Assembly (NCBI GenBank): GCA_030710605.1
Contig: CP092863.1
Span: 57,006,507-57,070,506, forward strand
DNA: 64,000 nt
Origin: Cordylochernes scorpioides
Taxonomy: Eukaryota; Arthropoda; Arachnida; Pseudoscorpiones; Chernetidae
Reading direction: 5' to 3'
This document shows, one piece after another, positions 1-64,000 of this stretch. The translations under genes and the position numbers were made by a program. Numbering within the stretch: the first letter of the stretch is position 1; every line of letters starts with the position of its first letter. The notes beneath the pieces are model-generated. The model was given only the letters and a program-made list of their open reading frames with translations, did no database searches and was not told where the DNA came from.

Positions 1-916
1 TCTTTTTGTGAGACAACCTTTATAATTATAATAACACTTGAAATGGATAACAACATATAGATCAACAACATTCAGAGATTATAGATAGGTTAAACCCTTG
101 ATGTTATATTTTTCAAATATGTATTTCAATTAGGAAGGTTCACTCCAGAAAAACAGAAATATATATTGCTTTTGCTCCCTCTCTCTTCATGTTTCAATTT
201 CCTAATATTTTAATTCCATGCCATCTAAGAGGCAACTGTATCGCTACACAAATGTGTGAATACATTATAACTTCAAATCAATAGCAGGACGATATTTGCA
301 CGGAATCTCTCGAGATGGTATAGCTCGGCAGAGTTGTAATTAAAAGTAAACACAGTTTCACTTAGCTCAAATCTCAATATTATCCTCGATAAGATCGCCG
401 TCCCTGATTAGCACGGTTAATAGGGACTCTCCCTTATCTGCATCGGCGATACTTATGAGCTGTCTAAAATGTCTTAACGCTATGTTCACTTACTCCTCTT
501 TTATTGACTATATATATTAATATACCGCATTATCAATAATATCAAACATACTATGATCGATATGTGTAAATATCTCCTTCATGTCACATATTACCTCTCT
601 ATTAAAAATAGTGTTATCAACTCACAAAACAAATTTACGATGCGATGGTTTCAGATATATATCACTCTTGCAGGCACGTCGACTATGGGCTGCCACCTCG
701 CGATGATCCGGGCGATCGGCAGGACCGCCAGGCGGGGGCGTTCCAGAGCGCGGCGGGCCGAGCGGGTGGTGGTCTTGGTTAGGGCATATAATACAAGTTG
801 CAATCCTTAATTGATTGGCTATTAAAACTAAGGCGATTTTTTATATAAAGGTTATTTATTTAATAATAAATATTTCATATCATACCGTTATATGCATTAT
901 CCTGGTAAATAATATG
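1..916. other. unassigned AT-rich sequence
   Basis: No supported gene or repeat. A pocket at about 672-780 is clearly more GC-rich than its surroundings and gives a short arginine-rich plus-strand frame, but it has no recognisable domain, splice signal or partner elsewhere in the window, so I leave it unassigned. Confidence 0.5.
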
Positions 917-1160
917 TATATATGTCGGATCGTGTCGACTCTCTGTCGGATCCTGTCGACTCTCTGTCGAATCGTGTCGGCTATATGTAGGATCGGGGTG
1001 TATCCTATGTCGCAATCCTGTCGACTCTCTGTAGAATTGTGTCTATCCTGTCGACTCTCTGTAAGGATCGGGGTGTATCGTGTCGACTCTATGTCGGATC
1101 GTGTTGACTCTCTGTCGGATTGTGGTTGAATCCTGTCGACTCTCTGTGGGATCCTGTTGA
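917..1160. repeat. minisatellite, about 21-bp unit
   Basis: About ten degenerate head-to-tail units, each built around TGTCGGATC and TGTCGACTCTC. Typical units are 21 bp; some are lengthened by an inserted GTGTATCC-like segment. Because the unit holds few stops it creates long shadow frames on both strands (880-1352), which I do not regard as genes. A shorter array of the same unit starts the second copy of the surrounding repeat near 51149. Confidence 0.85.
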
Positions 1161-1815
1161 ATCCTGGTGAATTGTGTGGTTGGGTGGATTTGATTGGATT
1201 GGTGATTGATGGCGCAGTCTTGGTCGAATGGTGGTTTTCCACAGGGGAAGAACGAGCACACCTGGATGGGGTAGAAATAAGACCTTACGAAAGGGAGAAT
1301 GGTGAGACTGACTGGAGGAGGAATTTGGCCTTTCACATGATGGAGCGGACACTACCTTGGTTGGAGCCTATGTTGAGCACACCTTGCTTGTAGCACGGTC
1401 ACCTACCTTCCTTTTTAACTTCTTGTCCGAGATCATCGTCATTAACTCTCTCGACTTCTCATTGGTTTAGATCCTCCCACATGCTCTTTGATGATTCGCT
1501 ATCAATTGGTCATGCTTAAAGGTGATTGGATGTTGATTTGTCATGCTTAAATGTTATTGGCTTTGTACCTCCATTGTCGCCATGATTGCAATCCTCCAGG
1601 AAGAAGAAGGCCTTTGAACCTAAGGTCTATGGGGGTCCAGGGCAGTGATCTTTACTTCCTGGATGATGCAATCCTGTTTATTGTTCTGTCCCTTTTCGCG
1701 AAGTCTAACTTTTATTAAATATTTCGACGATACATTGCATAGATTGTGGTGGAGTTACATATTCCTATATACAGATTATCACATATATATTGATATATAT
1801 AGGTGTAATGATATT
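917..1815 (+). repeat. dispersed repeat, copy A (minisatellite head)
   Basis: The 900 bp from the minisatellite to the TA-rich tail match 51149-51815 in the same orientation, with substitutions and small indels. Shared landmarks include TGTGGTTGGGTGGAT, CACACCTGGATGGG, TCACATGATGGAGCG, CTCCAGGAAGAAGAAGGCC and a tail ending in a run of CATATATAT. Neither copy has a long conserved reading frame. The structure (tandem-repeat head, non-coding body, TA-rich end) suits a non-autonomous element, but no terminal repeats or target duplication could be fixed, so the class is unknown. Confidence 0.8.
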
Positions 1816-2114
1816 TTCTGAAAATTCACATATATTACCTATAGGTATACTAATATATAATTAATTTTATTCTAGGTTTTTCATACTAGCTTCTCTTGAG
1901 TATATCACAAAATGTACTGTAAAATGTATCGTTCTATTTCATCAAATATAAAGTGTACAGCGATTGATTAGGATAAAAACACTTAGATTGCATAGTTCGG
2001 ATTTTGTGTATATGTCTATATATTTCATTATTTTATATTAAAACCTTTCGTACCAACATTATATATATTACACTTTCTACTATTTTGTGTAGATATCAAT
2101 AATTTTTATAATAT

Positions 2115-2160
2115 ACTAGCGGATGTACCCGGCTTCGCCCAGGTTTTTCTCGAGGGAATG
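2115..2160 (+). repeat. dispersed CCCGGCTTCGCCC repeat, copy 1
   Basis: Starts CTAGCGGATGTACCCGGCTT directly after a TA-rich run, and contains a short GC hairpin with a TTCG loop. Other copies in the same orientation lie at 52339, 58281, 58572, 58650, 58911 and 59161. The Tc1-like transposon begins 26 bp downstream, so it probably inserted into or beside this copy. Confidence 0.7.
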
Positions 2161-2185
2161 TTTGTAGTCTGGTAATAAGAAAATA

Positions 2186-3608
2186 TACACTGCGTGACAT
2201 TGAAAATGGAACACCAAGAAATAGTGGCCAGAAAATTATGCAAATTTCAGGGTAGACGCGCCTAACCGAGTTATGCAAATGATGTAAAATGCGCAGCTCT
2301 CGTGCGCACATGGAGTAAGATATAAGGGAAGGAACTTGCAGAATGGACAGTATTCGTGTCGTTATTTCTTCAAGGAAAATCATTGTAGAAATTTTGTTCT
2401 TGTGTCAAAAGACACGTGTAATAACAGAGAATGCCAGGTCATCGTAAACGGAGGCAGTTCAAGCAGACAGACGCTTTTACGAGGGGCATGGTGATCGGAC
2501 TGAAAAGGGCAGGTTGGTCCATACGTCAAATCGCAGCTGATACACACCTTGGTGCGTCCACGGTGCACCGACTGTGGAGAAGATGGTTGGAACAAGGAAA
2601 TGTGGCAATTTATAGGAATGTCGGTGCAACCAGAGTGACGTCAGCACGTGTGGATCGGCGTATCCTTCGACAAGCAGTGGCGGCCCCACAAGCCACTTGT
2701 ACCGCCATCCTGCAACATGTGCAAGACACCCTAGATCATTCCATCTCGACCAGAACCATTTCCCGTCGATTGGTTGCTAATGGCTTGCACTCATGCCGTC
2801 CGCTAAGAAGACTGCCATTGACCTCACCGAATAGGCGCCTACGTTTGGAATGGTGCCGGGCTAGATCGACGTGGATGACGGAATGGCACAGGGTCGTGTT
2901 CTCAGATGAGTCGCGTTTCTGCTTGTCCAGTGATAGTCGCCGTGTACGCGTGTGGCGTTGACGTGGAGAAAGGTCCAATCCGGCAGCAATTGTGGAACGC
3001 CCCACCGTGCGACAACGTGGAATCATGGTTTGGGGCGCAATCGCATATGATTCCAGGTCACCTTTACTTCGTATTCAGGGCACTAAGACGGCCCAACGAT
3101 ATGTTGATGATGTGCTGCGACCGGTGACACTCCCCTACCTTCAGGGGGTACCCAATGCCCTTTATCAGCAGGATAACGCCCGACCGCACACTGTTCGCAT
3201 TAGCCAACAAGCTCTGCAAGATGTACAGATGCTCCCCTGGCCACCGTACTCTCCTGATCTCTCACCAATCGAGCACGTCTGGGACATCATTAGACGCCGT
3301 TTGCATGCCTTGCCACAGCCGCGTTCAGAAGACGAACTGTGGCAAATGGTTGAGAGGGAATGGAGAGCCATCCCTCAGGACGCCATCCGTACTCTGATTG
3401 ACTCTCTACCTAGACGTGTTGCTGCGTGCGTCGCCGTCCGCGGTGGTCCTACTTGCTACTAAGCCGACGCCGTTCTCGCTCTGTATTATGACTATCATTT
3501 TGAAATAAAGATAACTTATTATTCGTCCCTGTCTCTCTCTGTCTGCCGAGTTTCATCACTTTCTGGCCACTATTTCTTGGTGTTCCATTTTCAATGTCAC
3601 GCAGTGTA
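2186..3608 (+). mobile_element. Tc1-like DNA transposon
   Basis: Complete cut-and-paste transposon. Terminal inverted repeats of 49 bp at 2186-2234 and 3560-3608 match base for base by eye and begin TACACTGCGTGACATTG. The TA at each end is the expected Tc1/mariner target duplication. The interior holds one transposase frame on the plus strand with a single stop. Matching ends and an almost open frame imply a fairly recent insertion. The element stands out as GC-richer than its flanks. Confidence 0.93.
2431..3462 (+). pseudogene. Tc1-like transposase, one nonsense codon
   Basis: About 344 codons, the normal length for a Tc1 transposase, from an ATG reading MPGHRKRRQF. Residues 15-110 form the paired helix-turn-helix DNA-binding region (GWSIRQIAADT, then SISTRTISRRL). 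The catalytic triad is visible: D in VFSDESRF (~2905), D in QQDNARPH (codon 3172-3174) and E in SPDLSPIEHVWD (codon 3271-3273). The spacing between the last two is 32 residues rather than the usual 34. The frame is broken only by TGA at 2959-2961, in a place where an arginine CGA is plausible; reading resumes in the same frame immediately. Family assignment is secure; activity is lost unless the stop is an assembly error. Confidence 0.92.
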
Positions 3609-5480
3609 CGTACACCTAAACACTATCAGAGAAAAGAGAAACCACGGAAGGTGAACAGAAAATGCTTACAATGGATGTATATGTTTACGATATCAAGTTA
3701 AATAAAAACAAAGGTAAAATTTGCATATGTTGGTCACTATAAATTTGTATATTTGTTAGGCGAAATTAGAAACATGATAAAACAATTGGGTATTTAAAAA
3801 CAAATGTAGAAATAAAAGTTGAAATATAATAAACAATGTTAAAGATTAGTTAATTATTAATTAAGATTATGTGTGAATATGTGAGAAAGATGTAATATCG
3901 TTGTTGTTTTTTTAGATTGAGATTATTAGCTAGTATGTAAAAAAAATAACTCTGTTGATTTTTATTTTTGTATTTATATATAAATAGAATTAACTCTGTT
4001 GATTTTTTTGTATTTAATCGATAACAGCGAAGTTACGCATGTTAATGTTAGGAAATATATTTTGATGTTAAGCAAAACCTGCTCCATCTCGTTTTACATA
4101 AATGTTGAAAATTTGGTTGAAATTGATGCATTGTAACGAAAGTTTTTAGTGATGTCCACTTATGAAATTTCCATTTTATTAATATAGATTAATTAATCTT
4201 TAAATATAATACATTTGGTTTTCAATTTTTAATTTGAAAAATAAATAAATTTGTAAAAGTCATTTGATATCAGCCATTATCATTAAACCCACAATAGATT
4301 GTGAAATATGTGAATTATTAATAAAGTATATTCTTTTTTCAAGCATTGATTCTATTACTAACGTCTATGAGACACAGACGCTGGACGTGCCAGGAAATAA
4401 GGTTTTCTCTGTAGTAAGGCAGTAGGGCGATCTGGTTGGTAATTGATAAAGGCAAGTAACGCCGGATGTCACATATGACCCACACTACATCTTGTGACTT
4501 CGAAATATCTTAGAAAAGGATTTAAAGTCATCTTCAACGTTCTAGACATAATAATTATGTAATTTGTATTATATTTTATAGAGAAATGTTATAGTAGTAC
4601 TATTATATAGTAGAAACGATAATGTTTAATGTGAGACATTTTATAAAGGTAATGTATAAAATAATAAACAAAAACCGCTTCCTAAGTTAATTTCTTGCTT
4701 TTTATTATTTTTTAGTTCATTTTAACTTTTGTAAATTGTTTCCCAAGTAAAATCATCTGGAATATATATATAACAATGATAAAACGCCTTATGATAGTGA
4801 GTTTCTCGCTTTTTATATTGCAGAGAAATAATTTCCCGAATTTACAATAGTTTAAATAAACTAAAAAAAAAAAAAAACAGAAAAAACTCTCGGAAATGTC
4901 TTTATTTTTTTTTTACACATTACCTTTATGAAATATCTTATATTAAAACATCATAATTTTATTGTTTATTATTTTATCTATATTGAAGAGAATTTTTTTC
5001 CGAAGGTAATGTTAGAATGATTGCAATGAAGGGGTCAAGCTACGATTAAACCAGACAGTAGTTCCATGCAGGTCTATGAGAGGAAGGACATGAGGTGCAA
5101 TACTGAGGAGGAAGGTTTTATCGAGTGAAGAATTCACTAGAAATGTTTGCTTGCTCCTCCTAAGCTAAAAGCTTTTTTATTATTTCCCGGTCGATATTTT
5201 CTCAACTCCATCCACTTGCCATCAATTCTGACAAAACCTGTCATCACCTTATCATGCAAAACACATGGAAACTACAAATATCACCATTAATTTTAATTTT
5301 GTTTAGAGAGCTAAAATATTATTTAAACAAGTCTATGTTGGCGAGATTATTTACAGCTAGCTGTGTATGCACATCTTTCAATTACACCAGTATTTTGATG
5401 ATTAAATATTATTAACATTTTAAACTTTGATAATTTTAAATAATAGCTTGAAAATTTAATTTTCTGAAAAAAAAAAACAT
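3609..5480. other. unassigned AT-rich sequence
   Basis: No coding frame, terminal repeat or recognised family. Homopolymer A and T runs occur at 4862-4878 and around 4905. A slightly GC-richer stretch at 4350-4500 and another at 5030-5150 have no recognisable content. Confidence 0.5.
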
Positions 5481-5776
5481 ATATAATGTAGGGGCGGCTG
5501 CAGGCGTGTTACAATATATTTATAATTCAAGAATTAATTACTAAATCACATTCAATTTAACTAGTAATTTTATTATCGTTTTTATACGAAAACAAGCGTG
5601 TTCTTCGTTTACAACAATAACATGATAATTGATGATGAGGGATAATATTTTTTAGCATTAACCTGTTGTTTTTTATTTTGGTATTTACAATTATTGATTT
5701 AAAATAATAATAAATAAAATTATATGAAATAAAATAATATGATTTAAAATTATAAGAAATAAAATGATATGATTCC

Positions 5777-6347
5777 CTACATCACTCCCTTGCCAGTAAC
5801 AACAGTCTGGTAGTCCTGGAATCTGACAGGGGGTCTTATAGTCCGTCCAGTTCGTGTTGAAGTCCTCCTGATGTCTGCTGGTGGCTCCACGGGTTGTCTG
5901 ATTGAAGTGTTGTCTTTAGCAGATTCCTCAGGTTGAGAGGTGTTTAATAAATATGCTGGTTTTAATCGGTCTATTGAAACTGACACTTCTTTGTTCTTGA
6001 TTTTAATGATAAAATATTTTTCCTCTCTCCTTAGCACTTGGAAAGGACCTCCGTAAAGTGGCTCTAAAGCCTTTTTTACTCTGTCCGTTCTTAAAAATAC
6101 ATGGGAGCATGATCTTAAATTTTTGTGGACGAATATATTTTGGTTAGTTTTTAAGTTCTTTGGTCTGGGTCCAAAGTTTTCTACCTGTTTCTGTAAATTA
6201 TAAACATACTCTTCTTGTGTCAAATATGAATCTGGTTCGAAAAAAAAAATCACCAGGTAATCTTATATTATTACCATATACTACTTGCGCTATGGAATGA
6301 TTAGAATCATTCGGTATAGCTGTACGCAAACCCAAAAGTATCGTTGG
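5777..6347 (-). pseudogene. Gypsy element A: integrase C-terminal part
   Basis: Downstream half of a Ty3/Gypsy integrase on the minus strand, cut from its upstream half (9287-9957) by the BEL/Pao insertion at 6348-9286. The frame ends at 5777. Visible features are LYGGPFQVLRREEKYFIIKI and VSIDRLKPAY, the SH3-like C-terminal fold common in arthropod Gypsy integrases, then a proline-rich tail. Across the insertion site the reading continues sensibly when one copy of the GTTGG duplication is removed. An A-run near 6241-6249 disturbs the frame. No LTR was recognised downstream (5480-5776). Confidence 0.85.
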
Positions 6348-6703
6348 TGTTGGGAGCTTGTTTCCTCACAGCAATAGTTTGGTCTTCCGTGTAGCTCCTT
6401 CAGCTTTCTTTCTGGTCTCAGGTGTTGACGATTTGTGGCAGAGCTTAATTTGGACTGTATGTTACGACCAGACCTGCGTGATTGACTAACGAGATTGATG
6501 TTCCTTCGCAAGACTGAGATGTAGCACGTTGTATGACTAGAGGAAGTACGCCTCACACGATGTAGCTAACACACTAACTTTATTCAATCATCCACTCATT
6601 TTATATACATACATATTTACATAGTCAAAAGAAATAAAGAAGAATTTGCATGACTATGAATCAATGCAGCCTAGCTAGCGATTTGCATAGCTAGGCGCAA
6701 ACA
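6348..6703 (-). repeat. BEL/Pao 3' LTR
   Basis: 356 bp, identical by eye to 8931-9286. As the element is on the minus strand this is the 3' LTR. The inner edge abuts the polypurine tract; the outer edge abuts GTTGG. The last codons of the gag-protease frame run into it (stop at 6691). Confidence 0.95.
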
Positions 6704-8856
6704 TACTCCCCCCCACCGCTGAACTTCAGTTCAGATCTTGAGGCGCAATGGGAAGAGGGGCCAGCTAGGCGATTGGTCTCCCGAAAACTCCTCCGGCTGT
6801 CCAAGTTAGATCTGCGCAAGACACCTTCACCAGACCTTTCTCCCAGTGGAATTATTGGAGATCTAGAGGTAGGAATGGAGCTTTTTTGATGAGCTTTCCT
6901 TAATAGCAGTTTCACACTGTATCTTCCTTGGCCGCCTCTGGAATAGGTTTTCTGGTAGTAAGTTTCATAAACTTCTTCTCTTGGATTCTGGTCCTGTAAT
7001 GACGGCACTGACTCCGTATGCTTGAAATCTCCCACCAGACCATCCAATTCTGATGTTGTTTGAACCGCAAGGCTGCAAGGTCCACCTTTATAGCTCGACG
7101 AGAGAGAGCCTTCCACCTTGCCCATCAGAATCCAACCGAGCCTTGATTTCACCGCTATAGGCTGGTTCCTTCCCAGAATTTTTTTCTCTCCTTGCATCAG
7201 ATATGCATACATCTCTGCACCTAGAATGATGTCGATTGGTGCCGAAATGTGAAACAGAGGGTCTGCCAACTCAAGCCCTCTCTGCATGATCCAGGTCGGT
7301 TCTGCCAATTTGAAGTTTGGAATTTCGGTGGTTAAGACCTCCATCACCAGAGCATTCGTTTCATAAATTTCGGATCTATAAATCGACCTGAATGTCAAGT
7401 CAACAGATGTAGTTGACACCTGGACTGGATTATTTCCAATACCCCTAAGTGAGCGTCGTGATGTTTCTCCTTTAAGTCCAAGTTTCTCACACATTTCTTT
7501 TGTGATCAAACTAACTTGTGATCCACTATCCATAAGTGCTCGGCAGATCAGCTGTGTACCGTTTTCACCTTCCACAATTATCTGAGCAGTCGCAAGGAGC
7601 ACTTGATTGATGGTCTCACTTCCCTGTTCAATACTGGTATTGTTGATTTCACTTACAGGTGTAAAGATCTGTGGCTTCGCACCCTTCTGAGTATTAGTCA
7701 CCTCTGTGTCAAGCCTATGGAGCAAGGTATGGTGCCTTTTGTTGCACTTCTTGCAAGGTCCTTGGTAACAATTTTTTCCCGTATGACCTCTCTTTAGACA
7801 ATTGTAACACATCTTGTGTTGTTTGACAAATTCCCATTTTTGCTCGATAGGCATTGTACTAAATGTAGTACAGTTGTAGATTCTGTGACCTGCTTTGCAT
7901 GCTATGCATATTTGAGCATTGGTATTTATCGCAAGGTGTACATTTGCATAGTTCCTTTGGATTTCATTTTCTTTTCTTTGATATTCCCCTGATCCCTGTG
8001 GCAGACTTCTAGCTTGTCTCTCAAGAAACAGAACGAAGTCCTCATAGCAAGGAAATGATCTCTCATCCTGGGTCAACTCCCACTGCCGTTTCATATCCTC
8101 ATCGATTCTGTTCCTCAAGAACTGCACCAAGATTATGTCCACCATCTCATTTCTTTGCAATCCGAGGGATTCTAGATTGCGTACAGACTCGTTACATGTA
8201 TCCAGGAGTTCCCTTAGGGCCTTTGCTGATGGACTCTTCATTTGCTTAATCTTGAAGATTTTGTTCAGTTGTGCATACGCCAACTCTCTTTGGTTGTCGT
8301 ATCTGGAAACTAGAGTATCCCATGCTTGCCTGTAGCTTTCTGATGATATCGGGAACCCACGTATCAGTTTGGCCGCTTCTCCCTTTACTGCGGAGCCCAA
8401 ATATTGTAGCCTTTGTAGATCATTTAGCCCTGGATTTTGATCTATGGTCATTCCGAAGACCTCCTTGAAATTGAACCAAGAGTTCGCATCTCCATAGAAG
8501 TGAGGCAACTCGAACTTGGGCAATATCACTGTTTCGATGCCCTTTGTTTGTTTTGTATCAGCTGTACTTTGCATTCCTTCTAATGCACGCCTAAGCCTTA
8601 ATTCCAGTTTTTCCATTTTATCTTGAATCGCTTCATAACCTTCGAGTTCCTTGTCTTCATCTACTTCCTCCTGATCAAATAACTCATCGAATAGGATTTT
8701 TGTCTCCGTTTTTATTTCTGTAATTCCCTCTTCTATCAGTTTCAATTTATGGAGATCGCCTCCCGATATGTCTTCATCCACGGATGCCAGGTATCTATCC
8801 ATTCGTCTTATCTGTGAACGGATCTTGATCTTTATGCCTTTCATTGCTTTAGACAT
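6691..8856 (-). CDS. BEL/Pao gag-protease fusion, pol deleted
   Basis: Single open frame of 721 codons from ATG at 8856. Residues ~1-110 are a charged coiled-coil-like head (MSKAMKGIKIKIRSQIRRMD). Residues ~115-270 form the BEL gag domain (DUF1759 type; FELPHFYGDANSWFNFKEVF). Next come cysteine-histidine knuckles (CIACKAGHRIYNC, CYNCLKRGHTGKNC, CKKCNKRHH), then an aspartic protease with ALMDSGSQVSLIT. The family's pre-RT linker follows, up to GRYSVKLLLRK. There the frame jumps to the distal end of integrase, read out of its native frame, because of an internal deletion near 6905-6920. Gag could still assemble particles; no reverse transcriptase can be made. Open reading across 2.1 kb in an AT-rich genome argues for recent function. 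Confidence 0.93.
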   Translation of the reverse strand: MSKAMKGIKIKIRSQIRRMDRYLASVDEDISGGDLHKLKLIEEGITEIKTETKILFDELFDQEEVDEDKELEGYEAIQDKMEKLELRLRRALEGMQSTADTKQTKGIETVILPKFELPHFYGDANSWFNFKEVFGMTIDQNPGLNDLQRLQYLGSAVKGEAAKLIRGFPISSESYRQAWDTLVSRYDNQRELAYAQLNKIFKIKQMKSPSAKALRELLDTCNESVRNLESLGLQRNEMVDIILVQFLRNRIDEDMKRQWELTQDERSFPCYEDFVLFLERQARSLPQGSGEYQRKENEIQRNYANVHLAINTNAQICIACKAGHRIYNCTTFSTMPIEQKWEFVKQHKMCYNCLKRGHTGKNCYQGPCKKCNKRHHTLLHRLDTEVTNTQKGAKPQIFTPVSEINNTSIEQGSETINQVLLATAQIIVEGENGTQLICRALMDSGSQVSLITKEMCEKLGLKGETSRRSLRGIGNNPVQVSTTSVDLTFRSIYRSEIYETNALVMEVLTTEIPNFKLAEPTWIMQRGLELADPLFHISAPIDIILGAEMYAYLMQGEKKILGRNQPIAVKSRLGWILMGKVEGSLSSSYKGGPCSLAVQTTSELDGLVGDFKHTESVPSLQDQNPREEVYETYYQKTYSRGGQGRYSVKLLLRKAHQKSSIPTSRSPIIPLGERSGEGVLRRSNLDSRRSFRETNRLAGPSSHCASRSELKFSGGGEYVCA

Positions 8857-8930
8857 GTTTTCAGTTTTGAAGGTTTCTTCTCAGTAGAACCACGCTCTTT
8901 TCCTTAATATCCGGTTCGATATGGACCATA

Positions 8931-9286
8931 TGTTGGGAGCTTGTTTCCTCACAGCAATAGTTTGGTCTTCCGTGTAGCTCCTTCAGCTTTCTTTCTGGTC
9001 TCAGGTGTTGACGATTTGTGGCAGAGCTTAATTTGGACTGTATGTTACGACCAGACCTGCGTGATTGACTAACGAGATTGATGTTCCTTCGCAAGACTGA
9101 GATGTAGCACGTTGTATGACTAGAGGAAGTACGCCTCACACGATGTAGCTAACACACTAACTTTATTCAATCATCCACTCATTTTATATACATACATATT
9201 TACATAGTCAAAAGAAATAAAGAAGAATTTGCATGACTATGAATCAATGCAGCCTAGCTAGCGATTTGCATAGCTAGGCGCAAACA
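8931..9286 (-). repeat. BEL/Pao 5' LTR
   Basis: 356 bp, the promoter-bearing LTR for this minus-strand element. It ends ...CCCAACA (minus strand), followed after 2 nt by the TGG of the primer-binding site. Outer flank is the GTTGG duplication at 9287-9291. Confidence 0.95.
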
Positions 9287-9957
9287 GTTGGTATAGATTC
9301 ACTCCAGGTAGGGTTATTGTGTGCTCTGATTGCCGCCTTTAATGATCGATGCAAACGCTCAACCTTCCCGTTAGCTTGGGGGTGGTATGCAGTGTGTGTT
9401 GTAATTTAATTCCACATATTTTTTTTAGATTAGCAAAGGTATCTGATGTGAACTGTGCTCCTCTATCAGTGACAAGTCGTAATGGAGTACCGTATCTTGT
9501 GATCCAATTATTATAGATTGCCCTCGCTACTGTATCAGCCGAGTTGTTTTCCAAGGGTATTGCTTCCATCCAGTTACTATAGCGGTCAATACATGTAAGA
9601 TAGTATATATAGTTATTAGATGGTGGTAGTGGTCCCACTAAATGGATATGAATATCATTAAATTTTTTGTTGACATTTGAAATGTTCCAAAACTTGTTTT
9701 TGTATGGCGATTGATTTTATTTCTTTGACACGCCCTACAATCTCGACTCCATTGTAGGACATCTTTCCTTATGCTAGGCCAAATGACCTTTGAGTCATTT
9801 GCTTAATTGTTGACCTTATCCCTGGGTGTGACAGTCCATGGATTTTATGAAACATTCGCATTCTGTGAGATTTTGGTAAGTAGGGTCTTATATTTGCGGT
9901 AGATGTGTCGCACCAAAGCTGGTTACCAGATGGAAGGATATATTGTTTAAACTTCAA
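9287..9957 (-). pseudogene. Gypsy element A: integrase zinc-binding and core part
   Basis: Upstream half of the Gypsy A integrase. At 9769-9957 lies the HHCC-type zinc-binding region (FHKIHGLSHPGIRSTIKQM). At 9339-9638 lies the catalytic core: D in YLTCIDRYSNWMEAIPL and D in RLVTDRGAQFTS. The 3' part of the core (SLKAAIRAHNN near 9330) runs into the BEL/Pao insertion. Frameshifts separate the blocks at about 9640-9770 and 9350-9400. No protease or RT of this element lies upstream; the sequence passes directly to the stop of Gypsy element B at 9968. Confidence 0.85.
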
Positions 9958-9967
9958 AGTTTTATTA

Positions 9968-11850
9968 TTAATTCGTTTCGTCCCGAAAAGGACGGACTTC
10001 CCCAGCGGCGCTGATCAGTGGCTCTTTGAAGGGGGCTAGTCTGTTGAAATGGACAACCTTTGGTTTAGACTGGGATGAGCGTTGTATCCTAAATACGAAA
10101 TCGTTTAACTTCTTCACAATTCGAAATGGGCCTTCCCAGGATTTTTGTAGCTTAGGCGAGAGACCTTTCTTCCTTTTCGGGTTGTACAACCAGACTATCG
10201 GTAGGCCATCAGAGGAATAAGCAGTTGACTGTCCCAGTCTCTTCGGTTCTGGGCGACGAAGAGACTGAGTTGACTTGCTAAGGTTCTATTAAATCTTTCG
10301 ACCATGCCATCGGACTGGGGGTGTAAGGGAGTGATCCTTGTTTTATTGCTTCCGAGAGGTTTACACATTTGGGCAAAAAGTCTCGACTCGAAATTTCTCC
10401 CTTGGTCAGTGTGGATCTGCAAGAAGACACCGAACCTACTGAAGAACTGGCTAATTAAGGTTTCAGCAACTATTTCAGCTTTTTGTTCAGCAAGTGGAAA
10501 TGCTTCCGGCCATTTGGTGAAATAATCCATTGCAACTAGGATATAGCGGTTCTCCTTGTCACGTCGCGACAATGGTCCCATGATGTCGATAGCGATCCTC
10601 TTGAACGGGGCTCCCACGTTGTAAGTATTGGGTTTGGCCTATTTCTGGAAGCTCATTCAGTACACTCTCGTACCCATTTTTCAACACTGGCACGGCATCC
10701 AGGCCAGTAAAAGCGTTATTTCACTTTTCCAAATGTATTTGCAATCCCAAAATGTCATCCGCTAGGGCTATTGTGCAGCTCTTTGAGGACGGGAGGTACT
10801 CGTGATTGGGGAAGGATCATCTTCCATTCAATGTATTGACCATCTTCACTCTCCCATTTCCGGTAGAGAACACCACCTCGAAGTTCGAGCGAGTCCCATA
10901 AGACCCAATAGCTCTTGGTGATTGGGCTGCAGGATGCAACATCTTCCCATGCTGGCCTGTTGGTCCCGGAATTTAGAAAATTCATGACGGACCGAAAATC
11001 AGCGTCTTCAAGCTGATATTTTCTCATTTCCACGGGACTCCATTCGTCTGACTTGAGTTCTTCTGCGAGGGCAAGTTGACGAATATTGATCTCAACTTGT
11101 GCCTCTGCCTTGGAACAATGCTTGCAGTTCACTATGCATGGTCGTCTCGAGAGAGCATCTGCGTTCCCGTGAGATTTCCCTTTCCGGTGCTGGATCTCCA
11201 TGCCATACTCTTGAAGTCGCTGAATCCATCTAGCTAGCTGTCCCTCTGGGTTCTTGACGTTTAACAGCCATCGTAGAGCTGTATGGTCTGTTCTAAGAAG
11301 ACACTTCTGCCCGTATAAATAATGGTGGAAATGCTCAATCGATTTGACGATTGCCCGCAACTCTCTACGGGTTACACAGTAGTTTCTCTCAGGTTTGGAC
11401 AGAGTCTTACTGAAGTAAGCTAAGACACGTTCTACTCCACCCTGGATTTGATATAGAACGGCTCCAATCCCCGTGTTGCTGCATCTGTGTCCAAGATGAA
11501 TTGCTCACTTGGATCAGGTAAGGCTTGCATCACCGTCCTTGCAGCACCGTCTCCCCAGACGCTCGAAGGTGGAAGGGGCGTTGAATAGCCCAAATGGCAT
11601 TACCTTGAACTGCAAAGCCCGTTTCCTGCCGTGAAGGCTGTATTTTCTCTGTCTTCTGGGTGAATGCTGACTTTTAGCCGCTTTTGAGATCCAAAGTGGA
11701 GAACCACTGCGATCCGGATAGAGTGTCGAGCGTAGCATCAATTCGGGGCAGAGGGTAGGAATCCTTTTTGATTAGATCATTTAGACGTCGATAATCCACA
11801 CAAAAACGTGTGGAGCCATCTTTTTTCTTTACAAGCACAACGTGTGTGCG
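9968..11850 (-). pseudogene. Gypsy element B: RT, RNase H and integrase remnant
   Basis: Minus-strand Ty3/Gypsy pol of a family different from element A. In order from 11850 downward: RT fingers ([19 protein letters not shown], then a STLDLKSG palm start), a rearranged RT stretch to ~11400, RNase H and tether (10755-11360; LLRTDHTALRWLL, GKSHGNADALSRR), integrase core (10195-10617; DIMGPLSRRDKENRYILVAMDYFTKWPEAFP, and the second D in HTDQGRNFES; E in GMVERFNRTL), and the integrase C-terminus (9968-10189; SWEGPFRIVKKLNDFVFRI), ending in TAA at 9968-9970. The RT palm with YxDD is missing and several frameshifts are present. The 5' side stops at about 11850; no LTR was found on either side. Confidence 0.9.
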
Positions 11851-11859
11851 TTCAAAGTT

Positions 11860-12221
11860 TCTAAGAAAACAATGTGGATTATTTGTGGATACAGCTTAGT
11901 ATGGTATATATATTATAATATTTTAAAGAGTACATAAGTAACTATATACAGTATATGGACTTGCCTTCATTGTCCCGCCACCAGAAGGATCCTCCTCGTC
12001 ACCGTCTTCCCGGTCAGTTCATACGGCGCCATGCCCGGAGCCCACTTCCTGTAGCCAACTTGTCGCGTCTGTTATCACCGCCGTTCTCTTTCTGACTGTC
12101 CTCCCCACACACACGTGGGCCATCCTCCTGCCTCTCGGATATCTTGTCATACAGTCAGGAATTATCCTTATTACAATATTATTCCTCAATGATTTGAGGA
12201 ATCAATTTTTACTGTTTCTCA

Positions 12222-12225
<4 letters not shown>
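11860..12225. other. unassigned segment with GC-rich block
   Basis: Beyond the Gypsy B truncation an AT-rich stretch leads to a GC-rich block at about 11960-12150 with no recognised domain on either strand. It may be leader or LTR-like sequence from a retroelement, but no matching copy exists in the window. Confidence 0.35.

Positions 12226-12268
<43 letters not shown>
12226..12268. repeat. (TA)n microsatellite
   Basis: Uninterrupted TA dinucleotide tract of about 43 bp. Confidence 0.97.
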
Positions 12269-12270
<2 letters not shown>

Positions 12271-12448
12271 ATAATTTGTATATAATTAAATGCAACCCCG
12301 ACCCACTATGTATGTACCATGTATGATTTTCAAAGACTTAATAAAGAACAAGGTAACTGGAGGGAAGCAAGTAGCATTAAGATATAGGAAGTAGACCTAA
12401 GGCTGGCACGACTATTCTGGGCACCCCTGTGTCAATATTGCAGGGGCA

Positions 12449-12650
12449 GAAACCGGACGTCTCTAGTGACCAGAAGTTATAAATGTTAAAGCTAACACCC
12501 AATATTTCCGGCAAAGACAGGACGTATCCAATATCCACAGAAGTTACATTAGTATAGAGACACCCCATACTTCCGACCCAAGATAGGACGTATTTGATAA
12601 CACGGAAGTAAATAAAGTCAAAATAGCACTCGATACTTCCTATCAAGCAG
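12449..12650. repeat. degenerate 66-bp tandem repeat, three units
   Basis: Three head-to-tail units of 66-67 bp. Each opens with GGACGT, has an AGAAGT or GGAAGT core about 20 bp in, and closes with ATACTTCC or ATATTTCC. The opening GGAAGT and closing ACTTCC are inverse complements, so each unit can fold on itself. Divergence between units is substantial. The surrounding 12360-13140 stretch is GC-richer than background and otherwise unassigned. Confidence 0.7.
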
Positions 12651-13144
12651 ACCACAGCTTTCATCAAGGAAAGCCGCGGGCCAATCAAAAGATAGCATCT
12701 AAATAGGTCAACCAATAGGGAAAAAGCATGTGATCATCTCTCAACCAATCATAGAGAAACGGAGTCTTGGTGTTAAATCGAAAGGCAAGGATGGTCAGTT
12801 AGGTTTTCGCTCTCATAGGAACAACACCTGCAGTAGCGACTTGGCTCCCACCGAGTTCGGATCAGCCTTCGACTTGCTCCCACCAAGGTAACATCTGTTC
12901 TAGAGATCTCTCTCTCAGCTCAGCTCATAGCTATGTCAATCACCGCCATGTGATCAGATAAGGAACAATCAAACCCGCTCCTTCTCAAACCTTCTTCCCT
13001 CCAATCCAGTTGCCTTTTATTTTCAAACCTCATCATGTGTCCTGATTATTCCTAACTGTGTGCTTCACTTACCACTCAACGACTGCGCTTCAACCAAATA
13101 TCACCATTCGCATCCAACAACAAGAAATTCCGCAACGATATTGC

Positions 13145-13146
<2 letters not shown>

Positions 13147-13212
<66 letters not shown>
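13147..13212. repeat. (TA)n microsatellite
   Basis: Uninterrupted TA tract of about 66 bp. Confidence 0.97.
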
Positions 13213-13217
<5 letters not shown>

Positions 13218-13559
13218 TCAATATATTAGTCATTTCTGACTTTATGTTTCTTTATTACGTTTCTCTAAAGCTGGTTTATTTTTCTTTTGAGCTGCACTTT
13301 TGGGTCATGCTACCATCATCCAGATGCAATCCATACGATTCAATTAGTCCTTCGTTATTATGGGGTCTGTTGAATAGCATTGGCACCGAAAGCTAGCCAA
13401 ACTTAATTTAATAAAGATATTTATCGCTTTAAATAATCATCGATATTTGTTATTTCGTCCAAAGGATAAACATCCTTTTGAATTACCAATGAAGCTGCCA
13501 ATTTATTTCCGGATTCATGAGACTTTCTTTTTTTTTCAAACAATTATAGTTATTTGTGT

Positions 13560-14000
13560 AAATTTCTCAAACACGTAGAGAAATTGGCTTCGAATGACTT
13601 CTACTCTCTTTCCTTCCAGTGTTTTCAATGAATTTCTTTACTTGCTTCTACGATGTTTCTTCCATTTCTCTTCATCTTTTCTCGTGTTTTATTGATTTGC
13701 TTTTAGTATTTGAAGACCTGGAAACGCTTCTCTTGTTTTTCTCTCGATGTTCTAAAGCCATCGTACAAAAACAGAAAAATATTTTTTTTTTAATATCTTC
13801 CGAGATTTTATCAGCAATTACTAATTTCTTACTCTTTGAATCAAATTGTCTCAAGGACTCTTGCATGCTCTCTTTTGTATTATCATATTTAATTTTATCA
13901 AGTGCTTGTTTAGAGCGATATTAGTGGCAAGTCGTTTATATGCTGAAAACTTCATTCGGTTTCTTCCAAGCCTCAGACGGTTTCGCATTTCTTCATTTGG
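13560..14000 (-). other. possible decayed coding remnant, unrecognised
   Basis: The minus strand shows lysine/arginine-rich broken frames (for example RNRLRLGRNRMKFSAYKR near 13930-13990 and QESLRQFDSKSKKLVIADK near 13810-13870) with several stops and shifts. Composition resembles a decayed retroelement gag or structural gene, but no diagnostic motif is present. The plus-strand frame at 13619-13924 is low-complexity Phe/Leu/Ser and looks like the shadow. Assignment is open. Confidence 0.25.
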
Positions 14001-16284
14001 CTTGATGCTTTCGGCAATAAAATAAGCGATATGACGACCATTGTTCTAAAGGTCACATAGAATTTCCAACGGCTCTAAAGCGAAAGTAAATCTATTTACT
14101 TCGAAATGCTTAAATGGTCATATGATACATATTTTATTTATTGAGAATAATGGCGAATTTATTAATTCATATAAATAATCTATATATTTACGAAAAATAT
14201 TTGTTACCGTTAAATATACATGTTAAATCGCACACACAATAATCTAATAGTTATTTTATTAATTAATTTATATTATTAATTAATAAATTTATATTTTTGT
14301 GTATATCGTGTTTCCTTCTCTCCTATAAAAGGACGTTCGTGCTCGAAAGCTGGAAATTGAAGATTTAGAAAAAAAACTTTTTTCCTGAAAGCCTGATATT
14401 TTCACTTTAATGTATGTTAATAACCCTGGCAATTCTGGCGTTTCGCGCCCCAGGAACATGGGTGTTGGCCATTTCAAAATAAGGAATAATCTTTAAAAAT
14501 ATGACAAATTATTTCTGATTAAAACATGAATTTCACAGGTACAAATATATTGTTGTCTACTGTAAATCAATGGTAAAATGTATGTTAAATTAGTATTTTA
14601 CTTTGTATTAATATAATTTACAATATAATTTATTATAAAATGAATAAAGCTTCCAGGGTTAAGTTTCTTGTGCAACTTTAATTTTCAAGCTTTCGGACAT
14701 GTCAGTCTTTCAACAGGATTATCACGTTAAAAAATTAATAATAAATACTTTATAATAGAATTAATTGAGGGGGGTTGGTGTACATATTTATAATGTAATT
14801 CATGTTTAGGCTTTGAGAAAATATTCAACTATATAACTATTTAACTGTGAGAAAAAATATATAAAACACACACAACGCGGTTTTAAAAGTTATTCTTAGA
14901 ATATTATGATTTAAAAAATATTTTCTGATAATACAAATTTGTTATTTAATTTTAAATATAAGTATTATTTAAAAATATTACAATATTTTCAAACTCTTCA
15001 TTTATATACATAAAGCTTCTTTTTTTTTTAAATATAAAATACCTTTTGAAGTGAGGCAATACATTTTTAGAATTTACACAACTATTATTTTTTCTGTTAA
15101 AAAAAGGAATTTGAAGAGAGATAAAAAAATAAATCTATTTTCTCAAAATAAATAAAAACTACAAAGTGGGAAATACGCCGTCGTAGTTTATCCTATAATC
15201 GGCTCATTCTCTCTAGCCATTTGGAGTTTCTTGCTCGTGGAGCTTTGTTCTGATTTTCACAAGCCGGGTTCTCATTCTTAAAGTAAAATAATATATATAT
15301 ACTATATACAACGTTGGACTATCGAACATGCGACGTACATTTTCGTGTATATCTAAACCAAAATACAAGTATTTCTTTACATATTTAGGTCTAAATTTAT
15401 AATATATAGCAGAAATATTATATTTGGTTTAATATATTGTTTAAAGTATTTTAACTTATAAATTTTAAAAACTTTAAAACATGGTTTTGAAGATAGACGA
15501 TGTTTATATAATAATTCGATATCGGCTTACCACGCGTGACTGGTAAACTCGCACATCGCTAAGCCGCCCAATTAGAAGTAGAAAGTGCACCTTACCGTAA
15601 TACGCAGTTGTTCGTTGAATTTAAAAACATCACCGCACGCTGGTGTGCACGCATGAATTTTTTCGATATCCAAGGTGTATCGCCGTTCAACATTTCAGTA
15701 ATTTGTTAAAAACTAATTCCTCTATTTTTCGAAATTTGAGATATTTGACATTTCTAGTAGTCTTTGGTATAAATGCATAAGAGAATTCTATCGATGATTC
15801 AATATTTTCTTTATAGATGACGTTACAAAGCCTCAAAGGAGTTCTCTGGACACAGAATTCCTCATCCTATTATATAGATAGATATCTTGCAATATAATAT
15901 AGTAGTTTATTTGAAATATGATATTTTTTATAAGATGCTATATCTATTCGAATTCGATTTTCTAGATTACAATAGGTTTTGTGAAATCATTTTTCTCGAC
16001 GTTTTCAATAAAAACAACAAAGAGTATGCTAGATATATTGAAACCCTAGATCAATGAACCGGAAATGTGCAATATTTAGCCTGCACTCTGAGGAATAAAG
16101 GAAAATATTTTTATTTGAAATCGATTGGTATACTTCGATCCAGAAAAAAAATCCATTTTATATTTATTCAACCTCGGACTCTGAAAGGTGGAAAATATTA
16201 GTTATTTATATAGGAATTAATTTAGTGGTCGGGGTGTAGATAATTATAATATTGCATAAAATAATTTTATATTTTCATTTTCAG
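14001..16284. other. unassigned AT-rich sequence
   Basis: No gene identified apart from the hammerhead-like motif at 14686-14718. The stretch at about 15160-15280 and that at 15520-15660 are less AT-rich but carry no recognised frame or repeat partner. Confidence 0.5.
14686..14718 (-). other. degenerate hammerhead-like motif (Penelope type)
   Basis: On the minus strand: CCTGTTGA, then a GAC...GTC hairpin (AAGACTGACATGTC), then CGAAAGCTTG. This is the order core box, stem II, GAAA box, but the core reads CTGTTGA where CTGANGA is required, so it should not cleave. It resembles 59977-60009 along about 60 bp, including AATCCTGTT-type and GTGATA flanks, so both are copies of one repeat, plausibly decayed Penelope pseudo-LTRs. 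Confidence 0.45.
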
Positions 16285-16355
16285 GACCAGGAGTTCTGCA
16301 GGCACAATTGACAATCAAAACACTTTTAAGGACAACTAGTAAAGGATACACACAA
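16285..16355 (+). CDS. candidate host exon (71 bp)
   Basis: A T-rich tract ending TTTTCATTTTCAG at 16272-16284 is followed by 71 bp that stay open in one phase (two leading nucleotides, then PGVLQAQLTIKTLLRTTSKG and three more codons), and then by the strong donor GTAAGG at 16356. Acceptor, open phase and donor agree with an internal exon entering after the first codon base and leaving at a codon boundary. The piece is less AT-rich than its flanks. I do not recognise the peptide and found no partner exon in the window, so this may be one exon of a gene with long introns. Confidence 0.45.
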
Positions 16356-16906
16356 GTAAGGATAAAGTATAAAATTATTCATATAATATTTAAAATAAAT
16401 CTCTTCACAGTTTTAAAATACATCAAAGGCGTTTACTTTTATATTTATGAATACTTAAGTCTCTGCGTTAATATAACTTTTTATCTTCAGACTTGTAAAA
16501 GAGTTTCATTGAAATACACATCAAATAATGAATATCAAATTATTCGAAACAAATATTTTTGTGTATCTTTAAATATAAAGAGTGTGTTACACATACACAC
16601 CGCCTGAATTTATAAAAATATAACAGAATCCCTTTATAAAACCATAAATATAATATATTGCTCAGATTATTTACAATTAACTCTTTCACATTTCCAAGCA
16701 CTTTCCTTCTACAAAGCAACTTGAAGAAGACGCCAAAAAAAATATTTTTAGGACATTTCGATCATCGTCTTTCAAAATACCACAGGTAATGGTCAATAAA
16801 TTAAATAATGCAATAGTAAATGATTGATAAATTCATTTACTGATTGACTTATTTCAATAATTTCATATCGCTAATTTCATCCACGTATACAGGCATTACT
16901 TTGTGC

Positions 16907-17253
16907 ATCTAGAGCAGTGATTCTCAACCACTGTGCCGCGGTAATTTTGTGTGCCGCGAAATTCTAAAAATGTGCCGCCGAATTTTAGTCATATGATTAT
17001 GTTCACGTTTGTATTGGTTTTTCTTTTTTTTTTTTTCTTTTTTTTTACTTTTTAAAATAACGAAATTAGCAAATTGAATGTTAGAGATGTATATTACTTA
17101 TATTTTGCATAGAAATATTGATACATAATTTGAATTTTCTTGCATTCAAGTTAGCAAAAGTTTGCCGCGAAATTCTAAAATTGTGCCGCCAAATTTTCAA
17201 ATCTTTAAAATAGTGCCGCAACAAAAAAAAGGTTGAGAATCACTGATCTAGAG
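16907..17253. mobile_element. hAT-family MITE with 8-bp target duplication
   Basis: Element 16915-17245 (331 bp) bounded by 15-bp inverted repeats, CAGTGATTCTCAACC on the left and GGTTGAGAATCACTG on the right. Both flanks carry ATCTAGAG (16907-16914 and 17246-17253), a perfect 8-bp duplication as made by hAT transposases. The interior repeats TGTGCCGC-type phrases near both ends and has no coding capacity, so it moves only with a transposase in trans. The unmutated duplication implies modest age. Confidence 0.95.
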
Positions 17254-18199
17254 TATAATTGTATATCTATACATGCCTATCTCGTCCAGTGTCTATTTCT
17301 ACTCTTGTGTGAATATCAGCAACGAATAATTTAATTAAAATGACGGTAATATCTCTATTCGCTATGGAAGAAGAAATCAAGTCGGGCAGAAGAAATTATT
17401 CACATTATATTATAAAGAAGCTCTTCTCCCCTACCCGTGTTTCATCGTCTAAATAATTATGTTGTTTGAAATATTATATAGATAGAGTATATATTTTCAA
17501 TGAATTATTTTTGATGTCCAGGCAACTCAATTCCGCCCAAAATTCTTTCGACAAGAAGTTGACTTAGGTGTTCCACTTTGCCTGAACTTATGATTCTTGT
17601 GAGGTCGAGTTTTATTGGCTCGGTTGTTAGAGATACACAGAGTGTTGAAATTTTAGATAAAAAGACCACATGGTATGTTATTGATTAGAGTTTGAACGTA
17701 AAATTGGAGTAGGGAAGTAAAATAAAGTAAATAAAAATATTAAGAGTATTTTGATGATAAAATATTATCTGTTTTATGAATAAGAATATATATTATTTCA
17801 AGTTTTAGAAAAATATATGAAAAATATTAGACGCATCTATCTCAGGTTGTATTATTTTTACTGATTTAAATATATTGAATGAGATGTTTTAAAATATTTT
17901 ATTCCATAGTAGAAGGAGGAATCTAATTCACGATATCGTGCTGCCATCTACATTTGGTTTCTGTAACTATTTTCCTATTTTAAAGAATTTCGTATTATTA
18001 GAATGATTTGAATATTTGAGGTGAGTTTTGGTTATCATATTGACATAAAAATGGTTAATTTTGTAATGTGATCAAATATTTATTTCATTAAATCACACTT
18101 TTTATTAGGGAGAAAAATAATTAACTTGAACACTATTGTTATTTTGTAGTTTATTTAACATACTAAAAATTAAGATAATATTTTATTTTATTATCTTTA
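17254..18199. other. unassigned AT-rich sequence
   Basis: No frame, repeat partner or element end was recognised. It probably contains the far end of the Copia 3' LTR, whose outer limit could not be placed. Confidence 0.45.
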
Positions 18200-18363
18200 C
18201 CAAAATTACAAACATGTTAATTAGAGAATATCAAAACTAACAAAATGTAAACATTAGAGCTATACACATTCCTTTCTTCTGTACTGCCAGGGTTGCTGAA
18301 ACACATTTATTTTAACACCCCCTCCCTCAATTGGTATTTTCACAAATGTCAATTGCACAATTT

Positions 18364-18562
18364 TCACCCCATGTTGGAAAGTTTGATGAATTTGTTCAAC
18401 ATGTCTTTACATAAAGGTTTAGTTAACATGTCTGCTATGTTTCTGCATCCCTCATTGTAGTCTATTTCGATTATGTCTTTGGCCAATAAACCCTTTATTT
18501 ATTGAGTTTTTATATCAATGTGTTTACTACTTTTCAAATGTTTTGGCCATGCAGATAGCACT
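18364..18562 (-). pseudogene. Copia element: RNase H C-terminal end
   Basis: Last part of a Ty1/Copia RNase H on the minus strand, ending at TGA 18364-18366. It reads like the family's terminal block: SSKHIDIKTQ, then NIADMLTKPL (the usual ADxLTKPL) and a short tail. It continues the frame interrupted at 24387 by the BEL/Pao insertion. Downstream is a polypurine run (GAGGGAGGGGG, minus strand) and a TGTTAAAATAAATG start that should be the Copia 3' LTR from 18317 downward; its outer end is not resolved. Confidence 0.85.
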
Positions 18563-18855
18563 TGTTAGCACGTTTTCTTTGAAGTTTCTTCTAGAAAGAA
18601 CGAGCTGACTCAATTCGATTCAATTCGATTTATTTCAGACAACAAAAGATAATTACATTACGATTTAATGCGATTTAGTTGTATATATAACACAAAAGAA
18701 AACAGAAGAAAAAAAACAACAAAAAGAATGATGATAAGTAATAATAAAATTCTATGAATATAAATTATAATTTATTAATAAAATACAATAATAATAATAA
18801 TAAATAAAACCTAACATATAGATTACTATAATAATGATAATAAAAAAACCTAACA
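18563..18855 (-). repeat. BEL/Pao 3' LTR (nested element)
   Basis: 293 bp. Pairs with 24080-24381; the length difference comes from indels in A-rich and AAT-repeat stretches. Confidence 0.95.
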
Positions 18856-18877
18856 TACTCCACCCCGGTGGACTAAC

Positions 18878-21800
18878 TTAGTCCTCAGCAAAAGGTAATG
18901 GTACTATTTCAGAGACAGTTCTAGTAAGGTGTTCTTGGTGCTTGGTCTTCACCTCGACGACTCGAACTTTTCCGTCTGCTCCCGGAAAGACCTTGGTGAT
19001 GCGACCAAGGCTCCAATATATTGCTGGTGGTGATATGGTATCCTTGAGCAAGATGAGGTCACCTTCCTTAATGTTGGGTGAGGATTTTTGCCATTTTAGG
19101 CGTTGTTGCAAATTGTTGAGGTATTCTCGATTTCAACGTTTCCAAAATACATTTTTAATTTTTTGATTTAGGCTCCAGCGGTCGAGGTAGTTTATCCGAA
19201 CATCATCATCATTAGATTCTGGAAGGGCAGTTAAGGGTCTCCCGATTAAGAAGTGTCCTTGAGTAAGAGGATTAAAATCGTCTGAATCTGAACTTAGAGG
19301 ACAAATAGGTCGCGAATTTAAACAAGCTTCTATTTGAGTTGTCAGAGTACTCAGCTCTTCAAATGTGAGTATCTGAGACTTTAAGCATCTGAGAAGATGA
19401 AATTTGAAGGATTTTATTCCAGCCTCCCAGATACCTCCGAAATTTGGGGCGGAAGGAGGTATAAAATGCCAGTTGATTCGTTCATTAGATATGAATTTTT
19501 GAATTGTTGAAGCTTTCAATATATCAAACTGCTCTCGGAGATGTTGTTAGCTCCCCTAAAGTTGGTCCCGTTATCACTAAATATATCAGAAGGTTTTCCT
19601 CGACGAGAAATAAACCGCTTGAGAGCTGCGAGGAAAGCCGCTGAAGATAGGTCTGATACAATTTCTATATGAATTGCTTTTGTGCAGAAACATACAAATA
19701 AAGCAACATATGATTTTAATTTTACTTTGGATCTTTTTTGATGTTTGGTTTCATCAAAAACGGTCCTGCAAAGTCGATTCCAGTTTTAGTGAACGGATTT
19801 GATTTCACAATTCGGTGCATAGGCAGATCTCCCATGATTTGCTTGGTAACTTGGCGTTTAGCCCTGAAACACACCATGCATTGATGGATTATTTTCTTGA
19901 CCAAACTTCTGCCTGCAGGAATCCAATATCGTAATCCTAGTGCTGACATGGTCAGTTGAAGACCAGAATGTAAATGATCCAGATGACACTGTCGCACTAT
20001 TAATTCCGTGATAAAATGATCTCTTGGCAATATTATTGGATGCTTTTCATCAAATTGCAGATTTGAATGACGTAATCTTCCTCCAACCCGTAATAGTCCA
20101 GATTCATCAATGAAAGGATTCAAAGATAAAAGCCTTGAGTTAGTTGGTAAAGATTTCTTTTGTTTGCAACAGGTAATTTCTGATTGAAATTCATAACTTT
20201 GGATGAAACGAATGATATTGTGAATTGAACTTGTTAATTCGCTTGTGAAGATAGATGTCTTTTCTTACTTTCATTGTAAGAACATTGGACATTGAATACA
20301 AATCTATAAATCCATGCTGTAATTCTAACAAGTTCGTTGATATTTGAGTATTTGAAAATGAAGTCTGGGAAAAGAAGATTAGTGGAATGAAAAACAGAGA
20401 ATGTTTTTCGTCTTTCACCTGAAATTTCTTTCGGAAAATCATATTGAGTTTGATTTGGATCTTCAAAGTTCACATCCGAGAGCCAAGTTGGTCCTCGCCA
20501 CCAAAGAGAGTGATCCACCAGCTCTGAAGGAGTTATACCTCTGGAAGCGCAGTCTGCAGGATTATCTTTCGAAATGACATAATGCCAGGAAGAATGTAAA
20601 GTCAATCTTTGAACTTCAGCAATCCTATTTCCGACAAATGGTTTCCAATGTCTAGATTCAGATTTAATCCAGCTGAGAACAATTTTGGAATCAGTCCATA
20701 AAATATACTCTATCAATTTGTAAGCATAAAGAATTGCGAATAGTATCATATAAAGTTGCGAGAAGAAGAGCAGCGCACAGCTCCAGCCGTGGTATGGAAA
20801 TCATTTTCAGAGAAACTACCCTCGTCTTGGAAGCAATCAGAGAAACTCTCACTTGGCCCGATTTGAAATGATATCTTATATAGAATACTGCCGCATATGC
20901 AACTTCTGAAGAGTCACAAAAACCATGAAGTTCAACAGAAAGTAAAGCTCCCCTGCACGAGAATTATCTAGGAATTTGAATTTTATTTAATACGGATAAT
21001 TCCTTTTCAATTTTCTTCCATTGAGAGCTCAAAGTATCAGGCAAGGGATCATCCCAATTCAACTTCTGTTTCCAAAGTGATTGAAGCAAAATTTTAAGAC
21101 GAACAATAACTGGTGACAACCAGCCTATAGGATCAAAGATTCTGGAGATGTGGGACAACAAATGTCTTTTAGAATTCGTTTGTTCTGGAATGTCATTAAC
21201 AAGAATCTGAAAAATGTCCAAGGAAGGATTCCAACAAATACCAAGTATTTTGACACATGAATCACTCTCAAAATCCCAAAGATTATGCCTATCTTCAACC
21301 TGTTCTGATAATCCAGAAAATACCTCTGGAACGTTTGATCTCCATTTCCTAAGAGAAAATCCGGCTGAAGAAAGAAGATTATTGACTTCACGAATATGAC
21401 ATGTAGCTTATTCAATTGTGTCTGCACCAGAAAGCAAGTCATCAACATAAAAATCGGTTTGTATTATTTTTGAGGCCACTGGGAAAGTTGACACCTTGTC
21501 CCTTACAAGTTGATGTAGGGTACGCATGGCGAGATATGGCGCACAAGACAATCCATATGTCACAGTCAGCAGTCTATAATCCAATAAAGGTTCTGATGGG
21601 TTTTTTCTCCATAATATTCTCTGGTAATCACAATCCCTAGAATCGATTCTTACTTGGCGATACATTTTCTCTATATCTCCTGAAAAAGCTATTGGGCGTG
21701 TTCGAAATCTTATCAGAATGTTGAAGATATCCTGTTGTAGTTTTGGTCCTACACGAAGAAAGTCATTTAGAGATTTGCCATTGCTAGTTTTGCAAGATGC

Positions 21801-23977
21801 ATCAAAAACAACTCTCAATTTAGTGGTATTGCTTTGCTCCTTAAAAACACAATGATGAGGTATATAATAACATTGTCCTGAAGGTGTATCCATCTCATCA
21901 CTGGGAATAAGCTCCATATGATTGATTAAAAGATATTCGTCCATGAAATCACAATATTGTTTTAGGATACTTGGAGAATTTTGTAATTTTCTTTCAAGTG
22001 ATAGAAATCGATTCAGAGCATTGATCCTAGATTCGCCAAAAGTTGGCAATGTTCTAAATGGCAGCCCAACAGAGTATCTTCCATCTTCCAGAATTTTGAG
22101 GATATTAATATATATTTATTCACACGAAATTTCTTCTCTGGTTAAAGATTTGGCAGAGGGAACTGACTCCAGCTCCCAGAATATTTTTAGAAAATCATCT
22201 TGTTATTCCGACGCGAACATAGTTATACTTGATTGGAATTTTCACCTGACAGTAATATTTTACCTGTAAGTAACCATCCCAATTTGGATCCGCACGCAGT
22301 GGGTCCAGATAAATTTTGGAATCTAACCTTCCCGTTAAATAAGCATGGAGCAAGTTCTGCTCCTATCACTAAATCAATCTGGCTAGATTTGTCAAAATTG
22401 GGGTCAGCCAGCAGAAGATTTTTCAAATAAGGCCAATTATCCTTTTCTATAAAGAAATTGGGCAATTCTGATGTGCTCTTATCAATGACTATAGGATTGG
22501 CGTTGAATATTAGGTTTGAGAGAAATGTGGGCTAAATTGGAGAGAGACCTCACCCATTGATTGTTCTACAAGTTTGTTTCCCAAACCAAAAACTGTAGTT
22601 TTACATTCAGCAAGAGGAAGATTTAATTTCTTTCGACAACTATTTGTTATAAGACACCTTTGAGAGCCTGTATCTATGAGGGCTCTACATGTTTGAAGAA
22701 CCCCGTTTTCCGATTTGACCTTTATTAAAGCCGTAGAGAGTAATATCCGATCATGACTTTTGTTGTCTGCAAAACATGAGACACTGGCATGGGTCAATAG
22801 AGATATGTCCGCAACAGGACTTAACATTTCCGGTTTGAACTGATGCAAAAGAGTATGATGTCTCTTATTACATGATTTGCAATTTTGCGTGAGGAGGCAT
22901 GACGATACTCTATGGTTAGATCTTAGACAGTTGTAACATAGACGATTATCTTTTACAAATGTCCATCTTTCAGGTAACATCATACCATTAAACTTAGGAC
23001 ATTTTAACAAAAAATGTTCACCTTTACATAAGACGCATGACTTAACTCTGCTATCTATACTAGAGCCAGAGGCAAATGTTGCTGAATGAGTGGATTTATT
23101 CATTTTGTAGAATTGTTTTGAATTTTCTTTATTCTGAAAACTCCCGAGACTTCCAGCAAATCTTTCCAGGAAAGAAATCATCTTTTCATACGATGGATAT
23201 TCTTTCTCAAGCAAACTCATCTCCCATTCCTTTCTTATTTAGCGATCAAGTTTTGATTGAATTATATATGAATTAAAATCATATCTGATAAATTATTACG
23301 TTCCAATCCGAGGATAGAGAGATTCTGAATGCTTTCGTTACAAGTTTCCAGGAGATCAAGTGAATCTTTAGTCGATTCTTGTTTTACATTTTTTAGATCA
23401 TACAAATTTTGAATTTGTTTAAAAGCCAATTCACTTTTTTTGTCGAATCTATTGACCAAGGTTTGCCAGGCAATAGGATAATTTTCATCAGAAATATTGA
23501 ACGCCCTAATAAGTCTAGCGGCATTTCCTTTTAGTGCAGAATTTAAATATTGAAGTTTTTGAAAATTTCCCAGTGTTGGATTTTGATCAATAGATCTAAT
23601 AAAAATTTCCTTAAAACTCAGCCAATCTGAAATATCACCACTAAAGGTGGGCAATTGAAATTTGGGAAGTTCTAAATTGGTTTCACCAGAAAATGTATTT
23701 TTATTTAAATTTCCTAGCGATCTATTTATTTTTATCAAAAAATAATTGATTTTAGACTTTGCCTCAAAGGATACCTTAAATTTTCTTCAGCATTAATGCC
23801 TTTATATTTTACTAATTTCACATATTGATTATCAAAGCTAGCTTTTAAATTTAACAAGTCTTCTTTATTTTGCATAAGTGCGTATTTATCATTGCCTTTT
23901 AAATTATATTCTACATCTGCTTTTATCAATTCTAAACTTTTAATCAGAGATTCAAAAATTAAGATTTCTGTTTCCAT
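18878..23977 (-). pseudogene. BEL/Pao gag-pol polyprotein, frameshifted
   Basis: Order on the minus strand: gag head from ATG 23977; DUF1759-type gag (23262-23738; LPKFQLPTFSGDISDWLSFK); zinc knuckles (CVLCKGEHFLLKC, CYNCLRSNHRVSSC, CKSCNKRHH) and aspartic protease ALIDTGSQRCLI (22510-23220); pre-RT linker (22223-22465); RT with intact YVDD at 21438-21449 (21408-22049); RT end and RNase H region (20234-21448; LWTDSKIVLSWIKS, a D box of RNase H); integrase zinc region and core (19722-20123 and 19133-19519; TGIDFAGPF, PPSAPNFGGIWEAGIKS with the catalytic E); DUF5641-type C-terminus to 18878 (EGDLILLKD). At least eight frame breaks or stops separate these blocks, so no full protein can be made. 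Confidence 0.93.
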
Positions 23978-24079
23978 ATTTTATATATTAGTATTCAAAA
24001 CCTTACCTTTCTTTATTTCTATGGCTTCTAAGAACTTTCTATTTCTTCTACTTCTTTCCCGGGTTTCGGCACCAAAAAA

Positions 24080-24381
24080 TGTTAGCACGTTTTCTTTGAA
24101 GTTTCTTCTAGAAAGAACGAGCTGACTTAATTCGATTCAATTCGATTTATTTCAGACAACAAAAGATAATTACATTACGATTTAATGCGATTTAGTTGTA
24201 TATATAACACAAACGAAATTAGAAGAAGAAAAAAACAACAACAAAAAGAATGATGATAAGAAACAATAAAATTCTATGAATATGAATTATAATTAATTAA
24301 TAAAATACAATAATAATAATAATAATAAATAAAACCTAACATATCGATTACTATAATAATGATAATAAAAAAAACCTAACA
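24080..24381 (-). repeat. BEL/Pao 5' LTR (nested element)
   Basis: 302 bp, followed inward by the primer-binding site and outward by the GCACT duplication. Starts and ends match 18563-18855. Confidence 0.95.
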
Positions 24382-24386
24382 GCACT

Positions 24387-27109
24387 CTTGTTGTCCACTA
24401 GCAAATTTGTGTCCTCAAATGATGTAAAGTCCTTATTTATTCCCTTCAGATGAACTAGGTCTTGTATAGAAGCAGCAGCTGCTACATATTCTGCTTCTGC
24501 GGTCGAAAGAGGAACACAACCCTGTTTCTTAGAAAACCAAGACACTGCACTTGATCCATGTAGTACTATGTTTCCACTTGTACTTTTTCTGTCAATTCTA
24601 TCTCTGGGCTAGTCAGAGTCTGAATATGAAATCAAATTGTTGGATGATTCTTCCATTTGATATCCTTTTGCTACTAAGCGAGCCTTTTTGGTTCCATCCT
24701 CTTTGGTTCTGAAAATCCATTTTGTATCAATTGGTTTGATATTTGATTTTTTTTCCTTATTTTATTGAAGACCATGTTTTCAATTCTTCATGAGATCGAA
24801 TTTATTTATCAATAGCTTCTTTCCATTCTTTTTGCCTAATTGCTTGATTGTAAGAAAGTGGATCTTCACCATTTGTAAACAAGCAAAATACTGAATATAG
24901 TTCATAATCTTCTTGATACTTTGGTGGTTTGATTATTCGACCCGATCTTGTAGTTACACTTTCTTCTTTGTCTGATTGTTTCGATTTTTGTGAGGGTTCT
25001 TTCTCATCTTGATATTCAGTTATTATTCTTTTAGGTTCTGTTTGATCCGAGATGATTTTCTTATCAAATTTAGTTAATGTTTCATCAAATGTTACATCTG
25101 TTGAGATTATTACTTTATTAGTTTCCGGATTCCAGATGCGATATCCGCTTCCACTGTATCCAACAATGATTGTTGATTTTGCTCTAGCATCTAGTTTTCT
25201 TGGTTTGGGTAGAATTAGTCTCCAAGCTCTTGAGCCAAAAATCTTAAGTTTGGAAAGGTCAATCCGTTTATACCATAGGCTAGCCGAAGGTATTCCTCTG
25301 TTCGCACATGTTGTACTTCTGTTTAATTCGTATACTGAGCAGTAAATGGCTTCTCCCCAGAGATATTTTGGTAGATTTGTTTCTGCCAACTTTGTTCTCA
25401 TTTTATCAATCAATGTTCGGTTCATTATTTCAGAAGTGCCATTTTGTTGTGGCGTGTGAGGTGGGGTATATTCTATTTGAATACCTTTTATTCTGCAAAA
25501 CTGCTTTAAGTTTCAAGATGAAAATTCCTTACCATTATCTACTCTAATTTTTCTTGTTTTCTTGTTGTGTTGAGTTTTTATCAACTTGATAAAATCAATT
25601 ATTTTTTTGTTCGGCTTCACTTTTTGATTTGAGAAGTCTCACTACTACAAAGTGTGAGTAGTCATCTATTAGTACCTGAAAATATATTTCTCCATCAAAT
25701 GTTGGTGGATCAATTGGTCCTGATAAGTCTGAATGTATCATTTCTCCAATTTCCTTAGTTGTTTTCCAGGTTTTCTCAAATGATCTTCTTGTAAGGAAAA
25801 ACTTTGATACAGGTTTCACATTTCTCTTGTGAACTTGGTAGCCCTAATTTCTTTAAGCTGTATCTATTCAGATGTCCCAATCTTCTGTGCCACAATATGT
25901 CATCCGTTTTGACTGTATGCGCTGTAACACTTTCATGGTTACTGTCTAGTTCTATTTTAAGTGAGTACAAGTTTCTATAATTATTACACTCAAATTCATG
26001 GTTTCTTGTAATTATTTTTACTTCCAATTGTTTAAATATCACTTGGTGACCCTGTTGTATAATTTATCCTACTGACAACAAGTTCTGTTTAATGCCATCA
26101 ACTATTAATCCATGGATTGCTATTAGGATATTATTGATCTTTACATTTAAAGTTCCACTTTTATTAGCTGACATCTTTTAACCATTATCAATATGAATAT
26201 CAACCTTAGTTTCTAAAATCTTCACATCTGTCATATATTTTTCTAATTCCCCTTTCGATCAGGTTCTGTATTGCTCCTAAGTCTAAAATAAAATGATCAT
26301 TTTCATAGCAATCTATAGCATTCATTGCTACAAATGATAGTTTGCCATCCATCTGATAGGCTTCTTGTCTAGGTTGTCTCTCTCTTTGTCTTTCATTTCT
26401 TTCTTTTTTTGTTTGATTCTTTTCTCTTTTGAAAAATTTATTTTTACTTATACATTCTGTAGCCTTGTGACCTTTCTTGCCACAATTATAACATGTAAAT
26501 GTGAATGATCCAAATATCATTTCTTCATTCCTAGGTTCCCCTTGTTCATTTTTCTTTTTGAGTTCTTCATCCAGCAATCTTGCCTTAATAAATTTCATTG
26601 TTATTTCAGTATTTATTGTTTCTATTGCTGTGATTACATTTTCAAACTCTTCATTCAATGACAATAACAGATGACTTATTTTGTCAGATTCATCCATTTT
26701 GGAACCTATATTATCCAATTCACGAATTATAGAATCAAATTTAAGAAATTGGTCCTCTAATTATCCATTATGTTTGCATTTTAAAGTCAACACATTATTG
26801 TTAGTGTTAACTTTGTAAACACAATTTTTCTTTCAAATATATTTTCGAGCGCTTTCATCATTTCTTTAGCTTTTTTGCATCTTATATTATGTCTAGATGT
26901 TTATCAGTTAAACATTGAACAAGCGTAGATTTTGCCTTTGCATCCTTCATTGCAAATAACTCGCGTTCTTTTTCCATCGACAAAATCATTAATTTCGTTT
27001 TATAATGTTAGATGTATTTGTTTTTCTTCTAACAATATTTTAGCTCTAAATTTCCAGCTGTTGAAATTTGAACCAGTCAAAATGGCAAATTAGAATTATT
27101 TACGCTCAT
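24387..27109 (-). pseudogene. Copia gag-pol remnant with RT deleted
   Basis: Ty1/Copia polyprotein on the minus strand from ATG 27109. Gag starts MSVNNSNLPF with SWKFRAKILLEEK in a shifted frame; 26206-26718 has the gag helix region and one CCHC knuckle (CYNCGKKGHKATEC). Protease has FILDLGAIQNL where DSGA is usual. The GAG-pre-integrase region (25776-26042; ILWHRRLGHLNRYSL, CETC) and integrase (25595-25819; HSDLSGPI, VLIDDYSHF; then 24802-25425; LPKYLWGEAI, FGSRAW) follow. RT begins (WKEAIDK; WIFRTKEDGTKKARLVAKGY near 24680-24740) and jumps at about 24655 to RNase H (STSGN, FSKKQGCVPLSTAEAEYVAA), so the RT palm and YxDD are gone. RNase H is then cut at NKSA by the BEL/Pao insertion. The 5' LTR is missing. 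Confidence 0.9.
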
Positions 27110-27119
27110 TTTAAAATAT

Positions 27120-28054
27120 ATTTAACGTTGCAACGTGCATGAAAAAGGTGTCATAGGGAAGCGAGAAGCACAAAAATGGTTTACAAAGTTCAAAAACGGC
27201 GACTTGGACCTTGAAGACACCTCTCGAAGCGGACGACCATCAGAATGCGATGAGGAACATCTAAATGCTCTGTTGAAGGAAGATGGTCGCCAAACAACCC
27301 GTGAGTTAGCCGAATGGTATCCAACCATCTTCAATCAAAAGATTTTTCTCAACAACTCGGAGCTTGAGTTACCCACGAGCTTAATGAAACCAACAAATAG
27401 AATCGCCTTCAAATCGCTGCTTAACATTTTGCACGCCATCAATCAACACGGGGCCATTAACAACAATTTTTATACCGAATCGTTACGGGAGATGAAATTT
27501 GGTGTCTATACGTGAATATGTAGCAATGAAAGGAATATGTGGCTCCAGGAGTTACGCCGAAGCCAAGAATAAAGAAAGATCTTCACCCACAAAAGGCTAT
27601 GATCTGTGTTTTATTTTGGGACTGCGAGGGTGTGCTGTACTGGGAAATGCTCGAAAGGAATGCCACGGTCAACAAGGACCTCTACATTGCCCAATTGCAT
27701 CGCGTGAATGAGGCAACAGAAAAACTCGATCGACAAGGTCAAATCATTCTCCTTCACGACAACGCTAGGCCGCATTTTGCACAAGTCGTCAAAGCCGCCC
27801 TTCAAGAGCTCGAATGGGAATTTCTACATCACCCGCCGTACTCTCCAAACCTTGCACCAATCGATTACCACCTTTTCCGCTCCATGTCAAACCATATGAG
27901 ATGCACTACCTTCGATGATGAAGAGTACCTCAAAACCTAGCTCAGCAACTTCTTCGACACCAAACAGAGCGAATTTTGGGGGAACGGCATCAACAAACTA
28001 GTTGAACTTTGGGAGGAGGTCGTAAATAAAAACGGAGAATACACAATTGATTAA
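27120..28054 (+). pseudogene. mariner transposase, 5'-truncated
   Basis: Plus-strand mariner (DD34D) transposase without its first ~40 codons. The helix-turn-helix section reads GVIGKREAQKWFTKFKNGDL and SRSGRPSECDEEHLNALL (27135-27320). The middle, with the first catalytic D, is largely deleted or scrambled (27320-27535). The rest is good: QIILLHDNARPHFAQ carries the second D, and SPNLAPIDYHLF the third D at the proper 34-residue spacing, although the usual SPDLAP has N here. An in-frame stop (TAG at 27938-27940) precedes the usual C-terminus, which can be read to EYTID and TAA at 28052-28054. The 5' side joins the start of the Copia gag within about 10 bp, so neither the mariner left repeat nor the Copia leader survives. 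Confidence 0.88.
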
Positions 28055-28404
28055 TTAATTGTTATAATTCATGTTTTTTGTCTAAAAAAAATTGTCGAAT
28101 AAACCGAATGAACCTTCTTTACAACCCACTATTTAAAAATGTATTTTAGGAAAAAAAAGCCATATTTGATTTTCAAAGATCCTGTCGAAATTCCCTTATG
28201 GCTCATTTAGGTATAATGTCTTTCTCTCTATATATATGTCATAATATATATTCTTCCAGGAATAATAAATCCAACCTACAGACAACCCAGACAGATACTT
28301 TAATGTCCGGTCACTTGAGATACCAGCGACATTCCAAGGGGCGATCGCTGGAGCTCGTTAGTTAACACCTCGGTACTTTTAATACAGTTGGGGATTGTGT
28401 CCCG

Positions 28405-28890
28405 TCTCTCTCTCTCTCTCTCTCTTACTCGGGCCACAATACCGATGTTGCTGTGCGGCTGGCCCTGCACGCTCTTTCCCATCCAGCGCGTCCGGCCTCA
28501 GCCCGGGAGTCCTGCATCGCCTGTGAGTCCGGAGACCTGTCACTGGCCCACCGCTACTGGTCCTGTAGGCGGATCAGGCCAGTCATCGTGGAGGCCTTCA
28601 CCATCATCCAGCGGGCCCCTGACCCGCAGAGCTATATCTTCGGGCGAGACCTGGAGGACAACGCCTTGGCCATCATGGCATCTGCCAAGACCCGCATCTA
28701 CAAATACTTCCTGGAGTAGGGGGGTCCAAGAAGACCCTCTCCTGGTCTGGAGGAGGACACTATCGAGAAGGTGGAGCCTTCCTCACTCATAAATCATTGT
28801 AAATATTCCCATTATTCTTCATTAATTTTGTAAAACATAATTGACAAGATGTCAATAAAGGGTGTTTCAATCTCAATCTCTCTCTCTCTG
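28405..28890 (+). mobile_element. 5'-truncated LINE 3' end inside a (CT)n tract
   Basis: GC-rich island. From about 28432 an open frame runs to TAG at 28717-28719 with the phrase CIACESGDLSLAHRYWSC, a cysteine-histidine knuckle of the type that ends many non-LTR retrotransposon ORF2 proteins, and the closing IYKYFLE. After 140 bp of 3' UTR with AATAAAGGGTG comes TTTCAATCTCAA and then (TC)n. A (CT)n run also lies just upstream (28407-28425). The fragment therefore sits between two CT-repeat halves, as if inserted in a CT microsatellite. The clade is not certain. Confidence 0.65.
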
Positions 28891-28899
28891 GTTGCCTGG

Positions 28900-29775
28900 G
28901 TTCCTCTCCTAACTTGTGGGGTGTTTATTTTCCCACCTTTCATATCACATATATATTTTTATCACCGTTATTTCGCATTAAAAGAGTAAAGGCAATGAAA
29001 TCTCAAATAAGGTTTACGATATTTCCTACCCCTTCAGTTGACCCACTTACCCAGAAGAAAATAGAAACTGTTAAATTAAAAAAAGAAACGTTTCAATTTA
29101 TTCTAAAACATTTTATCAAACTTATAAAAAGTTTTTTTAAAATATAATATATAACTCTTTTAAATATTTTGGCAGATTCAATCAAGATCGAATTTAAAGT
29201 TAACATAAATAACAATTTAAGGACTTATTCAAGTTGGCATCTGCCGTGATTTTGAGGAAGGAAAGCAAATTAAATCTTTTCTTCATATATCACTGTTATT
29301 TATTATTTATTTTTTTTCTAAAATTTATATATGATAAAATGGCGAAATCTTTCAAATAGAAGACTCTAAAATATTTGAAAATATATATCTACAAGTGTAG
29401 TATATAGTTGTCTATATCTATTGTCTATATAAACTTGTAATTATATAATAATATATCAAAGGTTTAAATATGGATTAAATTAAATATGTTCGAATCTCTA
29501 AGATAGATCACGGAGAGAGAGATCAAAAAAAGAGTTAGTCACCATTAGAACAACGTTGAAACATCTCGGTTCATCTACAGGTTCGGAAGCTCGAAACTAA
29601 TCGTAATGAAAAATAAACGTTTATTCTTACCTCCTTTGCTTTCCTCGTTTAAAAAATGTTGTAAAAATTATTTCTTCATTCTATTAGATACCTGTTTTTG
29701 CATCAATATTCAAATAATATTTGTATTTTAAAGATATTCACCATATTATACTCGTATATACTGAAAATTAATTTT
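28900..29775. other. unassigned AT-rich sequence
   Basis: Nothing recognised. The lysine-rich frame at 28914-29147 looks like chance in AT-rich DNA. Confidence 0.45.
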
Positions 29776-30066
29776 TCATTGTATACATGTGAGAATATCA
29801 GTGATTGGCAAGTCGATATTATTATCTTGACTAAGGACCACGGCTGCAGACATGACGGCCACCTGATATGTCAATAACTTCAGCATCAGGAAGCCATCAA
29901 TCTTCTGCCGCTTTTTACCTCGGGTGACACATGACAAAGATCCATGCACACAGGTGATGTCATCTTGCTTATGTAAACTTGTGTGGGGTTTTTTCAATGC
30001 ATTTTCAGTGCAGTACTTCTCAATAATTCGATAAAATATATAATGAGAAATAATAAATATAAACAC
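29776..30066 (-). other. coding-like island, unrecognised
   Basis: Minus-strand frame of 96 codons in a stretch that is clearly less AT-rich than its flanks (29800-30000). The most protein-like part is HGSLSCVTRGKKRQKIDGF followed by MLKLLTYQVAVMSAAVVLSQ. The latter would pass as a short signal peptide if translation began at that methionine. No clean acceptor and donor pair could be assigned. It may be a host exon or an old element fragment; I do not recognise it. Confidence 0.3.
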
Positions 30067-30069
30067 CTT

Positions 30070-32994
30070 CTATAAGAGGTCTTTATTGGGTACATAGAAT
30101 TGATTGAAGCATCTTATTATTGTTAAAACAAATGTTGCGGTATCTATATATCAGAGACTCTATCAAGATTATATCAAAATTTCAGGAAATACGTTAATAT
30201 ATATTACCTACCATTCACCTCTTCTTAAAGACATTATATCCAAATGATTATAGCATGAGCAATGAAAGATTCATTACGATAAAAGAGACAAAATAAGTTA
30301 TGCGTAAGCAGAAATATGATCTATGTTATAACTGTGCACGATTTATAATGATGTTGAAGATAATAAAACGATTCTCTCGAATATGAAAGGCTATTTATAC
30401 ATTCGCTGCGTGCAGATCACGCATAACGCGTGATATATTTTGGGTCATTTAACTGAGTAGCTAATGAAGAGATTACTCTGAGCATTTATATTTCTGGTTG
30501 ACATTTTAGGTTAGGTATTTATACTGACATTGATATTTAATAAAGAATAAAAACAACTTGTAAAGTTGATTTTGTTTTAACATTATATCTTTTTCACTAT
30601 TGAGCTTGTCATTCTGAGTAAGCCGACATCTGAAAATAGTTGTATTTTACAACATCTATCACAATCTAACGACCCAAAAGCTCAGATGACCGGTAGTATA
30701 AGTGTTGAAAAGACTTTACTATATGAATGACAAGTTCACCATTAGCTCTATAATTTCCTAGTGACATATTTTATTCTACTACAACTTATTGATATCAACG
30801 AACCCCGAAAATATAAATATTTGAATTTCTAAACATACAGATTTTGCATTGAGTATAAATTTTAAAACCTGTAAATTTCAAATTCTCTATTCAGTAACAA
30901 AGCCATAATATCAGTTTTAAAAAAAATTGTTTTCCCAGCTGAAATATTTTCCCAATTTTGGCTGCTGCCATGGTTTCCTTCCTGACTCGAATCTGTGAAA
31001 TCGCAGGGACGGTTATAGATGGCGCATTGTTTCGTGCTTATTTTGTCCTGAAAGGTGTCTTTTTGAAGTACGTATGATCAACCCTTAGCATGTACACATA
31101 CGAGTACAACTCATGGTAAAAACCTACGTTATACCTTTTAGCATGTATATCGGAATTCAGACAATAACTCTGAAATATATTTGATACACAGTGATCTTTA
31201 TTTAAGACACACGAGATAACCAAATGTGAACAAAATTGTATCTTTGTCCTTTATAAAAAAAAATAGACGACTGGAGACATCAAATATTTTTCCTGAATGC
31301 TTTCAAAATCGATCAATTTGATAGATTTTGGCTGCAATTTTCATCCTTACCAATAAATCTTATCAACGCTTTTCTTAAATACTTCTCACAAGAATCATTC
31401 GGCTTTTCATAAATTTCAATGTGATATAGGGAATATCTCAAAACATTAATGTTGTGGTATCTATGTTTAATATTTTCCTTTTTTTGGTTTCAATATTTGT
31501 TGTCGATTTGTTCTAGATTAATTTCATTTCTAGCAAGTCTCCATGAACAAAGCTAGCTAAAATGTCAAATGTATAATTGAAATATATTGTGAAATATATA
31601 TATATTTAGGCGTTTCGCACAAATATATTCTATAAGTAATAGCACATTAATATTTAAATGGAGTTTATATGATATTGTATTATGAATTAGTTGCAAATGT
31701 TTGTTTGGCAAGGCAAACATTCCAGTAAATACAAGGGATGTTTTCTGGAGTCCTAGACTCTTAAAGATCTCAAAATTCTTTATTCACTTGAATACCTTCA
31801 ACATCCACTATATACCTGGAAGATTTAAATGGTATATTCAAAAAACAGTTCGATATATCTTATAAATAATAAAAAACGGCTTCCGAGAAAAGTTTCTTGT
31901 TTTATTTTATACGGGTATACTCGTATTATCTCAACCTTTCTGACATCACAAACCCTTCTATACAGGAGCAGACTGATCATATACTCCGGTTCTCGTATTT
32001 GTCATACACGATAGCTTGAGATACATCGGAAGAAGTTTTTTAATTATTTATGTGTATTGAAGAGGATCTTACTTCTCAGGAGTCATTATTTCTGTGACAG
32101 CCTGAATTTTCTTGGTCAACTTGGTATTCTTGGTTCAGCTATGTAACCCACCGTGACTAGAACTTTACACTAGACTGCTGGGAAGCCCGGGTAGTTGATG
32201 CTCCGGGTGTGCTATGTCTATATTTTCTTTCTCAAATTAATCTAGAGCGGCAAAGAGATTAATTGGGCACAATCATTGGAAGAGTTGTCAATCAATACAC
32301 CACCTCTTCAATTTTCTTTTCTCTCATTATAGTGTAAAATGTATATAAAAGTAGTTTGAAATTATATAAAGTCATCATTAAAAAATCGTTACATATTTTT
32401 ATTTTTTACCTGAATATTATTTATATTTTTCTAACAAGATATACTTTATGTAGATGAATATTACAATGATGCTATTTATTTGAAAGGCGTTAGATCGCGC
32501 ATAACAAAATAATATTTGAACCTAACATGAATAGTTTTACTTTATGATAACAGATGGCGCGCAGTGTCCGTCTATAATATCAAATCGATTAATCTTATTT
32601 TCCAGGGAGAACATCCGGGTTCTATTTTGGGAAAGTTCCAGGCCAGCATTCTGACCTACTTACAGCCATACAATTGATTCGGCTGCTAAAAATAGCCTAG
32701 CTCATTATTTATTTTTTATTTTAGTTCGTGTGGAAATTTCTGAACATTTTTTTCTGCTCTAAGAACTTTCCCTTCTCGCTTCGGACTTTGAAAATAAAAG
32801 TTGGCCGTAATAGCTCCATTTATTGAACCAGTACAACTGGAAACGTACAGTTTAATTCAAGTATAGAAGGTATCGCCATTATTTATCATTAGCGTTGCAC
32901 CTATGGCCTTTAGCTGCCGAGCTTGCAATTTGATATTTTGTAAAATATATTTTGGACATTATTAAACCGTTTTCTGAATATATACAAATTTTGC

Positions 32995-32998
<4 letters not shown>
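30070..32998. other. unassigned AT-rich sequence
   Basis: About 2.9 kb with no element ends, no repeat partner in the window and no frame worth reporting. Short frames at 31038-31223 and 31829-32014 show no domain. Confidence 0.5.

Positions 32999-33031
<33 letters not shown>
32999..33031. repeat. (TA)n microsatellite
   Basis: Uninterrupted TA tract of about 33 bp, some 130 bp outside the left arm of the Penelope composite. Confidence 0.95.
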
Positions 33032-33034
<3 letters not shown>

Positions 33035-33159
33035 TAGAAACTATATAACAAAATTATAACAGTGATTCTAATTTTAAAAAATTTAAGGAGCAAACTGATA
33101 ATAATGATAACTTATATCAGTTAGATTTGATTAGATTAGCAAGCTAAATCTAAATTAAT

Positions 33160-34738
33160 TATAATAATAAATAGTTATTTAATTTTATAGTCCAGTTTTG
33201 TATTAAAATTATCTTCACTATTATGATCATTTAAATACAAATTATAAAATTTGTAAAATGTTATTAATTTGTAGATAGAGAGAGAAAAAAAAAAAAAATC
33301 CATTACTTCTTTTACATCCTCAAGTTAATTATATATTTATAATTAATAACAATAAAAAAATTAACAAAGTAACGTCTATTACATCGGCTTTTACACGTCA
33401 TTCAGACATACTCTAATCCTATATATAGAATAATCGAAGAGATAATATATATAATAGTTAGAAAAAAGAGAGAAAGACAGAACCATGCACTTTTAATCAA
33501 ACTAATAATAAGGGAAAAAAAAAGAGTTTTATAAAGAAGGTAGATAAAATTGTTAGTATATATATATATATTTTTTTATGATTTTATGTTTTATCCTTTT
33601 TTTTTTTTTTTTAAAGATTTTTAAAGGTTTTTTTATTTTATAATATGATTATAAATAGTTGTATTTAGTAATATATCTATAGTATGAATTAACATTTGTT
33701 ATAAGTTTGGATATTATGTTTTGAAACCCTAATGGTAGACCAGACATACACAAAAAACTTTAAATTGAAATAAATTGGAAAAAGAGATCTGCTGAAACGG
33801 GGATCATCAGATAAAATTTCAGCGACATTTCAACCCCTCCTTTATTATGTCATAGATCTCTTTTAAACCGTATTTTATGTGTTAATATTAAGTTGTTTCA
33901 GTGAAATATTTAAATGAACATATAACAGATACCAGTGTTAACAAATTCAAACTGTAAACCTACCTTGACTGCTGCGTCCTCCATTGTGTATATCTATTTC
34001 TGGCTTGCACATGTCGCGGGAGGGGAATGTCCCCCCACATTTCAAATTTAGACCATTTCTTCAGAATTTTTTTGAACAACAAGAAAATTAAAGAAGATAG
34101 GAAAAATAGTTAAAGGAAGAAAGCTAAGTTTTATAATCTTTACAGATAGTTATATCAAAATAACTGATTTAACACTTAATCATCTTTTAATATTCCTTTA
34201 AAAAGGCAAATTATAAGAGTTTAATAAAGCTATTAATTGTGCAAGTTCATCTTTATTTAACTTCCATTTTCCTCCCCAGAAATTGGAGATTAAACAAAAA
34301 TGAAATATATATTTTAAAACTTTAAAAATCTTGTGAAAAAATTTTTTAATCAGTTATTTAATAAAAGTTTAATTAACTGTTAAAGATTATAAATTTGTTT
34401 TAGTTAATATTAAGAGAAATTATAGAAAGTTGATTTCATAAATGGATATTTCCATTTATTTTTTTTTAAATATTTTATAATTGATATACTGTTGAAATAT
34501 TTTACTTGTTTGATACTAAATTTGTTTTTAATAAATTCCATGTTTAAATTTTTAACATCTTCTATGAAATTATCTAATATATTATTTATTCTATAAAATC
34601 TTAGAAACTGACCATAATATATACCTTTACAGCAATTTAATGATATATTAGAATTCATATTACAGTATTTTATAATATTGAAATTATAATTACTCTTTTT
34701 ATTATAAACTCTAACAGCACTATTTGTAAGGTCTATAT
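33160..34738 (-). repeat. Penelope composite, left inverted arm
   Basis: Holds about 110 C-terminal codons of the reverse transcriptase and 1.25 kb of 3' UTR. It pairs with 36801-38375. A GC-richer block in the UTR (about 33960-34045) contains, on the minus strand, an ATG and a splice-donor-like GTAGGT (see the right arm). Confidence 0.93.
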
Positions 34739-36791
34739 TCAAGTCTAAAAAGTTAACTTTTTTGTTTCTATAAATTTTTTCATTGTTCTTAAGTTTCAAG
34801 TATTTAGGATATATTTCAGGTATTAATTTTTTAAACAGTGGATTATTAAATATTATTATGTCATCTACATATCGGAATATTTGCCAATTAATATTATTTT
34901 GTAGAAAGTATTCTCTTTCGTACCAGAACAATATTAAATTTGCTAGTAACGGACTAGAAGAAGTACCCATGGGAACGCCTTCTGATTGAATATATATTTT
35001 ATTTTTAAATTCTATATAGTTAAAATTTAAAAATGTTTCCAGTAGAGTTTTTGCTGTTTTAAGATCTAATTTAAATGTTTTATATTTGTTATGAATAATT
35101 TTAATGTAGAAAGTTTTGTCATTAATTAATTCATTAAATAAATTGGTTATTTTATTATTTAGATCTCTTAAATTTATTTTAGAATATAGGTCCTCAAAGT
35201 CAAATGTGTGTACTGTTTCAATATTTGTCCAATTGTTCATTAAATAATTAATGATTTTTTTATTTGAGTCGATAAATTTATAATTATATTTATTAGTTAA
35301 TTTATTTATAATAAATTGTAGTGTTGAGGCTAATTGTATATCAATATTTTTTATGACTGAATTTATACCAGATGTGATTGTTCTGAAAGAAATAGGTTTT
35401 TTGTGTAGTTTAGGAATTATATAGAACTTTGGTATGTTTGGATTTTTGTGGTTATTATAAATTTTTAGTGAATTTTCAACATTTTTGATGTCTTTTTTGA
35501 TTTTTGTGCCTGTAGTTCTAGCAAAAGTGTATTTATGATTATTATCAATTTCCTTTTTTAGTATATCGTGGTATAGATTTTTACAAATTAAAGATAAATT
35601 ATTGGGACATTTATCTATAGGAGTGATAATATAGTCCTTCTGTAATTTAATTATATTTTCTTTGAAAGAAGGAATGTCTGAATTGGGTTTTGTGTATTTA
35701 AGTGTATTATTATAATAATTTAAAATTTCCTTTTTAATATTATGTTTCCATTCCAGAAAAGTAAATTCTGGAATACTGTATTTTATACTAGTTTTATTTA
35801 TGAAAATATCTATATCTTTTAATATAGATTTAATTGTATTATTATAATTGTGTTTAATTTGAGGTATATATTTATACCCTTTATTTAAAATTTCTTGATA
35901 TTCTGGATTTAAAAAAGAAAAGTTGCTAGTTAATATATGACCTGAGTACTTATATTTATCAATATAGTTGTTGCAATTACATTTAATTTTTTTAAAATTT
36001 GCCAAATTATTAATAAATTGGTTATAATTGCAAACTAAATTACCTATATTTTTATTGTATCTCCAGATTGTTTTAAAATTTAAATTTTTTATAGGGAAAA
36101 GATTATTGATGATTTGGTTATTAAAAATATCATTAAATTTAATATGATTAAATAAATTGTTATTAAATTTAATGATAATATTAATGTTATTAGTATTTTG
36201 TTTAATTTTTCTGTATTTAAAGATGTCGTGTGTGATATCTATTAATCTGTTAGTCAGATTATGAATTTTAATATATTCTATGAGTTTGATAAATTTATTA
36301 TTATTTAGTTTAAATAATGTTTTAATAAATTTATCGACGAAGTTGTTAGTGTACATTTGTTTTGGGTCCAGTAATTCTTCAAATTCAATGTAACCTAATT
36401 TATTTGTAGTTTTACCTCTAGTTTTATTAGGTTTAGTTTTAAATTCATTTTTATATTTGCAACTGATTTCATAAGTTGAAATTTCTTCTGTTTGTGGTTT
36501 GTATGTGTAGTTTAATTCGTCGTTAAGTCCATAAGGGAATAATGTGTTGTGTTTATAAATGTAGTTGTTTTCTAATAATAGTCGTTGTTTTTTGTTTTGA
36601 CATATGTCTAGTATTTCTATCTTAAAGTTGTTAAAAGTATGTAATTGATTGTGTTCTTTCATATATATATTACCAATTGATTTTTTAGCGTGGTTTCTAT
36701 GTAGGTTTATTCGTATATTTAATGGGTTACAAGTTTGTCCTATATATGATAGTTGACAAATTTGGCATGTTAATTTATAAATAGTATTCAC
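34410..36791 (-). CDS. Penelope-like GIY-YIG endonuclease plus reverse transcriptase
   Basis: Uninterrupted frame of 793 codons. Residues 3-78 form a GIY-YIG nuclease at the N-terminus: TIY...YIG (3-18), R27, and E74 with N76 in LLENNYI. Cysteine pairs at 9/12 and CNCNN further on recall the extra cysteines of permuted Penelope elements. Residues ~390-690 are the reverse transcriptase: IITPIDKCPNNLSLI, FYIIPKLHKKPISFRTITSG, TFDFEDLYSKI (first catalytic D), GVPMGTSSSPLLANLI, and YVDD at residues 641-644 (34860-34871). Most Penelope elements have GIY-YIG at the C-terminus; the N-terminal position is reported for the Naiad/Chlamys clades. The first codon is GTG, a TAA lies two codons upstream, and the first ATG is codon 44, inside the nuclease. 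So the true start is probably lost at the junction or supplied by splicing. Confidence 0.9.
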   Translation of the reverse strand: MNTIYKLTCQICQLSYIGQTCNPLNIRINLHRNHAKKSIGNIYMKEHNQLHTFNNFKIEILDICQNKKQRLLLENNYIYKHNTLFPYGLNDELNYTYKPQTEEISTYEISCKYKNEFKTKPNKTRGKTTNKLGYIEFEELLDPKQMYTNNFVDKFIKTLFKLNNNKFIKLIEYIKIHNLTNRLIDITHDIFKYRKIKQNTNNINIIIKFNNNLFNHIKFNDIFNNQIINNLFPIKNLNFKTIWRYNKNIGNLVCNYNQFINNLANFKKIKCNCNNYIDKYKYSGHILTSNFSFLNPEYQEILNKGYKYIPQIKHNYNNTIKSILKDIDIFINKTSIKYSIPEFTFLEWKHNIKKEILNYYNNTLKYTKPNSDIPSFKENIIKLQKDYIITPIDKCPNNLSLICKNLYHDILKKEIDNNHKYTFARTTGTKIKKDIKNVENSLKIYNNHKNPNIPKFYIIPKLHKKPISFRTITSGINSVIKNIDIQLASTLQFIINKLTNKYNYKFIDSNKKIINYLMNNWTNIETVHTFDFEDLYSKINLRDLNNKITNLFNELINDKTFYIKIIHNKYKTFKLDLKTAKTLLETFLNFNYIEFKNKIYIQSEGVPMGTSSSPLLANLILFWYEREYFLQNNINWQIFRYVDDIIIFNNPLFKKLIPEIYPKYLKLKNNEKIYRNKKVNFLDLNIDLTNSAVRVYNKKSNYNFNIIKYCNMNSNISLNCCKGIYYGQFLRFYRINNILDNFIEDVKNLNMEFIKNKFSIKQVKYFNSISIIKYLKKNKWKYPFMKSTFYNFS

Positions 36792-36800
36792 TAATTATAT

Positions 36801-37128
36801 TATAGACCTTACAAATAGTGCTGTTAGAGTTTATAATAAAAAGAGTAATTATAATTTCAATATTATAAAATACTGTAATATGAATTCTAATATATCATTA
36901 AATTGCTGTAAAGGTATATATTATGGTCAGTTTCTAAGATTTTATAGAATAAATAATATATTAGATAATTTCATAGAAGATGTTAAAAATTTAAACATGG
37001 AATTTATTAAAAACAAATTTAGTATCAAACAAGTAAAATATTTCAACAGTATATCAATTATAAAATATTTAAAAAAAAATAAATGGAAATATCCATTTAT
37101 GAAATCAACTTTCTATAATTTCTCTTAA
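36801..37128 (+). pseudogene. Penelope RT, C-terminal fragment
   Basis: Open to the stop at 37126-37128 and identical in sequence to the last ~110 residues of the minus-strand protein (NSNISLNCCKGIYYGQFLRF and onward). It lacks the catalytic core. A methionine at 36880 is internal. Confidence 0.9.
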
Positions 37129-38368
37129 TATTAACTAAAACAAATTTATAATCTTTAACAGTTAATTAAACTTTTATTAAATAACTGATTAAAAAATTTT
37201 TTCACAAGATTTTTAAAGTTTTAAAATATATATTTCATTTTTGTTTAATCTCCAATTTCTGGGGAGGAAAATGGAAGTTAAATAAAGATGAACTTGCACA
37301 ATTAATAGCTTTATTAAACTCTTATAATTTGCCTTTTTAAAGGAATATTAAAAGATGATTAAGTGTTAAATCAGTTATTTTGATATAACTATCTGTAAAG
37401 ATTATAAAACTTAGCTTTCTTCCTTTAACTATTTTTCCTATCTTCTTTAATTTTCTTGTTGTTCAAAAAAATTCTGAAGAAATGGTCTAAATTTGAAATG
37501 TGGGGGGACATTCCCCTCCCGCGACATGTGCAAGCCAGAAATAGATATACACAATGGAGGACGCAGCAGTCAAGGTAGGTTTACAGTTTGAATTTGTTAA
37601 CACTGGTATCTGTTATATGTTCATTTAAATATTTCACTGAAACAACTTAATATTAACACATAAAATACGGTTTAAAAGAGATCTATGACATAATAAAGGA
37701 GGGGTTGAAATGTCGCTGAAATTTTATCTGATGATCCCCGTTTCAGCAGATCTCTTTTTCCAATTTATTTCAATTTAAAGTTTTTTGTGTATGTCTGGTC
37801 TACCATTAGGGTTTCAAAACATAATATCCAAACTTATAACAAATGTTAATTCATACTATAGATATATTACTAAATACAACTATTTATAATCATATTATAA
37901 AATAAAAAAACCTTTAAAAATCTTTAAAAAAAAAAAAAAGGATAAAACATAAAATCATAAAAAAATATATATATATATACTAACAATTTTATCTACCTTC
38001 TTTATAAAACTCTTTTTTTTTCCCTTATTATTAGTTTGATTAAAAGTGCATGGTTCTGTCTTTCTCTCTTTTTTCTAACTATTATATATATTATCTCTTC
38101 GATTATTCTATATATAGGATTAGAGTATGTCTGAATGACGTGTAAAAGCCGATGTAATAGACGTTACTTTGTTAATTTTTTTATTGTTATTAATTATAAA
38201 TATATAATTAACTTGAGGATGTAAAAGAAGTAATGGATTTTTTTTTTTTTCTCTCTCTATCTACAAATTAATAACATTTTACAAATTTTATAATTTGTAT
38301 TTAAATGATCATAATAGTGAAGATAATTTTAATACAAAACTGGACTATAAAATTAAATAACTATTTAT

Positions 38369-38375
<7 letters not shown>
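36801..38375 (+). repeat. Penelope composite, right inverted arm
   Basis: Inverted, 5'-truncated second copy. It starts mid-RT at TATAGACC (shared with 34731-34738) and runs through the stop at 37126-37128 and the 3' UTR to a (TA)n tract. In the sense direction the UTR contains ATG at 37554-37556 followed by six codons and then GTAGGT at 37575. This has the form of a short coding exon with a splice donor, and would make sense if the pseudo-LTR supplies the 5' end of a downstream tandem copy. Confidence 0.92.

Positions 38376-38430
<55 letters not shown>
38372..38430. repeat. (TA)n microsatellite
   Basis: TA tract abutting the outer end of the right Penelope arm. Confidence 0.95.
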
Positions 38431-38433
<3 letters not shown>

Positions 38434-38635
38434 GTTAAAATTCTAAGAATAATTATAACATTATAAATATATATTATGATAAGATACACAAAAATATGAA
38501 GCATATAATATGAATCACCTACAGAAACTGCCTCATAGCGAGGTTTTGAATAATATCCTCAGAGAGGTTTACAATCAGAAATTGCAGCCATTCGTGATGT
38601 GAAAGGTAGAATAATAAGGATATTATTCAAAAGAT

Positions 38636-38966
38636 TCACACACACAAACCAGATAACAATTCGCCTCTTTTATTGAACCTTTTACTATTATCCCAAGCAC
38701 ACGTAGTACACCACATCATAATCATGATGGGTAGTAGTTGGCTTATACTGTGAGTGCACCATATGCACCACAAGTGAACCACAATACGTGTTGGAAGCAG
38801 TTTGCCTTTCGCACTTATAAATGTACCAGTCTCTGTATGGTTACTTGTACTCAATTGTGGGATTGGGGCCATTGGAGCAATTTATTTTAGAAGGATGTTA
38901 CCAATGCGGGTTTCGATCCTGGGTCGTTTCTGTCGAAACCTGATGTATTATACCATTCGGCCCCCT
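38636..38966 (-). mobile_element. tRNA-headed SINE
   Basis: On the minus strand the head at 38966-38897 has RNA polymerase III promoter boxes: box A TGGTATAATACATCAGG (38955-38939) and box B GGATCGAAACCC (38919-38908), spaced as in a tRNA gene. The 5' end GGGCCGA resembles an acceptor strand but the cloverleaf does not close, so it is not a functional tRNA. An unrelated body follows for about 270 bp and ends in a TGTGTG-rich tail near 38636. The parent tRNA was not identified. Confidence 0.7.
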
Positions 38967-38969
38967 TAT

Positions 38970-40080
38970 GAACCATGATCAGGAAGACACTACATTGAGA
39001 ATTGTGGTGTATTGAGCCTCATACTTTAATTATTTATTTATAATTTACACACCCAAATACCTATGGATATAAGACAACTGTACAAATACAAATGTTTGAC
39101 AATAGTATAAATATATTACATTTATATAAAAGCATTAACCAATAGATATTTAAAAGTACACACAAAATATAAATGTCCACAAATATAATTTCAGTTATTG
39201 ATTAAAATATTGATTAAAATTAAATGTCAAATATCGAAATTGTTCACATATAATACCACACGGTCACATATATAATAATTATATAAATGAATTACAATTC
39301 AACAAATTCAGTTTCAATATTGTTGTGTTTTAACTTTAAAAGCACACAAAAAATATAATAAACTTGAATTTGTTTATTCAAGTATCAAAAAACAAAGCTT
39401 TACATATAGAACAAATAATAATGAAAAATAAGAAAAAACATTTTAGGTAAAGCAAAAACAAAACAAAAGTACTGGTCAAAAAGAAACATTTAAAATCACA
39501 GATTAATATCTTCAACAAATATATTATTTTTTTAAGATGAAAATAATTCGTTTATTTGATAATATTTCAATATATTACATATCATATTATTATTTAATAG
39601 AATTTATATTAAAACAATATTGTATTTAAATAATTTGATTTCCGTCATATATATTGAATAGACCATAGGTCCACTGTATATGAATGTGACGAGAAATGTG
39701 TATATATCTGTGCCAAAAGAATAAATACATTTATTTATTTATTTCAAAACACAAAACGCCATATCCTGGCTAGGGATAATTGCGTCGAAAAAGAATAAAT
39801 TACTATTATAAAATATGAAAATTAATTTTTAAAAAAGTATCTAGACGTTTTATTTGAAATAAAAAAGGTTTTATATATTTATTCGTACAATTATTAGCCG
39901 ATTACCCTTTTATGAACTGATCTATAACTATTGAGTCTTAGTATTTGTTTAAATAAGTTTTGTTCAAAATAGGTTTTATTATTATCTCTATATTTCAACT
40001 ATATATGTAAATATATGTAGAGGATATGCCTACTTTGTTTTCAATCTATATAAATATATATATAGGATGCCTTAATGACC
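38970..40080. other. unassigned AT-rich sequence
   Basis: No frames or element ends. Near 39690-39800 two AAAAGAATAAAT phrases about 80 bp apart suggest a decayed repeat of unknown type. Confidence 0.45.
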
Positions 40081-40110
40081 AAATTTTTGGTCGTTTTGGT
40101 ACAGCTTGCA

Positions 40111-40150
40111 CCACGCTAATGAGGCCCAACAGCCCGAAACGCGTCCGTGG
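40111..40150 (+). other. hammerhead-like motif (Penelope type, one core change)
   Basis: Stem I CCACG (40111-40115) pairs with CGTGG (40146-40150). Core box is CTAATGA (40116-40122), differing from CTGANGA only at the essential G5. Stem II is GGC with GCC (40123-40125 and 40132-40134). GAAA is at 40136-40139. A one-pair stem III, CGCG (40140-40143), precedes TC at 40144-40145, the cleavage position. Minimal stem III is typical of hammerheads described in Penelope-like elements. The G5 change predicts loss of cleavage. No Penelope coding remains were recognised beside it. Confidence 0.6.
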
Positions 40151-40343
40151 TTAGCTTTTCTTGATTAATCAAGAATGGGTATTTGGCCAATTCTGGAATA
40201 ATTAAAAATCAACGAGAATAGTTGATATTTATTCCGATAGATGGCGCAAGCCATCAGCAACTTTCAGTTGCACGATAATGAGATGCCTTTTTCTTAATTT
40301 ATGCACCTTAGCCCAGTACAATATCACATTTGTACTATTTTTC

Positions 40344-40608
40344 ATATATCGTCCCTACAACTGCAAACTATCGAATGTGAAAAATTCAATTTTGAAGGAG
40401 AGAGAAATGAAGAGACCATGTGGCCTACCCTGAGTAGAGGAAGGCAATGAAGGAGGGAGAAATGAAGAGACCATGTCATGGTCTCTTAATTTCTCCCTCC
40501 TTCAATGCCTTCCTCTACTCAGGGTAGGCCACATGGTCTCTTCATTTCTCTCTCCTTCAAAATTGAATTTTTCACATTCGATAGTTTGCAGTTGTAGGGA
40601 CGATATAT
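40344..40608. repeat. 265-bp near-perfect palindrome (long hairpin)
   Basis: Arms of 132 bp around a single central T at 40476. By eye only one mismatch was noted (ATGAAGAGACC on the left against the complement of GGTCTCTTAATT). Each arm contains a related pair of AGAAATGAAGAGACCATG units, so there is also internal direct repetition. Transcribed from either side this would give a 130-bp duplex RNA. There are no element termini or coding content. Confidence 0.92.
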
Positions 40609-40619
40609 ATATATTATAA

Positions 40620-41960
40620 ATTTTGTTAACATTAGAAATAGTTTTCAAATATTTTTGTTGTATGTAGAGCTACGTATATTTTAGTAACTTTGGGAGGAGG
40701 GAGAGCAAGCTAAAAACCTTTCTTCTATGAACTCTACTGGTGTATTATTTATACTAGGCGATTTTGATCCCTTATACAAACGTACATAAATCTATAGCTG
40801 GTCCCCTAAAGCCTATATATTAGCTCATCTGAATATACTCAGTAAATGTTCTGTTATAACTAATCATCAAATCATGATTACAGTCATGGACAAACCTTTA
40901 GGAAGTGGAGACATAAACAAATTTGCTCACACTTGTGTGTCTTCAATGATGGTCACTGTGCATCAAATATCTCTCTGAGTTATTATCCCCATATATATGC
41001 TAAAAGATACAAATTCCTTGTGTTTTGTCGATGATTCTATATAGGTTATAATGAAGAGGAAAAAGCGGGAAACATTGGTGTGCATAATGCTATTCACAGT
41101 GTAAAATCCTTAGAGGAGATATCTGAATACTGTTGTATTTGAAACTGTTGTCGTATTATATATTATGATATTTGAAAGAATAATAAATTATATAATTATT
41201 AATATTAAAAATAAAGAAGGCATCTCCTGACCACGAGCACATGTGCTTTTTAGATGGCAGAGCGCCATTATTATTAATATAAGAAATAAATTATTAAGAA
41301 TAAAAAAATATTAAAATATAATGAGAAAATTTTGATATTTAGATCGTTACCTATAGTTTATTATGTTCAGAGGAGAAAATAAAAAATGTACGATTTAAAC
41401 CTATCTGTTGATATATAATATACCAAATATAACAATTATAATACACATCAAATAAATTTATCATAATAAAAATATTTAAAAAATCACAAAAATAAGTTAT
41501 CTCTTTAAACGGCTGAAACGGAAAACGTCTGTTCGCGCCTCAGGTGGATCTTTATATTGATTTTTGAGAATGTTTGGCTTGTAAGTCAAAGGAGCTTCGA
41601 GATATATCTGGTTTTCTTCCCTTTTGAAAACTTGAAAAATCGCTCTAAAAATTAAATGTCAACTTCCAATGCATTTCGAGTTTAAATCGTGTATCACTGA
41701 CAGATATCGGAGTCACGTATATTTATGTTTTAGCGTGAATTACTTCTACATATCAATATATGATAAGAAACACAAACATCTTTATCCAGTATATAATATG
41801 TTTGGTCTGAATGTATAAAAGCACACATAATGTCAATTTCAGAAGAAAAATCTCTTTTCAAAATTGCATAAAACAATAGATATTGTGAAAAATAAACATT
41901 TATGTTAGTGATAAAGAATATGGAACAGCACAAATTTTGAATAAATCTGAGAAGTACAAC
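40620..41960. other. unassigned AT-rich sequence
   Basis: No supported gene. Short frames such as 41730-41933 show no domain. Confidence 0.45.
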
Positions 41961-41965
41961 CTTTG

Positions 41966-42068
41966 AAACGTGATTCCGGGCTAAGGCACAGTATAGAAGT
42001 AGCCTCTATTTCATTACATCCTGCAAGGAAAGTTATGAAATCGGTCGATTTATTCTAAACTGGTGTTT
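41966..42068 (-). repeat. retrozyme-like repeat, degenerate copy
   Basis: Aligns with the 61.6-kb and 51.99-kb copies: TTCCGGGCTAAGG in place of TTTCGGGCTAATGG, then CTCTATTTCATTACATCC, AAGTTATGAAATCGGTCG and CTGGTGTTTT. The ribozyme core (minus strand) is eroded; CTGACGA and GAAA are both lost. Included as a family member only. Confidence 0.55.
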
Positions 42069-42432
42069 TCGATTATAAGTTATCTCCACAAAGAAGTTTT
42101 GTACTGGGTGATCAACAAATTTCATTGTTTTATTGCATTTTCAAAGAAAGATCTGCCAATTTTGTGCCTGAATATCACACACACACACACATAAGCCTTT
42201 TTATTGGGGCATCCAGCCCCATACATGATTCCCCTCTACGGGATTTAGGAAAGGAAGATATTTCAAAAGTAAAAACTAGAATACAAGATGTAATAAGGAA
42301 AGAGAGAGGAAAGAAAAACCAAACAAAAATAAATATAACCATATATACAAAAAATAAACATACAGACCCACACATTAAACATACATGATTAAATATTTAA
42401 ATTAAAGTACCAATGTTTAGAATATGTCAAGG

Positions 42433-42723
42433 TTAAGATATCATTGAGAGGGCTAGTGTGGAATCAGCCGCATTCAATCTTCGCTTTCCTCCTCCAACCA
42501 AAACCACGACATTCGGCGAATCCATCATTCTCCAACGGACATTGACTGCGGCCTTGTAGAATCTATATAAACCGAGGGAGAGACCCTGATCAACCATCAG
42601 TGTGTTCATCCAGCTGCAAATTTGTTGGCAGTCAGGTTGAGACCAGGGTAAGTCGTTTTCTGCCTGAATATCATCCTCCCATATTATTATATTATATTCT
42701 GACCTGAAATTCGACCCTTTCAC
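42433..42723 (-). other. GC-richer island with open frame, unrecognised
   Basis: Minus-strand frame of 96 codons; the part NDLPWSQPDCQQICSWMNTL through LYRFYKAAVNVRWRMM looks protein-like and coincides with a less AT-rich block (42430-42660). The opposite strand has a donor-like GGTAAGTC at 42648-42655 but interrupted frames. Could be an old retroelement or a host exon; I do not recognise it. Confidence 0.3.
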
Positions 42724-43591
42724 CTCTCCAGCTCACAAACATACACAGCTTAAATCTGACCCTGTACTGATAAAAGCCATAGCCTCAAACCATGATTAAC
42801 AGGTCAATTTTGTCTGAATTTTCCAAGATGAAGTTGAGGCTCATTCCTTTATACCTCCATAACCTTTTATGTTGGGTAAATAAACAAAATGCGTTGATTT
42901 AAAACATTTAAACGAAAAGGAACCATACGAACACCATCCTCCCGCAAATTTAGGACATATAGAACATAGAGAGATTGTATATTTTATAACTGCCGATCAA
43001 GGCAAAATTAGAAGGTCAAACCGCAATATTCAGCTGACCTGAAGCTGTACTAGTATAAACACGATGGAAGTTTTTGACACATACGCTTCAGTTCTATAGT
43101 GTTCTCGTTAGATGAAGAAAACAATAATATTATATACACTGAATACGAACATTTAATGTTAACTCCGATATTTCCACAACCCATTACTCTCTCTTTCCTA
43201 TTTAATAGATTTTATATAATGATTATATATATTATTTCTCTCAATGTAAAAAATATCATTCATTTAATATATATAATCCCTTATATAATGTTGTAATATA
43301 TATACGTTCCAATCTCTCTCACTCGCTTATTTGATATCAATGTCGTTACGTCTTATTCAAAAGTTGATATAAAAAGAACTATATTATTATGAAAGGTCTT
43401 ATATTTAACTTTATTTTTGAGTGATTAAGTTTCTATATCAAATAACATCTGCAATATTCCTAAATACATTTCCCCTTGTATACCAAAGAGAAATAAAACG
43501 ATTCCCACACACATATATATATATGTGAAAAAACAATATAAAAAAGCATATGTGCTCCTGGTCAGGATATGCCATTTTTATTTTTAATATA

Positions 43592-44854
43592 CAGGGTCTA
43601 TTATGAAAGTAATGAGCATTTACTAGCAAAATACATTTATATTGATCGTAATTTGTGTGAATGTTCAATTTTCTTCAAAATACATTCCTCCTGTATCAAT
43701 ACACTTGCGGAGACGCGTTTGCCACGCCTGAAAGGCACCCTGAAACTCCTCGACAGGAATGCTTCTCAAGAACGTTGTAACATGGTGTTGGATGTTTTCC
43801 ACGGTTTCCCAATGCTTTCCTTTCATCTCTCTCTTGAGTCGCGGAAACAAAAAGAAGTCACATGGAGCTAAGTCGGGACTGTAAGGGGGGTGAGGGATCA
43901 GCGGGGTGTTGCTCCGGACCAGGAAGTTGGTAATGATAAAGGCTGTGTGACTGGTGGCATTGTCATGGTGGAGCTTGACCGTGTCTTTAATGTCAGTCCT
44001 CACGCGTGCGATCCGGCGTTTCAATCTCCTGAGCACCTCCAGGTAAAAGGCTGAGTTTACAGTTTGTCCCTGCGGTACAAACTCACAACGGACTATTCCT
44101 CAGATGTCAAAGAAGACAATGATCATCGTTTTGATGCGCGACTTGCTCATTCGCGCTTTCTTGGGGCGTGGGGATGATTTTGTGTGCCATGCACAGTTCT
44201 GCCTTTTCGACTCTGGGTCGTATTCAAACATCCAGGATTCGTCTCCGGTTACTACAGAGTTCAGAAAGCCTGGTTCATTTTGAATCAAATCCAACAATTC
44301 TTGACAGCGCAAAACTCTAAGTTCTTTCTGGTCTTGCGTCAACACTTTCGGCACAAGCTTCGCACAGACCTTACGCATTTGCAGATCCTCGGTCACTATC
44401 CTATTTACCACAAATGTGGACATGTGTAATGTGTCAGCAATTTGCTGGATGCTTAATCGACGGTCGGTACGCAAAACTTCGAGCACACGATCCACGTTCT
44501 CGTCAGTTCTGGCCGTTGTTGGGCGTCCTGAACGGGGTTCGTCGGCGACCTCCTCCCGGCCCTCCTTGAACGCCTTGTGCCACTTCCCAGACTGTGATCT
44601 TGAAATGCAATCGTCCTTGAAGGCTTATTGCAGCATCTGGAATGTTTCGGTTGCATTTTTCCAAGCCTCACGCAAAACTTTATGGCGTATCGTTGTTCAA
44701 GCGAACGCTCCATCGCGCTATGCTCGAACTCAACTGACGACCGGATGGATTGAAAGGGCATATCCCTCCACCACATTTCCCACGGTTTTACCGTGCTGCC
44801 ATCTATCGTCGCGTCACAATAACATTATGCTCATTACTTTTATAATGGACCCTG
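43592..44854 (-). mobile_element. mariner transposon
   Basis: Terminal inverted repeats of about 28 bp at 43592-43619 and 44827-44854 (CAGGGTCTATTATGAAAGTA against CAGGGTCCATTATAAAAGTA) flanked by TA on both sides. A single minus-strand transposase fills the interior. The whole element is much GC-richer than its flanks, so it arrived relatively recently. Confidence 0.94.
43665..44713 (-). pseudogene. mariner transposase (DD34D), one stop and one frameshift
   Basis: About 345 codons from ATG 44713 (MERSLEQRYAIKFCVRLGK). A frameshift shortly after this moves the helix-turn-helix region to another frame (RSGRPTTARTDENVDRVLEV, SIQQIADTLHMSTFVVNRIV). The triad is present: D in VVTGDESWMFEYDPESK, D in LHHDNATSHTAF, D in SPDLAPCDFFLF, with 34 residues between the last two as in true mariners. 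A TGA just below 44104 interrupts the frame once (FFDI, then stop, then GIVRCEF); reading resumes in the same frame to the end at 43665. C-terminus reads TRLRKCIDTGGMYFEEN. Non-functional as read, but nearly complete. Confidence 0.92.
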
Positions 44855-45131
44855 TATATATTATCTAAAAATGCTTATTTTAGATCATATAATCTTTATT
44901 TTCTAATATTTCGTATGACAGCTCGCCAAATTTCTTCGGAGAACAAGATTATTTTGAGATGCTCGCGTATCAATTCACGTGCATTTACAACTGCTGTAAA
45001 ATTTAAAATATCTAAAACCTACAATATGAATGTTTTTAAATAAAAAATAATAATAATATAAAAATATATGAAGAATTATTAAATATATACATTTAAAATC
45101 TAAGAATTGAAAATCAGTAATTTGTTATATA

Positions 45132-45558
45132 CAGGGTGATCCAAAAGTCCCGCACAACTTTAAAAATTAATAACTCCGCGAATATTTGCGCTAGATCAAT
45201 GCGGTAAACACTATTGTGTTCAGGATGCAATGGGATTTTTTATGGCAAATAATGAAAAATTCGAAATTGATTTTAGTTACAAGTTTATTCGCTAGATGGC
45301 GCTCTACCAGAATCAGCGATTCAGCGGCCAAATTGTTTGATAAATTGCAAAATATAACTGAACGACAAGTATTTTTCCTTTTTGAATACCAGGAAAGAAC
45401 CCTAATAATATCAAATGATAAATTAGTAAAACACCATTTCGCCAAAAGTTAGAAGAAATGGTTAACGATTTTTAAATACAATCTGAGATATGTAAAATAG
45501 GTATATGCAAATTAAAACATGTAGCAAAAAAAAAAAACCTGATATTCTAGATGAGGTT
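45132..45558 (+). repeat. left long terminal inverted repeat
   Basis: Inverse complement of 50712-51140. The two small frames here (45191-45452) recur in the other arm only because of the repeat and show no domain. Confidence 0.9.
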
Positions 45559-45738
45559 TGCTGGAATCCTCTCAGCTATTTAAATTTCGAAAATATTTTT
45601 TTTCTATTTTTCCAATTCAACTCTCTCTCAGTATCGATTATATTTATTTTAATTCATTTGAAAAATATTTATCTATCTCTGATGATTTATTTTACTCTTG
45701 AATGCCGTTGTTGTTTTTGTCGTGTCCAATAAAGAGCC

Positions 45739-47400
45739 TCAGATGTCTCCATGCATCTCTATCACAGCAGCATTGTCCACTATCTTGGGTGTGTAAAGCA
45801 GCTGCTCTGGGTCTATGTCAATTTTTTGCAAGGCTGCGGTCATTGCTGGGCATGAGAATATGTGAGTAGGTGTTAGTTCCACACCAGGACAGTTGTTGCA
45901 TGTCCTATAGGTTCTTGTGCCAACTGGATGTATTGTCATTTCTTTATAGTGTTTTGTTCTAAGCCGTGTTATAGTTTTTGTCTTTTTTCTCTCAGTGTTT
46001 ATTTCGCATTTTGATTTTTTTCTTCTTATTTTTGTTCAATTATCTTGTATTTTTGCAAAGCATCAGCGTCAAATAATGGCATTTGTTCTTTCCTTTGGCT
46101 CAACTTTCTGGCTTCCTTTGCAAATTCAACTGCCATTTCATTACCCCCGATCCAAACACTGGCAGGAATCCATTGTAGAATGCAGTTATTCTCCAATGAT
46201 ATCAGTTGAGTAAGTAACGAGTGTATTTTCTGGGTGATTATAGTATTGCCCTTCTGAATTGCTTCTAGATCGGATATGAAGTCGTTGTACGGTATATTAT
46301 AATTCCTTCTGCTTGATGCAGGGATGGTTGGTTAAGGCATACATCAAGAGCTTTCCAGATAGCTGTCAGTTCACAAGTAAAATCTTTCTTGCCCTTTCTT
46401 TGATTTTGATGTATGTTCCATCTTGCAGTATTATGTTAATTCTAGCCCCTCCATTACTTATGGTAAGGTCTGATGATCCATCTGTATATGCTGTTAAATA
46501 ATTTATCTGATCGCATAAACCAATTGTGTCAAGTCCTTTCTTTTTAAGTATGTTTTTGTTCTCTTTTTTTTATTGCGGGTTCATTCAGGTTAAGATTGAA
46601 GGATTACATTTGATGACAATGGGTTTGGAAATATTGGTTATTCTCGAATTTGAAATTCATTATGTTTCATATTTATGCTCTTTCTAATATTGTTGTCGTA
46701 TTGAAGTGTTGAAGATCTTTTGAGCCTTTCTTTTTGTGTCCAGTTTAAATAGGTTCTATGGGATATGTTTTCGGTTTCTTTAGTTTTTAAGCTATTGGTG
46801 AATTTTATTGTTTTTAATTGTCTTCTTCTTTCAAGTAGGTCTAGACCATATTCTCTCTGAATTTTCTAATTGTTGGTATTTGAAACAGAACCAGTGATTA
46901 ATTTGGCCGCTTTTGTTTGAACACTGTCTAGTCTTCTTTTTAGTGATGAACTTGAGGGAGCCCAAACAGGTGGCCTTATTAAAGTAATATATGTTGTTCT
47001 GAGAATTTTGGGTTTTGCTCCCCAATTTGTTCCACATAGCCTTCTCAGAATGTTTAGGTTTCTGGTAGCTCTATTTGAGGTGCTAATTATGTGTTTTGTA
47101 AATCGCAATTCCTCATCAAGTATCATACCTAGTTAATTTGGAGATCTAATTTTATCAATTATATGGTTGTTTATGCTTATTTTGGAGTTAAATTCATGCC
47201 TTTTTTCCTGTCAGTGAAAGAGACCTATAGGTTTGTGTTTATTGGGTTTATTGTCATTTTTAATTTCATTGCCCATTTCTCCAGTCCTCTCATTGATGTG
47301 TTCAGTATTTTTCTGATATTTCTATGCTGCTACTTGTGTGCCATATGGCTATATAATCTGCATAACAGGCAACCTTTGTGTCTTCAGTGAGGATGGATGT
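45739..47400 (-). pseudogene. LINE ORF2 remnant: RT end, RNase H, zinc knuckle
   Basis: Minus-strand non-LTR retrotransposon of the type with an RNase H after RT (Jockey/R1/I-like). RT catalytic box reads YADY at 47353-47364 where YADD is required. Next is LDEELRFTKHI and NLNILRRLCGTNWGAK (46866-47126). RNase H is at about 46500-46080 (GSSDLTISNGGA near its start; WIPASVWIGGNEMAVEFAKE near its end). The C-terminus at 45739-45939 has RTCNNCPGVELTPTHIFSCP, the usual knuckle. Many stops and shifts; dead. Confidence 0.82.
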
Positions 47401-47411
47401 TGTTAAGGTTG

Positions 47412-47577
47412 TGTCGTAATTAGATGTACAACAACTCAAACTTGACCATGACTCTTTATTTAGCTCTTATTCTTTTCGTTTGGCCAACAAAAAATGTCCA
47501 ATTTATATACACATATATTCTTAGATAATGAGACTTTAAAGAATGCAAATAATCTTCATCTATTTACATACACAACA
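47412..47577 (-). repeat. Gypsy element C, single LTR
   Basis: 166 bp, TG...CA on the minus strand, immediately after a polypurine run (AAGGGGGGAGATG, minus strand, 47578-47590). It is the 3' LTR of the Gypsy remnant upstream on the minus strand; no second copy was seen. Confidence 0.65.
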
Positions 47578-47589
47578 CATCTCCCCCCC

Positions 47590-48780
47590 TTAATAATACT
47601 CCAGTCGGTCTGGGGGGTTTTCTGGCTCTCTGAGGTCTAGGACTGCGGACGGGCACTTGCACAGCGGCAGGCTCCGGTTTAGGAGTGCAAGAAGGCACGT
47701 GCACAGCAACAGGCCCTGGTCTAGGAGTTCAAAAGTGTACGTGCACAGAAGCAGTCTCCTCCTTGTTTCCTGATGTAACCTCTGGAACCTCCTCTTCACT
47801 TTATTTCTGACTTCCACCTACAGGCTTCTCTCCTGATGTTCGAGGAAGTATCAAATTTCTTGTCTCCACTTGTTTCTTTCTCACAGGTCGCAATTGATTG
47901 ATATGCCTCTCATACACGACGCCCTCGCAACTTATAAGGTCGTGACGGTAGCTCAATAATTTCAAAATGATAACTTTTTACCGTTTAGGTCCAGTTGCAT
48001 AGTTGCGCAAATAAACCTCGCAACCTCTAGTAAACTGCTCCTGCCTTCTTACGGCCTCATGAAATACCTCTCGCGGATTTCCCATCTTGGTATTAAATTC
48101 GAGAATTTTGATCTTAAACTTCTCTTCATTAGCAGGGGGAATGCTCTATGAGAAAATAGGAATCTTTGTAGATTCGTCTCTAAATCATCCTTCCCATTAT
48201 TCTTTCTCAAAAGGTTTTCAAACTCTCTTACATATCTCTCAGCTAAACCATTTGTACTAGGATTAAACGGACTGGTCTTAGTGTGCCGTGTACCATTCAT
48301 TTTGGTAAATTGCTCGAATTCACCGGAGACAAACTGTCTTCCGTTATCTGTAACCAAAAATTAGGGCAATCCAAATCTGGCAAACATGTCTCTAAGATAA
48401 TTTATAATCGTTTTGCTGGTAATATCTTTGATGATAAAAATTTCTATCCACTTTGAGTATGCGTCCACGAGAACCAAAAACATTCTTCCCATGAACGGAC
48501 CCGCTAGATCAAGATGAAGTCGATGCCACTGTTTTTTGGGGCAAATCCATTCCGAATGGTAGCCGGGGGCATGCTTGCCGATTCTTGGCATACTCTACAT
48601 TCTCTAGTTAACTCCTCGATGTTACTGTCTATGCCTGGCCACCAGAAAATACCGTCTGGCAATCATCTTCATTTTAACTATCCCCATGTGTATTTCATGC
48701 AAGTCATTTAAAATTAAATATCTTAATATTTGGGGAATTACCACTCTTTCACGCCATTGAAGACAACCAAACTCCAAATT
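47590..48780 (-). pseudogene. Gypsy element C: integrase remnant
   Basis: Minus strand. 48361-48591: PRIGKHAPGYHSEWICPKKQ and LDLAGPFMGRMFLVLVDAYS, the start of the catalytic core of a K02A2.6-like Gypsy integrase. After an in-frame TAA near 48360 the same frame continues at 48049-48357: LVTDNGRQFVSGEFEQF (second D) and PSTNGLAERYVREFENLL (catalytic E). Then a frameshift, a C-terminal region, and a proline/cysteine-rich tail with three ~48-bp direct repeats at about 47650-47790. Sequence upstream (48600-48780) is the decayed zinc-binding part. RT and gag are missing. Confidence 0.85.
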
Positions 48781-49039
48781 TAATTACTCCTTGATCTTAT
48801 AATGAGGAGCTAGTGGGTTTTCTCTCGGTACCCTTGTGAATTTCCACACACACACAGTTGCATTCTCTAACATTCCTTAATACTATAGACAGTATTCTGT
48901 CATCTTGGAAACGAACCAGAATTTGGTCAAATATTCCAAGGGTCCAGGGGGGACCGCAAGGAGGTGTGGTCGGACTTCTCCCCTTCCCCCTGGAATGCCG
49001 TCACTACAGGATAAAGCACTCTTGGTGATTTTTTAAATT

Positions 49040-50026
49040 GTGATTCAGAATCTGCCACTAAAGCTTTACGAGCGTTTCGTTCCTTTAAAGATATTCGAAG
49101 CGGTAAAGGACCAATGAGTTGCTACTCTCTAAAGCGATTGATTAAAAGTTTTGAGGAAACTGGATCTCCGGAAGCAAAACCTTGGAGTGGAAGACCATCG
49201 ACATGCAAGTCAGTGGCTGTTACGGTTTTGCAGAATGCTGAAGCTATTGAAACGTTATCCACGTATGGAGAGGTAAGTGCTAGACAAGTTTCTCGACAAA
49301 CGGGGATTTCGTATGGAACAGTTTGGTGAGAACACACATTTAGAATTTTTCTATAAAAATACCCTAACAAAATTCAATGTTTTCACGAGTTGAAAGTCAG
49401 CGATTTTGAGAAGCGTCAAGAATTCGCTGCATGGATTTTCCGGCAAATTGATATTGATAAAAACTGGCTGTCAAATGTTCTAAGAACAGATGATGCTCAC
49501 TTTTATCTAAAGGGAGAATTTAACATTCAAAACTGCCTCATTTTGGCAACAGAAAACCCTAGGATTTTTACAGAAATACCACTTCATCAGTCCAGAGTTA
49601 CAGTTTTGTGTGGGTTCACTTCTTCTTTTATTATTGGGCCATTTTTGAGAGAAAAGGTTATTCCCATATTGCAGGACAGACAAGCACTAAGCGAAATAAC
49701 ATTCATGCAAGATGGAGGACCTCCTCATATCTCCCGCGGTGCCAAACAATTGCTGAAGGATACGTTCGGTGAAATTCGTTGATAAGTCGCCACTTTATAT
49801 TCCAGTGGCCTCCAATATCACCAGACTTGACGCCTTACAATTTCGGTTATGAGGGTACATTAAGTAGCGTTTTTATCGATGCCGTCCTACCACATTGGCC
49901 ATGTTGAAGGCTTCTATCAGATGGCACGTTTTATAAATTTCAACTATTTAATTGTGACCATTCTGTCATCTATCGTCTGCAGGCGGTGTTTGAGAATGAA
50001 GGGCGCCACATTGAGCAAGGATTGTG
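49040..50026 (+). pseudogene. mariner/Tc-superfamily transposase (DUF4817-like), dead
   Basis: Plus strand, belongs to the long-TIR element. N-terminal helix-turn-helix: ALRAFRSFKDIRSGKGPMS, then SLKRLIKSFEETGSPEAKP and ARQVSRQTGISYGTVW (to 49326). A frameshift leads to the catalytic region 49390-49782: VLRTDDAHFYLKGEF (first acidic site), ITFMQDGGPPHISRGAKQLL (second D), and after another break WPPISPDLTPYNFGYEG, where the last D is replaced by N. A final fragment RLQAVFENEGRHIEQGL ends at TGA 50024-50026. Frameshifts and the lost third acidic residue mean no activity. Confidence 0.85.
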
Positions 50027-50711
50027 ACCTGATACAAGAGAGAAGGCAGTTACCTCATGTGTTATATTTTGTAGCTCTTTGTTTTGGGTTTTGGGAATAA
50101 TAAATGCTGTCCTCACATCTTGACTCTTTTTTTTTTCTGTGAACAGTAATTTTTTTGTTTGTCATTTGTCCACATCTTATATTATGTCGTGCAGGCCAAA
50201 GTGTTATAACTTCTCGAATAACACTGGCATACACAATTTTACCCCTTATATTTCGTTTATCTCTTTTCGCTCATTAGAAGAAATAGCATAAGGAATATTC
50301 TCTGTATCCCCCCCCACCAACTTTAGAAATATTGCGCAAAAAATAATACAAAATGATTTTACTACCACGTTTTTCAACGCAAAAGGTCGATTTAAAAATG
50401 ATTTTTTTTAGGGGATACATTTTCAAAATTATGTACAGTATAATAAACAATGATAACATTTGACAAACCCATAGGATATTCGGAATAAAGTACGACAAAT
50501 ATATTTTGTCACTCCCCTCTATATTTCATTTTTGGATCATGACAAATACCCAGTTAAATAGTCAAGTGTCGCCAATTAGTAAAGAAACTACACATTCCTT
50601 ATAGCACGAAATCCTATTAGTAGTGCCATCATAATTTTTGGTACTATATTAAAATTTCAAAAATTCGTGTATTGATATCAGCAGTGTTTTTCAAACATTC
50701 AATCTATTTCA

Positions 50712-51140
50712 TAAAACCCCATCTAAAATATATATATTTTTTGCTATACATGTTTTAATTTGCATTTACCTATTTTACATATCTCAGATTGTATTTAAAA
50801 ATCGTTAACCATTTCTTCTAACTTTTGGCGGAATGGTGTTTTATTAATTTATCATTTGATATCATTAGGGTTCTTTCCTGGTATTCAAAAAGGAAAAATA
50901 CGTGTTGTTCAGTTATATTTTTCAATTTATCAAACAATTTGGCCGCTGAATCGCTGATTCTGTTAGAGCGCCATCTCTAGCGAATTAAGTTGTAACTAAA
51001 ATCAATTTCGAATTTTTCATTATTTGCCATAAAATATCCCATTGCATCCTGAACCCAATGGTGTTTACCGCATTGCTCTAGCGCAAATATTCGCGGAGTT
51101 ATTAATTTTTAAAGTTGTGCGGGACTTTTGGATCACCCTG
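50712..51140 (+). repeat. right long terminal inverted repeat
   Basis: Pairs with 45132-45558. The outer edge TATA joins directly to dispersed repeat copy B. Confidence 0.9.
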
Positions 51141-51148
51141 TATATATA

Positions 51149-51815
51149 TGTCGAATCCTGTCGACTCAATGTCGAATGCGGGGGTGGTGTCGACTCACTG
51201 TGGGATTGCTGTGGACTCACTGTCGAATCCTATATAATTTTGTGGTTGGGTGGATATGATTGGATTGGTGATGGGTGGCGGAGTCTTGGTTGAATGGTAA
51301 AAAGGTATTCCACAGGGTAAGAACGAACACACCTGGATGGGTTGAAAAAAGACCTTGCGAGGGAGAAGAATGAGATTTGACGTATGGCCTTTCACATGAT
51401 GGAGCGTACACTACCTTGGTTGGAGTCTATGTTGAGCACACCTAGCTCGTAGCACGGTCACCTACCTTCTCTTTATCTCTTGTCCGAGATTATCGTCATT
51501 AACTCTCTCGACTTCTCATTGGTGGAGATCTTTCCACGTGCTCTCTGATGATTCGCTATCAATTTGTCATGCTTAGAGGTGATTGGCTCAGTACCTCCAT
51601 TGTCGCCATGATTGCAATCCTCCAGGAAGAAGAAGGCCTTTGAACTTAAGTTTTATGGGTCCAGGGCAGTGACCTTTACTTCCTGGATGATGCAATACTG
51701 TACTTTGTTTTTTTCCCATCTCGCGAGGCCTAACTTTTATTAAACCTTTAGACGATACATTATACATAGTTTGTGGTGGGGTTACATAATCCTATATACC
51801 GATTATCACACATAT
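51149..51815 (+). repeat. dispersed repeat, copy B
   Basis: Same orientation as 917-1815. The minisatellite head is reduced to about four TGTCGAATCC/TGTCGACTCA units. The remaining body keeps TGTGGTTGGGTGGATATGAT, TTTCACATGATGGAGCG and CTCCAGGAAGAAGAAGGCC. The minus-strand frames over 51195-51411 mirror those at copy A and reflect the shared sequence, not a demonstrated gene. Confidence 0.85.
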
Positions 51816-51820
51816 ATATA

Positions 51821-52207
51821 GATGGAAATTTTGCCAGGAGGAAATTGATCTAAAGAGACAAGGGTCGCCTCTCCCGTCAAAATAGACGTCTAAAACCAGA
51901 CGCCATCTATTGACCGTCGCCGCAAATAGCGGCCTCGGGTCGGTGACAAAGCCACAACACCAGCTTTGGCAAACTGAAAAGCGTCCACCTAGAGACCATG
52001 GTTTCGGGCTAATGGCCCTCGTCAGTCTAGGGCAGACTTTATTTCATGAGATCCACACGGAATCTATTAGAATCTTGACAATTTGCCGAAGAGGTGTTTA
52101 GCTGGCAAAGTGGCTGGGCCATATCTATGGCTAAAATATAGATGGAAATTTTGTCGGGAAGAAATTTATCTAAAGAGACAAGGAACGCCTCTCCCGTCAA
52201 AATTATT
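51821..52207 (-). mobile_element. retrozyme-like repeat: 320-bp monomer plus partial second copy
   Basis: The 67 bp at 51821-51887 (GATGGAAATTTTGCCAGGAG start, CTCTCCCGTCAAAAT end) recur at 52141-52207 with about nine differences, giving a period of 320 bp. One complete type I hammerhead ribozyme lies in the unit on the minus strand (51988-52031). Small (about 170-400 nt) hammerhead-bearing units in tandem or partial-tandem form are the defining structure of metazoan retrozymes, which produce circular RNAs and are thought to borrow a retroelement's reverse transcriptase. There is no coding capacity. Copies at 42.0, 56.5 and 61.65 kb are degenerate. Confidence 0.75.
51988..52031 (-). ncRNA. 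type I hammerhead ribozyme
   Basis: Read on the minus strand: stem I CCTAGA (52031-52026) pairs perfectly with TCTAGG (51993-51988). The core box CTGACGA (52025-52019) fits CTGANGA. Stem II is GGGC with GCCC (52018-52015 and 52009-52006), loop CATTA. The GAAA box is 52005-52002. Stem III is CC with GG (52001-52000 and 51997-51996), extended by the A-T pair between the last A of GAAA and T51995, with a 2-nt loop. C51994 is the cleavage nucleotide. Every invariant position is present. The very short stem III matches hammerheads of retrozymes and Penelope elements, which often cleave best as dimers. Activity is predicted, not shown. Confidence 0.87.
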
Positions 52208-52338
52208 TTAATGAAAAACCTGTGAAAAACCTACCATTTCGACCAACCCTACAGTAAGTCAACAGGGTCTTACATAACAATCAACAATCAAAAAAGGGTC
52301 CAAACAAACAAATCAAATCGAATAATATTATATATATA

Positions 52339-52385
52339 CTAGACGAATGGTCCGGCTTCGCCCGAGAATTCCCCCGAGTGCAATT
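52339..52385 (+). repeat. dispersed CCCGGCTTCGCCC repeat, copy 2
   Basis: ACTAGACGAATGGTCCGGCT then TCGCCCGAGAATTC, again directly after a TA run. Same orientation as the other copies. Downstream sequence (52390-53090) holds nothing recognisable. Confidence 0.6.
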
Positions 52386-53095
52386 TACTTCATACTGAAA
52401 GTACATCAATAATAAATAGTAGAAGTACAATATAATAGCAATACAGAAGTAACACATAAACCACAGACAAAAAGTGGTGGGATGGCAAAAATGTATTATA
52501 TTAGTGTTTGGTATATTTAATTATTTTTCGCAATCCATTTAATGTTCAAAATCAATATAGTTTAAATAGATGGCAGCTTTTCCACCAAATCCCTAGGTAC
52601 CCGCCCCAGCGCATTAACCCTTGAAATTGCCTGAGTTGAGTAAGTGACTGCAATGGATCTTGACTGCGATGCCCATTTTCACAGTAAGAATAAGAAAATA
52701 TAGGTATATAAAAAAAATTAATCTAAAATACTGACATGTAAATATTTTTCTGTAAAAGATATAAAGAGCATTTTATATGCTCTAAAATCGCAATAGAAGA
52801 CTGTATTTTAAACGATTTTCTTTAAAAAGAGATAAAAAAAACAAAGGCCAGAACAAAAATTAATAATAAAATACGAAGGACATTATTTACATACAGTAAT
52901 GCTAATTAAAAATAAAAACGAATCCGCCCCATATTTATAAACCATGGTATATAGGTTGATTTTTTTTTCTAAATTTTCCAAAACTGGTGTTGTGGCTCAT
53001 CACCACTAGTAAGGTTATTTACTATGCATGATTTGCATAGTTCGGATGCATAATTAAAGAGAGAGATGCTTCTCAGGTACATGTGTGTGAATATA

Positions 53096-54942
53096 CAATT
53101 GAGCAACGATTATCCGATTCAATTTGGGAATGGGGGTGTTCGGATAATCGATATTTCGGATAACCGATCATTCCTTCCTTCAAAATAAAATACTAAAGTC
53201 ATAGTAGTAATATGTGAAAAAATAATCAGTTATATTAAACATAAATTTGTTTAATACTTGTATTTTTTGCTTTATTTATTATTGCTATTTATATTCTATT
53301 ACCTATGGGATTTATATGATGCGGTGAGAATACTGTTGAAGCCGTTTACTATAAAAGAAAATGTATATACATGTATATATTATGCTTATTTTAAATCTTA
53401 AAAATAATCGTACTGTATTACAGGGAACTGATTAAATTGATACGTGCAAAATGGCCATTAAAGTATACAGTACTTATAGTTCATGAAAAAAATCCAGAAT
53501 TTGCTTTTGCTTCAGAGCTGATGTTCGTTTTTGGCCGCTAAATCTCGCAAATACTTTAAAGAAAGCATTTGAACAGTATTGTATTCTTTTTGTTGTTCTA
53601 GCCACTTCATAGCCGTCTCAAGGCAATGAAAAGCTTCTCCATTGGATGCTCCTTTTTCAACCTGGTTGTCATCCCGAATCTCTTCCTCCTTGTCGCTAGA
53701 ACCTTGATCATCGACGACACTTTCGATTTTGTCATCGTCCGTCAATATTGATAGCCAGGGTCATCAAGGTCGCACTCCAGGCAATTTTGAATGTCTTTCT
53801 GGTCACATTCCTCAAATACAGAAGATTATATAATGAGCTAAGCCAGCTCTGATACAAATTGGCTGTCTGGTAGCTCTTCAGATGCAAGAATAGATTCTTC
53901 TGATGGAAGAAGCTTATTCCAATATTTTGATACTGTGATGTCATTTAGAGTGGCCCAAGCTTCTGCTGCCATGTACACAGCTTTCTTCAAGTCAATTTAT
54001 TTGTACATATGTTTTACACATTTTTTAATAATTTTCCTCCATCAGAACCGTAGGTGGTAATTCTTTTCCTCTCTGTAATAACATTTAAATCTTCAAATTA
54101 CTCCTTGATCCATTGGTTGGAGAAGAGAAGTTACGCTAGGAGGGGAAAATCAACTTTACATTTTTCCATTTTCTCTTTCCATTGAAATGCTTGAGGGATG
54201 GATTGGAGTGTTATCAATCATCAATAGAGCATTTCCAGATTTCCCAGTTGCGATCTGATGTTTTTTGATTTCAGGGATAAATACAATGTCATACCACTCT
54301 ATAAAAATGTTTGTTCCCATCCACAAGTGTTTTGTTTCTTGTAGATAACAGGCAATATTCTTATTCCTTTAAAGCACCGTGGATTTGCAAATTTCCCTAT
54401 GATTAGCAAAGGTAGCCTATGTGTTCCATTAATATTTCCGCATACCATAGCAGTGATACGTGATTTGCTTGCCTTATAGCCAGATTCTGACATTTCATTC
54501 TCAGAGACTAGGGATTTTGTTGGCATTTTCTTTCAATATAAACCAGTTTCGTCTGTATTGTATACATTGCTTTTATTATAGACTTCCTTATTTATCATAT
54601 TTTTAAAATACTCTTTAAAATGTTTAGCTGCTTCAGTATTAGCTATTGTTGTTATTGTTGATGTATAAATTGTTGCATTTCCAACTCCATATTTCCGAGA
54701 TAAGCTTAACCCACTAGCACCATTCTTCAACTTATCTACTATTTTAAGTTTTTTAGTAAAACTGAGAATAACACGTTTACGTTTAGAATACATTGTTGGC
54801 AGGATGAAAGGAGCCTGCCGCCAGGTGCCAGTCCCAGGAAACCTGCTATGTTAGCTTTCGGTGTCGCCGTTTTGTTTTCAGATTAGCTTTCGGATAACCG
54901 ATGTTTCGGATAATCGGTATTCGGATAATCGATACTCTCCTG
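53096..54942 (-). mobile_element. pogo/Tigger-like DNA transposon
   Basis: Termini carry ...CGATTATCCGA inward from both ends (left GAGCAACGATTATCCGA; right, inverse, GAGTATCGATTATCCGA), with further GATAATCGATATTTCGGATA-type subterminal copies. TA lies at each outer edge (53094-53095 and 54943-54944). The interior holds one minus-strand DDE_1 transposase. The ends have diverged, so it is old. Confidence 0.85.
53512..54793 (-). pseudogene. Tigger-like transposase, decayed
   Basis: From ATG 54793: MYSKRKRVILSFTKKLKIVD and LSLSRKYGVGNATI form the CENP-B/psq-type DNA-binding region. The catalytic domain shows NTDETGLY (first D), SRITAMVCGNINGTHRLPLL, LLMIDNTPIHP (second D, near 54200) and SLLQPMDQGVI (third D, near 54110). 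These are spread over at least three frames (54533-54793, 54299-54526, then 53944 down to 53512). The acidic tail DDKIESVVDDQGSSDKEEE lies at 53600-53745. The middle of the DNA-binding region is shortened. Non-functional. Confidence 0.87.
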
Positions 54943-54949
54943 TAATCCG

Positions 54950-56415
54950 CCCGACCCCTTACGATAATAATATATATATATATATAAACAAGAAATAAAT
55001 AAATAGGATAATTTTTTGGTCTGTTTTCTCGTTGTGTTATTTATATTTATAAATAATATAATAAATTATAATTTTAAGACTTAATTTTTATTAATAAATC
55101 GATAATTTTTCACTATATTCTGAAATAATTGAGATATTAGGGTAAAGTAAACTGAAGTTATCAATATTATAAACTTTGGAATAAGAGGTAATAATCCACC
55201 ACCGCCTGGGATATAGCCGTAGGGAAGAGCTAATCCTTTTGGTCAATATTTCCTGAAACTCTCAATTCCTTACATGTTCAAACTCTTAAATCTCCTCGGT
55301 ATCACTAGGCTGTTATCAAGGCGGTATAAATTTTCTTTGTTCACTGACAAATATAAGTATGCCTTTATTCACGATAAAATGCATCAAAGACGCTGACCCT
55401 CTAGATAAGTCTCTTATCTATTAACCTTCCTGTGACAGCAGGTTATACATTTTATTCATACAACTGGGACCTTCTTTCGAACATATAATATACACAAACA
55501 AATGTGTCTGAAAGTTATTGTAAGGGAAAAATCGAACTGATGTCTCTGATCGTAATTATTTAACCTTCCTGATTTTCATATACTGTACTATGTGTATTTG
55601 GAACGGATAATAAAAACAGCATTCGTCTATATCGTATATCAGGAATACTGACAATAACATTATAATTTTCTCTAGATATTTTAAGAGAAGAAAGAAATAT
55701 TTTCAAAAAGCCTTTCAGCCCTTCTCGGTTATATCAAAACGATATTTTATATTTCCTATAATATCCAATTTATGACCTTTCTTGCACTAAAGACGCTGAA
55801 AGATGTGATTTCTCTCCATCATCATAATAAATGTAATGCTGTGATCAATAGAAGAAGTTAATTGAAAAATTTAATAGCAACTAAAGATAAATCTGTTTCT
55901 ATTTCAAGCCAAAGAACATAAAAGAAAGGGTAACTTTAAAAGAATGATAAAACTTTAAAAGTTTAATAAGACAATTGAATTTAAAAGTAGGCTTTGAAGC
56001 AGCTTCCGGTTCACTAAGAACTTCACCTCACAATTGAACAATCCCATATGAAATTCTTATAACCAGGATTTATTTATTTCTTGATATAGGACTTTGATGA
56101 AAAATAGGTAAATTCAACTAGACAAATTATGTTTGATATAACCTATTCTGATGAAATGGTCGACTTTGTTTTGTATAATTCTTATTATTATATTAATAAA
56201 ACTTTTATTCAATCGAAATAATTGAGAGAATGTGATTAATTTTCTAGATAAGAGATTTCTTCTTTAAAAATCACAAAATTATTCGTTAAAATCAAATTAT
56301 AATAATTTTCTAATATGAATCTGCTCGCGCTGGGCAGAAACATCTAGAACCTTAACTAATTTTGAAGAAAGAGGTTTATCTTATCTCAAATATTTAAATA
56401 TAAAGGCAATATATT
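54950..56415. other. unassigned AT-rich sequence
   Basis: No element ends, frames or repeat partners recognised. Confidence 0.45.
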
Positions 56416-56418
56416 CAT

Positions 56419-56645
56419 AGATGGAAATTTTGATAGGAAGCTTTTTATTTTGAATCACTATTCTACCTCCATATTTTCCATCTAAGGGTTACCCATAGTA
56501 TCAGCCTAGCCACTTCACCAGCTAAAGCATCTTTAATAAATTCTGACGATTTCTTGAATCCCTTTTGGATCTCATTAGATTAAAGCACTTCTTAAACTGA
56601 CGAATTCGATTGCCCTAAACCATGTTGGATGGGTAAAAATTCTCG
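56419..56645 (+). repeat. retrozyme-like repeat, degenerate copy (plus strand)
   Basis: Inverse-oriented relative of 51821-52207. It starts with ATAGATGGAAATTTTG and carries TAGCCACTTCACCAGCTAAA, the complement of the 52.1-kb TTTAGCTGG...GTGGCT block. The ribozyme site keeps CTGACGA (56597-56603) and CCATGTTGG, but GAAA has become TAAA (56616-56619) and stem II no longer pairs well, so cleavage is not expected. Confidence 0.6.
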
Positions 56646-56763
56646 ACTGGTTATATGTAGCACATCTTTCTCTCTAGTAACGTAGAAACAATCGAACTTA
56701 TTAGGCGCATATAAGGCTTAGAAAGCCCCATTTTATTACTTAAGCACAGAAGTTGTTGATTTT

Positions 56764-56799
56764 CACTGTGGAAGGGCAGTAATGCTCGAAAGCTCGGCA
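56764..56799 (+). other. degenerate hammerhead-like motif (Penelope type)
   Basis: CACTGTGGA, a GGGC...GCTC hairpin, then CGAAAGCTCGGC. The layout matches the motifs at 14686 and 59977, with core CTGTGGA instead of CTGANGA. The adjoining minus-strand stretch 56740-57030 contains a broken frame (EWLRHVLERCKKRLRRES near 56985-57030) that could be a Penelope or other element remnant. Confidence 0.4.
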
Positions 56800-57290
56800 A
56801 AATATTTTTAAAAAACTTTGAAAGAAACCTTTCACCTTATGATTTTGCGCTTTTTTTGAATATACAGAATAATATATCAGGCAATGTTTCTTCACAAATA
56901 TATCTTGAATAAACCTTTTGAACAACGTATTGTTGCACCGGGCTGCGGTTTGGCAGATTCTTCAGTCTTGATTCTCTCCTCAGACGTTTCTTGCATCTTT
57001 CCAGAACGTGTCTCAACCATTCTACAAGGTTAAACCAGTCATTAATAAGACAACTATATATTTAGGTAGCACCTAGAATCTCTCTTTATTTATCACATCA
57101 AAGTTTAAAGCAGGTGGGGTATTTAGTGTATCGAAATACAAATGTTTTATAGTACATACTATTTTCTAGTAATAATCTGTTTTATAAAAATAAAATATAA
57201 TTTGAATTTTAAATCGTGAAGATAGAGGCTGCCTGGCCGATTGATTGAGAATAATTTTTAACGCCTTGCTAAATGTTTTAATTTTGTTTG

Positions 57291-57329
57291 CTCCTGACGA
57301 GAACAAAAGCTTTTTGTCGAAACGTCGAG
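57291..57329 (+). other. hammerhead-like motif with intact core boxes
   Basis: Stem I CTC (57291-57293) pairs with GAG (57327-57329). Core CTGACGA is at 57294-57300. Stem II (57301-57318) is a seven-pair AT-rich hairpin with one bulge. GAAA is at 57319-57322, then CGTC with TC at the cleavage site. Stem III has only C and G with no loop between them, so a monomer cannot fold canonically. An AATAAAAAG follows at once. The sequence resembles 3' ends of Penelope-like repeats. Confidence 0.55.
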
Positions 57330-58280
57330 GTAATAAAAAGATTTATTCTGGCCGAAGTATATTTTTTCAAGAAATATTAAATTTTAAATATATTAAAAAT
57401 AATATTATAAATAAATTTTAAAATACGTGCATTAATCATGATGCAACAATATGAAAAATAAATATGTGAAATCAAGGGAAAATAACAGGAGATTAGGATG
57501 TGTTTCTTATTTGAGAAATAAAATTATAATAAATTTTATTAAAATGATCTTTATTTATTCCTAGAGATGGCGATAACCTTTCTTTACACAATCATTCGTG
57601 TTTAACCTTTTTTTTATCCTTTAATTAGATCATAATATACCAGTGTACCATCTAGTGACGCAAATATAAACCATTTTAACTTTCTTCTGAAAAAATTATT
57701 TTAATTCTATATATAGAGTATTTACTAAATATTATTTCCATTTACTTTTTTATTAAAAGAGAATTCACATAATTAATTCAAAAATCGTGAAAGATTATTG
57801 TATCATCACATTTATCTTTGAAAACTTTTAAAATGTTGCCTATAATATATTAGTTCTGTAAAGCTGCGTACCAAACAATATAACTCCTAGACGTCGATTC
57901 CAATAAGATATTGTTGGCTACCAATAGGTCTCAAGTTATGGTAGGACTCTTAAATGTTTAAGAATTTCTCAACGTGTCACCATTTAAGTTCCACGAAGAA
58001 ATGTTAATGATTACACAAGTCCAATTTATGGCACTAATCTAATTATTTCAGTATAATTAGGAGAGGTAATTAATTTTCCCGCTTTCTTTTAGGAATGACA
58101 GAAGTTCTCGAATAACGCCCTAGAAGAAGACTTTAGGAAACAATTAACGTAGGATTCCTCTCAGTCACGCCCCTCTTCTTTTACTGTTCGACATTCCCTT
58201 GCATTGTTTTGTCGCTCAAAGATACAACTAACTTCTAATGAAAAATTGAGAACTTTTCTATATTGATTATATATATATAT

Positions 58281-59240
58281 ACTAGCGGATGTGCACCCGG
58301 CTCAGCCCGGGTTTTATCGAAGTGAAAGTTTGCCTAACGAATATTATTTAAAATAATATTATGGAACACACAGAATATTATGATAATAATGTAATGATAT
58401 TCGTTACATTTTATATTTATATAATATATAAAATATATTTTTCCAGCACACATATCCACTATCTCTACTGAATAGATTTTAAAAAAAGATATATATAAAC
58501 GAAAATATATAGAGATATACTACACCTTCTTAGCCAAAAGGGCCGAGAAACGATATTTTATATAAAGGGATGACCTGGCTTCGTGTATCTTCTGCTCGAA
58601 TGAATATTTCGCTGGTTAAATTTTGTTCCTGCCTACTAAAAATTATTATCTGGCTTCGCCCGTGGTCTGCTCTAATGAATATTCCCCTAAAGAATTTTGT
58701 TTATGTCAATCAAGCATGATACTGCAATATTGTCATCATCATTTCTGACTGAACAATATTGTTGCTCAGTACTTGGTTAATTATATATATTTTTTTGTTA
58801 AAAGTGCGACAAAAACCTCTTCCAGATTTATCTCTCTGTCCTATTAAAATTTCAGCGAGATTAGTTACATATTGAAGACGTGCATAGCTGAGAAACCTAT
58901 ACATATATATGTTACTGGCTTCAACCGGTTTTTACCCGAATAAAGGTTTGCCCAACGAATATTTGTTAAAACGATTCTAGCAAACATCCAATCCCTACTG
59001 AATCTATACTTGTATATACTCTCGATAATTTGAAATCTTCTCCCTGTCTCTCGAAAAATACTCGATAAGTTGAATAAAATCAATATTGATTGGTCCACTC
59101 GGTAATTTGAAGTTAAAGGAATAGTATCTTGCCACAAACGAACATTTGTATATAACTGTATTTAGCGAATGTACCCGGCTTCGCCCGGTTTGCCCAACGA
59201 ACATTTGTTAAAACGATTCAAGAAAACACCCAATGACCCT
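58281..59240 (+). repeat. cluster of the CCCGGCTTCGCCC repeat
   Basis: Five same-strand copies begin at about 58281, 58572, 58650, 58911 and 59161. The best conserved share TTTGCCCAACGAA(T/C)ATTTGTTAAAACGATT about 20-40 bp after the GC hairpin. Copies are truncated to various lengths. It may be the 5' or 3' end of a non-LTR element or SINE; no coding region was found. Confidence 0.7.
58517..58554 (-). pseudogene. U2 snRNA 5'-end fragment
   Basis: On the minus strand from 58554 the sequence reads ATCGTTTCTCGGCCC, TTTTGGCTAAGA, GTGTAGTAT. This is the conserved first ~38 nt of U2 snRNA with a C-to-T change, one extra C and a small change before GTGTAGTAT. Similarity stops after GTAGTAT, before the Sm site, so it is not functional. 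It lies between two CCCGGCTTCG repeat copies, so it may be a template-switch product or the head of an snRNA-derived SINE. Confidence 0.8.
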
Positions 59241-59976
59241 TATATATAGATTTATAAACATATATAAATATTTTATATGCGTGTAAATAAATTTTTGAAA
59301 CACATAATATTTTTGAAAACATTTATTAAATCCTAAATAAGATATTTTCTTTAAATATATATTAATATTGAAATGCCAAGTCTTTTTACAACGTCATTGG
59401 AATATTATATTAATAAATCCTCAAATTAAATATTAAATTTATTAAACTTGGAACACATTTTAGAATTTTTACAATTTATAAAAATAATTTCACCAGATAC
59501 CACGAGAGGCTCTGCTTGTGAGTGAAAGTAGAAAATATGCAAATAAAATTGCAACGAATATTTTTTTCAAATCAAATTCAAACCAGAAACCTTTCCAGTA
59601 GTATAGTAAATAACTTCCTAAAGTTTCACTGCGATTGGATAATCTTACCTTTTAAAAACATTCATCGTGTAAACAAACTACGTGTAAAATTATTAGCCAA
59701 TCAAATTCATTTAGTGTTTTGTATAGCCTATATGTTAAACGAAATCTTCCGCTACCTACATGCGAAAATGCATAATGATTGATTCTGTAGATTTTTCGCA
59801 TAACAAACATCGATTTTGGATTTCATTTATTTATTTATTATTAATAAAAATAATGCCTCAAGGGCTGAGTTTTTATAACCTTTTATTTTCATTTCAATTT
59901 AAATATATTTTTAAACTCTTAGCCAATAAATAGTTGCAAAAATTATTGAGAAATTAAACAAAGATAAGATTTTTTT

Positions 59977-60009
59977 CAAGTTTTCGGACTGATCAGCCCT
60001 TTAACAGGA
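59977..60009 (-). other. degenerate hammerhead-like motif (Penelope type)
   Basis: Minus strand: CCTGTTAA, the hairpin GGGCTGATCAGTCC, then GAAAACTTG. Sister copy of 14686-14718; flanks match for about 60 bp. Core substitutions predict no cleavage. Confidence 0.42.
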
Positions 60010-60372
60010 GTATCACATTAAAGACATGAAAGGTATAAATATCTCAATACAAATTATTATTTACATAATTTGAATACTTATTAAAATACCATAATTATGA
60101 TATTAAGAGAAATATGTTACAACAATAAAATAAACATAGAAACGCGCTAGATGAACGATATAATCTCAATCAAATATAAATTTTTGATTCCTAATAAATA
60201 TATCGCAAATATGTATTTGTATATATTTTGTTTAGCAAATTCATATTTTTTCAAAGTAAAATTGTGAAAGGCATTTAAAATTACAAATATTTCTTACAAA
60301 ATTTCTTTTTTTATTTTAAAACGTTTTTTTTTTGCGTGTGTATATTAGCTAAAACATTTTGTAAGAAATATT

Positions 60373-60472
60373 GCAACCTGAACATAATGGTGTTTACCCC
60401 ATTGCTCTAGCGCAAATATTGCCAGAGTTGTTAATTTTTAAAATTGTGCAAGACTTTTGGATTACCCTGTAT
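60373..60472 (+). repeat. solo fragment of the long terminal repeat
   Basis: About 100 bp matching the outer end of 50712-51140 in the same orientation (AATGGTGTTTACC, CATTGCTCTAGCGCAAATAT, CTTTTGGAT, ACCCTGTA), with several substitutions. There is no matching opposite end nearby, so it is a truncated or solo end. Confidence 0.85.
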
Positions 60473-60519
60473 ATTGCCAACACCAGGAATTACAATTATA
60501 TTATTTAGCCTAAAGACCC

Positions 60520-60680
60520 ATGTTTTCGTCTAAACATTGTGGACAATAATTCCCAAAAGGTCCACATATTTAGCTATGTTGTTCCGTGGATTGCTATCAA
60601 AGAGCCATTTCTTTTTCCTGAAGGTCGGATTTCGCATATTGCCCACACCAGGATTCATTGTCTTGATGAGGATAGCATTT
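60520..60680 (-). other. coding-like fragment, unrecognised
   Basis: Minus strand gives a clean short frame including MNPGVGNMRNPTFRKKKWLF and IAKYVDLLGIIVHNV in a block less AT-rich than its flanks. The flanking phrases ATATTGCCAACACCAGGA (60472) and ATATTGCCCACACCAGGA (60637) form an imperfect direct repeat about 165 bp apart. Family unknown. Confidence 0.3.
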
Positions 60681-61343
60681 AATATAATTTGTTTATATAT
60701 TTAGTTAAAATAAATTCCATATTTAAGGTTTTACAGATTATATATTTTTTAAGTGACGTTTATATTTGTATGCAATTTTTTTAACAAATTGTATATTCAT
60801 ATTCACCATATTTACTTTATTCGGGCCTCAATTACGATATAATTAAATTAAAAAGAAACGCCAACAGCCATCCTGATTGGACTTTTGAACCACGGAAGCA
60901 CCAGGTGACGAGTGCCAACAATCCTAATGTCGTACTTAGTTGGCCTTTCTTGAAAATGGTTAATTTTTTGAAAATGGCTCTTTGAAAATGGTCAATTTCC
61001 GTAAATATAAGCTTCAATTGATAAATATTCGGATAAATTACACAGTGATTAGATGATTCTCTTTCATTCAGTTAAGTCTGCTATACTTTGATTTTTTTTA
61101 TCATATCAACTTTTAAAATTCCCTCAATATTCCAATAACGCCATCTACAGAGCGTTCATGTGCCTGGTTATAGAAAATTATAGTCATAACTATTAGATAC
61201 AAAATTTTCATGTTTTCCATTAATTTATAAAATAAAATATGCCATAGTGTGTTTTATATATCTGATTGTATTATCCATATTCCAGAGACAATATTATATA
61301 TTTAATATAATTGATAAGGCACAATTTGGATTATAGATTATAA

Positions 61344-61465
61344 ACACAAGGTAATAAGACCAAATCCAAATAAAAAAAATAGTGTGTGACGTTTCGGTAA
61401 CAGCGTTGTTACCAAAACGTCACACACTATTTTTTTTATTTGGATTCGGTCTTATTACCTTGTGT
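61344..61465. repeat. 122-bp near-perfect palindrome
   Basis: Arms ACACAAGGTAATAAGAC...GTGTGTGACGTTTCGGTAACA and their complement around a 3-nt centre (GCG), with about three mismatches. The inner part of each arm contains GGTAACA...TGTTACC followed by CGAAACGTC (or CAAAACGTC), the stem II and GAAA-box phrase of Penelope-type hammerheads. So the palindrome may be two inverted copies of a Penelope 3' end joined at the ribozyme. Confidence 0.85.
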
Positions 61466-61599
61466 ATATTTAATATAAGAAACACACATATATGTACCAT
61501 AAAAGGCACTCTCTGCTTAATTGTGCATCAGAACGATGATACAGTGCATCTAGTTAAAGACTTTACTAGTGATGATAAAGACTGATTCACACAACGCCA

Positions 61600-61765
61600 A
61601 TTTTGGAAAATCCAGACCAAATTCCGCCCTGTATACCATGGTTTTAGGCTATGGCCCTCAATAGTACAGGGCCGGCTTCGATTTCATAACATCCTATGAG
61701 AGGGGTTATGAAATTGGCCGAATTTACCGAATAGGTGTTTAAGCTGGCGAAGGGGCATATATATG
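61600..61765 (-). repeat. retrozyme-like repeat, degenerate copy
   Basis: Aligns with 51960-52130. On the minus strand, stem I CCTGTA (61670-61665) still pairs with TACAGG (61633-61628), but the core is CTATTGA and the GAAA box is AAAA. Both arms of stem I differ from the 52-kb copy at the same positions, so pairing is retained while sequence changes. Flanks share GGTGTTTAAGCTGGC with GGTGTTTAGCTGGC. Confidence 0.65.
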
Positions 61766-61849
61766 TAAAAGGTGGCAGGAATCTTCGACCACCTGAGATC
61801 TGGGTCTCGATCGCTTGATCTTGATCCCTGAAATGATCCCTTAACTATT

Positions 61850-62055
61850 TTTGAAGCCTGCGGCTGCCTTAGTTGTGCTTGGTGCTGCCTTGGTTCCCTC
61901 AAAACGGCGCGCACTCGCCCTCTTCTCCCCCGGGGTGCCCACGGCTCTGCCGTCGCCTCTCCAGCCCTCTCCTTGGCCCTCCCCTGCGGCGGGCGCTTGG
62001 AGACACCTAACCATGAGTGATGCCTTAAAATGCTTACCTAAGCATGTAGATGGCA
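61850..62055. other. strongly GC-rich island, unassigned
   Basis: The most GC-rich stretch of the window (about 61850-62010), with frames on both strands (79 codons plus, 71 codons minus) of low-complexity Ala/Pro/Arg type. No domain recognised. Possible horizontally acquired or element-derived piece, a CpG-rich promoter, or an exon of a GC-rich gene. Confidence 0.3.
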
Positions 62056-62259
62056 AAACAATTGTATGTGGCAGGAATCTCTCTTTTTAAAAGCCTCAAA
62101 ATAATGCATATTACGGCTTCTTCTGCACAAAGGCTAAAGGGACATACAAGTAAATATGTCACAAGACCAGATTTGAAAATTTCGGAAGAAAACTTAAATC
62201 TTTATCATTTTAACAATGCCGGAAAGGCAGTAGATAATTGTTTGATTTAAAAAGAAACG

Positions 62260-63180
62260 TTTATGCGTCAATATTAGTTGGATTTCTGTAAACCCTATGT
62301 GTATACGACGATTCCATGTAATAAGTCTCGTTAATACGGGGGTCAACATAGGGTTAACACACCTTATGGAAATCAGCCGAATCTGTCATAAAGAATATTT
62401 TACGTTGTTAAATGATATGACTCATTTTAGACCATAGTGTCGTACACGTAAATTTAGGGAAGACGCGATTCATGAATAAATATTTTACCTCTACTGTAAA
62501 AGATGCATGAAATAACAGAAACAGCACTAATCTCATTGGGTTGGCCGAAATGTGCCTCTTATTTCAAGAACAATAAATGCTGGCCAGGCAACCTCTATCT
62601 TCAAGTTGAAAAGAACTGTATAATAATAGAGTCATAATAAAAGAGGTTTCACGATTGGAGTAATCTATTAAGACCGAAATTCCACACCAAGGCTCTGAGC
62701 TAAAGTACCAATGTTTATCTGACCTAAATGGCCTGGACGTCAGGGAGGCTGGAAAAGGTTTTTCTTCATCGTCCTCCCTGGGTAAACATCCGCTTCTATC
62801 TTTAGCAACTCTACACCGTTGCCCTTCCTTTCTTCTGTCTCATCTTCACTCGATTTTACCTCATTACAATGGCGTTCCCATAAATTTCTTTATAAATGAT
62901 TTCATATTTAGTAATGAACCTTAGTTTTGTACACTATTTGACGAGAGAGGTCACCTCTATTTTATATATCTTAGTGAATTTTATAATATATACGAATTGT
63001 TTTTTTATAGAAGGCGTATTTATTTCTCTCTTTCTTTAGATTATCCTTTCTATCTGATAGTTTTGAGAATTTATCAGTGTCAATTTAATTCAAGATTTCG
63101 ATCAAATTCGTCCAAAATTAAATTCATTAGAAATATAAATATTATATATGTACAATTCCAAAATATGTATATATAAATAA
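62260..63180. other. unassigned sequence
   Basis: An imperfect inverted repeat (ACCCTATGTGT near 62291 against AACATAGGGTT near 62344) might be a decayed small transposon. Nothing else recognised. Confidence 0.35.
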
Positions 63181-63184
63181 ATAA

Positions 63185-63188
<4 letters not shown>

Positions 63189-63238
<50 letters not shown>
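63189..63238. repeat. (TA)n microsatellite
   Basis: TA tract of about 50 bp, followed by an ATT-rich stretch. Confidence 0.95.
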
Positions 63239-63239
<1 letters not shown>

Positions 63240-63242
<3 letters not shown>

Positions 63243-64000
63243 ATTATTGTTATTATTTATAATTTTTTATTTCTAAACAAAATAAAAACAGGTTTTTCCT
63301 ATATATTTATAAATATATATATATTATATTTTAAAAAAGATAAGATTTCTGTTGTTTTTTGATCATGTTGAGGATTATGGTAATGGTGATGCAGTCGTGG
63401 TTAAAATCTTAGAAGAATAATAATAAATATGGTTTTGATTAGAGATTTCTTTTATTGAACTTAAGGAATGAAAAAAAACATGGTTTTATAAAAGTACTGC
63501 CTGGCTTAAGGCGTAAGAAAAAAAAAATGAAATACTTATTTACATAATGTACAAAAGGTTGAGCCGGCCATTGGGATAAAACAACAACGAGTTTTTATAG
63601 GGGAAGAGTGGCCTCTGGCGGTCGATTTAGCAGAGTTTTTGAATCTATGAAATTATAATTGAAAATAAAATAATATTTTTATATACCATATATATATATA
63701 GGCAAAATCTAATTTATTTTGTTTAGAAATATGTTCCAAAACAAAATTGTTCCAGTTTTCTTCAAACATTGGCTGAAATATAAATAAAGTTTTCAAATAT
63801 TATATATTAGTTAATTATCATTTATTCATTCATATTGAATAGGGATTTTATAAATATGCATATTTCATTTTTCAAATAATTTTGCAGAATTTCCATATGA
63901 AATCCAATGTAGGAGAGGTGGAATTCACAAGTGTGTCAACTTAAATGTACATAAAACACTAAAATAAATTGATTAATATAAGGTAATTTGCTTGAGATTC
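63240..64000. other. unassigned AT-rich sequence
   Basis: No supported feature up to the window end. Confidence 0.45.

Follow-up and report, generated by a model that had tools for sequence, protein, structure and literature searches.

The 64,000-nt stretch of the Cordylochernes scorpioides genome analyzed here, called the window throughout, contains one member of a large family of short repeats that carry a type I hammerhead motif. We consider the family to be probably a non-autonomous animal retrozyme, with a Penelope-type enzyme copying a hammerhead-made circle into both ends of an AT-rich cut. Support taken directly from the sequences comprises the motif, its copy number, fixed paired ends, TA-rich targets, flank matches and near-identical units in some arrays.

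The hammerhead motif and its family

A preliminary description of the window had placed a hammerhead on the minus strand (Table 1), and this motif was borne out as the single match of a strict descriptor in the 64 kb. It has a stem I of 6 bp adjoining the core, a stem II of 4 bp, the core letters CTGACGA and GAAA, and a helix III made of an A-U and a C-G pair with a CAUG loop. The descriptor script scores a third C-G pair in helix III, and such a pair would leave a 2-nt loop. This short helix III contains the self-complementary stretch ACCAUGGU, and the cleavage position is presumably the one given by the hammerhead consensus. In 1500 dinucleotide shuffles of the window, the descriptor matched 109 times at any quality and 17 times with an equal or better score. 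The motif alone thus has a chance of ~1% per 64 kb, and it is the genome copy count that carries the case for a hammerhead.

Table 1 Features of the retrozyme copy and of the Penelope-like neighbour in the window
Feature	Position	Strand	Remarks
Penelope-like element, head to head in (TA)n	~33031-38376		GIY-YIG before reverse transcriptase
Left-arm ORF of the Penelope-like element	34410-36791	-	
Retrozyme insertion	51816..52203	-	388 nt, 1.21 units, one-armed
Ends of the window copy (RNA sense)	3' = 51816; 5' = 52203		3' end at q1; 5' end at q68 of the second round
68-nt direct repeat, first copy	51816..51883	.	
68-nt direct repeat, second copy	52136..52203	.	91% identity to the first copy
Tail, q1-q32	51816..51847	-	Most two-armed copies have it at only one of their outer ends
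Second start site, ~q33-q37	51848..51852	-	In other copies, the arm without a tail has its outer end here
Type I hammerhead ribozyme motif	51988..52031	-	Strict descriptor; stem I is the open stem
Expected cleavage site	51993..51994	-	After C at 51994

Across the genome (2.62 Gb in 24 contigs), the exact 32-nt core, with 27 fixed letters, occurs in 10,074 copies (5,015 + 5,059), while its reversed control occurs in 0 copies genome-wide. A search with the unit gave at least 80 matches, with the best 40 of 5,277 candidates scored. The unit measures 319-320 bp, many copies are tandem, and their arms are 0.1 to 11.8 units long. The description of the element as retrozyme-like is upheld by these thousands of units with a type I hammerhead, many of them tandemly arranged, and the genome search proposed at that time for further copies with the 320-bp period does retrieve such copies. 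The proposed covariance-model check went the other way. Rfam gave nothing at gathering score for the window stretch and no match in 701 bases at E up to 10; in an 81-base stretch, the best scores were 12.5 bits for RF03152 (gathering score 56.3) and 11.4 bits for RF00008 (gathering score 48.5).

Folding gave a mixed picture of the motif. The minimum-energy fold of a 61-nt stretch (-20.7 kcal/mol, equally low in 9 of 200 shuffles) forms stems I and II, lacks helix III and pairs the core GAC with the cleavage-site GUC. Folded as a circle, the consensus monomer reached -122 kcal/mol versus -87 (s.d. 5.6) for 100 mononucleotide shuffles, again with stems I and II kept and helix III absent. The longest stop-free stretch of the circular consensus, 117 codons on the sense strand, extends over more than one turn. 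No reading frame is kept, because unit spacing varies between 319 and 320, and the unit appears non-coding, with nothing evident encoded.

Fifty-eight loci were mapped, consisting of the window copy, 37 loci picked by similarity to it and 20 ordered loci, the first separate loci of the genome-wide list, which lie on contig 1 and all have the exact core; L017 was left out (covered by L029). In aligned units, one divergent unit being excluded from these conservation counts, the 13 core letters vary by 1.40% compared with 3.23% unit-wide, a level reached or undercut by 11 of 319 slid masks. The whole 44-nt motif is unexceptional (2.5% versus 3.4%; 64 of 277 same-length windows as low). Pair 4-41 of stem I was A-U in 49 of 72 units, G-C in 20, A-C in 2 and U-U in 1. 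The compensated A-U to G-C change was seen at four loci (L009, L021, L023 and L029), and the G-C form across them may go back to one event. The ordered loci supply 21 exact cores, some in motifs interrupted by an arm junction; depending on the position in stem I, 16 to 21 of these 21 form a standard pair. Because each of the 20 ordered loci has an exact core, their core letters do not count as evidence for conservation. Taken as sequence constraint, these patterns would argue modestly for a ribozyme.

Anatomy and target sites of the copies

The 58 loci resolved into 70 elements, of which 45 have two arms and 25 a single arm. In the two-armed layout, units head toward the centre and then reverse orientation, and each outer end is a 3' end in RNA sense. 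The two arms are unequal in length, the centres vary, the outer ends are offset by ~32 nt, and many copies have short overlaps or gaps at the junction of the arms. With positions along the unit written as q, outer ends were classed as near q1 (-6 to 9) or near q33 (28 to 50). Thirty-eight of the 45 two-armed copies were mixed, with one end of each class, three had both ends near q1, 0 had both near q33 and four were unclear. Without the duplicate L042, 37 of 40 clear two-armed copies were mixed, compared with 49.7% expected under independence (P = 8e-9). The ordered loci alone gave 12 mixed copies among 13 two-armed ones, the remaining one being unclear. The three two-armed copies with two tailed ends speak against the insertion cycle proposed below. 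One-armed copies mostly had a position-1 end (18 of 25), three had a position-33 end (including L055) and four were unclear. In a second subfamily the sequence around the outer ends differs, yet the ends fall at about the same place.

Several loci depart from the common layout. L055 is one-armed by script, and looks two-armed and mixed by eye. At L061 (873-917), the outer end of one arm lies at q178, adjoining the expected cleavage site; this single case looks as if copying had begun from the 3' end of cleaved RNA. L009 (4264-4662) has two tailed ends within flanking DNA that is itself palindromic, either an inverted target duplication or an assembly artefact. One two-armed insertion is present twice on contig 3, ~75 kb apart and with identical flanks (L039 and L042), evidently by segmental duplication after insertion.

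The window copy runs from q1 through one full turn of the unit and stops at q68 of round two. The preliminary description had reported diverged 67-bp repeats recurring exactly one 320-bp period apart in a partial-dimer layout. The 320-bp spacing and the divergence hold, and the repeat is real, but it covers 68 nt at 91% identity and does not recur exactly. The layout is better explained as a read-round overlap than as a terminal repeat, because stop points differ among other copies. Variable second-round ends led us to reject the 67-bp repeats as LTRs. The two-armed layout of other copies, the tail and the TA-rich targets go beyond the preliminary description. No target duplication was found at the flanks of this copy. 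Two further repeats lie near it, a dispersed direct repeat (1154-1692 and 51220-51716, ~50 kb apart, 86-93% identity in pieces) that ends just before the insertion and an inverted pair (45126-45533 and 50737-51146, with arms of 240 and 171 nt at 95-96%) that adjoins the copy.

Target sites were assessed on 68 elements, L042 having been dropped as a duplicate of L039. Flanks were 79% AT versus 64% in the background, and (TA)4 lay within 20 nt of 34 of the 68 elements compared with 2.3% of random flank positions. Matches between left and right flanks of at least 7 letters, not purely A/T, occurred at 14 of 68 elements, compared with a mean of 3.55 and a maximum of 11 in 200 shuffles of a mismatched-flank control. 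They span 7-14 bp, for example TTCCTATCTCTA (L026) and AGAGGTAACTTTGC (L060); exact lengths are often blurred because many targets are TA repeats. Part of the 14 may be due to chance, and as a group the matches resemble the kind left by target duplications.

Template and priming

In the proposed cycle, tandem copies would be transcribed, the hammerhead would cut the transcript into 320-nt units, and a host ligase would close these into circles. A Penelope-like enzyme, combining a reverse transcriptase and a GIY-YIG nuclease, would then cut both strands of AT-rich DNA. Copying of the circle would be primed from each cut end, starting at q1 from one, with the tail kept, and near q33 from the other. 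Enzymes may circle the template several times, and the two cDNA arms would be joined head to head at a variable position. Cleavage, ligation, the circular template and the Penelope-type enzyme are steps that we infer. Against the cycle weigh the sub-threshold Rfam scores, the missing helix III in both predicted folds, the single arm of the window copy and the failure to find a target duplication there, the heterogeneity of several arrays and the failure to find a donor element with sequence in common. Penelope-type machinery acting on circular RNA is suggested because Penelope-like elements bear the same insertion marks. More tentatively, each two-armed insertion could involve two enzyme molecules, one per target end, that copy the same hammerhead-made circle from starts at q1 and ~q33.

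Seventy-three full units were aligned to compare divergence within and between loci. Between loci, the median was 5.6% (2,502 pairs) and the 5th percentile 1.25%. Units within an arm differed by 0.07% in L029 (13 units), 0.17% in L010, 0.6% in L016 and L021 and 0.7% in L009, and units of opposite arms by 0 in L023, 0.31% in L010 and L016, 0.34% in L029 and 1.2% in L009, where both figures pool units from two neighbouring elements. Other arms were heterogeneous, with 4-5% in L012, L014 and L038, 6.7% in L041 and 8.5% in L015; in L014, ten changes are common to two of three units. The values for L040 (18%), L024 (6.3% between arms) and L035 (12% between arms) compare units from different neighbouring elements. 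Among the between-unit variants of L012, L014, L015, L038 and L041, 8 of 109 recur in at least three other loci, which fits decay of once-identical units after insertion. Because units are near-identical on both arms of several insertions, the simplest template would be one circle for each insertion.

Leaving aside the L055 chain, which matches poorly, seven of the 20 ordered loci have among them eight arms of at least 331 nt, and these pass the cleavage site. Arms longer than one unit exclude a linear cleaved monomer as their template. They agree with a reading in which the same element and a Penelope-type enzyme use a long, uncut multimeric array transcript and the ribozyme plays a minor part, as do the heterogeneous arrays and the finding that ribozyme mutants of the Anolis Penelope-like element PAc were without effect on insertion in vitro (PMC11167929). 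We consider such a template unlikely given the near-identity of units in L029 and L010 compared with divergence between loci and the few variants that recur elsewhere; near-identical units might also come from a source array that was itself homogeneous, or from gene conversion at a later time. The second arm might instead arise by self-priming or template switching rather than at a second target end, as proposed for Adineta Penelope, where self-priming on an antisense template was favoured for head-to-head copies (PMC3846280). The overlaps and gaps at arm junctions would suit this route. By this route the second arm should end outward at variable places, but in 38 of 45 copies that end is fixed at ~q33 against the target, and with the Anolis enzyme, extension of both target strands was seen in vitro (PMC11167929). 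The fixed end therefore favours priming from both target ends, and we regard self-priming as more doubtful still than the uncut template.

Inverted arms, 8-14 bp duplications and tandem arrays are also seen in foldback or MITE-like elements and satellites, and ~1% of shuffled windows hold one strict descriptor match. It is nevertheless very improbable that the family is a foldback/MITE-like DNA transposon or a satellite array with an accidental hammerhead-like sequence, in view of the unequal arms, variable centres, ~32-nt offset of outer ends and one-armed copies, a core less variable than the unit, and the compensated stem I change at four loci. The circle-copying cycle does not account for one feature of the arms, the clustering of inner ends at q61-q99 and q136-q180. 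Copy run-off at the 5' end of cleaved RNA was rejected, as the cleavage site (q178-q180) accounts for just 3 of 112 inner ends and many arms pass it. A pile-up of inner or 5' ends at q91-q96 (L014, L015, L024, L031, L032, L034, L035, L037, L038, L040, L059 and others) is possibly a favoured stop or a microhomology site.

Penelope-like elements and known retrozymes

The Penelope-like element of the window has a right arm that is an inverted, shorter copy. Its unit has a GC content of 21%, and its outer ends differ by ~130 nt, compared with 32 in the retrozyme. At least 41 genomic matches to its end, from the best 40 of 819 candidates, have 99-100% identity, some copies are tandem at 4,285-4,290 bp, and the element looks young. 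Pfam found nothing in its ORF even at E 10; the element was identified by homologs (at least 11 proteins at E <= 0.001 among 7,999 scored candidates), by the domains recognized in three of four homologs scanned and by an alignment. Elements with this permuted domain order are known as the Naiad/Chlamys clade. No hammerhead was found in its unit (including Rfam at E up to 5), its sequence sharing with the retrozyme unit was not above the shuffled level, and no donor element with sequence common to the retrozyme unit was found. The neighbour shows that such machinery is present and recent in the genome; as a partner of the retrozyme it is at most a candidate. Other transposon pieces lie at 2431-3462, 6691-11360, 19133-23738, 24802-26718 and 43665-44495; among them, Pfam recognized a Tc1-type transposase, DUF1759 (BEL/Pao-type) with an aspartyl protease, and a retroviral SH3-like domain, while their remaining ORFs were named by eye from translations.

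Metazoan non-LTR retrozymes, as described in PMC7229834, have repeat units of ~150-450 bp in dimers to multimers. The present family resembles them in its type I hammerhead (by descriptor, not by Rfam score), few-hundred-bp non-coding unit without a long ORF, tandem arrangement, thousands of copies and apparent duplications of >4 bp (14 of 68 elements), and its helix III, two pairs capped by a tetraloop, matches invertebrate motifs of that account. The GC content of the consensus unit, 49.7%, falls at the upper edge of the <50% in the results text and above the <45% in the Figure 1 legend of the same paper. Its main text does not use the word ‘inverted’, and double arms, pairing of tailed with tail-less ends and TA-rich targets were not encountered in the portions of it considered here. 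Plant LTR retrozymes have type III hammerheads, LTRs of ~350 bp, 4-bp duplications, a PBS and a PPT (PMC7229834, PMC7761336). The present family shares with them a hammerhead in a small non-coding retroelement, for which circular RNA has likewise been proposed in plants (PMC7229834, PMC7761336), but differs in its type I motif and in a direct repeat that would be a read-round overlap with variable ends.

The closest parallels to the insertion pattern come from Penelope-like elements. In vitro, the protein of the Anolis element PAc cuts AT-rich DNA and extends both strands, between which the start sites showed no difference; two adjacent start sites lie inside the RNA, and the stretch between them forms a 30-40 bp tail that some of the genomic copies carry (PMC11167929). 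In that study, reads neither started nor stopped at the cleavage site (PMC11167929); this, the lack of a strand difference in start sites and the neutral ribozyme mutants count against the cycle proposed for the retrozyme. Adineta Penelope copies have an inverted pLTR (pseudo-LTR) and duplications of 8-10 bp, and one inverted end optionally carries a tail of 31 bp (PMC3846280). Like these systems (PMC11167929, PMC3846280), the retrozyme has two starts ~30-40 nt apart and a tail at one of its inverted ends, as seen in 38 of 45 two-armed copies. With Penelope-like elements generally it shares AT-rich targets, apparent duplications of about 8-10 bp, copies in tandem and in inverted orientation, and the RNA order of hammerhead, second start site, tail and first start site. 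Priming of both target strands, a Penelope-like feature (PMC11167929), is the likeness that we propose for the retrozyme. Its 320-bp unit differs from autonomous Penelope-like elements in having no ORF for reverse transcriptase and GIY-YIG, and its motif has a helix III, whereas Penelope motifs have been described as being without one (PMC7761336).

Penelope-like partners have been proposed for animal retrozymes because the two share type I motifs and a tandem habit and occur together (PMC7229834, PMC7761336), and until now the enzyme that spreads these elements has been argued on those grounds; here, the copies themselves bear insertion marks of Penelope type in numbers. We found no report of such end structures in retrozymes in the open-licence literature, and a Penelope-type insertion signature has apparently not been described for them before. 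The pairing of tailed and tail-less ends provides a testable rule for Penelope-type priming from both DNA ends, and the end mapping is transferable to published coral, mussel and axolotl retrozymes. If the two-enzyme reading is true, every two-armed copy would record an asymmetric two-enzyme reaction. If the wider proposal is true, Penelope-type machinery would move animal retrozymes, and presence of the tail would mark at which of the two target ends priming took place.
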